Source: Planctomycetaceae bacterium
Lineage (GTDB): Bacteria > Planctomycetota > Planctomycetia > Planctomycetales > Planctomycetaceae
Assembly: GCA_024742875.1 (NCBI GenBank)
Contig: JANSXP010000021.1
Span: forward strand, 1 to 64,000
Reading direction: 5' to 3'
DNA length: 64,000 nt
A program made the translations under genes and the position numbers. Positions within the stretch are counted from its first letter, which is position 1, and each line of letters opens with the position of its first letter. The notes below the pieces were generated by a model that had not been told where the DNA came from, did no database searches, and saw only the letters and a program-made list of their open reading frames with translations. Positions 1-64,000 of the stretch are shown one piece after another.

Positions 1-260
1 ACACCGCCGGTAGAATGCTTGTCGACACGCACCTGACCGTCGTCTGGCCAGGCAAGCCGCGTGCCCGAATCCAGCATCTCCTGCGTGAGACAGGCGGTTT
101 CCGCGGTCGTCATGCCGTTCAAAAAGATGGCCATCGCCAGAGCCGACATCTGATAGTCCGGGATGTCGCCTTCTGCATAGCCCTGCACGAAGAAACCAAT
201 CTCGGCTTCTGTCAGTTCCTGGTGATCGCGTTTGCGAGCAATGATTTCGGCGGGGATCAC
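1..260 (-). CDS. Pyrimidine-nucleoside (thymidine) phosphorylase, N-terminal part; gene runs off the window start
   Basis: The first 86 codons are visible, from a GTG at 260 down to base 1. The translation begins [12 protein letters not shown] and carries the family hallmarks [13 protein letters not shown] and VDKHSTGG, the phosphate/pyrimidine-binding signature of thymidine and pyrimidine-nucleoside phosphorylases (DeoA/Pdp). The family cleaves deoxynucleosides with phosphate to free base and deoxyribose-1-phosphate in nucleoside salvage. An in-frame TGA lies 12 codons upstream of the GTG, so no longer start is possible, and a GGGAAG purine run precedes the start. It follows a PAS-AraC regulator gene on the same strand after a 69-nt gap, so the two may be co-transcribed. 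DeoA and Pdp cannot be told apart from this fragment. Confidence 0.9.
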
Positions 261-329
261 AAGCCGGCTTCCCGATGGCTGTCGCCGTTTGAATCAGCGT
301 GCCATGCAACAGAACTACACAACAAACGG

Positions 330-1109
330 TCAGTCCGACGACGACGTCTGGTCATCCCGGAAACGGTTACGGTATTTCATCGGTGTCAGGCCTGTCGACG
401 CCTTAAAGTGTCTGGTCAGATGGCTCTGATCGTAAAAACCACAATCGGTCGCGATCTGGGCGAGGCTCTGGTCGCTGGACTCCAGCAGATGACGGGCCAC
501 GCCGATGCGAACTTCCCGCAGGTAACGCACGGGCGTGATGGAAAAGTTGGCAGAGAACTCCCGCTGCAGCTGACTGATGGACAGCGACACGTGTTCCGCG
601 ATGTCTCCGACCTCAATTTCGCGATGGTAATTCTCTGTCACGTAGGCGATGGCGCGTGTCAGGCGACCATAGCCTGCCGAATCACTGGCGGAAAATTCAT
701 ACGGCCGCTTAACGCCCGCGATCCCCACCACGGCTTCCGCCGCATCCAGCAGTGGGATCTTGTTGCACAAATACAACCGCGGGACACCGTTTCGGCCGGG
801 TACCATCCAGACCTGATTGGACAGCGCCTGCCGCGAGGCAATCACGCGCTCATCTTCCGCCACGTACTGCGAAGCAATGGCCGGTGGGAAAAAGTCAAAG
901 TCCGTTTTGCCGACCAGTTCATCCGGGTCAGCGGCTCCCACGACATCGCACACCACGCGGTTCGCGCGGACAAATCGACTGTCCACATCCTTGATGTACA
1001 TATAAACGCCGGGAATGAAATCAAACAGCGTCAGCAGTTCACGCGGAGCCGCCAGCTGGTTGAAGAATTGATCCTGAAAGTCACGGGAGTTGAGTGTCGT
1101 CTTCACCAT
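330..1109 (-). CDS. AraC-family transcriptional regulator with N-terminal PAS domain
   Basis: The protein is 259 residues. Residues ~20-140 look like a PAS sensor ([11 protein letters not shown] and [10 protein letters not shown], typical of PAS folds with a small-molecule or redox input). Residues ~155-255 are an AraC/XylS double helix-turn-helix, with the C-terminal signature running from [18 protein letters not shown] to GLTPMKYR. I prefer the ATG at 1109; the frame stays open to 1229, but the extra 40 residues are arginine/cysteine-rich and resemble noncoding DNA. It faces the GlcG-type gene at 1290 across 180 bp, so a shared divergent control region is likely, and it lies 69 nt upstream of the phosphorylase gene on its own strand. 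The ligand is unknown. Confidence 0.85.
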
Positions 1110-1289
1110 GCGGCAAATGTACAACGACGTGCGCGAATTCTGCAAGATCCTGCGGGCGTCTGCTCGCATAATTCTGACCATCGCGAAACGCACTCCCGCC
1201 GGACACCAGCCCCGCTCGAAGTCCGACATTCAGCGGACATCCAGCCGCACACCAGCCCGACATCCCATTCTCATCCCTGGAGTTTTCCC

Positions 1290-1715
1290 ATGTCAACACA
1301 GACACTCACCGAACACATGACACTTGAAGCCGCCGAACGCATGCTGGACGCGGCCATTCACAAGTCGGAGTCGCTGGGCGTGGCGATGAACATCGCCATT
1401 GTGGACGCCGGCGCCAATCTGACGGCGTTTCGGCGGATGGATGGCGCCTGGCTGGGCAGCATCGACATTGCCTGCAGGAAAGCGCGCACGGCTCGCTACT
1501 TCGATATGCCCACCGGAGCCATCGGTGAACTTTCCCAGCCCGGCGGCCCGCTGTACAACATCGAACATTCCAATGACGGCCTGATTAGCTTTCCCGGTGG
1601 GTTACCCATCCACAATGAAGACGGACAGGTTGTCGGCGCCATTGGCGTTTCCGGCTCCACCGTGGAAAACGATCATGACGTTGCCGCAGCGGGCCAGTCC
1701 GCATTCTGCAACTAG
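1290..1715 (+). CDS. GlcG/HbpS family protein (DUF336)
   Basis: This 141-residue protein matches the small GlcG/HbpS (DUF336) family over its whole length: N-terminal helix ([17 protein letters not shown]), strand [20 protein letters not shown], the helix around [17 protein letters not shown], and the C-terminal GGLPI...GAIGVSG. Members bind haem or act as accessory or scaffold proteins in various operons; no catalytic role can be assigned here. The ATG at 1290 follows a GGAG at 1279-1282. A longer in-frame extension upstream is antisense to the AraC gene and not credible. It is divergent from the PAS-AraC regulator, a plausible controller, which is inference from position only. Confidence 0.85.
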
Positions 1716-2082
1716 TCGAAAGCCGGTCTTGCCATTGGCCTGCCGGCCAGGAACGGAGCATTCTCACCGAGCGATGGCCGGTGGGAACGCTCCACAGAGT
1801 TTGCGAGGTGCCAGGGCTCAGCTGCCAGCATAGACCGGTTTCCACACGAAAACCGAGAAAACACGCCGGAAGAACGGCAGTCGATTCCAGTTGATTCCAA
1901 TTCCGAACACGTGCAGTACACGTTGAGTTGACGTTGAGAAGACGGTTACAAAACGTTCCAAACGGAGTACCACGGGACGAAAACAGGCAAAACCGACAGG
2001 CGGCCAACTGCCCGCTGGCCTACAATGGCCACTCCGCATGGTCACAGACTGAAGGGGCCGTCCTGCAACCAGAAGGTCGAAC
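1716..2082. other. Intergenic region, no gene seen
   Basis: This 367-bp gap lies between the GlcG-type gene and the DUF1549/DUF1553 gene. Open frames here are short and lack family motifs. Imperfect short direct repeats (GATTCCA/TTGATTCCA around 1885-1900, GTTGA repeats around 1920-1940) are visible. AGAAGG at 2069-2074 is the likely ribosome binding site of the next gene. No convincing promoter or terminator was found. Confidence 0.4.
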
Positions 2083-5058
2083 ATGATTGTGGATGATCAC
2101 CGAGCGTTTCGCTCGATCTGCCGTCTCACACGACGGCAGGTCTGCCGCGTGCTGCGCGGACTGTTGCTGCCGGTCATACTGCTGCCGGGGGTCTGTGCGT
2201 CAGACGACGGCCAGCCGAAAACGTCCGGCACGGCGGAGGCGTCTGCGGCACAGACGATCGATTTTAGTCAGCACGTCCAGCCGATTCTCAACAAGCATTG
2301 CGTGGCCTGTCATGGCGGCGTGAAGCAGGCCGGGGAGGTGTCCTTCGTGTACCGCGATCAGGTACTGCCGCCGGATGGCTGGATCGTGGAACCCGGTGAT
2401 CCGGACGCGTCCATCCTGCTGCAGCGAGTGCTGGAGACCGATCTGGAACTGCGGATGCCACCTCCCGAGCACGGCGCCGCACTGTCGGCAGAAGATGTCA
2501 GCGTTCTTCGCCAGTGGATCGCTCAGGGAGCCGTCTGGGAGGGTGGGCACTGGGCGTACACCAGGCCGCAGATGCCCAAAATCCCGGCAGTCAAAGACGT
2601 CCTCTGGACTCGCAACCCCATTGACGCATTTGTCCTAAAACGACTGGAAGACAGTGGTCTGACTCCCAGTGCGTCTGCGGAGCCTGTGCGCTGGCTGCGA
2701 CGAGTGACGCTGGACCTGACCGGGCTGCCGCCCACGCTTTCCGATCGGCACGAGTTTCTGACGGCAGTCGCCGTAGATGAGAGTGCTGCGCGTGAGGCTG
2801 TCGTGGATCGCCTGCTGGCCGATCCCGCGTTTGGCGAACGCTGGGCGAGCGTTTGGCTGGACCAGGTGAGATATGCTGATTCTCGTGGCCTGGGTGCCGA
2901 CGGACGCCGGACGATCTGGAAGTACCGCGACTGGGTGATTGCCGCGCTGAACGCGGACATGCCGTTCGATGAATTCACGATCAAACAAATCGCCGGTGAT
3001 CTGCTGCCTGCTCCCACCATCGAAGACCTGCTCGCCACCGCCGCGCATCGGGTCACGCAGACCAACGAAGAGGGGGGCACCGACGACGAAGAGTTTCGAG
3101 TGGCGGCCGTTGTGGATCGCGTCAACACCACCTGGCAGGCATGGCAAGGGGTGACGTTTGGCTGCGTGCAGTGTCACAGCCATCCATACGATCCGTTCCG
3201 CCATGAAGAGTACTATCAGTTTGCCGCCTTCTTTAACAACACGCAGGACGTGGACCTGAACGAGGACTGGCCTGTTTTGAAGACGCCGCTCAATGTGGCG
3301 GATTATGAAAAGGCGTCTGCCCTGCAATCCCGGCTGCAGCAGCAACAGCAGGCGCTCTGGGAGGCCGAGTATCCCTTTTTAAACACGCCCGATCACTGGC
3401 AGAAAGTGGCGGATCTGCAGGCGTCAACGAACAACAGGACCCGCATCACCGTGGAACAGGTTGATGGTGAGCCGCAATTCCACACTATCGACACGGTGAG
3501 CCGCAATACGGACATCACTCTGTCAGCCAGCGTGCCAAACTCCATGGAGCAGCTCACCGCCGTGCGGCTGACTGCCATGCCGCTGGATCCCAAAACCGCC
3601 GTCAGAGATTCCGAATGGGGCTTCGTGCTCTCGCACGTGCAGGTGCAATGGATCGATGACACAGGAAACGCGGTGGAGCTGCCGGTGTCACGTCTGGTCA
3701 TCGATGAGCCGGCGCCCTTTTACAATCCGCAGGACAGCCTCAATCCGAAATCCAATCGCGGTTTTGCGGCCTACACGCGGATCCACTATCCCCGACAGGC
3801 AGCACTGGTCCTCAAACAGCCTTTTGAGGTTCCCGACACGGGACGCCTGCAGGTGGTCCTGAAACACCGCGTCCACATCCTCGCCTCGTTCTCGCTGATT
3901 ACGCGTCGCGGAGCTCTGGCTGTCTCCGCCGACTCGGCGTTCACAGATCTGCTCAGCGATGAATCAATCCTGGCGTTGCGGGCCGACGTCGCCGCCACAC
4001 AAAAACAGATCGGGGCCATCAAATCGGTTGCCATTCCCGTTCTGGCCGAGCGCCCCAGGCATCTGCAGCGTCCCACGCACGTGTTTGAGCGTGGTCTGTT
4101 TCTGACCAAGGCACAAAAGGTGCAGGCGGGCACGCCGCAGTCACTGCCGCCGCTTCCCTCCCTGCCGGAAGGGCAGGCGCCCAGTCGACTGCAACTGGCG
4201 CAGTGGCTGGCCAGTGAAGACAATCCGCTGACAGCGCGAGTCATGGTCAACCGACTGTGGGCGCGACTGTTTGGCACGGGGCTGGTGGCCACCGAAGAAG
4301 ATTTCGGGTCGTCGGGCGAACCGCCCTCTCATCCGCAGTTGCTCGATTATCTGGCCGTCAAGTTTCAAACGCGTGACCAATGGCGACTCAAAGCCGCGTT
4401 GAAGGAAATCGTGCTTTCGGCCACGTATGGTCAAACGGCCAAAGCCACGGCCCAGGCCTGGCAGAACGATCCTGCCAATCGGCTGCTGGCGCGAGGCCCG
4501 CGGTTTCGACTGTCTTCCGAAATGGTGCGCGATCAGGCCCTGGCGGTCTCCGGTTTGCTGAGTCGAAAAATGAATGGTCCGCCCGTGCATCCGCCAATTC
4601 CCGCCGGCGTCTGGAAACCTTTTCAGGGGGGCGACAAATGGCCGGTCCCCAAACCTGACAATGAAGATCGCTACCGTCGATCAATCTACACCTACACCAA
4701 ACGCAGCATTCCCTATCCGATGTTTGCCGCGTTTGATGCTCCTTCACGAGAGTTCTGCACGCCGCGTCGCCTGCGGTCCAACACGCCCCTGCAGGCGCTC
4801 ATGATGCTCAATGATCAGACGCTTGAAGAATGTGCAGCCGCGCTCGCCGAACAGATGCTGTCTGTGAAGGGATCGTTGCGTCAGCAGGTTCGGCACGGGT
4901 TCCTGCAGGTCACCCTGCGGGAACCGGACGATGCGGAGATTGCGGACCTGCTGAAGCTGCATGACGTGGTGTCTTCCGGCGATGAAGACGGAGTCGATCG
5001 CGGCATGCAGGCAGTCGCCCGACTGCTGCTCAACCTTGACGAAGTGCTGATGAAGTAA
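2083..5058 (+). CDS. Planctomycete cytochrome c (PSCyt1) / DUF1549 / DUF1553 secreted protein
   Basis: The protein is 991 residues. A basic N-terminus and a hydrophobic stretch (~residues 24-39) form a signal peptide. A PSCyt1 haem site CVACH sits at residues 73-77. DUF1549 follows (~155-370) with its diagnostic second site CVQCH followed by SHPYDP. A less conserved beta-rich stretch precedes the C-terminal DUF1553 domain (~700-960), recognisable by ARVMVNRLWARLFG and CTPRRLRSNTPLQALMMLN. This architecture is expanded in Planctomycetes and is usually followed by a DUF1501 gene, as here with a 10-nt gap. Its substrate is unknown; roles in outer-compartment redox or polysaccharide breakdown have been proposed for the family. 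The ATG at 2083 follows AGAAGG. Confidence 0.93.
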   Translation: MIVDDHRAFRSICRLTRRQVCRVLRGLLLPVILLPGVCASDDGQPKTSGTAEASAAQTIDFSQHVQPILNKHCVACHGGVKQAGEVSFVYRDQVLPPDGWIVEPGDPDASILLQRVLETDLELRMPPPEHGAALSAEDVSVLRQWIAQGAVWEGGHWAYTRPQMPKIPAVKDVLWTRNPIDAFVLKRLEDSGLTPSASAEPVRWLRRVTLDLTGLPPTLSDRHEFLTAVAVDESAAREAVVDRLLADPAFGERWASVWLDQVRYADSRGLGADGRRTIWKYRDWVIAALNADMPFDEFTIKQIAGDLLPAPTIEDLLATAAHRVTQTNEEGGTDDEEFRVAAVVDRVNTTWQAWQGVTFGCVQCHSHPYDPFRHEEYYQFAAFFNNTQDVDLNEDWPVLKTPLNVADYEKASALQSRLQQQQQALWEAEYPFLNTPDHWQKVADLQASTNNRTRITVEQVDGEPQFHTIDTVSRNTDITLSASVPNSMEQLTAVRLTAMPLDPKTAVRDSEWGFVLSHVQVQWIDDTGNAVELPVSRLVIDEPAPFYNPQDSLNPKSNRGFAAYTRIHYPRQAALVLKQPFEVPDTGRLQVVLKHRVHILASFSLITRRGALAVSADSAFTDLLSDESILALRADVAATQKQIGAIKSVAIPVLAERPRHLQRPTHVFERGLFLTKAQKVQAGTPQSLPPLPSLPEGQAPSRLQLAQWLASEDNPLTARVMVNRLWARLFGTGLVATEEDFGSSGEPPSHPQLLDYLAVKFQTRDQWRLKAALKEIVLSATYGQTAKATAQAWQNDPANRLLARGPRFRLSSEMVRDQALAVSGLLSRKMNGPPVHPPIPAGVWKPFQGGDKWPVPKPDNEDRYRRSIYTYTKRSIPYPMFAAFDAPSREFCTPRRLRSNTPLQALMMLNDQTLEECAAALAEQMLSVKGSLRQQVRHGFLQVTLREPDDAEIADLLKLHDVVSSGDEDGVDRGMQAVARLLLNLDEVLMK

Positions 5059-5068
5059 AGGACAAACC

Positions 5069-6559
5069 ATGAGCTTTCCCAACCGTCTGTCCGTGTCTGC
5101 AGAAACTTTTCTGCGGCAGCTGCAATCCACCACCCGCCGCCACTTTCTGCAGGGCAGCGCCACCGGGCTGGGCGCACTGTGGCTGGCATCGCAGGCGTCG
5201 GGCTCTGAACGTCATGTGCCAGAGCACACGGCCGACAATCCACAGAGCCCACTGCCGCCCCCGCTGCCGGCGAAGGCCAAACGCGTCATTTTTCTGCACA
5301 TGATCGGCGCACCCAGTCAGCTGGAACTGTTCGACTACAAGCCGGAGCTTAAGGCGCTCGACGGCAAAGAGTGCCCGCAGTCGTTTCTGGAAGGCAAACG
5401 ATTCGCCTTCATTCAGGGGACACCCAGAATGCTGGGGCCACAGTATCCCTTCGCTCAGCATGGGGACAGCGGGGCGTGGGTGTCGGACCGACTGCCGGAA
5501 TTCGCACAGCATGTGGACGATGTCTGTTTCATCAAAACGATGCAGACGGATCAGTTCAACCACGGGCCGGCTCAACTGATGGTGCACACCGGTCAGGCGC
5601 GAATGGGCTATCCGTCGATTGGTTCCTGGGTCACCTACGGTTTGGGCACAGAAAACACAGACCTGCCCGGATTTATCGTGCTGTTGTCCGGCGGTCGCCA
5701 GCCCCGCGTGGGGAAGGCACTTTGGAGCGGCGGTTTCCTGCCCTCTGTTTACCAGGGCGTGCAGTGTCGATCCACCGGAGAACCGGTTCTGAATATCGCC
5801 AACCCGAATGGTGTGACCCGCAATGAACGCCGCCAGATGCTGGACACGCTCAGTCGTCTGAATGAGCGTTCCAGTCGGGAATTTGGCGATCCCGAAACAC
5901 TCACTCGCATCGCGCAGTATGAGATGGCATTTCGTATGCAGACCGCCGTGCCGCAGGCCATGGATATCACTGACGAGCCGAAACACATTCACGAAATGTA
6001 CGGCACGGAGCCAGGCAAGCAGTCATTCGCCAACAACTGTCTTCTGGCCCGCCGACTGGCCGAAAAAGATGTCCGCTATATCCAGCTGTTCGACTGGGGC
6101 TGGGACTCGCATGGTGCGGCCAAATCGGAAGCGCTGAATGAGGGTTTTAAGTCGAAGTGTCAGCAGGTCGACAGGCCCATTGCCGCGCTGCTGACTGACT
6201 TAAAGCAGCGGGACATGCTCAAAGACACGCTGGTCGTCTGGAGCGGGGAGTTTGGACGCACACCGATGCGGGAAAATCGCGGCGGCACAGAAATGAAGTT
6301 TGTCGGTCGCGACCATAATCCTGGAGCGTTCACACTGTGGATGGCGGGCGGTGGCGTCAAAGGCGGCACCACCTATGGAGAAACAGACGCGGTGGGCTAT
6401 TCGGCCGCCGAAAACGCAGTTCCGCTGCGCGACTTCCACGCCACAATGATGCGGCTGCTGGGATTCGCGCATGACACGTTCAACTACCCGTTTCAGGGTC
6501 TCGACCAGAAGCTCACCGGCGTCAAACCGGCCCGCGTGCTGGAAGACGTCATCGCGTAG
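5069..6559 (+). CDS. DUF1501 family protein with Tat signal
   Basis: This 496-residue protein starts with a twin-arginine export signal (TTRRHFLQGSATGLGALWL, residues ~23-41), implying export in folded form. The remainder matches DUF1501, a sulfatase/alkaline-phosphatase-like superfamily: FLHMIGAPSQLELFDYKP near the start, NHGPAQLMVHTG, the DWGWDSHG segment, and WSGEFGRTPM followed by GRDHNPGAFTLWMAGGGVKGG at the C-terminal metal-site region. AAGGAC precedes the ATG. It forms a two-gene operon with the upstream DUF1549/DUF1553 cytochrome, a pairing known across Planctomycetes and Verrucomicrobia. The biochemical activity is not established. Confidence 0.93.
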   Translation: MSFPNRLSVSAETFLRQLQSTTRRHFLQGSATGLGALWLASQASGSERHVPEHTADNPQSPLPPPLPAKAKRVIFLHMIGAPSQLELFDYKPELKALDGKECPQSFLEGKRFAFIQGTPRMLGPQYPFAQHGDSGAWVSDRLPEFAQHVDDVCFIKTMQTDQFNHGPAQLMVHTGQARMGYPSIGSWVTYGLGTENTDLPGFIVLLSGGRQPRVGKALWSGGFLPSVYQGVQCRSTGEPVLNIANPNGVTRNERRQMLDTLSRLNERSSREFGDPETLTRIAQYEMAFRMQTAVPQAMDITDEPKHIHEMYGTEPGKQSFANNCLLARRLAEKDVRYIQLFDWGWDSHGAAKSEALNEGFKSKCQQVDRPIAALLTDLKQRDMLKDTLVVWSGEFGRTPMRENRGGTEMKFVGRDHNPGAFTLWMAGGGVKGGTTYGETDAVGYSAAENAVPLRDFHATMMRLLGFAHDTFNYPFQGLDQKLTGVKPARVLEDVIA

Positions 6560-6640
6560 CCACGACGGAAGCCCGCGCTGCACGGCGTTTGTTTACAGTG
6601 GGCGTCTGCTTTTCTGCACCTGCCGACTTTTTGGCAGCCA

Positions 6641-6689
6641 GTCATCCAACCGACGTCATCCAACCGACGTCATCCAACCGACGTCATCC
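6641..6689. repeat. Tandem repeat, 3.5 copies of a 14-bp unit
   Basis: The unit GTCATCCAACCGAC is perfectly repeated at 6641, 6655 and 6669, with a partial copy at 6683-6689. The last copy overlaps the stop codon (TCA, 6684-6686) of the convergent ion-channel gene, so the array sits exactly between two gene 3' ends. Confidence 0.95.
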
Positions 6690-7700
6690 GGCTGAAGACA
6701 TCCGCTCGCTGTCCAGATGCTGGACCAGCCGCCCCAGGTCTTCCGAACTGCCAAAGGCAAACAGATTATCGTGGGGCTCGATGGTCAGATCGCCCGGTGG
6801 TGGAAAGAACTTGCTGCCGTCCTCCCGGCAGACCCCCAGCAGCATGATGCCGGACTGCCGCAGATCTGTCTCCTTCAGCTTTCGGGAGACATAGGACGAT
6901 CCCTCCGGCACCTGCACGTCGGCAATTTCCCAGTCCACACCTTCGCTTTCGGCCACCTCCACAAAGTTCTCGATACTCGGCGAGAGCATGAACCGCGCCA
7001 TCCGAATCGCGCCCGATGACAGTGGGTTGATCACGCGTGTGGCGCCAGCCTGGAGCATTTTGTCAGCCGCCCGATCATCGCCCGCCCGAGCGACAATCTG
7101 CAGGCCGCCATTCAGCAGCCGCGCCGACAGCACAACATACAGGTTGTCTGCGTCTGTCGGCAGCACGGTGGTGAGCGCTCGCGCTGTGCGAATGCCCGCA
7201 CGCTCCAGCACTTCGTCCTGAGTGGCATCACCAGACAGAAACAGCCAGCCGGCTTCCCGCATCTCCGGGGAAACCACTTCTGCGTCATCGTCAATGACCA
7301 CAAAGGGCTGATTGCGAGCATGCAGATAACTGCAAAGTTCCTGCCCCATCCGCCCCAGGCCGCAGATGATGAAGTGGCCGGTCAGTCTTCGGATCTCTTT
7401 TTCCATGCGTCGGCGTTCCCAGATAACTCGCAGTTCTGCATTGATAAACGTCTGCCCAAACTGAAAGGCGCTGTAGGCAAAGATTCCCAGCCCCATCGAC
7501 AGATACAGCATGACAAACAGACGGGTGGCATCATTCAGCGGCTCGGGCTGCTCAGATCCCACCGTCGCCAGCATGATGAAGGCGATGTAAAAACAGTCGA
7601 GAAACCGCATGTTCGTCAGCGCACACAGGCCGGCGGCTCCAAACAGCACCATGGCCAGGATCAGCAGGGGAATCTGCAGCAGTCGACGCATCTGTCTCAT
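6684..7700 (-). CDS. Two-TM potassium channel with TrkA-N (RCK) domain, atypical selectivity filter
   Basis: The protein is 338 residues. TM1 is ~residues 7-28, the pore helix and filter ~36-54, TM2 ~60-80, then a cytoplasmic RCK/TrkA-N Rossmann domain starting at HFIICGLGRMGQEL (GLGRMG, 114-119) and a TrkA-C-like end (~240-330). This is the plan of Kch/MthK-type channels, gated by ligands bound to the RCK ring. The filter position reads TVGSEQP (46-52) where K+ channels have TVGYGD/E, so ion selectivity is uncertain. The start is ATG at 7700; a second in-frame ATG lies at 7691. The gene is convergent with the DUF1501 gene and divergent from the DUF1559 gene. Confidence 0.88.
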   Translation of the reverse strand: MRQMRRLLQIPLLILAMVLFGAAGLCALTNMRFLDCFYIAFIMLATVGSEQPEPLNDATRLFVMLYLSMGLGIFAYSAFQFGQTFINAELRVIWERRRMEKEIRRLTGHFIICGLGRMGQELCSYLHARNQPFVVIDDDAEVVSPEMREAGWLFLSGDATQDEVLERAGIRTARALTTVLPTDADNLYVVLSARLLNGGLQIVARAGDDRAADKMLQAGATRVINPLSSGAIRMARFMLSPSIENFVEVAESEGVDWEIADVQVPEGSSYVSRKLKETDLRQSGIMLLGVCREDGSKFFPPPGDLTIEPHDNLFAFGSSEDLGRLVQHLDSERMSSAG

Positions 7701-8000
7701 GGCGGGGATAATAAGTGGCTCGCAGGAGACAGGCCAGAGCGGACAAGCCTTGTTCAGGCGTTCACCAATTTTTCGGAATGTTGGTCACGTTTGTGAAATG
7801 TTAGACAAACCGCCTCATCGGCCCGTTCAGCACCACGTGACCCGCATTCCGCTCGCACCGGGCACGCACGGCGGTCGCCGTCCAGAGCCCCGCCTGGGCA
7901 GTCGACTGACTTGCACGCTGGTGCACTGAGTGCAAGGATTCTCTCTCCAGGGAAGGCACCGCGCCGTTCACCGTTTACGTCCGTTGATGAAGGGTTCAAG
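7701..8000. other. Divergent intergenic region
   Basis: This 300-bp spacer separates the channel gene (minus) from the DUF1559 fusion gene (plus), so promoters for both should lie here. I could not identify consensus -35/-10 pairs with confidence. AAGGG at 7990-7994 is the ribosome binding site that supports the ATG at 8001. Confidence 0.4.
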
Positions 8001-10502
8001 ATGACGAAAGCTGTCTCAATTCTGATGATGTCCGGCGCATTGCTGGGGGCATCGCTGTACACCATTGCCGAGCCCACGCGGCTGCAATCGGTCCCTCCGG
8101 CCGAACTGCTGCCCGAGCGAGCCGTCGTAATGCTGCAGGTGGATGGCACCAAAGCTCACATGCCTGCGCTGCGGGAAACGGCCGCCTGGAAGGCGCTGGA
8201 AGACACGCAGATGCGGGAACGCGTGTTTGACCTGGTCGAAATGTTCGTCAAAGCGGCTTCTCCCGAAATGGCGGCCACCGCTCGCAAATCCATGAATGAC
8301 CTGATGGAACGCGGCATGTCTCTGGCGATCGCCATTTCGCCTGACGGCCAGTCATTTGCCCCTTATGGCGTGCTGGTGCTGCATGAGGCGGCCGACATGA
8401 AAGACACGATCATGTCCATCGCTCTGCAGGCGGAGCCCGATCTGGAATCACAGATTCAGACCCGCACCCAGGAAGGTCGCGAAATCAGCTTTGTCTCACC
8501 GCAGCCGGGCATGGAAGTGTGCCTGTGGACCGAAGGCAGCCATCTGGTGCTGGGAGTCGGCATTCAGCCTGCGGACCGCGTCATTGCCAATGTGGAAGGC
8601 CGCGAGAAAAACGTGACCGCCCATCCTCTGTGGAATAAGCTGCGTAAGAAATCCGGCTACACGGTCAATCAGGTGGCCTGGGTGGATACCAAATCGCTGA
8701 TGGATCAGTTTGGCGGCATGCCGTTTCCCGATCCCCCACCGGGCAAACAACTGTCAATTCGCGAATTCTGCGATCTGCTGGGTGTGGCCGAACTGGAAGG
8801 CATCACGTTCTCCGGCGGCTACAAGGGTGTGGCCACCTGGAACTCGATGGATGTCATCGCTCCCGGTCCCCGCAGGAAACTGCTGAAACTGCTCGACCAG
8901 CGAAACATTACGTTTGATGAACTGCCACCGCTGCCGACCGACACCGACAACTTTTTCGCCGGTTCGTTCGACATCCGAGGGGCCGTCGATCTGGTCGTTG
9001 AGACCGTGACAGACGTGATGACTTTCGCCGGTGACAATCAACTGGACCGCTTTGAGCAGGGCTTTGAGCAGTTCCAGGCCATGATCGGCGGACACCCTCG
9101 CGATGTCTTCAGTGCCGGACTGGGTGACCTGTTCTGCGTCTACAATGACCCCACCTCCATGCCCATTCCCGTCGGCATCGGACCGGTTGTGGTTGCCAGC
9201 GTGGCCGACCGCGATGTGCTGGAAGGCACACTGCGGAAACTCTCTGAGATCGCCCAGAGCGAAGCCCGCGGTGAGTTCTCTGTTCGCGAATCGGAAAAAG
9301 ACGACGCTACGTTCTTCTCCATTCAGATTCAGGGCGGCGTTCCCGTTGTGCCCACCATCATGGTGACCGACAAGTGGATTGTGGGCAGCCTGATGCCGGG
9401 TGCGGCTCAGAGCTTTGCCGCTCGCCTGAAAGGCCGGCTGAAGTCATGGACGCCCAACGAAGAAGTGGAAAACGCACTGGCGGCCCTGCCCAAAGAGTAT
9501 GCCTCCATCACGGTCAGCGACCCGCGTCCCGGCTATCGCACCATGATGACGTGGGCTCCCATGGGCCTGGGTATGATGGAAGCCAACGTGGTGCCGGAAC
9601 TCGCACAGCGCAATCCGGACATCCGCATGCCATTTGGACTGCAGGATCTGCCCAGTGCTCAGGAACTGGTCGAGCCGATGTTCCCCAATGTTTCCGTCTC
9701 CACCGTGGACGAAAGCGGGGCACACGTGCTGACCCGTTCGTCAGTTCCCGGCGTGCCGGTCGGCAATGTGGCGTCGGCCGCCATTCTGCCAGTCATGGTC
9801 GCCCTGCTTCTGCCCGCCGTTCAGCAGGCCAGGGAAGCAGCACGACGCACGCAGTCGCGGAATAACATGAAGCAGATCATGCTGGCGATGCACAATCATC
9901 ACGACGTATATCGAGCGTTCCCCCGCGGCACATTCGAAAATGAAGAACTGGAAGTCGAGGAACGGCTGAGCTGGATGTATCCACTGCTGCCGTTCATCGA
10001 GCAGAACAATCTGTACGGCCAGATCGATAAAAACGGAGCGTGGAATTCTGAACAGAACAAGCCGATGGCCGAACTGATGCTGCCTGTGCTCGTCAATCCC
10101 AGCGCTGCTGGCGAAGAAGCGGGAGCGATGGACTACGTGGGCATCTCGGGCATTGGACCGGATTCCGCCTCACTGAAGGCTAACGATCCGAAAGCCGGAA
10201 TCTTCGGCTACGATCGACAGACACGCATTCGCGATATCACCGACGGCACCAGCAACACGATTGCCATCATGGATTCGTCAGAACGCGGCAAATCGTATCT
10301 GCAGGGCGGCAAGTCCAGCATTCGCGGATTCAGTCAGCAACCGTATATCAATGGCCCGGATGGCATCGGCGGCCCACACCCCGGTGGTGTGAACGCCGGT
10401 TTTGCGGATGGTTCCGTGCGATTTATTTCGGAGAACATCGACCCCAAAGTCCTGGAGGCGCTGGCCACCAAGGCGGGGGGCGAAGTGGTGCCAAACTTCT
10501 AA
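8001..10502 (+). CDS. Secreted protein with C-terminal DUF1559 (prepilin-like) domain
   Basis: The protein is 833 residues from the ATG at 8001 (AAGGG just upstream); an in-frame extension to 7911 is open but has no ribosome site. Residues ~5-25 form an export signal. Residues ~30-580 are a large region I do not recognise by family. Near residue 590 a hydrophobic helix LPVMVALLLPAVQQAREAARR appears, which is the helix normally found at the very N-terminus of DUF1559 prepilins, followed by the DUF1559 body (~610-833) with GFADGSVRFISENID at the end. DUF1559 is therefore fused behind a large exported domain instead of following a type IV pilin leader. A strong terminator lies 61 nt downstream. 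Confidence 0.9.
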   Translation: MTKAVSILMMSGALLGASLYTIAEPTRLQSVPPAELLPERAVVMLQVDGTKAHMPALRETAAWKALEDTQMRERVFDLVEMFVKAASPEMAATARKSMNDLMERGMSLAIAISPDGQSFAPYGVLVLHEAADMKDTIMSIALQAEPDLESQIQTRTQEGREISFVSPQPGMEVCLWTEGSHLVLGVGIQPADRVIANVEGREKNVTAHPLWNKLRKKSGYTVNQVAWVDTKSLMDQFGGMPFPDPPPGKQLSIREFCDLLGVAELEGITFSGGYKGVATWNSMDVIAPGPRRKLLKLLDQRNITFDELPPLPTDTDNFFAGSFDIRGAVDLVVETVTDVMTFAGDNQLDRFEQGFEQFQAMIGGHPRDVFSAGLGDLFCVYNDPTSMPIPVGIGPVVVASVADRDVLEGTLRKLSEIAQSEARGEFSVRESEKDDATFFSIQIQGGVPVVPTIMVTDKWIVGSLMPGAAQSFAARLKGRLKSWTPNEEVENALAALPKEYASITVSDPRPGYRTMMTWAPMGLGMMEANVVPELAQRNPDIRMPFGLQDLPSAQELVEPMFPNVSVSTVDESGAHVLTRSSVPGVPVGNVASAAILPVMVALLLPAVQQAREAARRTQSRNNMKQIMLAMHNHHDVYRAFPRGTFENEELEVEERLSWMYPLLPFIEQNNLYGQIDKNGAWNSEQNKPMAELMLPVLVNPSAAGEEAGAMDYVGISGIGPDSASLKANDPKAGIFGYDRQTRIRDITDGTSNTIAIMDSSERGKSYLQGGKSSIRGFSQQPYINGPDGIGGPHPGGVNAGFADGSVRFISENIDPKVLEALATKAGGEVVPNF

Positions 10503-10563
10503 GCGATCCCGTCAGGACACAGGCATTCCCTGTGCCTGGCCCATGTTGAAGTTAGCCGACATC

Positions 10564-10615
10564 AAACAGGCTCGCCGTTGCCCCTCGGGGATTCGTGCGA
10601 GCCTGTTTCTTTTTC
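10564..10615 (+). terminator. Rho-independent terminator after the DUF1559 fusion gene
   Basis: A perfect 12-bp stem AAACAGGCTCGC (10564-10575) pairs with GCGAGCCTGTTT (10597-10608). A small inner CCCC/GGGG pairing lies in the loop and CTTTTTC follows. It sits 61 nt after the stop codon. Confidence 0.85.
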
Positions 10616-10878
10616 GCCGACAGCAAGAGGCTGCCAAAGTGCGAAAGGCTCTGAGCAAGGGCGATCCGTTGCGGGCCTCGTCCCCGAAGGCTCGTGGCGA
10701 GCATTGGAGACAGCGGATGGTGCCTCCGACTTTGACCGGGCCTCTGCCCATCCTCCCCAGAGGCCTTTCCACCTGCAGACTACGTGTCGCCCTCCGGGAA
10801 TTCCGTAGTGGCTTGATTGTCGCCTGGACGCTCACCGCCTAACATCTGGCTAACTGACAGCTTACTTTGGAACCAACC
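10616..10878. other. Intergenic region, no gene seen
   Basis: Between the terminator and the next start I find only short frames without family features. GGAA at 10869-10872 is the probable ribosome site for the ATG at 10879. Confidence 0.4.
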
Positions 10879-11361
10879 ATGTCCAGCGAAAACCCATTCG
10901 GAACATCCTCAGAACCGAACCCAGGACTGGGTGATCTCGGCGACCTGGCACAGTCTTCCCGCCAGAAGGAACTGGGCCAGGCCAAAGGGGCCCTGATCGT
11001 CGTGGGTCTGCTGACGGCAGGGGTCAACGGATTCATGCTGGCCAACGCTGAAAATGAAGTCAACGGCCTCGGTTTGGCGAATCCTCAGGAAGTTCTGACC
11101 ATCGTCCGTATCATCTACGGCGGCGCTATGCTGCTGGGCATTGGACTGATCACCTGTGGCTGTCTGGTCAAAACGTGGCCGGTGCCGATGACATGCACGG
11201 GGCTGGGTCTGTACCTGCTGGGAACCGCAGGTTTCGCGGTGCTCAATCCCATGAGTCTTGTTCAGGGAATCATCTTCAAAGTCATCATCATTGTCGTGCT
11301 GGCCAAGTCCGTGAAGACGGCATTTGCTTATCAGGCGGATCGCAAAGCCGGCTTAGTGTGA
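10879..11361 (+). CDS. Small four-TM membrane protein of unknown function
   Basis: The protein is 160 residues. After a hydrophilic Ser/Asn/Pro-rich cytoplasmic tail (~35 residues) there are four hydrophobic segments, around residues 36-58, 71-96, 100-122 and 126-148, with few charges between them. I recognise no domain. The ATG at 10879 has GGAA 6 nt upstream; a TTG four codons earlier is less likely. It ends 4 nt before the next membrane-protein gene, so the two are probably co-transcribed and translationally coupled. Confidence 0.7.
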   Translation: MSSENPFGTSSEPNPGLGDLGDLAQSSRQKELGQAKGALIVVGLLTAGVNGFMLANAENEVNGLGLANPQEVLTIVRIIYGGAMLLGIGLITCGCLVKTWPVPMTCTGLGLYLLGTAGFAVLNPMSLVQGIIFKVIIIVVLAKSVKTAFAYQADRKAGLV

Positions 11362-11365
11362 TTCC

Positions 11366-12379
11366 ATGATTGGCACAAGAATTACCGGTACGCATAACCG
11401 CTCCATCGTCACTTACACCCTGCCGTTCGCCTCGTGTATTCTGCTGGCGATCGCGTGGCTGGCAGGAGAGTGGCCACCAGTCGTGCTGGCCGCCGGCCCT
11501 ATCATCATTTTCGTCTGCATCCTGAGGCAGCAATCGCACCAGTTCGAGTGTGAAGTTCGGGAACAGGGGCTCTGGTTCCCGGCAACAGACGAGCAGGTGC
11601 CTTACTCATCGATTACAGCGATCGAGTATGTGCCGACGGAGAAGAAGCCCCGATCGCCCATCATCCTCTCCCGATCCAGTCGCAGCGTGCTGATACCCGC
11701 ATCGCTGAATGTCGATGGCGGCGACCTGTACAATTTTTTGACCTCCCAACTCAGCCTGAAGACACAAAGTCACGTCCCGCCCGCGCTGCAGCAATACTAT
11801 GAACAGCAGGTGGCAGAGCATGGCGAGTCCGCCGTGCTCGTCCTCAATGCGCGGCAGAAGGCGGGAAAAAGACCAAAACGCGAAACCGCGTCTGCCGTCG
11901 TTCGTGGACTGCTGATCTCCGGTGTCGTGTTTGGCGTCGGCACGCTCCTGAACGCGATGATGCTCGTGGCGGCTGTGATCACGCTGTTGCTCGCCGGCCT
12001 TGTCTGGGGATACTCGGCCGAACGAAGTAAGCGATTGACGATCGAAAAAGGCATTCTGAATTCCGCCATTGTGGTGACCCCTGAAGGTATGGCGATGCAG
12101 CAGGGCCCGGTTTCCGGTGCCATCGAATGGTCCCGCGTTCAGGGCGTTTCTCTGGTGCATCTGCCGCGATCTGTCGAGTCCTCCTCAGTCATGCACGGCA
12201 CCGTGGCCATCAAAGTTGGCACGAGCCAGATCTCTGTTCGTGATGCTTATGAGCTGCCCATTTTTTCGCTGTGCCGAGTACTGACCACAGCGTGGGAGAA
12301 TCGAATTCATTCGCCCGCCGCAGTTGTGCTGAAGGAGCAGCATGACAACTCCCCTTTTCGCCCCCCTACGCAGACCTGA
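11366..12379 (+). CDS. Membrane protein with probable PH-like cytoplasmic domains
   Basis: The protein is 337 residues. Two TM helices lie near residues 16-50, then a soluble beta-rich region (~55-130) with the pattern seen in bacterial PH/YcxB-like domains (FECEVREQGLWF, VPYSSITAIEYV). A second TM pair lies near 170-215 and a second similar soluble region follows (VVTPEGMAMQQGPVSGAIEWSRV has the same layout). The duplicated TM-pair plus PH-like arrangement is my reading of the pattern, not a confirmed match. It begins 4 nt after the preceding gene with no clear ribosome site, which supports coupling. Function unknown. Confidence 0.7.
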   Translation: MIGTRITGTHNRSIVTYTLPFASCILLAIAWLAGEWPPVVLAAGPIIIFVCILRQQSHQFECEVREQGLWFPATDEQVPYSSITAIEYVPTEKKPRSPIILSRSSRSVLIPASLNVDGGDLYNFLTSQLSLKTQSHVPPALQQYYEQQVAEHGESAVLVLNARQKAGKRPKRETASAVVRGLLISGVVFGVGTLLNAMMLVAAVITLLLAGLVWGYSAERSKRLTIEKGILNSAIVVTPEGMAMQQGPVSGAIEWSRVQGVSLVHLPRSVESSSVMHGTVAIKVGTSQISVRDAYELPIFSLCRVLTTAWENRIHSPAAVVLKEQHDNSPFRPPTQT

Positions 12380-12489
12380 GCGCCAGCCTTCTTGTATGAA
12401 CTGACCAAAACAACCCAATGGGCCTCACCTGGTCACGGTCTGATGTGTGATCGATCGCAATGACACCGCGATCTCTCGCCCCCACCGCC

Positions 12490-12636
12490 GCCGGCTGAAC
12501 CGCCGCCGGCTGAACGGCCGCCGGCTGAACGGCCGCCGGCTGAACGGCCGCCGGCTGGATTGCCGCGGCTGAACGGCCGCCGGCTGAACGGCCGCCGGCT
12601 GGATTGCCGCGGCTGAACGTCCGCGGCTGAACTGCC
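12490..12636. repeat. GC-rich tandem repeat, ten units of 14-15 bp
   Basis: Ten consecutive units of GCCGGCTGAACGGCC type run from 12490 to 12636. Two units end in GGATTGCC instead of GAACGGCC, and three are 14-bp versions lacking one C. The interspersed variants show a higher-order pattern (plain, plain, variant, short), typical of slippage and unequal exchange. The array lies in the 289-bp gap upstream of the FGE-like lipoprotein gene, ending 32 nt before its ATG. Confidence 0.92.
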
Positions 12637-12668
12637 GACCACCATTGCTTCCATCAGGCCGACAGACG

Positions 12669-13532
12669 ATGCCACCGATCCGACAGAATCTTTCCTGCCC
12701 CGGCACGCTTCGCCCACTTGGGATCGCCTGCCTCCTGCTGGCCCTGGGCTGCTCGTCATCAACGGACAGTGGCCCCTCCACACGGCAGGCCGACACAGCA
12801 CAGGAAACAGAGACCCGAACGCTCTCCGGCGACGAGGCACCTCCATCGCCGCTGTCCGCAGATCGGCAGTCGTGGCCGGCGGAGATCACCAACCGATTTG
12901 GCATGACATTCTCGCTGGTCACGATTGACCCAACACGGCCTGACCACAACGACGCGTTCCCTCAGCAGACCTACTACATTCAGCAAAGCGTGCTGACAGG
13001 CAGCCAGATGGACGCATTCAACAGAGCGGCCGTGCTGGGCGGGGTCTATACAACCGACCCGCGGCGGTCTCTGCCGACGCCACTCGTCCAGCCGAACGTT
13101 TCACTGCCTCGGGGCAACTCACCATCGGAATGGAGTGAGTGTTTCTGGTACGCCCGCGCCCTCTCCACGCTGGATCCCGATTTTGACTATCGTTTGCCGA
13201 CGCGGAAAGAGTGGACCTTCGCCTGCAAAAGCGGTTACGAACAACGCTGCGACGGCGACGACAGGAACGCCTACCGCTGTCGGGGCATGCAGGACCCCAA
13301 CGGTCCCGATGCAGAAGCGGTGGCCGAACGCTGGGGCGAGCACGGACAGTCGGCCGTGCTGATGGGATACTGGAAGAACAACTGGGGCGTTCACGATGAT
13401 CGCGAAGAACCGGATTGCCTGTGTGATCACTGGACGATCTGTAACCCGGATGGTGACGACAGTCTCAATGAACGCATCACCGCGCGATTCATTCTGATGC
13501 CCAAACAAAACTCCACCGACCGTTCGCGGTGA
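12669..13532 (+). CDS. Lipoprotein with degenerate formylglycine-generating-enzyme (SUMF1)-like domain
   Basis: The protein is 287 residues from the ATG at 12669. It has a lipoprotein signal with lipobox LALGC (Cys about residue 28), a low-complexity linker, then an FGE-sulfatase/SUMF1-like region: NRFGMTFSLVTIDP at its start, QSVLTGSQMDAFN, YRLPTRKEWTFACKSG (the LPTEAEWEYA-type motif), and a shortened end. The last typical FGE segment is not recognisable, so catalytic sulfatase activation is doubtful; many planctomycete members are binding or structural. A TTG start at 12645 is possible but lacks a ribosome site. It is convergent with the SCO1-ASPIC gene. Confidence 0.75.
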   Translation: MPPIRQNLSCPGTLRPLGIACLLLALGCSSSTDSGPSTRQADTAQETETRTLSGDEAPPSPLSADRQSWPAEITNRFGMTFSLVTIDPTRPDHNDAFPQQTYYIQQSVLTGSQMDAFNRAAVLGGVYTTDPRRSLPTPLVQPNVSLPRGNSPSEWSECFWYARALSTLDPDFDYRLPTRKEWTFACKSGYEQRCDGDDRNAYRCRGMQDPNGPDAEAVAERWGEHGQSAVLMGYWKNNWGVHDDREEPDCLCDHWTICNPDGDDSLNERITARFILMPKQNSTDRSR

Positions 13533-13595
13533 GGAATTGTTCGCCCCTGCCTGGTCCCCCCTCGGTGTCCGCCGGACCCTGCTCGGTTCGCCCGG

Positions 13596-16217
13596 TTACT
13601 GGTCTTCGACAATCTGGAGCCGTTGATTCGTATCGATCGGGCCATCAACCACCTGTGTGGTGCCGGTCGGCCAGGTGACTTCGATGCGATCCACTGTTTC
13701 TGCGGTTCCCAGCCCAAAATACAGCGGAAGATCGCTCTGACCAAGATAGCCGGACGCCCCGGTCTTCACCTGGCTTTGCCGCTGACCGGTCGTGTGCACT
13801 CGCACCACCGCGCCCAGCGCGTCACGGTTGCTTCCTGTCCCCTGCACGTCGACCTTCAGAAAACGAATTTCGCTCTGCTGACGGTTGCTGCGCAGGAACT
13901 GCGGACGGGTGTTGAACTCGTTGGTGACGATATCCAGATCACCGTCGTTGTCAAAATCATAGATCACACTGGAACGGCTGCCGGTGGCCGACCAGACGAC
14001 CCACTCTCCTTTTCGCGATTTGCGGAGCCTGTTGTCCGCGTCCTGTGCATCAAAGTTCAGCGAGAACCACGGTGCGATCTGCTGATCACGCGGGCGGGGT
14101 TCAATCTGAGTTGCAAAATGAGCGTCGTAGAAGCGCTGGCCTCCCGCATTGAGCAGCAGTGAATTGGTGCTGTAGCGATAAGGAAAGCACATGCTGGACG
14201 TGAGAAACGCATCGGCAAAACCGTCAGCATCGATGTCACCGCTGCTCAGCCCCCACGGCCAGTAGTTCTCAGCGTGCAGCGCGTCAGACACTTCTTTGAA
14301 CGTGCCGTCCTCTGCCTGCTGAAAGAACGCGTTGCCGTAGATGCTTCGTCCTTCACTTCGCAGAAACTCTTCCGGCCAGGTGATGTCCGCTTTCTGCTTT
14401 TCCCGGTCCGGTCCCACATCGACGCTCATATCGGAGTGCATGTCCGTCAGGAACACGTCAAACTTCCCGTTGTTATCAAAGTCCGCCACTGTCACGCCCA
14501 TCGTTCCCCACGGGGTCGCCTGGAAAAACTCATCCGTGCGGTCGGTAAAGCGGTCACCCTGCTCATTGATGTATAACGTGTCGTGCCCCTGCATGTTGCA
14601 CACATACAAATCGGGCCAGCCGTCATTGTTGGCATCAAACGCCACCGCATCACCCGACCAGGACGCGTCGTCCTGCAGGCCAAACTGCTCTGTGACATCT
14701 TCAAACTGATTGTTGCCCAGGTTGCGATACAGGCGTGAACACTCCGACAACTCCGGTGCGAGGTGGCCGCTGAAAGCGTCCGGCCGTCCCACAAAATAAT
14801 CGAGCTGCACCGACGGCTGCGAATTTGCCGCATCGGTGCGAACCTGCCGTTTTTCTTCCGTGGTGAATCGCCCAACGTTGCAGACGTACAGGTCCAGCAG
14901 ACCATCTTTGTCGTAGTCGAAGAACGTTCCCTTGGATGAATGGCCCGTGTATGCCAGCCCCGAACTCTTCGTGCGGTCGACAAACGTCCCGTCCACGTTT
15001 TCGAAGAACGAATTTTCTGCGCGAATGGACGTCACAAACAGATCCGGGTCGCCGTCGTTATCCGTGTCGGCAAACGAAGCGGCCACCGAAATTCGGTCTT
15101 CCCGCTCCGCCCCGCTGTCGGCCACCTTTTCGAATCCCCCCTGCGGCGTTCCCCGCCACAGTTCATTGGGGCCGACCTGCGACGTAAAGTAGATGTCCGC
15201 CACGCCGTCCCCGTCGACGTCGGCAACGCTCACGCCATTCCCGTGGTCATAGTGATTCACGAGCAGGCGATGACGCTGATCGTCAACGATCTGCGGCCGA
15301 AACGTCACTCCCAGTTCCTCCACGCAGTCCTCAAACTGAAAGCCGGGAGCCAGGCCGAGTTCCTTCATCGTGGCCGCTTCAAGCGCACCCACATCTGCCA
15401 GCCAGCGATCGTCGAGAATCCCCGGCGGCTGGGCCATGTGCTGAGCCGATTCGGGCAGATCGGTCAGTTGAGCGGCATCCGGCACAAAGTCCGGCAGCAC
15501 TTCGTCAATAGCCGACCACAGTTGCTCGATCCCCTCAGTGCTTTGAGAATCAAAATAGCCCCGAATTCGTTGTGCTCTGTCGAACAGTACAAATTTGGAT
15601 TCATGGGCGATGGGAATCAGTGGGTCTTCCGGGTTCTCCGCCACCGCCATCCCCAGGTTGTTGCGACTGAAATTCCAGATCGCTTCCCGATCTCCCGTGA
15701 GGAACGCCCACATGTCAAAGTCGGCCTCCAAAGATGTCCCGTAGTCCTTCAGCACGTCGGGAGTGTCAAATTCGGGATCAACCGAGATCGTCAGCAGCCG
15801 TACCCCTTCCGTGCCGGATGCCTTGAGACGATCCTGCAGCTGCTTCATGGCGGCAGACTGCTGGGGACACGTCCCCGGACAGCGGGTGAACACAAAACAC
15901 ACCACGGTCACGGAGTTTTGAATCTGGTCCTGACCAAACTCCTCGCCATTTTGATCGCGAAACAGAAAACTGCCCACCGGCTTCGCCTCGCCCGCCACAA
16001 TGATGTCTGACGGCTGCGTCTGCGGGTCAGAAGTCTCCGGCCGTGTTTCTGCGCTGCCGGTATCCGTTCCTGCGCCCTGGGGCGTGTCTGATCTGCTGCA
16101 GCCTGCGGCAGTGATCAGAACCGCGTACAAAAGCATGCCGGCTGCGGACCGCAGACTCGTCCTCCCTGACAGCCGGGAGCAGACAGACAGATACACACGA
16201 TCAGATGGCGCCGACAT
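13596..16217 (-). CDS. Lipoprotein fusing a SCO1/SenC domain to VCBS/FG-GAP repeats and an ASPIC/UnbV domain
   Basis: The protein is 873 residues from the ATG at 16217 (GGTGAGG just upstream; the open extension to 16301 is unlikely). A lipobox TAAGC places the lipid Cys near residue 40. Residues ~70-240 are a SCO1/SenC thioredoxin-like domain with both copper-binding features: the CPGTCP motif (Cys113, Cys117) and a His at ~205 in HESKFVLFD. Residues ~320-760 carry seven FG-GAP/VCBS calcium-loop repeats of type DxDxDGxxDLYV, followed by an ASPIC/UnbV end with GALGAVVRV-like and VTWPTGTTQ segments. SCO proteins deliver copper to cytochrome oxidase or act as thiol oxidoreductases. It is the last gene of a five-gene minus-strand cluster with a seven-haem cytochrome. 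Confidence 0.9.
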   Translation of the reverse strand: MSAPSDRVYLSVCSRLSGRTSLRSAAGMLLYAVLITAAGCSRSDTPQGAGTDTGSAETRPETSDPQTQPSDIIVAGEAKPVGSFLFRDQNGEEFGQDQIQNSVTVVCFVFTRCPGTCPQQSAAMKQLQDRLKASGTEGVRLLTISVDPEFDTPDVLKDYGTSLEADFDMWAFLTGDREAIWNFSRNNLGMAVAENPEDPLIPIAHESKFVLFDRAQRIRGYFDSQSTEGIEQLWSAIDEVLPDFVPDAAQLTDLPESAQHMAQPPGILDDRWLADVGALEAATMKELGLAPGFQFEDCVEELGVTFRPQIVDDQRHRLLVNHYDHGNGVSVADVDGDGVADIYFTSQVGPNELWRGTPQGGFEKVADSGAEREDRISVAASFADTDNDGDPDLFVTSIRAENSFFENVDGTFVDRTKSSGLAYTGHSSKGTFFDYDKDGLLDLYVCNVGRFTTEEKRQVRTDAANSQPSVQLDYFVGRPDAFSGHLAPELSECSRLYRNLGNNQFEDVTEQFGLQDDASWSGDAVAFDANNDGWPDLYVCNMQGHDTLYINEQGDRFTDRTDEFFQATPWGTMGVTVADFDNNGKFDVFLTDMHSDMSVDVGPDREKQKADITWPEEFLRSEGRSIYGNAFFQQAEDGTFKEVSDALHAENYWPWGLSSGDIDADGFADAFLTSSMCFPYRYSTNSLLLNAGGQRFYDAHFATQIEPRPRDQQIAPWFSLNFDAQDADNRLRKSRKGEWVVWSATGSRSSVIYDFDNDGDLDIVTNEFNTRPQFLRSNRQQSEIRFLKVDVQGTGSNRDALGAVVRVHTTGQRQSQVKTGASGYLGQSDLPLYFGLGTAETVDRIEVTWPTGTTQVVDGPIDTNQRLQIVEDQ

Positions 16218-16321
16218 AACCTCACCGCTGGACTGAAGAGTTCTGGAAACAAGGCCACGGATTTCGCAATGACACGTGTAACCGCCTCCGGCGGCGTGCA
16301 ACCACCTTCAGCGGCGCGTGG

Positions 16322-17494
16322 CTACGGAAGGGGCCGATACCCGACATCACGACACGATTCAGCGGCAGGCACGAAGTGTTCGTCCAGTGATGGATCGGTG
16401 GTCAGAAATGTATTGGAATCCGCGGAAACTGTACCACGAAGGTCGGGTGTCTTTGCGTGAAAAACGCAATCCACAACACTGTTGGGCGCAATTATATCCA
16501 CTTCATACGGATGGCCTGGACGTGAGCCGTCAGACGCATCGTTGTCGATGAACAGGCAGCGGGAATACTGGCTGCCCGGACCGTGGTCATCAACCCCATT
16601 CCAGTTGTCCCAAAACGTACAGCGGCTCACTCTGGCCCGCGAGCCGGGAAACACGGTCAACGCCCCTGAGCCATGTTTGGCGTTGTAGGTCAGCCCAAAC
16701 CTGTTCTTAACATCTTCCATGCCCGTGTTGCCAATGTTGCCCACAAACAGGCAGTTTTCCAGTTGGGCGAGGCTGCCCTCCAGCACATCCACCGCTGAGC
16801 CGGTGGCCGGGCACCGATTGCCGATAAACCGGCAGTTCAGAAACTGCACAGGGTTCGCGCACACACCCTGATGTTCGATTGAAACAGCGCCTCCGCACAG
16901 CATCGTCGCGTTGTTCTCAAACAGAATCGCATCAAACACGGGAGACGAGTTGCCGAAAACTTTCACCGCGCCGCCATCGAGCTGAAAGAACAGGCCGCGC
17001 TGCAACACGGCTGACTCCCGCCCCAAAAACTCCCGGGGCACCCCCGTGCTGATCGCCACGCCTCCCGCGTCCCGAATCACCAGGTGGCGAATCTGCGTCG
17101 CCTCTGTCAACCCGTGCCCGCAATACAGGACGTGGCTGACAACGGCTCGCTCAGGATCACTGGCGGAGCGACCAGAGAGAATCGTCCCCTCTCGGCCTTC
17201 AATCGTAACGCCCTCGTGACGCGCCGTGACTGCCAGCAGGCAAAACGACGGACGAGAAGCATAATGCACGCCAGGCAGCAGAATGAGCCTTCTGTCGTCC
17301 GTCGCCGTGGCGGCCAGGTCAAGCGCCGCCTGCAGATCGTCGCCCGGCGCGGCGGTCACGGGTCCCTCCGGTCGCTCAGGCTTCGCTTCCACCGGCTGCG
17401 TCGTTGGCGTCTGCGTCTCACAGCCGGCCGCAATCGCGCAGCACGCAAGGAGCAACCAGAATCGCCCGCCCAACATGTTCCCCGTCACAGACAT
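16322..17494 (-). CDS. Lipoprotein with right-handed parallel beta-helix repeats
   Basis: The protein is 390 residues from the ATG at 17494 (GGTGAAAAG upstream). The signal ends at AAGC (lipid Cys ~25). After a short Pro/Glu linker the body shows the pectate-lyase-like coil pattern: repeated 20-25-residue units with hydrophobic ladders and asparagines, such as VTIEGREGTIL, IRHLVIRDAGGVAIS, FDAILFENNATMLCGGAVS, FLNCRFIGNRC, LENCLFVGN, VSRCTFWDNWNG and YSRCLFIDNDA. Regular cysteines line the coils. Such proteins bind or process polysaccharides or serve as surface scaffolds; I see no catalytic motif. It lies 34 nt after the small cupredoxin-like gene and 104 nt before the SCO1-ASPIC gene. Confidence 0.85.
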   Translation of the reverse strand: MSVTGNMLGGRFWLLLACCAIAAGCETQTPTTQPVEAKPERPEGPVTAAPGDDLQAALDLAATATDDRRLILLPGVHYASRPSFCLLAVTARHEGVTIEGREGTILSGRSASDPERAVVSHVLYCGHGLTEATQIRHLVIRDAGGVAISTGVPREFLGRESAVLQRGLFFQLDGGAVKVFGNSSPVFDAILFENNATMLCGGAVSIEHQGVCANPVQFLNCRFIGNRCPATGSAVDVLEGSLAQLENCLFVGNIGNTGMEDVKNRFGLTYNAKHGSGALTVFPGSRARVSRCTFWDNWNGVDDHGPGSQYSRCLFIDNDASDGSRPGHPYEVDIIAPNSVVDCVFHAKTPDLRGTVSADSNTFLTTDPSLDEHFVPAAESCRDVGYRPLP

Positions 17495-17528
17495 TTGCTT
17501 TTCACCCTGTTGCCCCCGAAGCAGACCA

Positions 17529-17969
17529 CTAGCGGGAGCCAGCGGCCAGCAGGAACACCTCCTGCTCGTGCTCCCTGGAAAGCTGTCCACAGCCCTGAAT
17601 AATTCGCAATGGCCAAAGGCCTTTCGCCAGTTGCACGTCCATCGACGAGACGCCGCCCGGCAGGACAACCACCGCCCGCTGCGTCTGCTGCTGTTCGACC
17701 GTATAGACAAAATCCTCACTGGCAATTTCAATGTGCACTGGCTGACCGGCGACAACGCGCACAATCCTGCGGCCATCTACGGTTTCAAACTCACTGACGG
17801 GATGAAGCTGACCGGCTGTGATGGTGAAGGCGGCGGATAACAGCCGCTTCGCCCCCGAAGTCTTCGACGGGCAGCACACGCTGATGGCACACGTCACAAC
17901 CATGATCGCCCCCAGAGCGGCCCCCACAGCGGTCGCCTGTCTGCCGGATTTCCGCGGAGCCTCTGTCAT
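17529..17969 (-). CDS. Small membrane-anchored protein with a cupredoxin / COX2-like fold (tentative)
   Basis: The protein is 146 residues. One TM helix lies at ~15-34, then a ~95-residue exported domain. The segments VVAGQPVHIEIASEDFVYTV (72-91), VVLPGGVSSMDVQL and the C-terminal GLWPLRIIQGCG resemble the beta-strand order of cytochrome oxidase subunit II periplasmic domains, with SEDFVYT at the place where COX2 has SxDVxHS. The CuA ligand set is not present: only one Cys (~127) and no matching His-Cys-x3-Cys. This is a fold guess from pattern. Its ATG overlaps the stop of the multihaem cytochrome gene (ATGA, 17966-17969), a firm sign of coupling. Confidence 0.65.
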   Translation of the reverse strand: MTEAPRKSGRQATAVGAALGAIMVVTCAISVCCPSKTSGAKRLLSAAFTITAGQLHPVSEFETVDGRRIVRVVAGQPVHIEIASEDFVYTVEQQQTQRAVVVLPGGVSSMDVQLAKGLWPLRIIQGCGQLSREHEQEVFLLAAGSR

Positions 17970-19828
17970 GGAGATGGCTCCCGGGAACGCGCGGCCTTGA
18001 TCAGACGATTCAGCGTCTGCTGGTGGCGCTTTGCCGCAGCCGCATCGCCGGATGCATTCAACAGGGTAATGATACGGCGTCTTTGCGGAAGAGCGGTGGG
18101 GTCAATTTCCAGCGACCTCTCCAGCGCTGCAATCGCCTCCTGTGTGCGGCCCAGCGACGCGAGCAGATCGGCCCGCTGCGACTGAATTACGGCACTCCAG
18201 GGAGCGTCCTGCAGAATGCGATCCACCATCTGCAGCGCTTCGGCAAATTGCCCTTGCTGCTGCAGGGCGATGCTGCGTGCCTCCAGCGCGGACTCGTCTG
18301 CCGGTGTTTGCTCAAGCGCCCGCTCCGCCAAACGCTGAGCCGTTTCCAGGTCGCCCAGTTTCAGCAGCAGCCACGCCGCAGCCGTAGCGGCAGCCGTATC
18401 CACACCGCGGTCCACGGCCGGGCCGAGCAGTCGCAGCGCTGCATTCGCATCGGTTCGTGTGGCGGCCGTCGATTCCAGCTGCAGCCCCAGCGCCCTTTGA
18501 ATTTCGGCACGCGACAGGGGAAAGTCGTCCTTTTGAAACAAGGCCGGCTCATGACGTGGGCGCGGTTTTCCGGATGTCACATAGCGACGAAGAATGCGAT
18601 GGTCGGTCTGCGCGGTGTGCGGCACATCGGACGCACTCGCCGCCGGCATGTGACAAACGATGCAGGAGTCTTCCGGGGAGTCGAGATGTCGTTGGGACAG
18701 CGGCACAGAGCACCCTTTCTGCGGGGCAGCATGGCAGTTCAGACAGCGGTCCCGATAGAAGGCGACGCGCTGCTGTGCGGCGGGAATCCCGTGAGGCGAG
18801 TGGCAGCTGATGCACCCCAGCTGTCCGCCACTTTTTTGATAGCAGACACTGGCCGTCATCTGCTCCGGCTGGCTGACGGCCTCGAACTCGGTGGCCCCCG
18901 CAGCCGGACCCACGTTTTCCACCAGCACCGCCCAGATATCGGACACTGCATCGCCGGGGCGAAAGTCAAAGCTGGAACGGCCGTCGCGGACGATTCTGGC
19001 TTTGCCGTGCAGATGGCACTGGTAACAGACACTGTCGCGTCGCCGCGGCTCCAGTCGGTCCGGGTTCACCATCTCATCACGCCCACCCTCGCCAAACTCG
19101 TGAAACTGGACGTGCTGATGTCCGGGTCCGTGGCATCGTTCACAGCTGATGGAAGGTTCATGAAACGGAGGATCGAGAAAACGATCGTCGCTGGCTGGAT
19201 CGGTGTTCAGATGCCCGGCATGGCAGAACATACAGTCGCCCGTCATGCGTCGACCAAAACGCGGATGACGCTCCGGTTGGTAACCGGGCGACAGCCCCCA
19301 CTTTTGCGAACCTGTGTACCACGTCAGCGGGGACTGATAGAAACTCCCATGGCGGCTGTGAACAAACGAGTAGCCGCGCTGCCCCGAGCCGATCGCAAAC
19401 TCCACCGACTCCCGCTGGCGATAGATCGGCCCGTCACTGTCCAGCTGCGATTCACTGTGAAACATCCGGCCCGCATCATCTGTGGTCACTTCGTACTCGC
19501 GGCCTCCCTCAGAAAACTGAAACGGCGTCGAGAAACTCACCGCGGCGTCTGTCGGCGAGAGCAGATTGATCGATCGCGCCATGGGGTGCGACGATGTGTA
19601 TTGTTCATAGATCTGCTGATGGCAGCCCGCACAGCGCTGGCTGCCCACGTAAACATCGTGCCGCCGCTCATCCAGCGGCAGACGGTCTGGTGCGATCGCT
19701 CGTGCTTCTGCCGACGACTGCGTCTGCGTCTGCGCCGGGGGGATCTGCCGGGGCGGACGCGGGCCGCAGCCCGGCAGAACGACAATGATCCCCCAACAGA
19801 AAATCGTTCGCAGGACGCGCGCGGTCAT
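17966..19828 (-). CDS. Seven-haem c-type cytochrome lipoprotein with C-terminal TPR domain
   Basis: The protein is 620 residues. A signal sequence is followed by a probable lipid Cys at 21 (VVLPGC). Seven CxxCH haem sites lie at residues 66, 199, 229, 268, 339, 362 and 389, i.e. CAGCH, CMFCH, CERCH, CYQCH, CISCH, CLNCH and CIVCH. The spacing resembles cytochrome c-554/nitrite-reductase-type multihaem proteins. Residues ~440-615 form tetratricopeptide repeats (LLKLGDLETAQRLAERALEQTP, FAEALQMVDRIL, TQEAIAALERSLEIDP). It likely carries electrons at or outside the inner membrane while the TPRs bind partners. It overlaps both neighbours by 4 nt: the upstream ASPIC gene (19825-19828) and the downstream cupredoxin-like gene. 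Confidence 0.92.
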   Translation of the reverse strand: MTARVLRTIFCWGIIVVLPGCGPRPPRQIPPAQTQTQSSAEARAIAPDRLPLDERRHDVYVGSQRCAGCHQQIYEQYTSSHPMARSINLLSPTDAAVSFSTPFQFSEGGREYEVTTDDAGRMFHSESQLDSDGPIYRQRESVEFAIGSGQRGYSFVHSRHGSFYQSPLTWYTGSQKWGLSPGYQPERHPRFGRRMTGDCMFCHAGHLNTDPASDDRFLDPPFHEPSISCERCHGPGHQHVQFHEFGEGGRDEMVNPDRLEPRRRDSVCYQCHLHGKARIVRDGRSSFDFRPGDAVSDIWAVLVENVGPAAGATEFEAVSQPEQMTASVCYQKSGGQLGCISCHSPHGIPAAQQRVAFYRDRCLNCHAAPQKGCSVPLSQRHLDSPEDSCIVCHMPAASASDVPHTAQTDHRILRRYVTSGKPRPRHEPALFQKDDFPLSRAEIQRALGLQLESTAATRTDANAALRLLGPAVDRGVDTAAATAAAWLLLKLGDLETAQRLAERALEQTPADESALEARSIALQQQGQFAEALQMVDRILQDAPWSAVIQSQRADLLASLGRTQEAIAALERSLEIDPTALPQRRRIITLLNASGDAAAAKRHQQTLNRLIKAARSREPSP

Positions 19829-21639
19829 GGTGACTCTTTCAACAACAGCTGCTGATTCAAAGAGACATCCGAGAGCGTTTCCCGGTGACCGTTAGGCCAC
19901 GTCACCTGCAGTGTGGCAGTCTCGGTTGCAGGCACGTCTCCCATCCCGAAAAACAGGACATGTTCATGAGACGAACAAAAGCTGGTGCCCCCCGCGATGA
20001 ATTCGGTCCACGACTGCCCGCCGACCGTCACAGTGGCCTGCAGGCCGATGGCCGAACGATTGGACTGCCGCGCCAGCGGAATGACTGTCAACCACGTGCC
20101 GGACGTGCCGGACGTGCCGTCATTGCGCAGCAACTCAACACGTTCGTTCTGGTGGAGAATTGCCAGATCCGGGTCGCCGTCCTGATCATAGTCCCCGGCC
20201 GCCACGCCGCGCCCCACATAAAGACGGGCGAAATAGTCCGACGCGCCTGCGGAAACATCGTGCCAGCGACTTCCGTCAAATGACAGCACCTGGGCCTTTT
20301 GCGCAAATCCGTCACCGTCGGCGTTGTTGGAATCGATGTGACCGTTGGCCACAAACAAATCCGGTCGGCCATTGCGATCAAAGTCGTACATCACCGTGCC
20401 GAATCCCAGTTTCGACATTGAGATCGGAAACAGCCGATGCTTGCCCGAGACATCATGCAGCCCCACTTCACCCAGGTTTCTGTAAAGCGTATTGGACTCC
20501 CCGGTGAAATGCGTCAGAAACAGATCCAGCGTGCCGTTGCGATCATAATCACCGGCGGCCACCCCCATGCTGGCCTGCATGGCGCCGGCGCCATTCAGGC
20601 CGCCTCCCATTCGCAAAGACGATTCCTGGAATTTGCCGTCACCCTGATTCAAAAAATAGAAGTTGGCGGTGGTGTCGTTGGCAACGTAAATGTCGGGATG
20701 CTGATCGCCATTCAAATCGGCAATCACCACTCCCAGCGCCTTGCTGCCCTCGCCGACCAGGCCCAGATCTGCAGCCACCTCGTCGAAGGTGCCGTCGCCA
20801 TTGTTGCGAAAGAATTCATCCGCCCATGCCGGCAGCTGACGCGGATGACACAAAGCCGGGCGGCCGTCTTTCTCACACGGAAACGGATCCCGGGGGTCAT
20901 ACTGCAGATAATTGCACACATACAGATCCAGATCGCCATCGCGATCCACGTCGCCCCAGGCGGCCGATGACGACCAGCGGGCGGCCGCGTTGCGGAGCTG
21001 ATCTGTGACCTCACGAAAGGTCCCGTCACCGTTGTTCTGCCAAAGACAGTTCTCACCCACATTGGAGACGAAAATGTCATCAAACCCGTCGTTGTTGAAG
21101 TCTCCGATCGTCACCCCCTGGCCGTAGGCATGTTCGCGAATGCCGCACAGACGACTCACATCAAGAAAGCGGCCGTCTGCTGTCTGCGTATACAGTGCAT
21201 CGGAGGGGTTGCTCTGCCCCGTGTCAGCCGTCGCCCCGCCCTGAACGCAGAACAGGTCCAGCCGCCCATCCTGCTCGACATCCAGCCAGCCCAGGCCCGC
21301 GCCAATGGATTCCACCATCAGCAGCTCACCCTGTGCCCCGTTCGTGTAAATGTGATCCAGACCGAGCGACTCTGCCACCGGTTCAAAGCTGCCGGAAAAC
21401 AGGACGGCAGGCTCCGTCGACGGGGGTTCGCTCTGTGGTTCCGACCCAGGACGGGTGGCCGCCCCGCTTTGCGACACGGAGCGATTCGCATCCCCGGCGT
21501 CATGGCCCGTGGACTCTTCGGCAGCGCCCTGTCCGGCTGTCGGCGAGGCCGCGGGATCCTTTGTGGAATCCGTCTGCCCGCAACCGCACATGACGGCACA
21601 CAGCAGCACCCGGACGATGACGGCACAAGAGCGCAACAT
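19825..21639 (-). CDS. VCBS/FG-GAP repeat lipoprotein with ASPIC/UnbV domain (CRTAC1-like)
   Basis: The protein is 604 residues from the ATG at 21639; an in-frame extension to 21729 would run through the upstream terminator and is rejected. The signal ends MCGC (lipid Cys ~20), followed by a Ser/Pro/Glu-rich linker. Seven calcium-loop repeats follow (DVEQDGRLDLF, DFNNDGFDDIFV, DVDRDGDLDLYV, DLNGDQHPDIYV, DYDRNGTLDLFL, DFDRNGRPDLFV, DYDQDGDPDLAI), predicted to build a seven-bladed propeller. The C-terminal ASPIC/UnbV module has the GTSFCSSHEHVLFFGMG and VTWPNGHRE segments. The stop overlaps the start of the multihaem cytochrome gene by 4 nt, so it appears to be the first gene of the module. 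Confidence 0.92.
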   Translation of the reverse strand: MLRSCAVIVRVLLCAVMCGCGQTDSTKDPAASPTAGQGAAEESTGHDAGDANRSVSQSGAATRPGSEPQSEPPSTEPAVLFSGSFEPVAESLGLDHIYTNGAQGELLMVESIGAGLGWLDVEQDGRLDLFCVQGGATADTGQSNPSDALYTQTADGRFLDVSRLCGIREHAYGQGVTIGDFNNDGFDDIFVSNVGENCLWQNNGDGTFREVTDQLRNAAARWSSSAAWGDVDRDGDLDLYVCNYLQYDPRDPFPCEKDGRPALCHPRQLPAWADEFFRNNGDGTFDEVAADLGLVGEGSKALGVVIADLNGDQHPDIYVANDTTANFYFLNQGDGKFQESSLRMGGGLNGAGAMQASMGVAAGDYDRNGTLDLFLTHFTGESNTLYRNLGEVGLHDVSGKHRLFPISMSKLGFGTVMYDFDRNGRPDLFVANGHIDSNNADGDGFAQKAQVLSFDGSRWHDVSAGASDYFARLYVGRGVAAGDYDQDGDPDLAILHQNERVELLRNDGTSGTSGTWLTVIPLARQSNRSAIGLQATVTVGGQSWTEFIAGGTSFCSSHEHVLFFGMGDVPATETATLQVTWPNGHRETLSDVSLNQQLLLKESP

Positions 21640-21673
21640 AGTTTGGCGCACAGAAAAACGGGACGTTTGTTGA

Positions 21674-21707
21674 CGAAAAAAAGGGACGCCAGTGCATGGC
21701 GTCCCTT
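21674..21707 (-). terminator. Rho-independent terminator of the prepilin gene
   Basis: On the minus strand AAGGGACGCC (21707-21698) pairs with GGCGTCCCTT (21690-21681), a perfect 10-bp stem with a 7-nt loop, followed by a run of T. It sits 28 nt after the DUF1559 prepilin stop and 35 nt before the ASPIC gene ATG, separating the two transcripts. Confidence 0.88.
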
Positions 21708-21734
21708 GGTACTTTTCAGCAGTGGTCACAGGGC

Positions 21735-22802
21735 CTAGAACTCGCCCAGAACCATGCGGTCGTTGCGAACACCCAGCTTGTACCGAACGCCGTGGTCCAG
21801 ATTCTCACTGAGAAAACGGACTGAGCCGTCGCACAGCGTGACCTGAATGCCGCCCGTGTGGAAGCTACTTGGGCTTTCACAGCGAAGGTCGTTGGCTCCC
21901 TGGAGCCAGTTCGGGTTGGTGTTGTTGATGGGGTTACGCATCGTGTGCACAGCCGCCAGTGGGCTCACCCAGCCGGTGTAGCTGCTGTGGTTGAAATCGA
22001 AAGTTGCCCCGTTGCCACCACGCCAGTGCATGTTTTCGAAGACACCAACGGTGTTGGCCGTTCCGTCCACGATGTCGCGAATGCTCTGGCTGCCGTTGTA
22101 GCGGAAGACACCATTCGTGCGTCCCTGGTGGTTGGGATCCTCACCATTGACCCAAGGTGTACCTGCACCACCACGAGTTCCCAGGTTGCCGGGCAGGGCA
22201 TCGTTCACGAGCGCGTCGGGAACCGCACCGCAGTCTTTCCGGCCACCCCAGAAGTGTCCCAGGTTACCGACGTAGTCCGTACCACCTTTGACCGACGTTC
22301 CGTTCCAGCGATAACCACCGTTTGTCTGTCCGGTGCGAACGACAGGATGCGGGCTGGAAGGACAGATGTACGCAGCCATTGGCGTCTGGGCCAAAGCCGT
22401 GTTGATACCAATACTGTTGTGGTTGCGGTCGCCCTGAATGGTACCGCCCGCACCGTCGTCAACATTGACGTCGTACGAGAAAGACTTGTACAGGTTGGCC
22501 TGCTCAATGTAAGGCAGAATGGCCACGAGCCAGGACCACTGAGGGATCTGGTTTCCGCCAATCACGCCGCCGTTCCAGCGGTTCTGGTTGTGCGGGAACG
22601 TGTTAAACACGTCGTGATAGTTGTGCATAGCAAGACCAATCTGCTTCAGATTGTTCTTACACTGTGTTCGACGGGCTGCCTCACGGGCCTGCTGAACGGC
22701 CGGCAGCAGCAGAGCGATCAAAATTGCGATGATGGCAATTACAACAAGCAGCTCAATCAGCGTGAATGCTTTTGATCTTGGAGATTGTCTCGATAACTTC
22801 AT
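21735..22802 (-). CDS. DUF1559 prepilin-type protein
   Basis: The protein is 355 residues. The N-terminus is a class III (type IV pilin-like) signal: a basic leader, then the site KAF|TLIELLVVIAIIAIL (cleavage between Ala12 and Phe13, Glu at mature +5), continuing into ALLLPAVQQAREAARRTQCKNN, the DUF1559 signature. The body has the usual DUF1559 blocks ending in TLCDGSVRFLSENLDH (the H-X9-DG motif region). These proteins are massively expanded in Planctomycetes and probably form pseudopili or surface fibres. GGAA precedes the ATG. It follows the TPR protein gene on the same strand after 69 nt. Confidence 0.95.
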   Translation of the reverse strand: MKLSRQSPRSKAFTLIELLVVIAIIAILIALLLPAVQQAREAARRTQCKNNLKQIGLAMHNYHDVFNTFPHNQNRWNGGVIGGNQIPQWSWLVAILPYIEQANLYKSFSYDVNVDDGAGGTIQGDRNHNSIGINTALAQTPMAAYICPSSPHPVVRTGQTNGGYRWNGTSVKGGTDYVGNLGHFWGGRKDCGAVPDALVNDALPGNLGTRGGAGTPWVNGEDPNHQGRTNGVFRYNGSQSIRDIVDGTANTVGVFENMHWRGGNGATFDFNHSSYTGWVSPLAAVHTMRNPINNTNPNWLQGANDLRCESPSSFHTGGIQVTLCDGSVRFLSENLDHGVRYKLGVRNDRMVLGEF

Positions 22803-22871
22803 GTACGCTATTCCAAAAAAACAAAACGGGTGCAGGCGATTGAGGAGTCGTCCCTTAAGGATGTTATCAGG

Positions 22872-24071
22872 TTAAAGTGGAGCCTGTCCACTGTTTAGTC
22901 TGATCAGAATGGCTCTGGCGACCAGTTCGTCTCCGCAGCTGGCGGCATAAGAGGCGATTTTTGCCAGCGTTTCCACGGAAATGGCGGCGGTGTTCTCCTG
23001 CTGCAGAATCTCCTTCTGGATGTCTTTTCCAACCCGGGCGATCTGTTCTGCAGCGACCGCCTCGTCCAGTTTTCCCAGCCGCCGTCGACAGGACGCCAGC
23101 TGGTGCCAGGTCGTCCAGTCCATGCTGAACTCTGCAATCGACGCCAGATAATGTGCCTCTGCGGCCACGAAATCCTCGTCCTGCGCGGCCAGCCAGCCCC
23201 GGGACTTGAGAATCAGGTAGTGTTTCGAGCCGTCCTCCGCCTGTGCCAGCAGGGAGCGGACCCTGTCCACATCAAATTCCCGAATGGCTGAAGCCAGCTC
23301 AAAGTGGATGAGCTCCGGATTCGCGGGAAATTTCTCCCTGAGCTCCTGAAAGACCTCCAGATACTGCGGTAAAGACGCGCGTGTGCTGGCGGAGTCGGAG
23401 GCGGAGACGCTGTCGAGCAACTGAATGGTTCTGGCCACCTGAAACAGCTCGCTGTCAGGATCCGAACCGAGCCACTCGGAATTCTTCGTAAACCCGTTGG
23501 AGAAGCTCAGCTCTTCGGCAAGTACCAGATAGGCATAAGCATCGGGAGGCTCCGCCTGAGCGCGGATCGCATCGTGAATGGCGTCCAGCATGGCCCTGCG
23601 CTGCAGGGTCACAGCATAGAAGAAGATCAGCCGGCGGCGGGTGGTGATGGAGCCGGGCTTTTGCCTGATCATGCGTTTGAGAGTCTCGACCCCGTCCAGC
23701 GGTCGATTCAATTCTCCAAATTGCAAATCGCAGGCCGCAATCAGAGCGTTGTAAGCACGCTCACTGCTCGCCGGAATGGCGAGCAGATGGGTAACAGCGT
23801 CCTCCAGAGAACCGGACTGATATTCGGCTTCGGCAAGAAACGTCAGCGCCTCGTCCGGTTGGGAGCCGCGCTCCACCCACTGTCCGGCGACCTGCCTGAG
23901 TTGCTCCCAGTCTTCTTCGTCGGCGGCGGCAGTGCACGCTTTGCGGAAGTCGTCATCACTCCAGCGAGTCAGCACAACAGCGGTGAGGCTGACCACGACC
24001 AGAATTGCCAGAGCGGCCAGAATGGCTCCCCATTTTGTGCGGGCAGCAGGTCGTGCGGATTCACTACTCAT
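22872..24071 (-). CDS. Membrane-anchored TPR-type protein
   Basis: The protein is 399 residues. There is a short basic cytoplasmic tail and one TM helix (~16-36), and the rest is alpha-helical with tetratricopeptide-like spacing: DEALTFLAEAEYQSGSLEDAVTHLL, LKRMIRQKPGSITTRRRLIFFY, FVAAEAHYLASIAEFS and a final CRRRLGKLDEAVAAEQIARVG. There is no catalytic motif, so a scaffold role is likely. It is followed by the DUF1559 prepilin and then the ASPIC/multihaem module on the same strand; TPR proteins commonly accompany ASPIC/UnbV proteins, which makes it a candidate upstream member, though a terminator lies between. Confidence 0.8.
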   Translation of the reverse strand: MSSESARPAARTKWGAILAALAILVVVSLTAVVLTRWSDDDFRKACTAAADEEDWEQLRQVAGQWVERGSQPDEALTFLAEAEYQSGSLEDAVTHLLAIPASSERAYNALIAACDLQFGELNRPLDGVETLKRMIRQKPGSITTRRRLIFFYAVTLQRRAMLDAIHDAIRAQAEPPDAYAYLVLAEELSFSNGFTKNSEWLGSDPDSELFQVARTIQLLDSVSASDSASTRASLPQYLEVFQELREKFPANPELIHFELASAIREFDVDRVRSLLAQAEDGSKHYLILKSRGWLAAQDEDFVAAEAHYLASIAEFSMDWTTWHQLASCRRRLGKLDEAVAAEQIARVGKDIQKEILQQENTAAISVETLAKIASYAASCGDELVARAILIRLNSGQAPL

Positions 24072-24196
24072 GGATGATCAGTCAACAAAATATGGCGTCT
24101 TACTGGTAAAACGCCAGCGGCAATGCTCAAATCGTCCAGACCGGCGACTGCGGTCGCCCTCCCGATTTGACAACTATCCCACCGGAGTTTGAGACA

Positions 24197-24379
24197 ATGC
24201 GCGCCGTCTTCTTCAGCGTTCTGACCCTTCTGATCACCACCTCAATTTGTGGATGTGGAGGCGCAGATCCCGGATCAACTGTCGAAGATGATCGTCCAGG
24301 AGGCGCCCCTTCGTCAACTATTTCGGAAGATCCCAATGAAGTCGCCAATCAGATGGGCGACGACTACAACGGCAAATAG
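24197..24379 (+). CDS. Small lipoprotein of unknown function
   Basis: The protein is 60 residues. The signal MRAVFFSVLTLLITTSICGC carries a lipobox-like SICGC with the probable lipid Cys at ~18-20, followed by an acidic Gly/Ser/Pro-rich tail with no fold signature. The ATG at 24197 has GGAG at 24184-24187, 9 nt upstream. Tiny lipoproteins of this style are frequent and poorly conserved in Planctomycetes. It is divergent from the TPR protein gene across 125 bp. Confidence 0.6.
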   Translation: MRAVFFSVLTLLITTSICGCGGADPGSTVEDDRPGGAPSSTISEDPNEVANQMGDDYNGK

Positions 24380-24427
24380 CCAGACGGCCGCGGACTGGGC
24401 CACGCTGTCTCGCCTGGCCCAGCCACC

Positions 24428-24480
24428 GCACGCAACCCGGCACGCAACCCGGCACGCAACCCGGCACGCAACTCGGCACG
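24428..24480. repeat. Tandem repeat, 4.4 copies of a 12-bp unit
   Basis: The unit GCACGCAACCCG is repeated at 24428, 24440, 24452 and 24464 (last copy with one C-to-T change), plus a partial copy to 24480. It lies in the gap after the small lipoprotein gene. Confidence 0.93.
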
Positions 24481-24562
24481 AATAGGCTGACGGGACGGCC
24501 CCCCAGGGCCAGCTTTGTCTCCGAATGCCGCCTGCGAGTGCGGCTGCTCACCGCCGCCCGCT

Positions 24563-25156
24563 CTAACGCTCCGACGACGGCAGATTGCCCGAACGCCCCC
24601 GCGCGGGTTCGTCTGGCTCACAGAGCGACAGTTCTGCGCTGGACGCATCGCCCCCAACACCAGCGACCGACGACTGTCGCGCGCGGTTTGATTTCGGTTC
24701 GGATTCGTTGCAGGCCTTTGGTGCCGCTGCCTCCCGTTTTTTCTGACGGGCATCACGTCTGGCTACCAGCACGTTTCCCACGACCAGCAGAACAATGACA
24801 AACGAGTGCCGCAGCCCCGCCTGGAGAAACACCCCGGGATTTGTTCGCACCACCACATAGCCGGCAACAAACGGCACACCCACCTGCCCGGGACCATTCA
24901 GGACGCAGGAGGGTCGAAAAAACCTCGCCAGTTCTTCGTCATTGTGCGCGCTGCGTTCCTGCGTTCTGACGACTGTCCGGGTCGAAAAACGGGGAGTCGA
25001 TATATAGGCCGTGCTGCCAACCGCATGAGCCTTCACACTTATGATCGACGTGTAGACTTCGAGCGTGTACATCCGCGTGATGATCACCAGAATGATGGTC
25101 ATCAACAAAGACACTCTCAACACAAGCCGCATTGCCGGCCAGAACAGGTCTTTCAA
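24563..25156 (-). CDS. Possible two-TM membrane protein of unknown function
   Basis: The frame stays open from 25816 to 24563, but only the last third looks like protein. From about 25156 it reads as a membrane protein: TM1 RLVLRVSLLMTIILVIITRMY, a polar domain of ~90 residues, TM2 HSFVIVLLVVGNVLVARRD, and a basic/Ser-rich tail with a Cys. I place the start at the TTG at 25156 because GGGGGGAG lies immediately upstream; the ATG at 25132 is the alternative (189 residues). Codons such as ATA and AGA are commoner than in neighbouring genes. No family recognised. Confidence 0.5.
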   Translation of the reverse strand: MKDLFWPAMRLVLRVSLLMTIILVIITRMYTLEVYTSIISVKAHAVGSTAYISTPRFSTRTVVRTQERSAHNDEELARFFRPSCVLNGPGQVGVPFVAGYVVVRTNPGVFLQAGLRHSFVIVLLVVGNVLVARRDARQKKREAAAPKACNESEPKSNRARQSSVAGVGGDASSAELSLCEPDEPARGRSGNLPSSER

Positions 25157-25583
25157 GGTCTCCCCCCTGTCCCTCAAAGAACCAGACGACTTTGGCGTCG
25201 GATCGGGAACCTGCGTCGTGTCACGGGCCCCTGGCGATTGACGAAAAACTGCTGGGAGTTCGACCACATTCCCCCCAGGGACACAGTCTACCGGCTTTCG
25301 TCCCGCAGCGATACGCTTCGAGGTGAACGCGGGCCCCACCCTCCACGGGACAATCAGTAGAGGGAAAGGGGCATTCCCCTGCGGCGTCTCCTCTTCCCCG
25401 AGGCAGTCTGTCCAATGAGTGTGCGCGAGGCTGGATTTCTGGCCGCCAAACGGATACATCTCCGCATCGCCACGATGGAGTGGTTGTCGTGACAGGCCGC
25501 TGGCCCCATGCTGACAAACGTCTTTTTCGGTCGCCTCAGCCTCGAAAGGTTTAGCGGCCGTTTTTCTCTCACGGAAGTCCACC
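25157..25583. other. Intergenic region between divergent genes
   Basis: This 427-bp stretch holds no gene I can support. A minus frame is open across it but its translation lacks any domain, and it runs into the antisense of the DUF455 gene. GGAAG at 25573-25577 is the ribosome site for the GTG start at 25584. Confidence 0.4.
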
Positions 25584-26387
25584 GTGGAACTGACCCAGTT
25601 TGCCGAACAGATTTTGCTGTCCGACGATTTGACGGCCAAACTGACGCGCCCCCGCGCACTCACGGACGACACACCCGGCCCCGCGCGCCGCATCGAGCAG
25701 CCCACACGGCCTGCCAATCTGCAGTTTGCTCCGCGGCGAACGGCGCCTGCCATGCCCAAAGGCCAGGCGTTCAGCGACCCGCACAAGCGGGCCGTCGCAC
25801 ACCACATCATGGCCAATCACGAGTTGCAGGCTTTGGAAGTGATGGCCATGGTCCTGCTCGCCTTTCCGGAGGCTCCAGCCGGGTTTCGTCTGGGGCTGGC
25901 CACCATCATGTTTGACGAACAGCGTCACACACGTCTGCACGCCAACCGAGCGGCCGAACTGGGAACGGCTTTCGGCGACCTGCCAGTCAACAGCTACATC
26001 TGGACGAAGGCGACTGAGTACGCCAGCGTGCTGGAGTATGTGGCCGGACTTCCCCTCGTTTTTGAAACCGCCAACCTGGACCACACGGTCGAATTTGAGG
26101 ACTACTTTCTCAAAGTGGACGATCATCGCGGCGCGGAAATCATGCGGGCCATTCATCTGGATGAAATCCGCCACGTGGAATTTGGCATCACCTGGCTGCG
26201 GCAGTTCAAACAACAGGGGCAGTCTGACTTTGAAGCGTGGTCGCAGGCCCTGCACTGGCCCGTACGACCCAAAAACGCGCGGGGCACCGATTTTCAGACA
26301 GAAGCGCGGCGCAGCGCCGGACTGGACAATAACTTCATCACCGAACTTCTCAGCTGGCAGGATGACAACCCATCGCGTCCATCGTAG
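25584..26387 (+). CDS. DUF455 family ferritin-like protein
   Basis: The protein is 267 residues with a GTG start at 25584 and GGAAG upstream. It is largely alpha-helical and shows the ferritin-like di-metal pattern: Glu80 in NHELQALE, a first ExxH in MFDEQRHTRLH (Glu112, His115), Glu161 in VFETANLDH, and a second ExxH in LDEIRHVEFG (Glu194, His197). DUF455 proteins are related to MiaE-type di-iron hydroxylases; the substrate is not known. It stands upstream of a secreted EEP-family hydrolase gene with a 27-nt gap to that ATG, which suggests co-transcription but not a shared pathway. Confidence 0.88.
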   Translation: MELTQFAEQILLSDDLTAKLTRPRALTDDTPGPARRIEQPTRPANLQFAPRRTAPAMPKGQAFSDPHKRAVAHHIMANHELQALEVMAMVLLAFPEAPAGFRLGLATIMFDEQRHTRLHANRAAELGTAFGDLPVNSYIWTKATEYASVLEYVAGLPLVFETANLDHTVEFEDYFLKVDDHRGAEIMRAIHLDEIRHVEFGITWLRQFKQQGQSDFEAWSQALHWPVRPKNARGTDFQTEARRSAGLDNNFITELLSWQDDNPSRPS

Positions 26388-26414
26388 CCAACTGAAGCCT
26401 GACCGTTGATCCAC

Positions 26415-27701
26415 ATGAAATACACTTCCCCTCCGGGCATCGTCCGCACTGTTCGACATTCCCTGCGATTCTGCCTGCCCACGGACGCGCGACGGGCCTT
26501 CCTCGCCCTGAGCGTAATCGTCCTGATGGCGTGCCGCCTCCACACCTGCCAGCCGGCCTTTGCAGGCACGGATGACATTCCCTCGCAGACGGCCGGCTCC
26601 ATCCGCATCGCCACGTTCAATGTCAGCATGAATCGTCGGGAAGACGGTCAGTTGAAACGTGACCTGGCAGGCGACTCTGAACAGATCCGGAGCATTGCCA
26701 CCATCCTGCGAACCGTTCGCCCGGACATTGTGCTGCTCAACGAGTTTGACCAGTCAAACGACCCGGCCGCCGTCGAACTGTTTCAGCAGCGATTTCTCAA
26801 CAGCAAAGGCGATGACGACAGTGCGGGCCCCATTCATTACCCACACGTCTACGCCGCGGCCGTCAACACCGGCCAGCCCAGTGGTCTCGATCTGGACCAG
26901 AACGGCCGCTTCGGCGACCCGGGTGACAACTTTGGCTTTGGCTTTTTCCCCGGGCAGTACGCCATGGTGGTGCTGTCACGCTTTCCCATTGACAAAGACG
27001 GTGTGCGGACGTTCCAGAAGTTCCGGTGGAAGGATCTGCCGAATGCAGCGGCACCACGCGGTGCAAACGGGCAGTTATGGTATCCACCGGCCGTCTGGGA
27101 AAAACTGCGGCTGTCCTCCAAGAGTCACTGGGACGTGCCGATCCGCGTGCAGGGACAGACGCTGCACCTGCTGGCCTGCCACCCCACGCCACCCGCTTTT
27201 GACGGCCCGGAAGCCCGCAACCAGCGCCGCAATCACGATGAGATCCGGTTGTGGCACGAATACATCTCCAGCGAAGATCTGCCCTGGCTGACCGACGACC
27301 AGGGACGCTCGGGTGGCCTGGCGGCGGAGGCAAAGTTCGTGATCGCCGGCGACCTCAATGCCGATCCCTCCGATGGCAACAGCTACGAAAGTCCCGCCGG
27401 TCTGCTCCTGAAGCACCCCCGCATTGTGGCGACACCTGCGCCACGCAGTCCGGGCGGACGGGCGGCCAGCCTTGAGCAGGGAGGGGTCAACAAACGCCAC
27501 CTCGGCGAGGCGGCCACGGACACAGCCGATTTTTCCGACAGCGCTGTCGGCAATCTGCGAGTGGACTATGTGCTGCCGTCCACCGGATTCTCCATCGTGA
27601 AGTCCGGCGTCGTCTGGCCGGAACCCGGCGAACCTTTGAGTACAGAGGTTCGCGCTTCCGATCATCGGCTGGTGTGGGTCAACGTGCAGTTCGCAAAGTG
27701 A
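26415..27701 (+). CDS. Secreted endonuclease/exonuclease/phosphatase (EEP) family protein
   Basis: The protein is 428 residues from the ATG at 26415; a TTG at 26406 is possible. A long basic leader and a hydrophobic segment FLALSVIVLMACR (~27-40) suggest export. The EEP (DNase I-like) fold is shown by RIATFNVSMN, the metal-binding Glu in VLLNEFDQ, HLLACHPTPP with the catalytic His, AGDLNADP, and the closing SDHRLVWV. The family cleaves phosphodiester or phosphoester bonds in nucleic acids, sphingolipids or inositides; phytase-like and nuclease members exist in secreted form. The substrate cannot be read from the sequence. Confidence 0.9.
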   Translation: MKYTSPPGIVRTVRHSLRFCLPTDARRAFLALSVIVLMACRLHTCQPAFAGTDDIPSQTAGSIRIATFNVSMNRREDGQLKRDLAGDSEQIRSIATILRTVRPDIVLLNEFDQSNDPAAVELFQQRFLNSKGDDDSAGPIHYPHVYAAAVNTGQPSGLDLDQNGRFGDPGDNFGFGFFPGQYAMVVLSRFPIDKDGVRTFQKFRWKDLPNAAAPRGANGQLWYPPAVWEKLRLSSKSHWDVPIRVQGQTLHLLACHPTPPAFDGPEARNQRRNHDEIRLWHEYISSEDLPWLTDDQGRSGGLAAEAKFVIAGDLNADPSDGNSYESPAGLLLKHPRIVATPAPRSPGGRAASLEQGGVNKRHLGEAATDTADFSDSAVGNLRVDYVLPSTGFSIVKSGVVWPEPGEPLSTEVRASDHRLVWVNVQFAK

Positions 27702-27743
27702 GCCGCCCGGACGCAAAAATCTGATTCGGCAACCGGCAACACA

Positions 27744-27812
27744 CCGATTGGCCAGGATTCACACAGTCCGTCGACTTTATTTCCCGACAGGCAGCACAAC
27801 CCGGCCAATCGG
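27744..27812. repeat. Perfect 10-bp inverted repeat
   Basis: CCGATTGGCC (27744-27753) and GGCCAATCGG (27803-27812) are perfect complements 49 nt apart, 42 nt after the EEP gene stop. There is no T-run after it, so it is not a standard terminator; a structured 3' end or a protein site is possible. The rest of the 27702-28013 gap shows nothing else. Confidence 0.6.
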
Positions 27813-28013
27813 CATCGTCTGTGGTCGTCGTACACTTCGCGACAGTTTCGACTGAGGCGGCCGCTTGTGGGTGGTCGATCTCAAGTCTGTGGCAGTGACA
27901 CGCTGGCCGTGTTCTGACTGCGCCCAATGCCAGTGCGAATGGATTCTGCGACGGACGTCCGTCGGGTGTTGCGAAGGCTTCCGGAATCACCCTCGTCAGG
28001 ATTGGTTGTCGCC

Positions 28014-28526
28014 ATGTCCGAACCACTCACGCTCCCCCAGCGCCCTGCCTCACTCAGCCGCAACGTTCGTCCAGCATCCACCGATGAGGGATCGCCCCGG
28101 TGTCACACCATGGTCCGCCATCACGCAGCCACGCTTCGTTTTGACGCCGCGCACGAATCGGCCCGGAATGTCGCCCCGGCAACAGGCAACTGCACGCCGG
28201 CTGCCGACAGCGTGGATCGACCTCCCCGCCCACAGCAGGCGGCCCTCGATGGTCAGCCGGCCATGGTGCCCGTTTCTTACCCCCGCCGCAGTGGCAAATC
28301 GAAGTCGAAATCGAAGTCTGGCACTGGTCGTATTCAGCTGCGCCTGTCCCGCAATCTGGTCGCCATTCTGAAGGCCTTCGCCAAAGCCGGACAGCGTCCC
28401 AGTCGTTTAGTCGAATCATCGTTGTGGTCGGATCCGCAAATGCGAGACGCCGCGCTGCTGCTGGGCATTCCGGTGCCCGAGATTCCGCCACGACGACTGA
28501 ACCGCATCCGCCCGAAGAACCGTTAG
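28014..28526 (+). CDS. Possible ribbon-helix-helix-type small protein
   Basis: The protein is 170 residues if the ATG at 28014 is used; the frame is open from 27927. The first ~90 residues are Ala/Pro/His-rich without a fold signature. A basic KSKSKSKS stretch leads into GRIQLRLSRNLVAILKAFAK, which has the one-strand, two-helix layout of ribbon-helix-helix DNA-binding proteins, followed by SRLVESSLWSDPQMRDAALLLGI, resembling the second helix of RHH/CopG-like proteins. There is no toxin-like neighbour. It ends 21 nt before the convergent VWA gene. The start and even the reality of the N-terminal half are uncertain. Confidence 0.5.
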   Translation: MSEPLTLPQRPASLSRNVRPASTDEGSPRCHTMVRHHAATLRFDAAHESARNVAPATGNCTPAADSVDRPPRPQQAALDGQPAMVPVSYPRRSGKSKSKSKSGTGRIQLRLSRNLVAILKAFAKAGQRPSRLVESSLWSDPQMRDAALLLGIPVPEIPPRRLNRIRPKNR

Positions 28527-28547
28527 GCGTGGCCTCGCCGGCGTGCG

Positions 28548-30806
28548 TCAGTCCAGGCCGGCGTGCCCCCGCATCACCAGCCGCCGTGTCATCCAGACTT
28601 CCAGCACGAGCAGCACCAGAAATCCGAACAGCAGCAGCCACCACAGTTCGCTGCGGGACTCATCGGCGTACATCGTCCTCACCAAATCCTGAGGTGAGTC
28701 CACAAACGTCAGGCGTTCATTGCGGCGGAATGTCAGCAAATCCTGTTCGGTCAGTTCTTCCGGGAAATCCTCGGCGTGGTCATAGTTGACGACAAAGCTG
28801 TCCAGCGGTCGCTGCCCCTGCTGTGCGTCCGCCTGCTGCAGATGATACACACCTGGCACAAAGGTGGCAGTCCTTTGCAGCGTTGTACTCTGTTCGCCGG
28901 GCGTCATGATCGCATCGTCAAACTGATCAAACGGGCCGGCAAACTGCAGCGTGTCCTGCGACGCCCGCTCCGCGTTCAATTCTGTCATCAGCGGAGCCCC
29001 GACGTCCACATTGCGGCGGATCCCCGTCGATACCAGCTGAAACAGGGCCTCATGAATGAAGGGGACGAAGTCCGGCTGCGCTGGCAGAGAGTTCCACGCA
29101 GTCGACAAAGAACTGGTCATCAGCAGAACCGTGCCATCGCCCACCGTCGTCTGCACCAGCAGAGGATCACCGGACGTCAGCTGCGCGACGGTGATCGGCA
29201 AAGAGACCTTCTCTGAGCCACCGACCGTATCCACCGTAGATGGTTCATCCGCTTCAGTGGCCGCCACAGATTCGGTGAGGGTGATCAGCCACCACTGCTG
29301 ATAAACGGCCTTGAGCAGACTGGCGCCTTTGCTTTCCCGAAAGCGGTCCAGCCATCCGGCCTTCAGACTGTACGGGGCAATCGTGGTGGGTGTGGTCACA
29401 TCCGCTGAGGCACGGCGTGTCCGCTGCAGGGAGACCGTGGGCAGCAGGCCTGACTGTCGGTACACCGCGTCGAAGGCTGTCGGCGTTGTGGCCTCCCCGA
29501 GCGTAATCATCACACCATGTCCGGCGGCGGCAAACCCGAGCAGCGCATCGGGCAGTCCAGCCGGCAGACTGGCGACATCCGCCAGCACCACCGCCTTCAC
29601 CTGTTCCAGATCGTCGATTTTCAGATCTGCCGCGCGGACCCGCCGCGCCAGAATCCACGGCGTCTCATTGGCAGGCGGTGACAGGGCCAGCTGAGCAAAG
29701 AAGCTGTCCCAGCGTCGACGATCGACACTTTGAGATCCTTCCACCAGCAGCACGGGAATGGCATTGCTGACACGCACCGCCACATGGCTTTCGTTGTCGC
29801 GTTCAATGGCGTCATCTTTGACGACGGCCTTGACCGTGACCAGATTGGTGCCGGTCGACTGAAACCGCAGCGTGCGGCTAAACGTGGTCTCGCCCTGAGC
29901 GGGGACGCTTACGGTGCCATCCATATTGGGCAGCCGCTGCCCGTTAATCAACACCTGCAGTGGCACCTCGACCGGACCATTGCCCGCGTTGCGGACAGCC
30001 ACCTGAAAGGGAATCGGAAAATCGGGCACGGTCAGATCACGGCCGGTCTGCACCTGACCGAGCGACACATTCTGCGTCATCGGAGCCAGACCGCGACTGA
30101 CGTCCACCACGTAGGTGGACGGCCGCACAGACGGAAACTTCACCACTTCATCAAATCGCTTCCACGCTTCTTCGCTGTCCGGCTGCCAGCCGGCACGCTG
30201 TCTGTCTGTAAACACAACCACTTCCCGCCGCGCGTGACTGCCTCGTCCCAGCAGGCCGATCGCCGTCTCACTGGCCTGCTCCAGGTTGCCCGCTCCGGCC
30301 GGCGGCAGCAGCGACCTCAACTGTTCCTGGGCGACTTCCCGGTCCTGAAGCAGCGATTGACTGAGCGGCCGGGGGCGATCCCGCGCGTCGATAATGGCCA
30401 CCGTGTCCCCGGGCGAAAGCGTCTCGAGAAACTCTGTCGCCCGCCGCACGGCTTTCTGATGCAGTGACGTGAGCCCGTCCGTACGGGCCATGGTGTTGGA
30501 CCCATCAATCACCAGCACCACATCCCGCGAACCGGCCGACTGATACCCCAGCAGGAACCCGCTGTTGACAGAGGGACGAGCAAGCGAAAACACGACCACA
30601 CAGATCAGCCCGATTCGCAGCAGCAACAGCAGCAGTTCTTCCAGTCGCAGACGGCGGCGGGTCCTGCGGCTGGGGTTGAGAAACTGCATCGCCCCCCATT
30701 CGACCACGTCAAATTTGCGGCGACTGAGCAAATGAGCGATCACCGGCAGCGCAACGCCGAACAGACCAAACAGAAGCAGCGGGTTGAAGAACGTGGCCCA
30801 TGGCAT
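28548..30806 (-). CDS. BatA-type membrane protein with von Willebrand factor A domain
   Basis: The protein is 752 residues. The N-terminal BatA/aerotolerance region (residues 1-80) starts NPLLLFGLFGVALPVIAHLLSR and contains VVEWGAMQFL, with two TM helices (~6-26, ~57-77). A VWA domain follows with a MIDAS-like VLVIDGSNTM (DxSxT). The long middle region includes a Ig-like segment and a class-I-glutamine-amidotransferase-like stretch (KAVVLADVASLPAGLPDALLGFAAAGHGVMITLG). A C-terminal TM LWWLLLFGFLVLLVLEVWMTRR ends the protein. It is a paralogue of the VWA gene at 40630 but stands alone here, without MoxR. It is divergent from the AmmeMemoRadiSam fusion across 136 bp. Confidence 0.9.
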   Translation of the reverse strand: MPWATFFNPLLLFGLFGVALPVIAHLLSRRKFDVVEWGAMQFLNPSRRTRRRLRLEELLLLLLRIGLICVVVFSLARPSVNSGFLLGYQSAGSRDVVLVIDGSNTMARTDGLTSLHQKAVRRATEFLETLSPGDTVAIIDARDRPRPLSQSLLQDREVAQEQLRSLLPPAGAGNLEQASETAIGLLGRGSHARREVVVFTDRQRAGWQPDSEEAWKRFDEVVKFPSVRPSTYVVDVSRGLAPMTQNVSLGQVQTGRDLTVPDFPIPFQVAVRNAGNGPVEVPLQVLINGQRLPNMDGTVSVPAQGETTFSRTLRFQSTGTNLVTVKAVVKDDAIERDNESHVAVRVSNAIPVLLVEGSQSVDRRRWDSFFAQLALSPPANETPWILARRVRAADLKIDDLEQVKAVVLADVASLPAGLPDALLGFAAAGHGVMITLGEATTPTAFDAVYRQSGLLPTVSLQRTRRASADVTTPTTIAPYSLKAGWLDRFRESKGASLLKAVYQQWWLITLTESVAATEADEPSTVDTVGGSEKVSLPITVAQLTSGDPLLVQTTVGDGTVLLMTSSLSTAWNSLPAQPDFVPFIHEALFQLVSTGIRRNVDVGAPLMTELNAERASQDTLQFAGPFDQFDDAIMTPGEQSTTLQRTATFVPGVYHLQQADAQQGQRPLDSFVVNYDHAEDFPEELTEQDLLTFRRNERLTFVDSPQDLVRTMYADESRSELWWLLLFGFLVLLVLEVWMTRRLVMRGHAGLD

Positions 30807-30942
30807 CGCGGCAGACTATGTCAGGTCCCCCCCAATTGCCAGTGATTGTGGGAACGATCCGTGTAGTGACGAACGCCCGATTCCGATAAATTGCAGGCAG
30901 ACGGCAGGCTGATGCCGCCCCGACGAATTTCGGAATGTGCTC

Positions 30943-34200
<3,258 letters not shown>

Positions 34201-34238
34201 CAGGACGAGCCACTGAACAGAGGTGGCTCGTCAGACCG

Positions 34239-34300
34239 CACCTCGCAGTGCACCTCGCAGTGCATCTCGCCATCACTGCAAACGCCATCACTGCAAACGC
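34239..34300. repeat. Two adjoining short tandem repeats (12 bp and 15 bp)
   Basis: CACCTCGCAGTG occurs twice (34239-34250, 34251-34262), followed by a degenerate copy; then CATCACTGCAAACGC occurs twice (34271-34285, 34286-34300). They fill the gap between the convergent AmmeMemoRadiSam fusion and the next membrane-protein gene. Confidence 0.85.
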
Positions 34301-34316
34301 TGTCACCGCACGGGTC

Positions 34317-35018
34317 TCACGCCTCAGGCGAGCCGCCCTCATGGAAACGAACGATCTCTGCATAGACGTCTGACAGATACTCCAGTCGTTGGGGAACAAG
34401 TTGGGAGAACGCCGGGCCGAGAAACGCAATCCTGTCCGCAGCATAAGCTTGTTTGAGATGCTCAAAGCCATCTGACAGCCTGCGAACCGCGTCCTGCTGG
34501 TCATATTCCCGCCCGGGCTTGAAGTCAAAGATCAGCATCGCCCGTTTCATCTCCATGACCTCTGTCACCGTTTCGGCGGACGGCCACAGCCCCCATCGCC
34601 GTCTGTACAAATCGAGAAGTTCGTCCTCATGACGGGCTCTGGACAGGTGAATCCAGAAGTGATTCCGCACAAAACTCCGCACGCCCCAGAGCAGGCCCCC
34701 TGTCAAAAATGGCACAAGCACCAGTTCGTACAGCAGCGACGTCGGGATCCCTCCTCGCAGATAGACAGAAAACATCAGCAGTGTGGAAACGAAAAGGAAG
34801 GCCAGCCAGAGCACTGTGGAAAGCAGTCGCTCACCAGCGGCAAAATCGTCACCCACGACTTCCAGCAGGAGTGACTGATACTCTTTGAGAGCCGGATCCT
34901 CAGGGTCGGCCTCTCTCATCTCAAAGACTCGTTTCGCCTGAGCGTGCAGCTGCTGTCTGACCAATTCGTCATGGCCGTTGTCTGGAGCAGCGAACGGGGA
35001 TGGCAGCTCAACATTCAC
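34317..35018 (-). CDS. Membrane protein of unknown function
   Basis: The protein is 233 residues with a GTG start at 35018 preceded by AAGGGA at a good distance; an out-of-frame ATG is adjacent. It has a soluble N-terminal ~65 residues with charged helices, two TM helices (~68-88 and ~95-112), then a helical C-terminal domain of ~120 residues. No motif points to a family. It follows the pseudokinase operon after a 113-nt gap on the same strand and may be its third member. Confidence 0.7.
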   Translation of the reverse strand: MNVELPSPFAAPDNGHDELVRQQLHAQAKRVFEMREADPEDPALKEYQSLLLEVVGDDFAAGERLLSTVLWLAFLFVSTLLMFSVYLRGGIPTSLLYELVLVPFLTGGLLWGVRSFVRNHFWIHLSRARHEDELLDLYRRRWGLWPSAETVTEVMEMKRAMLIFDFKPGREYDQQDAVRRLSDGFEHLKQAYAADRIAFLGPAFSQLVPQRLEYLSDVYAEIVRFHEGGSPEA

Positions 35019-35131
35019 AGGGCATCCCTTCGATACCGGCAGGTCGCATTACGTCTTTCGGGCCAGTCCCCCAGGCGACGTCGGCCGCCTGGGCCGCCTG
35101 CACTGGGGCGGGCCGCATTGGAGCCGACCGA

Positions 35132-35887
35132 TCAGATGCTCTCTTTTTTGTGGCTCTTTGGCAAATCGTCAGTGCTTGCCACCAAACGGGCCACATCATC
35201 CAGCATCACAATCTTCTGCCAGATCTTACGAGACAGGCCGTTCGCCAGAGTTTCGATGTCGTTGACTGCGGCCACGACAACCGGGTCGGGCAGGCTCTGA
35301 GCATACAGAGCGGACAGCTTGCCCAGCAGCGACAGCATCTCGCTGCAGTAATCCAGATAGCGTGTCAGCTGAAACGGAGTCAGCGTGCGTTTGGGAGACG
35401 ATTTGGTGGGTTTCGCATTGGGGTTGAGCAGCTGGCTGGGGTCTTTGGTCAGCTGGTGCATGTCGATCACGTGGGCGATGGCCCGCAGATCGTGCAGTGC
35501 GTGGAGCGCTCTGGTGCGTTTCACGCGAACTTCCAGGCTAAACAGAAACAGCAAAGCGGCACCCACAAGGATGATTTCGTTGGTGATCCACTCCAGATCA
35601 GACAGCGCCAGCTTGCCATCCACTTTGACAACTTCCTGCAGGCCGTAAACGGCCAGTCCAATGCCCCCAAAAATCACCAGCACCAGCAGCAGTCGCAGGC
35701 CCAGATGAGGGCGTTCGATCCAGCGAATTCGGGCGCGGGATTCGCCGGCCAGTTCGCACAGTTCGCCCGCCACACGGGACAGACTGCTGGCATCAAAGCG
35801 CTCTCGAATTCGATTTCGCAGCGTTTGCAGCGTGGCGATCGTTTGTTCCACATCCAGTTGGCGATACGAACCGGTGGAAGCCGTCAT
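35132..35887 (-). CDS. Membrane protein of unknown function, coupled to the pseudokinase gene
   Basis: The protein is 251 residues. A helical N-terminal part (~1-60) is followed by two TM helices (LRLLLVLVIFGGIGLAVYGL ~64-84; NEIILVGAALLFLFSLEV ~107-124) and a helical C-terminal domain including a PNAKPTKSSPKRT linker and LDYCSEMLSLLGKLSALYAQSLPDP. No known family. The ATG overlaps the stop of the pseudokinase gene by 4 nt (35884-35887), so the two products are made together and may act together at the membrane. Confidence 0.75.
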   Translation of the reverse strand: MTASTGSYRQLDVEQTIATLQTLRNRIRERFDASSLSRVAGELCELAGESRARIRWIERPHLGLRLLLVLVIFGGIGLAVYGLQEVVKVDGKLALSDLEWITNEIILVGAALLFLFSLEVRVKRTRALHALHDLRAIAHVIDMHQLTKDPSQLLNPNAKPTKSSPKRTLTPFQLTRYLDYCSEMLSLLGKLSALYAQSLPDPVVVAAVNDIETLANGLSRKIWQKIVMLDDVARLVASTDDLPKSHKKESI

Positions 35888-38202
35888 TCAGTGAGTTCCT
35901 CGTGATCAAAAGAAGGGTTAACAGTCGTATCACGAACCTGCGGCAGTTCCGCCTGCCGGAAGCCGGGCAGTTCCGCGTTCAGTTTGGGACCTTGATAATC
36001 AACCAGTTCCCACGCTGCACGCGGATCCGCCGTGCCGCTCTGTGCCCCCCGAAAAACGGGTTTGGCCAGCAGCAGGGCGTCTAACAGGACAGATTCGGAA
36101 TTCAGTTCCGTGAATTGCCGCAGGGAACGATCGAAGTACACGACTGGATCAACGTCGGGCGGAACAATGGCCGGATTTCCTCGTTCCGGCAATAAAAACT
36201 CCACACGGATGGCCTCAGCCGACAACGTTTCCGGTGGCGCCACCCGGATCACGGCCGCCGAGGGCGCCAGCACCGATTCTCCACATCGCAAAGCGAGATT
36301 CACCCGCGAAGACGAATCACCTTTGGGCACCACGTCCCAGAACGCATGTCCGCCCACCTGCGTAACCCGAGACAACTCGCACCGCACGTCCTGCAGTTGC
36401 CGGGCATCCAGACGCAATGCGCCGCCATCCTGCCGGAACAGCACATTACTCAATTCCATGCGGCCAGGGGCCCCCTGCAGCCACAGGCCATAGCTGCTGC
36501 CGGAAAACTCTGAGTTGCGGACCGTCAGCACGCGGGTCTGCCCATCGCGGGGCGTCCAGACGACTCCCGCTTTGGCAAAGACCGTTTCAGGCGTGCCCAC
36601 GACGCAATCCTGGACAGACAGCATATGACTTGTGATTAACAAACCGCTGTCCGGAGGGGCGGACAGATCCTGGGCGACAACATGCACGCCACTGAGGACC
36701 ACATGGCTGGCGGTGACCTGCCAGCCTGTCGACGGGACCCGGACGACCGCCATCTCACGACCGTCCGCTTCGATGTGCATCACGCCGGCAAAGTCCAGTG
36801 CCGACGCCACGTAGATTCGTCCTGACTGAAGCAACACCACGCCGGCCAGATCCGGTTGTGGCAGCGGCAACACGGCGTGGGGATCGGCCGCGGGCGTTTC
36901 CGACTCGGCCGTGTGGTCCGTCGCGTGGTCTGTTTTGTGGCCCGTCTGGCCCTGGCGTGTGTCGGCGGCGGTGACGGGCGTTTCCCGTGACAGACTGAGC
37001 GTTTGCGGCACCAGTCCGCGGTACCACGCGTAGAAACCAAACAGGGGCAGCAGCAGACATCCGGCCAGCAGGCTTTGTGAAACGCGGCGACCAGAGGGCT
37101 TTGCTGAACGGGCCTGCTGTTGGTCAGGCAGCGTCTTCAGAACGGCGCGTACAGCCCGCGGCTGACTGCGCGATGGCCAGTTGGCACAGGCGGCGGCGAA
37201 CGACTCCGGTCGCAACTCCGCACTGCGACGCGTCATTGCATGAATCTGAGCGGCCAGCCATTCCGGACAGTCCGGAACAAGTTCTCGCAGCAAAGGCAGT
37301 TCGGCACTGCGTGCCTGATGCAGCATGGTAACGGGATCTGCCGAAAGAAACGGCGGGCGAGCCGTCAGCAGCTGCCACAGCAGGCAGCCCAAAGAATACA
37401 ATTCACTGCGGGCATCGACCGGTCGTCCGGCCCCCACGCGTTCAGGCGCCACGCCCTCCACATCACGCAGACGACGAATGGCGGCAATCGACACCGTGGG
37501 GCGCTGCAGCTGCTGCAAAAATGGGGACACGAGCACGGCCCGTCCATCCGCCTGCAGCCGCAGGTTCGCGGCCGTGATCTCCCCATGCAAAAAACGGGCC
37601 TCTTCCAATTGCCGCAATCCGGTCAGCAGTTGACGACCGATCTCGGCCGCCGCAGGCCACGGCAGTCGTCCACCCCGCACGAGCAGAGAATCGGCCGACC
37701 ATCCGGCCACAAACGCAGTCACCACCACCGCTCGACCGTTATCCAGTTCCAGCAGTCGGTCGGGCAGCGCTACACTGTCCGGTGCCAGTCCGGCGGGGAG
37801 TTCTTCCAGCAGACGCCGCAGACGAGTGCGGACACCCGAGCGGTCCTCAGCCGAGGGGTTCTGTCTGGAGAACGTGGCAGCAGGCGAGCTGTCACCCGAT
37901 TCCAACTCGTGGACAAATACGGTCGCCTGGCCAGCCCGGCCGATATAGGACGACGGTCCGCACTGATCCGTCAGCGTCACATCGCCGGCGACAATGGTGT
38001 GGTCCTGATGTTCCAGCAGTCGGTCGGCCTGCCACGGAGTGATCACCCGACGCTGGACGAGCGCATCCAGCCACACACTTTCGAACTCCGGCAGGCCCCG
38101 GTAAAGACGACGAATGGTGGGGGCACAGGCATCCAGATCGGACGCGTGGCACAGACGCAGTTCGTGCAGGCGGTCATAAAGTTGTGAGGGAAACGACGGC
38201 AT
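35884..38202 (-). CDS. Transmembrane pseudokinase with exported beta-helix domain
   Basis: The protein is 772 residues. Residues ~70-340 follow the Hanks-type Ser/Thr kinase plan (a GxAGQATVFVHE loop, VVVTAFVAGWSADSLL hinge, a catalytic-loop position reading FLHGEITAANLRL at 205-217, and the later SELYSLGCLLWQLLTARPPF). Catalytic residues are missing: HRDxKPxN is replaced by HGEITAAN with no Asp, and DFG is replaced by VSPF. A single TM (~377-396) is followed by a ~370-residue exported region with right-handed beta-helix character (VVLQSGRIYVASALDFAGVMHIE, HVVLSGVHVVAQDL, VLTVRNSEFSGSSYGLWLQG). Likely a signalling scaffold. It heads an operon with two membrane-protein genes. Confidence 0.82.
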   Translation of the reverse strand: MPSFPSQLYDRLHELRLCHASDLDACAPTIRRLYRGLPEFESVWLDALVQRRVITPWQADRLLEHQDHTIVAGDVTLTDQCGPSSYIGRAGQATVFVHELESGDSSPAATFSRQNPSAEDRSGVRTRLRRLLEELPAGLAPDSVALPDRLLELDNGRAVVVTAFVAGWSADSLLVRGGRLPWPAAAEIGRQLLTGLRQLEEARFLHGEITAANLRLQADGRAVLVSPFLQQLQRPTVSIAAIRRLRDVEGVAPERVGAGRPVDARSELYSLGCLLWQLLTARPPFLSADPVTMLHQARSAELPLLRELVPDCPEWLAAQIHAMTRRSAELRPESFAAACANWPSRSQPRAVRAVLKTLPDQQQARSAKPSGRRVSQSLLAGCLLLPLFGFYAWYRGLVPQTLSLSRETPVTAADTRQGQTGHKTDHATDHTAESETPAADPHAVLPLPQPDLAGVVLLQSGRIYVASALDFAGVMHIEADGREMAVVRVPSTGWQVTASHVVLSGVHVVAQDLSAPPDSGLLITSHMLSVQDCVVGTPETVFAKAGVVWTPRDGQTRVLTVRNSEFSGSSYGLWLQGAPGRMELSNVLFRQDGGALRLDARQLQDVRCELSRVTQVGGHAFWDVVPKGDSSSRVNLALRCGESVLAPSAAVIRVAPPETLSAEAIRVEFLLPERGNPAIVPPDVDPVVYFDRSLRQFTELNSESVLLDALLLAKPVFRGAQSGTADPRAAWELVDYQGPKLNAELPGFRQAELPQVRDTTVNPSFDHEELTE

Positions 38203-38323
38203 CCGTGCGTCATTCGCTGGGGAAACGGTCCGCGACAGACAGTCGGGTGATGAACGCCCGGAAGTGCAACGATGGGATGAGAAATGATCGCGTCATCGAC
38301 GCCTCAGCGTGGAACGCTCACGG

Positions 38324-38369
38324 CACCGCCATCAGACACCGCCATCAGACACCGCCATCAGACACCGCC
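38324..38369. repeat. Tandem repeat, 3.5 copies of a 13-bp unit
   Basis: CACCGCCATCAGA repeats perfectly at 38324, 38337 and 38350 with a partial copy to 38369, within the 432-bp divergent gap between the pseudokinase operon and the MoxR operon. Confidence 0.94.
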
Positions 38370-38497
38370 TCGCACCCTGTTGAGCAGAAAGCACGATCAA
38401 AACATGGTCCTCTCCGGGCGGCGCGGATTATCGGGCATTTGGCCTCCCCCAGCAAGTCTCGTTTGCCCCTCGAAAAATGATTCGCGACAGAATGCAA

Positions 38498-38523
38498 AAC
38501 GGGCCCCGTTATGGGCCCCCGTT
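38498..38523. other. Hairpin in the leader region of the MoxR operon
   Basis: AACGGGCCC (38498-38506) can pair with GGGCCC...GTT (38513-38523) with a 2-nt bulge and a 6-nt loop. No T-run follows on either strand, so I treat it as a leader structure 110 nt upstream of the MoxR ATG. Apart from this hairpin and the 13-bp array the 38203-38634 gap shows nothing I can name; a promoter was not identified. Confidence 0.4.
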
Positions 38524-38634
38524 CGGTGAAGACATATTACAGTCTATTTCCCCGGACCGTTGCGGGCGTTCGCTTCGCCGCGTGCCGTCTGCCACTGTCA
38601 CCCTGCCCAATCGCCTCCGCTCTGAGGACCATCC

Positions 38635-39663
38635 ATGTCTGACGCCTCCGCCACTCCGTCCGAAGACCATCAGGCCCGCGCAAAACGTCTGGTGTCCGCC
38701 TGCCAGTCGATCCGCGAACAGGTGGGTCGCATCGTGGTCGGTCAGGAAGATGTGGTCGAGCAGCTGCTGATCGCCATTCTGGCCAAAGGACACTGCCTGC
38801 TGGAAGGAGTACCAGGACTGGCCAAGACCCTGATGATTCGCACGCTGGCCGAGACCATGAACCTGAATTTCAGCCGCATTCAGTTCACCCCCGACCTGAT
38901 GCCGGCCGACATCACCGGCACCGACATCATTCAGGAGAACAAAGAAACGGGGCACCGCGACCTGGTCTTCGACAAAGGGCCCATCTTCACCAACATGCTG
39001 CTGGCCGACGAAATCAATCGCACGCCGCCGAAGACGCAGGCCGCCCTGCTGGAAGCCATGCAGGAACAGGAAGTGACGGTTGGTGGCACCACCTACAAAC
39101 TGGATGCGCCGTTTTTTGTGCTGGCCACGCAAAACCCGATCGAACAGGAAGGCACCTATCCGCTGCCGGAAGCCCAGCGTGACCGCTTCTTATTCAACGT
39201 GATTGTCAACTATCCGTCACGCGATCAGGAAGCCGACATCATCGACCGCACGACGTCCACAGTGTCTGCCGCCGTGGAAGCGGTGGTGTCAGGTGCAGAC
39301 ATCGTCGAGTGTCAGGAAACCGTGCGACTGGTGCCGCTGCCGGATCATGTGCGCAGCTTCGTGCTGGACCTTGTGCGTTCTGCCCGACCGGCCGATCCGG
39401 ATTGTGCCGCCTGGGTCCGCGAAATGATCGACTGGGGGCCTGGCCCTCGCGCGTGTCAGCAGCTGGTTCTGGCCGCCAAGGCGCGGGCGATCATGAACGG
39501 CCGCTTCCACGTCACGCGAGATGATGTGGAAGCGCTGGCCTATCCGGTTTTGCGACACCGCATCGTGCCCACCTTTAACGCCGAAGCCGAAGGGGTCACC
39601 GTTGATCAGCTGATCAAACGCCTGCTGGCCGACATCCCCGCCACCGCCGGACAGCTGGTCTGA
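38635..39663 (+). CDS. MoxR-family AAA+ ATPase
   Basis: The protein is 342 residues. The Walker A region reads [17 protein letters not shown], then the MoxR signature [14 protein letters not shown], Walker [26 protein letters not shown], the [20 protein letters not shown] sensor I region and a C-terminal lid. MoxR ATPases act as chaperones in metal insertion or assembly of membrane-bound VWA complexes. GAGGA at 38622-38627 precedes the ATG. It is the first gene of a six-gene plus-strand operon; the next gene (DUF58) starts 64 nt later. Confidence 0.95.
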
Positions 39664-39727
39664 TCGCGGCCACTGTTGGTGCCTGCCTGTTGCTCCTCCT
39701 CCCGCCCTGATTCCACAAAGCCGCCCC

Positions 39728-40630
39728 ATGCCCCGCGTTCATGATGTTCTGACATCAGGCGATCTGAACAAGTTTGCCAGCCTGCAGGTGTTTGCCCGAC
39801 AGGTCGTGGAAGGATTCTGCTCGGGACTGCATAAGTCGCCGCACAAGGGTTTTTCTGTCGAGTTTAAAGAACATCGGCAGTACGTCGCCGGCGACGACAT
39901 TCGCGATATCGACTGGAAGCTGTTTGGCAAGACCGACCGTCTGTTCATCCGCGAGTATGAAGAAGAGACCAACCTTCGCTGCACGGTCCTGCTGGATTCC
40001 AGCGGCTCCATGGGATACCGCGGCTCACGCAGTTCGCTCTCCAAACACGATTACGCCGTGCGTCTGGCCGCCTGCCTGTCGTATCTGATGCTGCAACAGC
40101 AGGACAGTGTGGGCCTGGTGAACTTTGACGATCAGGTCCGCAGCTATCTGCCGCCGCGCAGCCGCCCGCGACATCTCCAGTCGATCGTGGATTCGCTGCA
40201 CGAACAGACGCCCGGCGCAGAAACCGAACTGGCGGCCGTGTTTCACGAAATGGTCCAGAAGATCCAGCGACGAGGCCTGCTGGTCATCATCTCGGATCTG
40301 TTCGGTGATGTGGACCAGCTCATGAAAGCGCTGGCCCATTTCCGTCACGCGCATCATGAGATCATGGTCTTTCAAATCTGGGATCCGGACGAAATCGACT
40401 TCCCATTTCGTCAGTGGACTCAGTTCGCCTCTCTGGAACAGGCCGACCATCAGCATCTGGTGGATCCCTCTCAGATACGCGCCGCCTACCTGCAGCGTCT
40501 GGAGCAGTTCCGGGAGCAGCTGTCACGCGGCTGTCGACGGCACCGCATCAACCTGGTCCCCATGATGACGGACCAGCCGTATGCGGACGCACTGGCCAGC
40601 TATCTGGCCCATCGACGGAGAGCACGCTGA
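39728..40630 (+). CDS. DUF58 protein with VWA-like domain
   Basis: The protein is 300 residues. The DUF58 core has the signature [28 protein letters not shown] (residues ~37-64), followed by a VWA-type fold with the MIDAS motif [12 protein letters not shown] and a later [13 protein letters not shown]58 genes almost always follow MoxR; the pair is thought to build VWA-ring assemblies. There is no TM segment, so it is probably a cytoplasmic, membrane-associated partner of the VWA proteins downstream. Its stop overlaps the next ATG by 1 nt (40628-40632). Confidence 0.93.
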
Positions 40631-42873
40631 TGGGATTCAATCTGCTCAATACCCCACTGGCCTGGGGCGCACTGGCGTTTTGCGTGCCGCTGATTCTGCA
40701 TATTCTCAACCGCAGCCGTTTTCGACGCGTCGAATGGGGCGCCATGCACCTGCTGGATTCGGTGGTGAAGGTCAATCACCGTCGCTTTCAGCTGGAGCAA
40801 CTGTTGCTGCTTTTGGTGCGCTGCCTGATCCCCGCCATTCTGGCCTTCACCCTGGCGCGACCGGTCCTCACAGGCGCAGCAGCGCCGGCTGGAAACACGC
40901 CCACATCGCTGGTGGTTGTGCTGGACAACAGCTACTCGATGCAGGCCACTGACGAAACCGGCAGCCGCTACAAGGCGGCCGTCTCGGCAGCCACAGACAT
41001 CATCGCCGCCCTGCCGCGTGGCTCGGACGTGTCTGTAATTGCAGCGGGCGGCGCCGCGCACAGTCTGCTCGACACCCCCGTGTTCGATACCGAAGCGGTC
41101 TGCCGCAAACTCAGAGCGTCAGACGCCACTCTCGGCGCCGGTCAGTTTCGCGACTCGCTGACCGCCGCGCTGACCACGCTGGCCGGCATGAACAACACAC
41201 GACGCGAACTGGTCGTCATCAGCGACTTTCAGTCGGCCGACTGGGCGGACAGCACGCTCGCGGACGACATTTCCCGCCAGGCGTCCGCACTATCCTTTCA
41301 GCCGGAACTGACCCTCCTTTCCGTCGCCAGTGACGTGGCCGAAAATATGGCGGTCGAGTCTATTCGCCTTCCTGCCGTCCCCGTCGGCAAAGGCCAGCCA
41401 TTCCTCGTCCGCGCAGAATTGCGTAACCGCAGCACAACCTCCGGTCAGGTGACAGCGCGTGCCTTCGTGGAGATCGACGGCGACACCCAATCCGTCACGG
41501 ACGTCGTCCTTGCGTCTGACTCAACGTCGCAGGTGACGTTTCCCGTCCAGATTGAAGAGCCAGGCTCTCACATCGTCACCGTGCGTCTGGACGTCGACGA
41601 CAGCCTGCCGGCAGATAACCAGTCCAGTGTGGCCATTAACATTCGCGACAGCCTGGACGTTCTGCTCGTTGACGGGGACCCTTCCGCCGAGCCGCTGCAG
41701 AGCGAGACCGATTTTCTGTCCATTGCCCTGACCCCCTTTCATTTTGGCGGTCTGAAACTTTCCGATTTGATCGCCACCCGGACCGTTGCCGCCGACGGCA
41801 GTCTCAAATCACAGTTTGAACAAACGCCTGCCGCCATTGTGCTGGCCAACGTGCCGCGACTCACGGAGGCCCAGGCCAACGAACTGCAGCGGTACGTTGA
41901 ATCCGGCGGCGCTGTCCTGATCACGTGTGGCAGCCGCATGGACGTGCCGTGGTACAACACCCGGCTGTTTGACAACCGCAGCCTGCTGCCTGCACGTCTG
42001 GGCGCGCTGAAGACCATCGACAGTGATCAGGACGGGGTTCACCTCCAGGCCCAGCGATTCGATCACCCGGCCCTGGACTATTTCAACGACCCCGCACACG
42101 GCGATCTGACCGCGGCCGAATTCCGCAAATGGTTTCAGCTGGCGACCGCTTCCGATGCCTCGACCGGCCTCGACACCGGGGCCACTTATCTGCCAACCCG
42201 CCTGGCTGACAGCCGCCAGGACGATCCGCGGGCGCAAGCCAGCGTACTGGCGCGACTGGCCACCGGCGACGCCCTGCTGCTGGAACGGCGCTGCGGAAAG
42301 GGTGTGGTGCTGATGCTCACCACCTCGTGTGATGACGACTGGAATGACCTGCCACTGCAGCCGTCGTTTGTGCCGCTGATGCAGCAGCTGGTGGCCACCA
42401 TGGCCACACGACTGTCACCGCAGATCAATCTGCAGACTGGCGAAGCGGCCGTGTGCTTTTATCCCGCCACGGCAGAAGACACAGCGGACAGCATTGCGCT
42501 CACGCTCACAAGGCCGGACGGCAGCCGCCAGCCGGTGACCGGCGAGCGCCAGGGAGATCGTTATGTGCTGAACTACGGCGACACACTGCAGCCGGGCGTT
42601 TACAGACTCACGGCCGCCGATCTGCCCACGGAGCACTTCGTCACCACCACCTCACGCGCAGAATCCAGCCTGTCAGGGCTGACAACCGAAGAGCTCGACT
42701 CCCTGGCCGGCGGAATGAATGCGGGCATCGTGAGCGATGCGACCGCCTACCTGAAGCAGGATCGCCTCCGTCGCAACGGCTGGGAAGTGTGGAAGATCGC
42801 GCTGGCGATCCTGCTCGTATTTCTGTTTCTGGAGCTGTTACTGCAGCAGAAATTCGCGGGGGTACGCTCATGA
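40630..42873 (+). CDS. BatA-type membrane protein with VWA domain (MoxR operon)
   Basis: The protein is 747 residues. The BatA N-terminus (NTPLAWGALAFCVPLILHILNRSRF, VEWGAMHLL) has two TM helices, a VWA domain with an intact MIDAS (VVVLDNSYSM), a long extracytoplasmic part with Ig-like and glutamine-amidotransferase-like stretches, and a C-terminal TM (IALAILLVFLFLELLLQQ). It begins at the overlapping TGATG after DUF58 and ends in an ATGA overlap with the next gene. It is a paralogue of the lone VWA gene at 28548-30806. Confidence 0.92.
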   Translation: MGFNLLNTPLAWGALAFCVPLILHILNRSRFRRVEWGAMHLLDSVVKVNHRRFQLEQLLLLLVRCLIPAILAFTLARPVLTGAAAPAGNTPTSLVVVLDNSYSMQATDETGSRYKAAVSAATDIIAALPRGSDVSVIAAGGAAHSLLDTPVFDTEAVCRKLRASDATLGAGQFRDSLTAALTTLAGMNNTRRELVVISDFQSADWADSTLADDISRQASALSFQPELTLLSVASDVAENMAVESIRLPAVPVGKGQPFLVRAELRNRSTTSGQVTARAFVEIDGDTQSVTDVVLASDSTSQVTFPVQIEEPGSHIVTVRLDVDDSLPADNQSSVAINIRDSLDVLLVDGDPSAEPLQSETDFLSIALTPFHFGGLKLSDLIATRTVAADGSLKSQFEQTPAAIVLANVPRLTEAQANELQRYVESGGAVLITCGSRMDVPWYNTRLFDNRSLLPARLGALKTIDSDQDGVHLQAQRFDHPALDYFNDPAHGDLTAAEFRKWFQLATASDASTGLDTGATYLPTRLADSRQDDPRAQASVLARLATGDALLLERRCGKGVVLMLTTSCDDDWNDLPLQPSFVPLMQQLVATMATRLSPQINLQTGEAAVCFYPATAEDTADSIALTLTRPDGSRQPVTGERQGDRYVLNYGDTLQPGVYRLTAADLPTEHFVTTTSRAESSLSGLTTEELDSLAGGMNAGIVSDATAYLKQDRLRRNGWEVWKIALAILLVFLFLELLLQQKFAGVRS

Positions 42874-45584
42874 CGACGCTGCGTTTTGCGGGTGAGCTGC
42901 CGCTGATTCCCGGATTGCTGCTGGCGATAATCGTCGCCATCATGGCGTGGCGATTTTATCGACGGGAAAGTCGAGAACTGTCTCCAGCGATGCGGTGGCT
43001 GCTTCCAGGTCTGCGGGCCTCCGCGTTTCTGCTGGGAATCTTGATTCTCACCGGACCGGTTCTCCATCATCGCACCACGCTGGGCGAACCGGGCCGCGTC
43101 AAAGTCTACGTGGACGGCTCACAGAGCATGGGACTGGAAGACCGGCATCTGTCGCTGGATCGCAAACTGCGGATTGCCCGGCAACAGGGCTGGCTGGACG
43201 AAGGGCGTATCGACTTTTCACTGGCCGACACCGCTGACAGCCTGCAGCGACTGCACACCGAATGGAATCGCCAGACAGCCGAGTCCACACAGGCTCCCAA
43301 AGCCGCAGAAGAACTACTGGCCGCGCTGCAACAACTCGATACAACGGCCGTTACGACCGCCGATCCAGTCGCAGCCGTACGCCAGCAGCTGCAGCCGCTC
43401 TCCGAGGGCATCGTCGACACCGACGCAATCTCTCAGGTGAGCAGGTCACTGCAGGTTCTGATCAACACTGTCCGCAGCGAATTTGCCACGTCTGTGCAGC
43501 AGCGGCTGGCTGCCGACAGCGGTGCCATTGCGACATCACTGGATCTGTTTGACCAGTCGTCTCGCTGGCAGCGACTGCAGCGGGGACTGCAGTCAGCCGA
43601 AACTTCGCTCATTGCACAGCTGCGAGAGCACCATGACGTGGAAGTGATCACGCTGGCCGGTCACGAGGCACTGACCCAGGTGCTGCCACCAGCCGATGCC
43701 GTCGCCGGGAGCCAGTCGGATGCGACTCCGGAGATTCCCAACGCACCGCTAACTGACCTGACCAGTGGTTTGGCGTCGCAGCACACGGCGGTGCCGCAGG
43801 ACACACGGCAGGCGGGGCGGTCTGCCGTCGTCCTGCTCACTGACGGACGGCACAATTCGGGCCCCTCACCCCTTGAGACGGCGCAGCTGATGGGCGCCGC
43901 GGGGACCCCGTTTTTCCCCGTATCGTTCGGTGCAGCCACGGCTCCGGGCGACCTGGTGCTCAAGTCCGCTCAGCATGCGGAATCCGTGTTCGCTGCCGAC
44001 ACACTGGCCGGCACACTGTTCTTTGACGACACCATGCCGCCCGGTCAGCCGATCACCGTTCGCATTCGTCAGCGGCAGGAAGTGGTCTGGGAGCAGTCAT
44101 TGAACACCACCGGGCAAGGATCGCGCAGTCTGCCGTTTCAGTTCGCCGTGCAGCCGCTCGTTGATGCGTCCGGTCAGTGGCAGTCGGCCTCAGACGACGT
44201 CCGCCAGCACAGTCTGCCTGTGGACCTGACGGCAGAAATCCTGCCCCTTCTGGAAGAAGCCGAGTCAGCCAATAACACCACCGCGCTGCGTGTGGCAGTG
44301 GTCACGCAGCCTTCCAGAATTCTCCTGCTCGACGGCCGGTCTCGCTGGGAGACACGCTATCTGCGAAACGCCTTTGAACGCGATTCACAGTGGAAGGTGA
44401 ATGTGATCGTGGCGGGTCCCGGAACAGACACGCCCGAACTTCCGCGCGGCGACCAGCCAGGCCAGTTTCCTGCCACCAAAGAGAGCCTGCTGGATTTCGA
44501 TCTGATTATCCTGGGCGAACTGACGGCCAGTCTGCTGGCCGAACACGAGTACACCTGGATTCGCGAGTTTGTGCAGCAGCGGGGCGGTGGGCTGATTCTG
44601 GTGGACGGCAGTCGTCAGCGCCTGCGGGAACAAACGGCCGCCGGGCTGCTGGACCTGATCCCCGTGGAATGGACGCAGACGGCCAGCGAACGCGTCTCAA
44701 AGGCGCTGCAGCTGACAGCCGCCGGTCGCGGTCAGCCCGAACTGCTGCTGGCGGCCGCCGATGGCAATGAGCAACTGTGGTCACAGCTGCCACCACCGCG
44801 ACGCGTCATTCCTGTCACTCCGCTGGCCGACGCACAGGTGCTGGTGGAAGCGGCCTACGCGGACGACACCCGCCTGCCGGCGCTGATCACCCGGCAGTCC
44901 GGCGGAGGCCGTGTGCTGTACTTTGCCTGGGATGAAACCTGGCGATGGCGTTACAAGAACGCGGACACTTACCATCAGCGTTTCTGGAATCAGGTGGCCC
45001 GTTTTGTTATGCCGGAGCCCTTCGCCGCCAGTGACGACTATGTGTCGCTTGATGCCGGCAGCGTGGCTTACGACTTTGGTGATCGCGCCCAGATCCGCGT
45101 GCAGCTGCGGGGAGCTGACGGCCGACCCGCGACAGACGCGACGGTGGACGCTCTGCTGCTGCAGGGCGGAGACGTGATTTCCACCGTCAGTCTGACGGCC
45201 GATGAAAATGTGCCCGGGCGCTATCGGGGCACCTCAGGCGAACTGCTGCAGTCCGGCCTGTATGAAGTCAGCGTGCGAGCGTCCGGCTACAGCAGCGATG
45301 CATTGAAGGCCCGCGCGTCATTCACCGTGCGGGCGGCCACATCAACCGAACTGACGGAAACATCGTGCAACGAGAGCCTGCTGCAGCAGATCGCGGTCGC
45401 ATCCGGCGGAAGTTATCTGCGTGAAGAACAATTGAATCAGCTGCCCGCGCTGCTGCAGCCGCTCAGCGGCGGCCGGATCATCGAATCCGACACAGTGCTG
45501 TGGCAAAGCTACTGGTGGTTTTCGGCCATTTTGCTGTTATTGACGGCCGAATGGTGGCTCCGCAAACGCGTCGGACTGCTGTAG
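42870..45584 (+). CDS. Large membrane protein with VWA and glutamine-amidotransferase-like regions
   Basis: The protein is 904 residues, starting at the ATGA overlap (42870-42873). Two N-terminal TM helices lie at ~12-32 and ~48-68. A VWA-type strand carries VKVYVDGSQSMGLED (DxSxS). Then comes a helical insertion of ~150 residues, a second part of the VWA fold (SAVVLLTDGRHN, GTPFFPVSFG), Ig-like strands, and a glutamine-amidotransferase-like domain (RILLLDGRSRWETRYLRNAFERD, LIILGELTASLLAEHEYTWI, GGGLILVDGSRQ). A C-terminal TM ends it (SYWWFSAILLLLTAEWWLRKR). No catalytic triad is evident in the amidotransferase-like part. Role in the MoxR complex inferred from operon position. Confidence 0.88.
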   Translation: MTTLRFAGELPLIPGLLLAIIVAIMAWRFYRRESRELSPAMRWLLPGLRASAFLLGILILTGPVLHHRTTLGEPGRVKVYVDGSQSMGLEDRHLSLDRKLRIARQQGWLDEGRIDFSLADTADSLQRLHTEWNRQTAESTQAPKAAEELLAALQQLDTTAVTTADPVAAVRQQLQPLSEGIVDTDAISQVSRSLQVLINTVRSEFATSVQQRLAADSGAIATSLDLFDQSSRWQRLQRGLQSAETSLIAQLREHHDVEVITLAGHEALTQVLPPADAVAGSQSDATPEIPNAPLTDLTSGLASQHTAVPQDTRQAGRSAVVLLTDGRHNSGPSPLETAQLMGAAGTPFFPVSFGAATAPGDLVLKSAQHAESVFAADTLAGTLFFDDTMPPGQPITVRIRQRQEVVWEQSLNTTGQGSRSLPFQFAVQPLVDASGQWQSASDDVRQHSLPVDLTAEILPLLEEAESANNTTALRVAVVTQPSRILLLDGRSRWETRYLRNAFERDSQWKVNVIVAGPGTDTPELPRGDQPGQFPATKESLLDFDLIILGELTASLLAEHEYTWIREFVQQRGGGLILVDGSRQRLREQTAAGLLDLIPVEWTQTASERVSKALQLTAAGRGQPELLLAAADGNEQLWSQLPPPRRVIPVTPLADAQVLVEAAYADDTRLPALITRQSGGGRVLYFAWDETWRWRYKNADTYHQRFWNQVARFVMPEPFAASDDYVSLDAGSVAYDFGDRAQIRVQLRGADGRPATDATVDALLLQGGDVISTVSLTADENVPGRYRGTSGELLQSGLYEVSVRASGYSSDALKARASFTVRAATSTELTETSCNESLLQQIAVASGGSYLREEQLNQLPALLQPLSGGRIIESDTVLWQSYWWFSAILLLLTAEWWLRKRVGLL

Positions 45585-45597
45585 GAGAATCAATCGC

Positions 45598-48500
45598 ATG
45601 AGCACACAACTGGCCCCCCAGGTTTCTGACAAACTGCAGGAGTTTGCCCAGCGGCGATTTCGTCTGCGGCTTGTTCGCGTGGTCTGCGTGCTGCTGACAG
45701 CCCTGATTCCCGCGATATCGCTGGTTGCGTTTTGCGACTGGGGATGGGTTTTGACAGATCAGCTGCGGTGGATCCTCAGCGCCACGGCCTACGGTTTGTC
45801 GGCCGTGCTGACATGGTGGCTGGCTGGACGCCCTCTGTTGCGCCGCGATTCCACGGCCGAACTGGCAGCGCAGCTGGAATCCACCGACCCGGCGCTGCGA
45901 GAGCAGCTGCGTGCGGCCGTGGAACTTTCGACAGACACCCCCGATCAGGTACCTGATTCGGCCACGTTTCGCAGTCTGCTGCAGCAACAGGTGGGGCAGC
46001 AGATGGAAGAAGTGGCCGTGTCCCGCTCGCTGCCCGTGTCACTGATGAAACGCTGGCTGCAGGCCGCGTTTGTGGTCGTTGTGGTGGTTGCCTGCGTGTT
46101 GCTGTTCGGCGGGCCACGACTGCGAACTCTGGCCGTTCGCGCCATGCTGCCCATGGCCAATATCGATCGTGTGTCCCGCATTCAGGTGGAGGTGCTCGCC
46201 CCCACACCGCATTCTCAGATGATTCCGATGGACGAAACGGTGGCCGTTGTGGTGGCGACCTCCGGCGGACAGGTGGGCGAGGCGATTCTGGAGGTGCAGA
46301 TCGGAGAGCAGCCACCAGAACAGATTGTTATGCGACAGCGGGCCGAGGGAGAGTTTGCCGCCAATCTGCACGTTGACGCGGAACGCATCGAGTACCGCAT
46401 CCTGGCCGGGGACGCCGTCACTCGCCGGCACACGATTTCAGGCCACCATCGTCCGAGCGTAACACAGTTCGAAAAGCGAATCCGCTATCCCGAATACACC
46501 CGGCAGCCGGACGAAACACGCATTGAATCCACGGGAGACCTGATCGCACTGGGAGGCAGTCAGATCGACCTGTCGCTGACACTCAATCAGCGTGTGTCCG
46601 TGGCAGAACTGCACATTCTGCGCAGTGGCCAGGAACAGTCCGACACCGTCACGCTGGACCAGCAGGCCGACGGGACCTGGCGAACCACGGTCCCCGTGGA
46701 AGACGCAGCCCTGTACCAGGTGCACCTGGTTTCCGCCACGACACAGTTTGAGAATCCGTTCAGTCCCCGCTACGAGATACGTCCCATACCGGACCTGATT
46801 CCCCGCGCGGGATTTGTGGATCAGCAGCAGACACAACTGCTGCTGCCGCCCAACGACATTCTCGCCCTGCGGGGGATGGCCGAAGACGACCTGCCGCTGG
46901 AAAGTCTGCAGCAGGAGTTCAGCATCAACGGCACCGACTGGGTGTCGGTGCCGCTGGAAGTCAGCCCGCTGCCTGCCCCGCAGACGGAAGAGTCTCAAAC
47001 CGACGTACACCGTGTGCAGACGGCATGGAACTGGGACCTGCTTGGGCTCAATCTGCAAACCGGAGATCAGATCACGACACGCCTGGTGGCCACTGATCGC
47101 AGGGGCAATCGGGGCGAATCGATTCCCCTGCAAATTGTCGTATCTGCGCCGGACTTCAATCCCGACCGTCACAAAGTCCTGCAGCAGCGGGCGTCTCTGA
47201 TGCCGGCCGTGGAGCAGTTTGCCGCCACCGTGAAATCTCAGCAGCGGCGCGCAGAAGAAGTGACAAAGAAACTGCGGGAAGCCGTTCGTCGCGGTGGCAC
47301 GGGTGCACTGGACACCGCGCAGACCAAACTGGATGTGGAAACGCTGCGGGAATGCGCCACGCGGATTGAGACAGCGGGCTTCACGCTACTGGACCAGATC
47401 AACACTCTGCTGGCCGAACTCCCCCCGGGCACGTCCGCGTTTGAAGTGGATCTGACCGGTCGCGCGGTGGCCCGCATCAGCTACGATTTTGTGGGGCACA
47501 TTCGCAGCGACGCCACCGACCTGCTGGCCAGTACCGATATCAAAGAGCAGCGGCCATGGGTGGCAGAACTCAACAACATGTTTCAGCGAGCCGGCACCGA
47601 CGCGGAAGTGCTGTCCGGCAACTATCAGCATTTTATTTCGGCCGACATTCTGAACGCTTTGGCGACCGACATGCTGGCCATCAGGCAACAGCAGGAGCTG
47701 GTGCTCAACGCGCCCACTCAGTCATTCGAGCGACTGCGCCGACTGGAAACGGTCGTCCTCAACCAGCTGCGGGAGGTTGCCGATCTGGCCGAGTCGCAGC
47801 GGGCCGACATGCCCGATTTCCTCGTGCATCACCTCAACCAGCTGGTCGACTGGGCCGGCTCCTGGGAAGGGCGACTCGACCAGGCGATGGAATCGGCCGA
47901 CCGGCTGCCGGAACTGCAGCGGCATGTGAAAGACCTGACGCGGGAGATCAATGATCGTCAGCGCTACGCGGTCATCGATGGCGGCCTGCCTGGACGATTG
48001 GTGCAGGCCAGAAACGACCTCGACAATCGTTCCGGCACTCTCATGGAACCACTCAACGACCTGGCCACCGACGTGGCCCGCGAAATTCAACTGCGTCAGC
48101 AGGCAGAGGATGCCAGCGACACACAAAGTGGCCGCGAACGAACGACCGAAGCAGATCAATTCGCGCAGCGGGCGAGCTGGCACGCCGGGGCCGCTCTGGA
48201 GCAGCTGCGAACACGCAGGCGACTGTCGCAATCGCGACTGGACAGCGATCGGCAGTTTGCTGCGGACGCCGGTCTGGCGCATCGGGCCGTCAGTGCGATC
48301 CTCGCTGCACATCGCGATGCGGAACCGGCAGACAGCACGGCCCACCCGGCGCTGCTCGATGTGACGCGGGCCTGGCGTGTGCTGGAAACCGGACACGATT
48401 TTGCCCACCTGGAGCGACTGGTGGCCACGCTGATGGAATCCGAACGCTGGAACGCGCTGAAATCGGCGGGACGATTCCGCCACCCCAATGACTGGGAGGC

Positions 48501-51348
48501 CATCACCGGACAGCTCGATCAGGCGATTCGCAAACTGCCGCTGGCCGGACTCCACGGCGACGTGGTCCATCAGTACCAGCAGATGAGGTGGACGCCCCCC
48601 ATGCGGGAAGCAGACCGCAAACTGAAGCAGCGCCGCTGGCAGCGGGAGCGGATCGTCTCCGCCTCGGCCGATCTGTCTGAAGTGCACGCCATGCTCAGCG
48701 AGGCGCACGTTCCACTGCACGCCGCTATGGCCGCAGCGCGGGCCGTGATCGCACAGTATGCTCCCACCATTCCGGAGCTGGCCCGCGAGATTGCCGCCGA
48801 CATTCGACAGCTGGAAGAGTCCTCCACCGAGGCAGCGGACGCCATTGGGCAGTCGGCTCCTGCGGGGGAACAGCTGGCGGATCTGCAGCGAGAACAGGAC
48901 CGCGTGAACGAAGAACTGGAGATGCTCCTGGACGCGATGGTCGAAGATGCCAACCAGCAGGACGTTGCTGAACAGGCACAGCGGGAGCGAGCGCGGGATG
49001 CGGACACGGCCATTGCGATGATCGAAGCCGAAGCGGCCGAAATGAATCTGCAGCTGGATCAGGCCCAACAGGCGGCTGCCAGAGACCAGGCCAACCAAAC
49101 GGCGCAGGAACTGGCTGAAGCGGCCGAGCAGCAGGAACGGACGGCCAGCACGCTGGAACAGCTGGCGGAACACTTCAATCGCATGGATGCCGGAGAAGAC
49201 ATCGCTCTGTCGCGAGCCGAGCTGCGACAGGCCGAACGCGACATGGGCATCGCCCGCCAGCTGGATCAGCAGTTCACTCCCGTGAATTCCAGCCAGACGC
49301 CCGCCGACGCACAGTCCCGCCTGGAAGAGCTGGAGCAGGAACTGCAGCGCAATCCGGCCATGCAGCAGGCGCTGTCTGAAATCGCCCAGGAGACGGTTCA
49401 GGAGGCCGCCAGTGCCCTGGAGGATGCCGCGCGACAGGAACGCGAAATCCAGCAGGCCAATGAACGCTCCGACCAGCGTTTGCAGCAGCAGAAGGACGCG
49501 CTGCAAAAGTCCTTAAAGGACCTTGGTCAGCAGGCCGAGCAGCTGGGACGTACCATGGTCAATCAGGCAAAGTCGGCAGCCGACCAGGGCAAATCCCAGC
49601 CTGCCAGTGACCAGCTCGAACGCGCACAGCAGCGGCTCGAGCAGGCGGCCCGCACGGCGAACACCGCCAGCAATGCCGATTTGCTGAGGGACCTGCAGCA
49701 GAAGGCGGCCGACGTCAAAAAGGCGGTCGACGACGCCGCCCAGGCTCTGGATGCGGGTCGACAGGCGGCTGACCAGGCACGCCAGACGCCCACCACGGAG
49801 AACGCTCGTCAGCAACAGGACCAGAAACGCAGTGCCGAATCTCTGCAGAAGCGACTGGCCGATCAGTTACGACGTGAAGCCGATCAGAATGTTCGCAATC
49901 GGGACAATCGCGAGCGTCAGGAAGCGACCAATGTCCGCAATGCCGAACGCAATGAAAAACAGATCACCCAGCAGCTGAAGCGGATCGAACAGCAGTCTCA
50001 AAAACAGCCGGACAATCAAAGCCTTAAAAATCAGATTGGGCAGCTCACCAGTCAGCTGGAACGTGCCCAGACACAGACCGAAGCCATTCGTGCGCGTCGT
50101 GAGCAGGCGCAGCAGGCAGAGAACGAAGCACGGCAGCGATGCGCGGAGCTGAACGACCTGCCTGCCGGCAGCCTGGATGACGAAAATCCGATGGCGCAAC
50201 TGTCTGAACGACTCGCCGCCGCAGCACAGAAACGCAACGAACAACTGCAGCAGAAAGCGGCCGAACTGGCCGAGCAGCTGGAGGACACCCAGGCGGGTGC
50301 GGCCACACCGCAGCAGCTGGCCGAAGCCACCGACCGGCAGCAGGGTGTTCAGCGGAACGTCGAAGACACGGCAGAGCGTGTCGCCCGGGCGGCGCGGCAT
50401 GAGGCTCGTTTGAATAACGAGTCGGCCGCTCAGCAGCTGCAGCAGCAGGCAGACGCAATCAAAGGCGTTGCCACTGATGAAGTGGAACAGGCTGAGCGGC
50501 AACTCGCCGCCGCGGCAAAGGCCACCGAGCAGGCGGCGGAAGGCGGCGAGGGACGGCAAGACGCGCCACTGGACGCTGGCGGTGATTCCCAGGAGAACGA
50601 CAGCGCCACGGCAGCTGCCGCTGTACAACAAACACAGCAGGCCAATGCGGCAGTCGCGCAGTCCGAGGAGGCCCTGCAGGCCCAAGCTGGCACGCTTTCC
50701 GAACTGCAGGCGGGGCAGCAGGCCGCCAGCAGTCCGTCGGCGGCCGAAGGGCAGAGCTCAACGCAGTCCGGTCAACCTCAATCCGGTCAGCCTCAGTCCG
50801 GTCAACCTCAATCCGGCCAACCTCAGTCCGGTCAACCTCAGTCCGGTCAACCTCAATCCGGTCAACCTCAATCCGGCCAACCTCAATCCGGCCAACCATC
50901 CTTCACGCCGCAGCAAGCGGCGCAGGGCCAGCAACTTGCACAGGCCCTGGATGAACTGGACAGACAGACATCCGGTTCAGAGACCTCGCAGACTCCCTCC
51001 GAATCCGCCGCTGCGATGGCTGCGGCGGCAGCTTCCATGGCACAGCAACGATCGCTGCGGCAGCAGGCGTCCAGTCAGGCCCAGTCGTCAACACCTTCCT
51101 CTCCGAATGGCTTCGATGATCAGAGCGAACCCTCCCTTACCGGGCCGCAGGGCGCTTTTCGACTGACAGACGTCAACCGTCGCGACACGCAGAACTGGGG
51201 CCAGCTCCGAGCACGGGATGCCGAAGATACGGTCAGCGGCGGTCGAGCTCAGGTTTCTGAGGAATACCGCCGCAGCGTGGAAGCGTACTTCAAAGTACTT
51301 TCCCGCCGCTCACGCCAGTCGGACTCGCGCCGCAGGGAATCACCATGA
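45598..51348 (+). CDS. Giant DUF4175-like membrane protein with long Gln/Ala-rich coiled coil
   Basis: The protein is 1916 residues; GGAGAAT precedes the ATG. Three TM helices at ~26-46, ~56-76 and ~155-171 are followed by a beta-rich region (~185-520) with immunoglobulin-like strands ([35 protein letters not shown]), as in DUF4175 proteins. The rest is helical: residues ~530-1100 with moderate heptads and ~1100-1650 extremely rich in Gln, Ala, Glu and Arg, consistent with a long coiled coil. Nine copies of QSGQP lie at ~1723-1767, then a Ser/Ala/Gln-rich tail ending in a basic segment. The stop overlaps the next start (ATGA, 51345-51348). It is likely the structural partner of the VWA proteins in the envelope. 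Confidence 0.88.
50764..50898 (+). repeat. In-frame tandem repeat, nine 15-bp units encoding QSGQP
   Basis: Nine consecutive 15-bp units (CAGTCCGGTCAACCT type, varying only at synonymous third positions except the last codon) encode QSGQP nine times in the DUF4175-like protein. The length is a multiple of three, so copy-number change would keep the frame. Confidence 0.96.
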
Positions 51349-52511
51349 CTTTGATAAGATCGCACACCGCCCCGCGGAAGCCAACGCCCCGATTCGCCTG
51401 TCTCGTATCCACTGCAGCCGTTCTGCTGGCACTTGCCGGCGCGCCTGTGGCGGCCGACGAAGGCGTCGTCGAAGGCGCTGTCGAAGGCGCCGTCGATACG
51501 TCTGTTTCGCCATTTGAAAAAGACGACGTAGACCGCGCGGTGGATCGTGCGATTGACTTCCTGCTGCGACAGCAAAAAGACAACGGCGCCATCCATGATC
51601 GCGGTCATGACACCACAATGACGTCTTTGTCACTGATGGCCATGGCCAGTGTGGGCATCCAGCCGTCCGACCCCGACCGAAAGGGAAAAGCGATGGCCCG
51701 AGCGCTCGATTTTGTGCTCTCGGAACAGCAGCAGGAGAAAGACGGCTACTTCGGGAAGAAAGACGGCTCCCGAATGTACGGCCACGGCATCACCACCCTC
51801 ATGCTCACCGAAATGCTGGGCATGGGGGCCACGGAGGAACAGGACCAGCGCATTCACCAGCGCTGCCAGAAAGGCATTGACCTGATCCTCAGTGCACAGA
51901 AAGTCGGCAAGTCGGTCAACGCGCAGGGCGGCTGGCGGTACACGCCAGGGTCCAGTGATTCCGATCTGTCTGCTTCAGTGTGGCAGTTGATGGCGCTGCG
52001 ATCGGCGAAGAACGACGGACTGCAGGTCCCCGCTGACGCCATTGAACAGGCGGTCGAGTACCTTAAACGCTCCTACTCCGCCCCACTGGATCGCAACGGG
52101 CTGCCACGAACCGACAAGCCCGGCGGCTTTTGCTACGAGCCAGGCAAACGACACGCCAGCTTTACGATGACGGCTGCCGGTCTTCTGGCCATGCAGGTCT
52201 GTGGCGAATACGAGTCCCCGCTGGTGCAGGGCGCCGCTGACTACCTGCTGGCACGTCCGCCGAAATGGAACGAGCGTTTCTGCCTGTACGGCACCTACTA
52301 CTACGCTCAGGGCATGTATCAGCGTGGCGGCGATCACAGCGCCACCGCACGGCAGTTCGTCCAGAAACTGCTGCTCGAAAAACAGGAAGGCGACGGATCC
52401 TGGCTGGCCTCTCGCGGAGAGGAACGCAACGTAGGCAAAGTCTATTGCACGTCGATGGCCGTGCTGAGCCTCTCCGTCAAATACCACTATCTGCCGATCT
52501 ACCAGAAGTAG
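51345..52511 (+). CDS. Secreted prenyltransferase/squalene-oxidase-repeat protein
   Basis: The protein is 388 residues. A signal peptide (~17-38) is followed by an alpha/alpha-barrel pattern of prenyltransferase/squalene cyclase repeats: [109 protein letters not shown], and GDGSWLAS. No DxDD cyclase motif is visible, and the protein is exported, so it is probably a binding or structural relative rather than a terpene enzyme. It is the last gene of the MoxR operon, overlapping the giant coiled-coil gene by 4 nt. Confidence 0.88.
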
Positions 52512-52543
52512 GCAGCTATTGGCGGGATGTCGCCGCACGATAA

Positions 52544-52567
52544 GCGGGAGGCCTGATGCTCTCCCGC
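52544..52567 (+). terminator. Weak candidate terminator after the MoxR operon
   Basis: GCGGGAG (52544-52550) and CTCCCGC (52561-52567) form a perfect 7-bp stem with a 10-nt loop, 32 nt after the last stop. There is no T-run, so termination is uncertain. Confidence 0.3.
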
Positions 52568-52699
52568 ACCGCTCTGTCTGTCACTGCAGAAGTCGACCAC
52601 TGACGGTGGACGGAGCACTGAGAGCAGGCGGCCGCGGCAGGCGGGCGGACGTGGCCAGACACTTCTGGCCGGCAGCCGTGCCCAGCCAGCGGCAGCCTC

Positions 52700-53581
52700 T
52701 TACCGGCCGGCCGATGGGGAAGCTTTCAACGCCTCCCTGGAAGCGGCCTCGATAAAGTCGGCCACGCGCTGTGGATCCGGATGCGTGAAGTGATGCCCGT
52801 TCGACTTTGCGGTGCCTTCCTTCACTTCCATCACATCCATCTTCCCTCCCAGGGCGCGGTATTTGTTGAGCAGCACAAACGTGTTTTCCGCAGGGGGAAC
52901 CACGCGATCATTTAAGGACACGATGTGCAGAATGGGAATCCGGGCATCAGCAATCGCCGACAATCGATCAACCGGATTGCCGTCGTAAGCTTCGGCCTGC
53001 TGCTGCGTCATGTCATACTCGGCCAGCAAGCGCTGCCATGTGGCCGGATGCCCCAGGCCAGTGCCCTGGCCCAGTGGCCAGCTCTTGAAATCACACACGG
53101 GAGTGTCCGCATAAATGCAGGCCACGCGCTGCGGCCAGCGGTCGGCAAAGCCATACACAAACAGTCCGCCTCGACTAACCCCCTCCAGAGCCGGTCGTGC
53201 TGCCAGCCCCTGTTCACGCAGATGCTTATAGAAGCGATCCCAGATGGCCATCGCTTTGGGCGAACCAAGCATGCCGCTGGTGTCCAGATACGCCACATGG
53301 AACCCGCGTTTGAGCAGCAGCCGGTCGGCCTCCGTGTGGAAATCAGGAAAGCGTGCCCGCCACACCCACGGATGACCGTCTGCCGCGGTGTCTGGAACCA
53401 CAATCCGCGCCGCACGCTGTTCAAAAGCAAAGTCGAAGCGCCGAAACCCATGCCACTGTGACTGGCGTCCGGCCCACTTCGGAATGGAGGAGCCCCGTCC
53501 GTCCTGGCAGGACGCCGCCTGACTGCAAAGAACAGCGCCCAGCAGGCTGAGCACTCCAACAGCGCGCGGCAATGATCTCAT
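52700..53581 (-). CDS. Secreted alpha/beta hydrolase
   Basis: The protein is 293 residues from the ATG at 53581, preceded by AAAGG; an ATG six codons earlier is possible. The signal peptide ends near AASC/CQD. The alpha/beta-hydrolase core shows the nucleophile elbow GVSRGG, an acid in SLNDRVVPPAEN, and a His in the GHHFTHPDP segment near the C-terminus. FRRFDFAFEQRAARIVVPDTAADGHPWVWRARF near the start is typical of planctomycete exported esterase-like proteins. The substrate is unknown. It is convergent with the MoxR operon end and divergent from xseB. Confidence 0.85.
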   Translation of the reverse strand: MRSLPRAVGVLSLLGAVLCSQAASCQDGRGSSIPKWAGRQSQWHGFRRFDFAFEQRAARIVVPDTAADGHPWVWRARFPDFHTEADRLLLKRGFHVAYLDTSGMLGSPKAMAIWDRFYKHLREQGLAARPALEGVSRGGLFVYGFADRWPQRVACIYADTPVCDFKSWPLGQGTGLGHPATWQRLLAEYDMTQQQAEAYDGNPVDRLSAIADARIPILHIVSLNDRVVPPAENTFVLLNKYRALGGKMDVMEVKEGTAKSNGHHFTHPDPQRVADFIEAASREALKASPSAGR

Positions 53582-53764
53582 CCGTAACGAACCTTTCATC
53601 AGATCAGGTCACAATGGCGGTGAGGCGGAAGGCTCATCGGGCCGTCGCTTTACATGCCCCGCCTGCCTCGTACGATGACGATCGCCGCAGCCGCGTGCAA
53701 ATGCAAACACTATGGCCAGTCCGACAATCAGCTCAGGCCGCCGACATCAACAAGATCCAGGACG

Positions 53765-54043
53765 ATGGCGAAAAAGAAATCCCCCGCAAAGATGTCCATT
53801 GAAGAGGCAATGGAAGAACTTCAGGGCATCGTCACCGAACTGGAATCCGGGCAGGAGTCACTGGAAGCGTCCCTCACGAGTTTCGAACGAGGCATGACGC
53901 TGCTGCGAAGTTGCCACGAGCGTCTGGATGCGGCCGCACAGCGCATCGAAATTGTCACCGGCGCTGCGGAAGACGGCACTGTCCGCTCGGAAGTCTTTGA
54001 CACCACCGCGACGGCAGAAACCGGGGCGGTCGACGACGACTAA
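53765..54043 (+). CDS. xseB: Exodeoxyribonuclease VII small subunit
   Basis: The protein is 92 residues. The core MSIEEAMEELQGIVTELESGQESLEASLTSFERGM is diagnostic of XseB, the small helical subunit that supports the XseA nuclease in single-strand DNA degradation. It is a little longer than typical (~80 residues), with an acidic Ala/Thr-rich tail. The ATG at 53765 follows AGGA. The upstream frame to 53654 lacks XseB similarity. xseA is not adjacent. Confidence 0.93.
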   Translation: MAKKKSPAKMSIEEAMEELQGIVTELESGQESLEASLTSFERGMTLLRSCHERLDAAAQRIEIVTGAAEDGTVRSEVFDTTATAETGAVDDD

Positions 54044-54156
54044 CGGCCTGCACCACACGCCCCCGGGAACGTTTGTGAGCGGCTCATCAGTGCGACCGTT
54101 TTGGAAGGACAAGCGTGAATTTTCTGCCAAAAAACAATGAAACAAAAGCGGCGATC

Positions 54157-54238
54157 GGCAGGCTTTTCGGAACCCCAACCCAGGTCAGTTTTTCGTAAAT
54201 CTGACGGGATTTGCTGGCTGAGCCTGCCTTGGGGTCCG
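54157..54238. ncRNA. Candidate structured element with pseudoknot-like pairing
   Basis: Two complementary pairs interleave: GGCAGGC (54157-54163) with GCCTGCC (54222-54228), and CGGAACCCCAA (54168-54178) with TTGGGGTCCG (54229-54238, one bulged base). The order A-B-A'-B' would be a pseudoknot or two alternative folds. Between them GTCAG (54184-54188) can pair with CTGAC (54201-54205). It lies upstream of the nrdA promoter, so it may end the xseB transcript or be a separate RNA; the strand is undetermined. The remaining 54044-54264 sequence shows no gene. Confidence 0.35.
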
Positions 54239-54264
54239 ATGAAACAGGCATACCACATTTAGTG

Positions 54265-54292
54265 TTGACAACTGAATTCACCCCATTATATT
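54265..54292 (+). promoter_or_regulatory. Near-consensus sigma-70 promoter for nrdAB
   Basis: TTGACA (54265-54270, perfect -35) and TATATT (54287-54292, -10) are 16 nt apart. The -10 sits inside a palindrome CCCATTATATTGGG (54282-54295), which could be a repressor site. The expected transcript start near 54299 leaves a leader of ~390 nt before the nrdA ATG. Confidence 0.65.
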
Positions 54293-54440
54293 GGGATAGT
54301 GCGGTCGACCCGGTTTCTGAAATTTTCAGAAAAATGGCCGCAAACTCAACAAGCTCAATCACTTGGGTGACGTGGGCAGAACTCAATTGACAGTTCGTCT
54401 CACGTTCATAAATTCCATTCTCTCGCAGGGACGCCACTTA

Positions 54441-54617
54441 TCGACAGGAGGTCGAACATCAGAGACAGCAACGCCACCTCGGTGGGTCGTTCCCCGGCAT
54501 GCTCAAGCGACTTCTCGCTGCATTCCCCGTTGACCGTTTTGCCAGTGCTGCTGCGCCTGATGTAAATAGAAGAATGCCAGACAGGGTCATCAGAAAGGGC
54601 CACCCAAAAAGGGTGGC
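54441..54617 (+). promoter_or_regulatory. nrdA 5' leader with three hairpins and a short ORF
   Basis: Within the predicted leader lie TCGAC-AGGAG-GTCGA (54441-54455), CCACC-TC-GGTGG (54474-54485) and GCCACCC-AAAAA-GGGTGGC (54599-54617), all perfect stems. A 44-codon ORF (54499-54633, MLKRLLAAFPVDRF start) spans the last hairpin but has only a weak ribosome site and uses AGA/AGG codons. These features suggest a regulated leader; no known riboswitch class was recognised. Confidence 0.4.
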
Positions 54618-54692
54618 AGGACAATACAAGTGAAGGAACATCTGCGCAAGACGCGTAGCTTTCACCAGGACGAAAGACAGGAGTAGCATCGA

Positions 54693-57593
54693 ATGATTCG
54701 TGCACGATCGGAGTGGGTTGTCCGGAAGCGAGACGGACGTGTGGCGCCTTTCGAAGACGGGTTGATTGGTCGAGCGATCGCAAATGCGTTTCGCGCCGAA
54801 CTCAATCTGGCGGAAGGCCAGCCGCTGGATGCCACCTCGGACCGCGAGGTCCGGGAAATCACTGAAGAAGTGTCCAACGCCGTCGCTGAAGATGCGGCCA
54901 CTGACAACGGCACTGACGTCGAAACCGTTCAGGACGTCGTGGAAATGCTGCTGATGAAACGCGGGCACTATAAAGTGGCTCGCCGTTACATCGTCTACCG
55001 TGCTGAGCACCAGAAGATTCGCGCTCTGCAGCCGGCGGAAGGCCCGGAAGCCGAACAGGCTGACGACAAGCCCCGTATGAATGTCAAACTGGAAGACGGC
55101 GTGGCCGTTCCGTTTGACGCTCAGCGAATTCGCCGCCGTTTTGAAGTCGCCTGCAGCGGACTGGACGACTGTGACCCGGAGATTCTGGTTCAGGAAGTCA
55201 TGAAGTCCGTCTTTGACGGCATCTCGGTTGCGGAAATCTACCGCGCCATGATTCTGGCCGCCCGATCTCGCATCGAGATCGATCCATCGTATGACACCGT
55301 TGCCGCCCGGTTGCTGCAGATGGTTATCGCCAACGAAGCACTGGGCAGTGCTCCGTCTGACGAAGACGCCTACAACCGGCTGTATCGCAACCAGTTCGAG
55401 CACTACATCATTGACGGCATCGTGGCGGATCGCCTCACGTCGGATCTGCGGAAGTTCGACCTGACGCGACTGGCGGAAGCCCTCCGCCCGGAAAACGACG
55501 GGCTGTTCAAATATCCTGGCCTGCAGGCTGTCTACGACCGCTATCTGCTGCACATCGACAATCGACGCATCGAAATGCCTCAGTATTTCTGGATGCGAGT
55601 CGCCATGGGCCTGGCGATGAACGAAGAGCAGCAGGAAGAACGGGCGATTGAATTCTACAATCTCCTGTCGACCATGCGGTTCACCTCAGCGACCCCCACG
55701 CTGTTCAACTCAGCCACACGTCATCCGCAGCTCAGTTCCTGCTATCTGTCCACCGTCAGCGACAACCTGGAGCACATCTTTAAGTCGGTTTCAGACAACG
55801 CCAAGCTCAGCAAATGGGCGGGCGGTCTGGGCAACGACTGGACCAACATTCGTGCCACCAACTCCTACATCAAAGGCACAAATGGTCGCAGCCAGGGTGT
55901 GATCCCCTTCCTGAAGGTCGTCAACGACACGGCTGTCGCCGTGAATCAGGGCGGCAAACGCAAAGGCGCCGTGTGTTCCTACCTGGAAACATGGCACCTC
56001 GACCTGGAAGAGTTTCTGGATCTCCGCAAGAACACGGGAGACGACCGTCGCCGTACGCACGACATGCACACGGCCAACTGGATTCCCGACCTGTTCATGA
56101 AGCGTGTGCAGCAGGAACAGGAGTGGACACTCTTCAGCCCCAACGAAGTGCCCGACCTGCACGATCTGGTCGGCAAAGCGTTTGAGCAGCGTTATGAAGA
56201 GTACGAACGTCTGGCTGACGAAGGCAAGATGGACATCTTCCGTCGCGTTCCCGCCATGGAACTGTGGCGTAAAATGCTCACACGCATCTTCGAAACCGGA
56301 CATCCATGGGTCACGTGGAAAGATCCTTCCAATCTTCGTTCGCCTCAGGATCACTGCGGCGTCGTGCACAGTTCCAACCTCTGCACGGAAATTCTCCTCA
56401 ACACGTCGGAGAATGAAACGGCCGTCTGCAACCTGGGCTCCATCAACCTGCGTCGCCACATCGTGGATGGCCAGCTGGATCTGCAGTTGCTGGAAGAGAC
56501 AGTCCGCACCGCCATGCGGATGCTCGATAACGTCATCGACATCAACTACTACCCGACAGACGAAGCTCGCAACTCCAACCAGAAGCATCGTCCGGTCGGT
56601 ATGGGCCTGATGGGTTTCCAGGACGCTCTGGCGGCGATGAACTTCAGCTATGCCAGCCAGGAAGCTGTTGAGTTTGCCGATCGCAGTATGGAAGCCATTT
56701 CCTACTTCGCCATTCTTGCCTCCAGCGATCTGGCGGCGGAACGCGGCACCTACTCGTCTTACGTAGGTTCCAAATGGGATCGCGGCCTGCTGCCAATCGA
56801 CACGGTCGACCTGCTGGAGCAGGAACGCGGTGTCCCCGTGGAAGTGGATCGCTCCACCACCATGGACTGGGATTTCGTCCGCAAAAAAGTGGCCGAAAAT
56901 GGCATGCGAAACAGCAACTGCATGGCCATCGCCCCGACGGCCACCATCTCCACCATCATCGGAGTGTCGCAGTCGATCGAACCGGTCTACAAGCACCTCT
57001 ACGTGAAGAGCAACCTTTCCGGTGAATTCACTCACGTCAACACCTCACTGGTCAATGAGCTGAAAGAGCGTGGCCTGTGGGACAAAGACATGCTCAACGA
57101 CCTGAAGTACTTTGACGGCACGCTGACTGACATCCCCCGAGTACCGGCGGACATCAAGGGTCGCTACCTGACCTCCTTCGAAGTTGATCCCAAGTGGATC
57201 ATCGAATGTGCGTCACGCCGTCAAAAATGGATCGACATGGGTCAGTCCCTCAATCTCTACATGTGTGAACCCAGCGGACGCAAGCTGCACGACATGTACA
57301 TGATGGCATGGACACGCGGACTCAAAACGACTTATTACCTTCGCACCCTGGCAGCCACACAAATCGAAAAATCGACCGTGGACGTCAACAAGTACGGCCT
57401 TCAGCCTCGCTGGATGAAGAGCAAGAGTGCGTCTGGTGAAATTCAGGTGGATCGCGCGGCCGAGGCGGCAGCAGACAATGTGCGAACCGATGCTCCGGCA
57501 GCGGTCAAGACACCTCATGCAGCCCCCGCAACCGACATGACGAACGTTCAGGCCTGCAGCCTGGATGATCCCGACTGCGAAGCCTGCCAATAG
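54693..57593 (+). CDS. nrdA: Ribonucleotide reductase large subunit, class I, with tandem ATP-cones
   Basis: The protein is 966 residues; AGGAG lies 9 nt before the ATG. Residues ~5-108 form an ATP-cone ([29 protein letters not shown]) and ~128-215 a second cone-like region ([20 protein letters not shown]), giving two allosteric modules. The ten-stranded barrel has the first redox Cys350 (LSSCYLSTV), the catalytic triad Asn562-Cys564-Glu566 in SSNLCTEI, Cys579 (the second redox partner), and [14 protein letters not shown]. The tail ends with a shuttle pair CEAC. It reduces ribonucleoside diphosphates for DNA synthesis with NrdB. The gene is followed by nrdB after 156 nt. Confidence 0.96.
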
Positions 57594-57749
57594 TTCAACT
57601 GGCAAGGTTAACCTGCGCCCGGATTCAACGGAAAGGCGGGCAGCGGGTGGCTTCGCGCATGCCCGGTTTCCGGACCGCTCTGCCATCCGCCGTCTGTCGA
57701 ACGGAACTCCCCTCTCTTAACTGTCCATAATCAACAAGGATGAACGCTT

Positions 57750-58820
57750 ATGTCCGCTCCAACCGTCTCCCCATCAACCGAAGACGAACTTCTCGTTGGT
57801 GCCGATGGCCGCTTCAAGGCCACTGAAAAACGTCTCATCAACTGCGCCAAAGTTGACGTCAACCAGCTGATGCCCATCAAGTATCACTGGGCGTGGGAAC
57901 ACTATCTCAACGGATGTGCCAACCACTGGATGCCAACCGAAGTCCCCATGAACCGGGACGTCGAAATCTGGCGATCTGATAAACTCACTGCCGACGAACG
58001 TATGGTCATCATGCGAAACCTCGGTTTCTTCTCCACCGCTGAGTCGCTGGTCGGCAACAACCTTGTCCTGGCCATCTTCAAGCACGTCACCAATCCTGAG
58101 TGCCGTCAGTACCTCCTGCGACAGGCGTTCGAAGAAGCCGTGCACTCGCACACTTTCCTCTACGTCGTCGAAAGTCTCGGCCTGGACGAAGGCGAGATCT
58201 TCAACATGTACCGTGAGATCCCCACCATCGCTCGCAAAGATGCGTTCGAGATGGAACTCACGGCCGAAGTTCTCGACCCCGACTTCACCACCGAGACGTT
58301 CGAAGGTCAGCAGGCCTTCCTCAAGAACCTCATCGGTTACTACGTCATTATGGAAGGTGTGTTCTTCTACAGTGGCTTCGTCATGATGCTGTCCTTCCAC
58401 CGCCGCAACCTGATGCCTGGCATCGGCGAGCAGGTGCAGTACATCCTGCGTGATGAAACCATCCACCTGAACTTCGGCATTGACCTGATCAACGGCATCA
58501 AGTCCGAAAACCCAGGCCTCTGGACGGAAGAATTCCAGCAGGCCATGATCGATCGCATCAAAGTGGCCGTCGAACTGGAAGTGGAATACGCAGAGTCCTG
58601 TCTGCCACGCGGCATCATGGGACTCAACGCCGACCTGTTCCGCGACTACGTTCAGCACGTGGCTGACCGACGTCTGGAACGCATCGGACTGCCCGTACAG
58701 TACGGCTCTTCCAACCCCTTCCCATGGATGAGCGAAACCATCGACCTGAGCAAAGAGAAAAACTTCTTCGAAACTCGCGTCACCGAATATCAGGCCGGCG
58801 GCTCTCTGAGCTGGGACTAA
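57750..58820 (+). CDS. nrdB: Ribonucleotide reductase small subunit, class Ic (tyrosine-lacking, Mn/Fe type)
   Basis: The protein is 356 residues; AAGGA precedes the ATG. The metal ligands are Glu98, Glu129, His132, Glu202, Glu236 and His239. The residue four after His132, where class Ia proteins have the radical Tyr, is Phe136. All ligands, the Phe, Trp60, Tyr231 and the C-terminal Tyr347 sit at a constant +9 offset from my recollection of the Chlamydia trachomatis class Ic protein (Glu89, Glu120, His123, Phe127, Glu193, Glu227, His230, Trp51, Tyr222, Tyr338). The class Ic family stores the radical equivalent in a Mn(IV)/Fe(III) centre. A strong terminator follows 52 nt downstream. Confidence 0.96.
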
Positions 58821-58872
58821 CTCCCGCCCTCGGACCGCTGTCCTGACGTGCGGGTGAATCACCGCACACCCG

Positions 58873-58913
58873 AAAAAAGCCCTTTCTGCATCCCCTGCAG
58901 AAAGGGCTTTTTT
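58873..58913. terminator. Bidirectional rho-independent terminator after nrdB
   Basis: GCCCTTTCTGCA (58879-58890) and TGCAGAAAGGGC (58896-58907) form a perfect 12-bp stem with loop TCCCC, flanked by AAAAAA before and TTTTTT after, so it can work on both strands. Confidence 0.93.
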
Positions 58914-59074
58914 CTGCGCTGCCCCTCAAATGCTCGCGCCACACTCGCCCCACATCCCCGTGACAAAGATCGCTCATCCCCGCAGCCAAACCATGGTGAC
59001 ACTTGAATCGCGAAGCTCCCGCACTGAAACTGCCGCTTCGCAACTTACCGACGTTTCCTTTCAGGAATGACCAG

Positions 59075-60259
59075 ATGTTCGACCTAAACGCCGTCCAGGA
59101 TGCTCTCAAACAATTCGGCTTCGACGGCTGGCTGCTCTACGATTTTCGTGGCAGCAACGTCCTCGCGCAGCGCGTCCTCCATCTGGCCGACGACTTTGTC
59201 AGTTCCCGCCGGTTCCTCTACTTCATCCCGGCCAGTGGCGAGCCCACCAAAATCGTCCACCGCATCGAAAACGATGTGCTCGATCACCTGCCCGGATCCA
59301 AAGCCATCTACCTCAAATGGCAGGAACTCGAAGCCGCCATCCAGACGGCCGTTTCCGGCAGCAGCAAACTCGCTATGGAATACTCGCCCCGCAATGGCAA
59401 CCCCTATATCTCCCGCGTCGATGCCGGCACCGTGGAACTGGTCAAATCTTTCGGCTGCGATGTTCAGCCCTCCGGCGATCTGATTTCCCTCTTCGAAGCC
59501 ACCCTCACCCCCGAGCAACTGCAGTCTCACTACGACGTTACCAAACACACCACCGCCGCCTTTGACCTGGCGTGGAATTACATCGCTGAGCAGATCCGCA
59601 CCGTTGGCAGCGTGGAAGAACTGGACGTGCAGTCGCAAATCATGCAGCACTTCGCCAACAACAACATGACCACCTATCACCCGCCCATCGTGGGCGTCAA
59701 CGGCAACGGCGGCAACCCACACTACGAAACCGGTCAGGGCGAAATCACCACCATCCGCGAAGGTGACTTTGTCCTCCTGGATCTCTGGGCCAAACTCGAT
59801 CAGCCCGGCGCTGTCTACAGCGACCTGACTCGCACCGCCTACGTCGGCACCGAAGTCCCCGAAAAATTCGTCAAAGTCTTCAACATCGTTGCCGCTGCCC
59901 GCGACGCCGGCATCGCCATCGTCGAAGAAGCGTTCGCCGCCAAACGCCCCATTCAGGGCTGGGAAGTCGATGACGCTGTCCGCAAAGTCATCGAGGACGC
60001 CGGCTACGGCCCCCAGTTCTGTCACCGCACTGGCCACAGCATGGGACAGGAAACCCACGGCAACGGCACCCACATGGACAACCTCGAAACCCACGAAACT
60101 CGCCTCATCCTCCCGAACACTCTGTTCACTATCGAACCAGGCATCTACCTGGACGACTTTGGCGTCCGCAGCGAAATCGACATCTACATCCACCCCGACG
60201 GCCGCGTCGAAGTCACCGGCGGCCCCGTCCAAACAGAAGTCGTCCCCCTCCTCGCCTAA
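59075..60259 (+). CDS. Peptidase M24 family protein (Xaa-Pro aminopeptidase-like)
   Basis: The protein is 394 residues from the ATG at 59075 (AGGAA upstream; the in-frame TTG at 59003 is less likely). The N-terminal creatinase-like domain (~1-150) is followed by the M24 pita-bread catalytic domain with its five metal ligands in order: Asp in VLLDLWAK, Asp in YSDLTRTAYVG, His in HRTGHSMGQETHG, Glu in FTIEPGIY, and Glu in VRSEIDIYI. M24 enzymes use two metal ions to remove N-terminal residues before proline or to cleave related amide bonds. No signal peptide, so probably cytoplasmic. An inverted-repeat element begins 7 nt after its stop. Confidence 0.93.
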   Translation: MFDLNAVQDALKQFGFDGWLLYDFRGSNVLAQRVLHLADDFVSSRRFLYFIPASGEPTKIVHRIENDVLDHLPGSKAIYLKWQELEAAIQTAVSGSSKLAMEYSPRNGNPYISRVDAGTVELVKSFGCDVQPSGDLISLFEATLTPEQLQSHYDVTKHTTAAFDLAWNYIAEQIRTVGSVEELDVQSQIMQHFANNNMTTYHPPIVGVNGNGGNPHYETGQGEITTIREGDFVLLDLWAKLDQPGAVYSDLTRTAYVGTEVPEKFVKVFNIVAAARDAGIAIVEEAFAAKRPIQGWEVDDAVRKVIEDAGYGPQFCHRTGHSMGQETHGNGTHMDNLETHETRLILPNTLFTIEPGIYLDDFGVRSEIDIYIHPDGRVEVTGGPVQTEVVPLLA

Positions 60260-60265
60260 GGCCGA

Positions 60266-60721
60266 GCCGCGACGTCGCGGCGGACGATGGCGTGGGGTCA
60301 CTGATTCGTTGTGGCACACCCAGCCGCCGAGTCGCTCTCGTTGTTCGCTATCGACTTTCGACATGGAACCGCGCTTATGCCGGACAAGGTCAGCGTGTTT
60401 TTGGCCAGAGGCTGCGGTATGCGGCAACGGCGCGGTCACTCGCCTGGGCTCTATTGAGAATTGGCGTCGTACCCTGACCGACGAGCGTCCATCGGGTGCC
60501 GCGCATCCTGCTTCGCCCAGCAGCAAGGATCTGCCCCGCCCCCCGTGTGCGGGCATCAGCTCTTTCTCGACCAATCCAGTCGTATGCCGCATTATCGCGC
60601 GTGCCCAGTCAAAGCGCGGTGCTACATCGAATCGCGATAGCGAACAACGAGAGCGACTCGGCGACTGGACGTCCCCATGCTCATCGACTCTCCACGCCAA
60701 CGTCCGCCGCGGCGTCGCGGC
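60266..60721. mobile_element. ~456-bp MITE-like inverted-repeat element
   Basis: The left arm (60266 to ~60377) and right arm (~60611 to 60721) are inverted copies. The best-matching core is GCCGAGTCGCTCTCGTTGTTCGCTATCG on both (one strand each), with further matches GCCGCGACG, GCGGCGGACG and GGCGTGG at the outer ends and ACCGCGCTT at the inner ends. The centre has no transposase or other recognisable gene. Size and structure fit a non-autonomous (MITE-like) or dispersed hairpin element; I could not identify target-site duplications. The right arm covers the last codons and stop of the adjacent minus-strand gene. Confidence 0.6.
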
Positions 60722-61928
60722 CCGCGACCTCGCGGCCCGCCTGGATTTTTACGGAGATGGAGCCTGAGTTGTCGTTGAGTTGGGTCCATTTGTCGCGACA
60801 TCTCAGGACGAGTTGTCCGTTGCCGGGGGCGGTGAAGGTGCCGGATGAGCCGAGTTCGAAGGGTTCGCTGAGCTGGAAGTTCTCGATGAGGACGGCTTCG
60901 AGGCGGCCCTCACCATTGGCGTTTCCTTCCACTCCGACTTCTTCTTCACTGGAGATGAACCATTTGCCGTCGGTGGTGAAGCGATATTGCTGTCCCTGGG
61001 TGAGCTGTGCATTGGTCGCCTGCCAGCCACGTTTGGCGTAGACCTTTGTGGTCATGGTCCGTTTGGTGGATGGCTTGCGGGGTCTGGTCTTCCAGTTCCA
61101 TGCGGTGGATTCAGCGTTGAGTCCGACTCCCAGGTGTTGCATGAACAGGCGAAACTCAAAGTCCAGTTCCTGCAGTTGACTGGCATAGGCGCGTTCGAAG
61201 GAGGTGGTGCCCTGTTTGAGGTAGCTGATTCCCAGTTGACGAAAGCGGTCGCGATAGTTGGGGTTGTTGACGAGAAAGTGGCACAGGGCCCATCGCCAGG
61301 CGTAGTTTTGCCAGCCGTCTCCTGTGCGCTGATTGTTGTCTGTAATTTCCGACAGGGGTTTTGATCGCGATCGTTTGAGAAAGTCGATGACGTAGGGAGG
61401 CGCGGTGACGGAGGAATCGTCTTCTTTCCAGTAGTTACCCATTTCTGCCATGCCTTCGGCGTACCATGTGGGTCCGGTGACGCCGAAGGTGTGATAGCAG
61501 TAGGCATGCACGGCTTCGTGCTGAGCAGTGCCGAATTTACTGGACGCATACACGGTCGCCGTGAGATTGAAGACGTTGCCGCGGCGGGTTCCCTGGGCAA
61601 TCGTGATGCCGCCGCTTTGAACGATCGGGCGTGCCTGGGCGGGCAGGTCGGCCGGTGGCCAGTTGCTGTCGTCGACCACGACGTAACACTCGACGGGTTT
61701 GCGGAGCGGAGCGCCCCAGTAGCGAGAGATCATTTTGAGCATGACCTCCATTTTTTCCAGCAGCTGCTCGGCGTCTTCTTTTGGCAGATCGGTGTGCACC
61801 ACAAAATTGCGGGAACGATAATCCTGCGGTTCGTCGGCCGTTGCATAGGTGAGCGTTCCCAGCAGCGTCAGGACGCTTACCAGACACCTGCGAAAAGCCA
61901 GACCACGATTCCACGGTTGTTCAGCCAT
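60681..61928 (-). CDS. Secreted HExxH metalloprotease-like protein (DUF1570/peptidase-MA-like)
   Basis: The protein is 415 residues from the ATG at 61928 (GGGG just upstream); a GTG at 61937 is possible. A signal peptide (~13-30) precedes a gluzincin-type domain: the zinc motif HEAVH (137-141) is followed ~18 residues later by WYAEGMAE, whose Glu would be the third ligand. A ~120-residue C-terminal beta-rich region follows. The final ~17 residues (REVAGRDAAADVGVESR) and the stop are encoded inside the inverted-repeat element, so the natural C-terminus has probably been replaced or extended. Substrate unknown. Confidence 0.83.
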   Translation of the reverse strand: MAEQPWNRGLAFRRCLVSVLTLLGTLTYATADEPQDYRSRNFVVHTDLPKEDAEQLLEKMEVMLKMISRYWGAPLRKPVECYVVVDDSNWPPADLPAQARPIVQSGGITIAQGTRRGNVFNLTATVYASSKFGTAQHEAVHAYCYHTFGVTGPTWYAEGMAEMGNYWKEDDSSVTAPPYVIDFLKRSRSKPLSEITDNNQRTGDGWQNYAWRWALCHFLVNNPNYRDRFRQLGISYLKQGTTSFERAYASQLQELDFEFRLFMQHLGVGLNAESTAWNWKTRPRKPSTKRTMTTKVYAKRGWQATNAQLTQGQQYRFTTDGKWFISSEEEVGVEGNANGEGRLEAVLIENFQLSEPFELGSSGTFTAPGNGQLVLRCRDKWTQLNDNSGSISVKIQAGREVAGRDAAADVGVESR

Positions 61929-61985
61929 CTGTGCCACCCCAAAACAAAATCCCTCGATGCAGGGATCTGAACCGCTTTGGGTCGA

Positions 61986-64000
61986 TCAGGCAACCGTAAA
62001 GTCGACAGCCACGCTCCAGAATCCTTCAGATGGATCGGCATTGCGAATGGCTCGTACCCAAAAACGGTACTGCCCGCCGGGCAGACTCCCTGTGTACAGA
62101 AACGAGGAATCCGTCAGATCATCCTGACGAATCACGCGAGTTTCTCCTGTTGTCAGGTTGTCCACCTGAATGATGTAGCGATCAGCGCCCTGCACGGGAG
62201 ACCAGTCAAACTGCAGTCCCGTGGTTTGTGTCACGGGCTGGCTGGCGACCGCCCGGCCCAGCGTGTTCCACTGCGCCGATTCACTCCATGGTCCCGGACG
62301 TCCGTTTGCATCGACGGCTCGCACCCACCAGCGTCCAGCGGATTCTCCCAGATCCGGAGCCGTCCAGCTGGTGCCCGTCAGTCCGCCCGCGTGCAGCGTC
62401 TGCTGATCGTGGATCAGAAAGACTTCGTAGGTCGCATCGCCGGCAGCAAGCCAGGCAAACTGTGGGCTGTTGCCAAAGGCCACCGTGGCTGGCAGGGCGG
62501 GGGCAGTTGCGAGCGATGATTCTGTGGCCGCCACGGTGAAGTCGTGAGCATCGCTCCAGTACCCCGCACTGCCGTTCGCCAGGACGGGCTGCACCCAGAT
62601 GCGGTAGGTGCCGTCGGCGAGGATACCGGGGTTCCATGTGGTGTCGCTGACCTGGAGACTCTCGATATGCTGGGGTGTATCCGTGCGATTGAGGAACACG
62701 TTGAAGGCTGCTGCTCCGTCGACCGCCTCCCAGCTGATGGGCGGTGCGGCGGAGGTGGTTGTGTCCAGCGGTGTGAGTAACTGCGTTCGCCCACCGATCC
62801 ACGTTTCGGCCGCCTCGCTCCATGGCCCTTTGTGACCGCCGGCAGAGACCGGTCGCACCCACCAGACGTGACGGCCGTCTGCCAGGGGTGTCGAGGGCTG
62901 GTAACGATTGTCGGCGAGCGTCTGCTGAATCGAACCGCCGCCTGGCACGCGAATAAACAGTTCCCATGACGTCGCGCCGTTCACCGCGGTCCACTGAAAC
63001 TCCGGTTGCGCAGCAAACGTGGAACGCACGGGCGTGACGGCCGAGGGGCCCAGGTAATAGTCCTGCGGTGTGGACCAGTCACCCACGACGCCATCGGTGT
63101 CAATGGCGCGCACCCAGATGCGGTGCACACCAAAGCTCAGCGGAATGACGGGCACGAAGCGGGTGTCGACCACATGAGACTCGTTGATCAATCCTGTCTG
63201 GCCCGTCGTCACATTGTTGACATAGACCTGGTAGCGGACCGCACCCTCGACGGCCGTCCAGCGAAACTCGGGCTGCGGATCGGTGCCATAATAAGGCAAT
63301 GACTCCAGCACGGGGGGGGTGGTGATCTGGAACCGATCGCCCACCCAGTCTGTCCGGCCGCCCCCCGCCAGATTGGCGCGTACCCAAAACCGGTACTGCC
63401 CCAGCCCCATCACGTCGCTGTGATGAAAGGGATCGGGGATTGTGATGTTCAGAATGGGCACGCCTGGACGGGACGAGCGTTCCACATACAGCTCATAGGA
63501 CTCGGCATTGTTGACCGGAGCCCAGCGGTAGGTGGGCGGATCCAGCACCGTGCGACCACGAGGAGAAATAATCTGCGGCAGATCTCCGGCGGAGTCCACC
63601 ACATCCACGGTGACGGCCACGGGAGCAAGGTCATCAAAGTCGTCGTCGCTCACAGCCGCATCGACCGTCAGCACGATGGTGGTCTGGTCGGGGGCCGTGC
63701 CGTTGTCGTCCCGACCGGTGACTGTCACGGTTTGGGGCTGCATCCACTGTTCCACGGTGAAGATGAGCCGATCGCGGTCGACCGTGACGAGATCAGAATT
63801 CAGAGTCGAGACGATAACCTCCACGCTGGATCGTGGCTGAGCTCGCAGCTGAACGGTGAACGAATCGGTGGTCCCAATACGACTGACGAGTGTGCCACCG
63901 TTGGTTTCGACGGTTTTCAGGCTGGCCACGTCGTTATCGAGCACATCGACATCCACAAACGCGCCGTCAAACTGCGGCGCTGAGACGGTAATGCGTTCTA
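61986..64000 (-). CDS. Large exported protein with FN3-like repeats, 5' end beyond window
   Basis: At least 671 residues are visible; the frame remains open at the window edge, so the N-terminus is missing. The first part (about 63956-63590) has a tandem-95/Calx-beta-like strand pattern (LVTVDRDRLIFTVEQW, QTVTVTGRDDNG, VTVDVVDSAG). Then follow about six ~95-residue repeats, each ending with an aromatic-rich strand: RFWVRANLAGG, RIWVRAIDTDG, VWWVRPVSAGG, RIWVQPVLANG, RWWVRAVDANG and RFWVRAIRNAD. The repeat has fibronectin-III-like spacing. There is no catalytic or anchor motif in the visible part. Likely a surface or secreted adhesion/structural protein. The stop at 61986 is 57 nt upstream of the metalloprotease-like gene on the same strand. 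Confidence 0.85.
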   Translation of the reverse strand, partial: ERITVSAPQFDGAFVDVDVLDNDVASLKTVETNGGTLVSRIGTTDSFTVQLRAQPRSSVEVIVSTLNSDLVTVDRDRLIFTVEQWMQPQTVTVTGRDDNGTAPDQTTIVLTVDAAVSDDDFDDLAPVAVTVDVVDSAGDLPQIISPRGRTVLDPPTYRWAPVNNAESYELYVERSSRPGVPILNITIPDPFHHSDVMGLGQYRFWVRANLAGGGRTDWVGDRFQITTPPVLESLPYYGTDPQPEFRWTAVEGAVRYQVYVNNVTTGQTGLINESHVVDTRFVPVIPLSFGVHRIWVRAIDTDGVVGDWSTPQDYYLGPSAVTPVRSTFAAQPEFQWTAVNGATSWELFIRVPGGGSIQQTLADNRYQPSTPLADGRHVWWVRPVSAGGHKGPWSEAAETWIGGRTQLLTPLDTTTSAAPPISWEAVDGAAAFNVFLNRTDTPQHIESLQVSDTTWNPGILADGTYRIWVQPVLANGSAGYWSDAHDFTVAATESSLATAPALPATVAFGNSPQFAWLAAGDATYEVFLIHDQQTLHAGGLTGTSWTAPDLGESAGRWWVRAVDANGRPGPWSESAQWNTLGRAVASQPVTQTTGLQFDWSPVQGADRYIIQVDNLTTGETRVIRQDDLTDSSFLYTGSLPGGQYRFWVRAIRNADPSEGFWSVAVDFTVA

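Follow-up and report, generated by a model that had tools for sequence, protein, structure and literature searches.

What kind of unit is formed by the five genes that lie on the minus strand between positions 13596 and 21639 of the 64,000-nucleotide stretch of planctomycete DNA analysed here (hereafter, the window)? The host genome assembly amounts to 8.18 Mb in 168 contigs, and both its relatives and its PSCyt, DUF1559 and DUF1501 genes mark it as planctomycete. According to a check of open reading frames and Pfam domains, g1 (19825-21639) encodes a CRTAC1-like lipoprotein with an FG-GAP propeller and a UnbV_ASPIC domain (PF13517, PF07593), and g2 (17966-19828) a heptahaem c-type cytochrome carrying seven CXXCH motifs and a C-terminal TPR region. 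g3 (17529-17969) encodes a membrane-anchored cupredoxin of the COX2 family with a degenerate CuA site, as judged from a family profile, from PF00116 matches in relatives and from a table of ligand residues. g4 (16322-17494) encodes a right-handed beta-helix lipoprotein (PF13229). Finally, g5 (13596-16217) encodes a lipoprotein in which an SCO1 domain (PF02630; 15567-15974), with CxxxC and His identified by Pfam and a ligand alignment, is fused to an FG-GAP propeller and a UnbV_ASPIC domain (PF13517, PF07593). The g1/g2 and g2/g3 pairs each share 4 nt (ATGA), g3 and g4 are separated by 34 nt, g4 and g5 by 104 nt, and a convergent neighbour gene ends at 13532, beyond the g5 side. The original prediction had described this minus-strand run with the same overlaps and gaps, the seven CXXCH motifs and the SCO1 and ASPIC domains, and coordinates and Pfam agree with it, apart from g3, for which the window protein alone gives zero Pfam matches. 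It had also counted four lipoproteins among the five products. Lipobox-like N-termini are indeed found in g1, g2, g4 and g5 and not in g3, with the reservation that the box of g2 (LPGC) is atypical. A scan of the window against Rfam gave zero matches.

The conservation survey covered 58 relatives, from which about 85 neighbourhoods were fetched. The complete g1-g5 order is found on one strand in two further members of the genus (G001 and G003), with 45-63% identity for g1, g2, g4 and g5 and about 32-34% for g3. In G024, g1-g2-g3-g4 are contiguous and g5 is convergent; the same four genes are contiguous in G156 as far as the contig end, and g2-g3-g4 are contiguous in G130. The g1 orthologues adjoining g2 are likewise 45-63% identical. 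Because the gene order recurs in relatives, it is not due to chance. Co-conservation of the five families had been set beforehand as the result on which the proposal of a common module would stand or fall, and on that point it stands. The idea of a single five-gene module does not hold, however. Instead, gene neighbourhoods in the relatives indicate that the locus is made up of two separable conserved blocks, A and B, which are joined in several genera.

Block A begins at 24071 and has the order TPR, DUF1559, g1, g2. Its first gene (22872-24071, minus strand) encodes a TPR-repeat protein with weak TPR matches, and its second (21735-22802, minus strand) a DUF1559 pseudopilin-like protein (PF07596, together with the N-terminal methylation motif PF07963). 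This order is found in about 12 genera (12 genus codes represented). A DUF1559 gene lies upstream of g1 in nearly all g1-g2 loci, the TPR gene lies beyond it in most loci where the contig reaches, and both mostly share the strand of g1-g2. In 16 of the 18 genomes with a g1 orthologue (the host genome counted), the DUF1559 gene that best matches the window protein is the one beside g1. The two exceptions are G001, with no DUF1559 gene beside g1, and G007, whose contig stops short. In the genomes searched that lack a g1 orthologue, the best DUF1559 match scores about 180 bits or below. These neighbourhoods place the upstream edge of the unit past g1, with the DUF1559 and TPR genes belonging to the conserved unit.

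A terminator-like hairpin with an 11-bp stem and a T-run (21707-21681, minus strand) separates the DUF1559 gene from g1 and outranks all others listed for the region. It had been taken as the upstream boundary of the module, with the convergent gene as the downstream one. Both features are present, but the hairpin lies inside conserved block A, since the DUF1559 and TPR genes upstream of it are co-conserved with g1-g2; the block starts two genes further upstream. A strong hairpin with a T-rich tail is found at this spot in 22 of 22 linked loci. By the same criterion, it is found at 10 of 18 other DUF1559 genes and in 7 of 120 other same-strand gaps. The stem sequences of the DUF1559-g1 hairpins differ between loci. 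The hairpin fits a retained attenuator, or else a boundary between separate transcription units.

Block B, composed of g3, g4 and g5, occurs in about 10 genera. In the large majority of the roughly 20 distinct loci compared with the help of the g3 profile, g3 adjoins g4, and g4 adjoins g5. Breaks in the adjacency table correspond to contig ends or to SCO matches that had not been counted as SCO; wherever the contig is long enough, g4 is almost always flanked by g3 and g5. g4 is rare in the family (15 of 150 genomes). The g3-g5 genes are also present in other planctomycete families, where 9 of 11 g5 genes without g4 have g3 immediately upstream. Block B is often away from g2, and most g2 loci are without it. 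When away from block A, it usually lies near another ASPIC gene, and often near a multihaem gene too. In G409, one 1340-aa frame unites the g3 domain, a propeller with ASPIC and a beta-helix; an SCO domain was not detected in it. At L190, a COX2-like domain, a propeller with ASPIC and a beta-helix are fused in one frame (3906-7925), and a nearby gene (1404-3314) encodes a cytochrome b561-type domain together with nine CXXCH motifs. The surroundings of block B at L174 (161-19900) include a PQQ-propeller/malectin protein, a 1016-aa five-haem TPR cytochrome, a TPR-ASPIC protein, a NosD-like beta-helix protein and an OEP efflux protein; the gene layouts of L172, L173 and L176 resemble this one.

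The haem motifs of the g2 cytochrome, in block A, are CAGCH, CMFCH, CERCH, CYQCH, CISCH, CLNCH and CIVCH. All seven are invariant in an alignment of 55 g2 sequences from relatives, which bears out the heptahaem assignment; two extra cysteines (residues 276 and 320 of the haem domain as aligned and modelled, 18530-19669, minus strand) and several histidines are also invariant. About six conserved distal histidine candidates can be counted in the window g2 for seven haems. Since the extra cysteines are likewise invariant in g2 genes without block B, they provide no tie between the blocks. The host genome has 14 ASPIC matches and three g2-type cytochromes, every one of which adjoins an ASPIC gene. 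A model of the haem domain, built without haems (pLDDT 86.8), gives structural matches to OcwA (Z 15.8 over 294 residues), an S-layer undecahaem cytochrome (11.2) and MccA (8.6), the next unrelated match being at 5.4. Because a plain Foldseek search with this model gave nothing significant, the match to OcwA rests on a VIA second look and on the sequence profile of g2, which also retrieves OcwA, MtrA, c554 and MccA.

OcwA is a cell-surface nonahaem terminal reductase of Thermincola potens (PDB 6i5b) and MccA an octahaem haem-copper sulfite reductase (PDB 4rkm). The two have in common a beta-sheet domain not seen in the rest of the NrfA family, and OcwA has an open haem 2 (PMC6703420). In g2, a beta-rich insert lies between haem motifs 1 and 2, as in OcwA, and the predicted model has the fold shared by OcwA and MccA, including this insert. 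For the g2 haem domain, the prediction is a fold close to that of OcwA, on which the domain superposes and with which it shares c554-like haem motifs, and less close to that of MccA. In contrast, g2 has seven CXXCH motifs where reductases of this type have eight or nine, so that it has two haems fewer than OcwA and one haem motif fewer than MccA. It also carries C-terminal TPRs in place of the three-helix bundle of OcwA, and its gene neighbours are different. The copper-binding cysteines near haem 2 of MccA are C399 and C495; in the MccA chain sequence of our alignment, cysteines at positions 411 and 507 have the matching spacing of 96. Like MccA, g2 has an extra cysteine near the haem core, but the second extra cysteine of MccA, located just after a CHMP motif, has no equivalent in g2, where no conserved cysteine follows the CHMP motif. 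An MccA-type haem-copper site in g2 was rejected because this second copper ligand has no counterpart. Another point of comparison is offered by HZS-like gene clusters, some of them in planctomycetes, in which an FG-GAP CRTAC1 gene is flanked by multihaem and propeller genes (PMC12758564). The window locus also has an FG-GAP CRTAC1-type gene beside a multihaem gene; however, its cytochrome belongs to a different family and HZS-like subunits were not seen there. Quinol dehydrogenase, porin and oxidase genes were not recognised among the window genes scanned.

In block B, the product of g3 had been called cupredoxin-like. The fold family is right, and the protein can be described more exactly as a COX2-family member with a degenerate CuA site. 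A single-sequence search with g3 returned mostly noise and a family profile was required. This profile matches COX2 of a caa3 oxidase (2yev_B) with E=2.4e-17, as well as many other COX2 chains, and PF00116 scores above cut-off in some g3 relatives. Profile evidence of this kind indicates that g3 is homologous to the periplasmic domain of COX2. The g3 model (pLDDT 82.8) matches cupredoxins, COX2, N2O reductase CuA domains and nitrosocyanin at Z 10-11, with ties. The first His of the CuA site is replaced in 25 of 25 g3 sequences (by Tyr in 23 of them), and all 25 also lack the first Cys; one Cys is kept throughout, and a His after it is common. In the window protein, Tyr89 stands in place of the His ligand and Cys127 is the only Cys of the site. 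The CuA site is thus lost in all 25, and copper may not bind there at all. The copper-chaperone-type domain first recognised in g5, on the other hand, keeps its ligands: CxxxC and His are present in all aligned copies except that of L187, where CxxxC is lost and g3 does not adjoin. SCO proteins are established chaperones of the COX2 CuA centre (PMC7558416). The locus resembles a COX2/SCO system in having a COX2 homologue and an SCO domain with CxxxC and His encoded in one cluster; it differs by the loss of CuA ligands in g3, by the fusion of SCO to a CRTAC1-type propeller and by having no oxidase alongside. In the literature searched, we found no description of an intact SCO domain next to a COX2 relative that lacks CuA.

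How blocks A and B relate to each other was approached with a quick tree of g2 haem domains. The label "near block B" requires 6 changes on this tree, versus 11.1 in shuffles, with 0 of 500 shuffles as low. Block-B-linked g2 genes are clustered, yet they do not form one clade. This clustering supports a repeated or retained association of A with B and not a fixed unit. Our preferred reading, to which we give a probability of roughly 45%, is that two conserved envelope modules are joined at the locus, namely a multihaem redox module and a linked copper/thiol sub-module.

Beyond an envelope redox module with a copper/thiol part, the function that we infer is as follows. The product of block A would be a multihaem redox protein at the cell surface or in the periplasm. 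As a lipoprotein cytochrome, g2 would belong structurally with c554, OcwA and MccA, and its haem array would deliver electrons to a substrate or take them from it, probably at a haem that lacks a distal His ligand. The g1 propeller, the TPRs and the co-inherited DUF1559 pseudopilin would serve as scaffold, partner or export/anchoring parts. The hairpin after DUF1559 would allow the amount of pseudopilin to differ from that of g1-g2, or would place it on a separate transcript. In the sub-module formed by block B, the SCO domain of g5, carried on its own propeller, would act on g3. Because CuA is lost, g3 would most likely be a docking, thiol or single-copper relay protein and not an electron-transfer CuA protein. 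g4 would act as a scaffolding lipoprotein. At loci that combine both blocks, B would probably maintain or feed the redox function of A. A bolder version, which we hold to be unlikely, is that a COX2-family domain devoid of CuA and an SCO domain on a CRTAC1 propeller constitute a new copper or thiol device that has a Tyr/Cys site and specifically serves a surface multihaem enzyme of OcwA/MccA type.

The two blocks might also share no more than a neighbourhood, A being an independent redox or surface unit and B a copper-homeostasis unit unlinked to g2. Each block does occur apart from the other, g5 and g3 are found in other families without block A, and the patchy distribution is consistent with loss or with horizontal spread. 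We consider this somewhat unlikely, given that g2-g3-g4 are contiguous in several genera (that of the window; G024, G130 and G156), that the g2 genes linked to B cluster on the tree, and that B, when apart from A, keeps its usual proximity to other ASPIC genes and, often, multihaem genes.

More improbable still is that g3-g4-g5 are assembly factors for the ordinary haem-copper oxidase of the organism, with the SCO domain of g5 metallating the CuA site of COX2 and g3 acting as an adaptor. The chaperone role of SCO proteins (PMC7558416) and the COX2-like nature of g3 speak for this. However, oxidase genes were not recognised next to block B, COX2-like matches are far more widespread than block B, and another SCO domain of the genome (C145:6112-6519), which could serve the oxidase, lies some 0.5 kb away from a COX2-like match (C145:7029-7448). 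Finally, propeller, CuA-like cupredoxin, NosD-like beta-helix and SCO make up the identical combination of folds seen in nitrous-oxide reduction, which would suggest a convergent system resembling nitrous oxide reductase; the g3 model matches the CuA domains of that enzyme at Z about 10, and the G409 fusion unites cupredoxin, propeller and beta-helix. This is very improbable, as the propeller is of the FG-GAP type, g3 has no CuA ligands and g4 does not match the NosD model. Membership of the nos system itself (NosD/N2O reductase) was rejected on the same absence of ligands and on the fact that g4 matches PF13229 only.

The reading of two joined envelope modules relies on parts of known kinds, an OcwA/MccA-related multihaem cytochrome, an SCO domain, a COX2-family domain and CRTAC1-type propellers. 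The original prediction could not match the set to any described pathway; in keeping with this, we found no description of the module in the literature searched on CRTAC1, ASPIC/UnbV, DUF1559 and TPR-multihaem proteins. Planctomycetes have many CRTAC1/ASPIC proteins and DUF1559 pseudopilins, and we know of no role assigned to them. The locus links one specific CRTAC1/ASPIC protein and one DUF1559 orthologue to a cytochrome and thereby offers a concrete test system. That an intact SCO domain is paired here with a COX2 relative unable to form CuA bears on roles of SCO besides CuA building.

The rest of the window harbors other features. A tandem array with 15/44-bp units (12487-12637) lies immediately upstream of an FGE-like gene (12645-13532), and a 15-bp tandem repeat of 8.7 copies (50767-50897) is located within a large open reading frame (45598-51348). 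On the plus strand, a single 1087-aa frame (30937-34200) matches radical SAM, AMMECR1 and Memo domains. A PSCyt1/DUF1549/DUF1553 gene followed by a DUF1501 gene, a pair common in planctomycetes, is found at 2083-6559.
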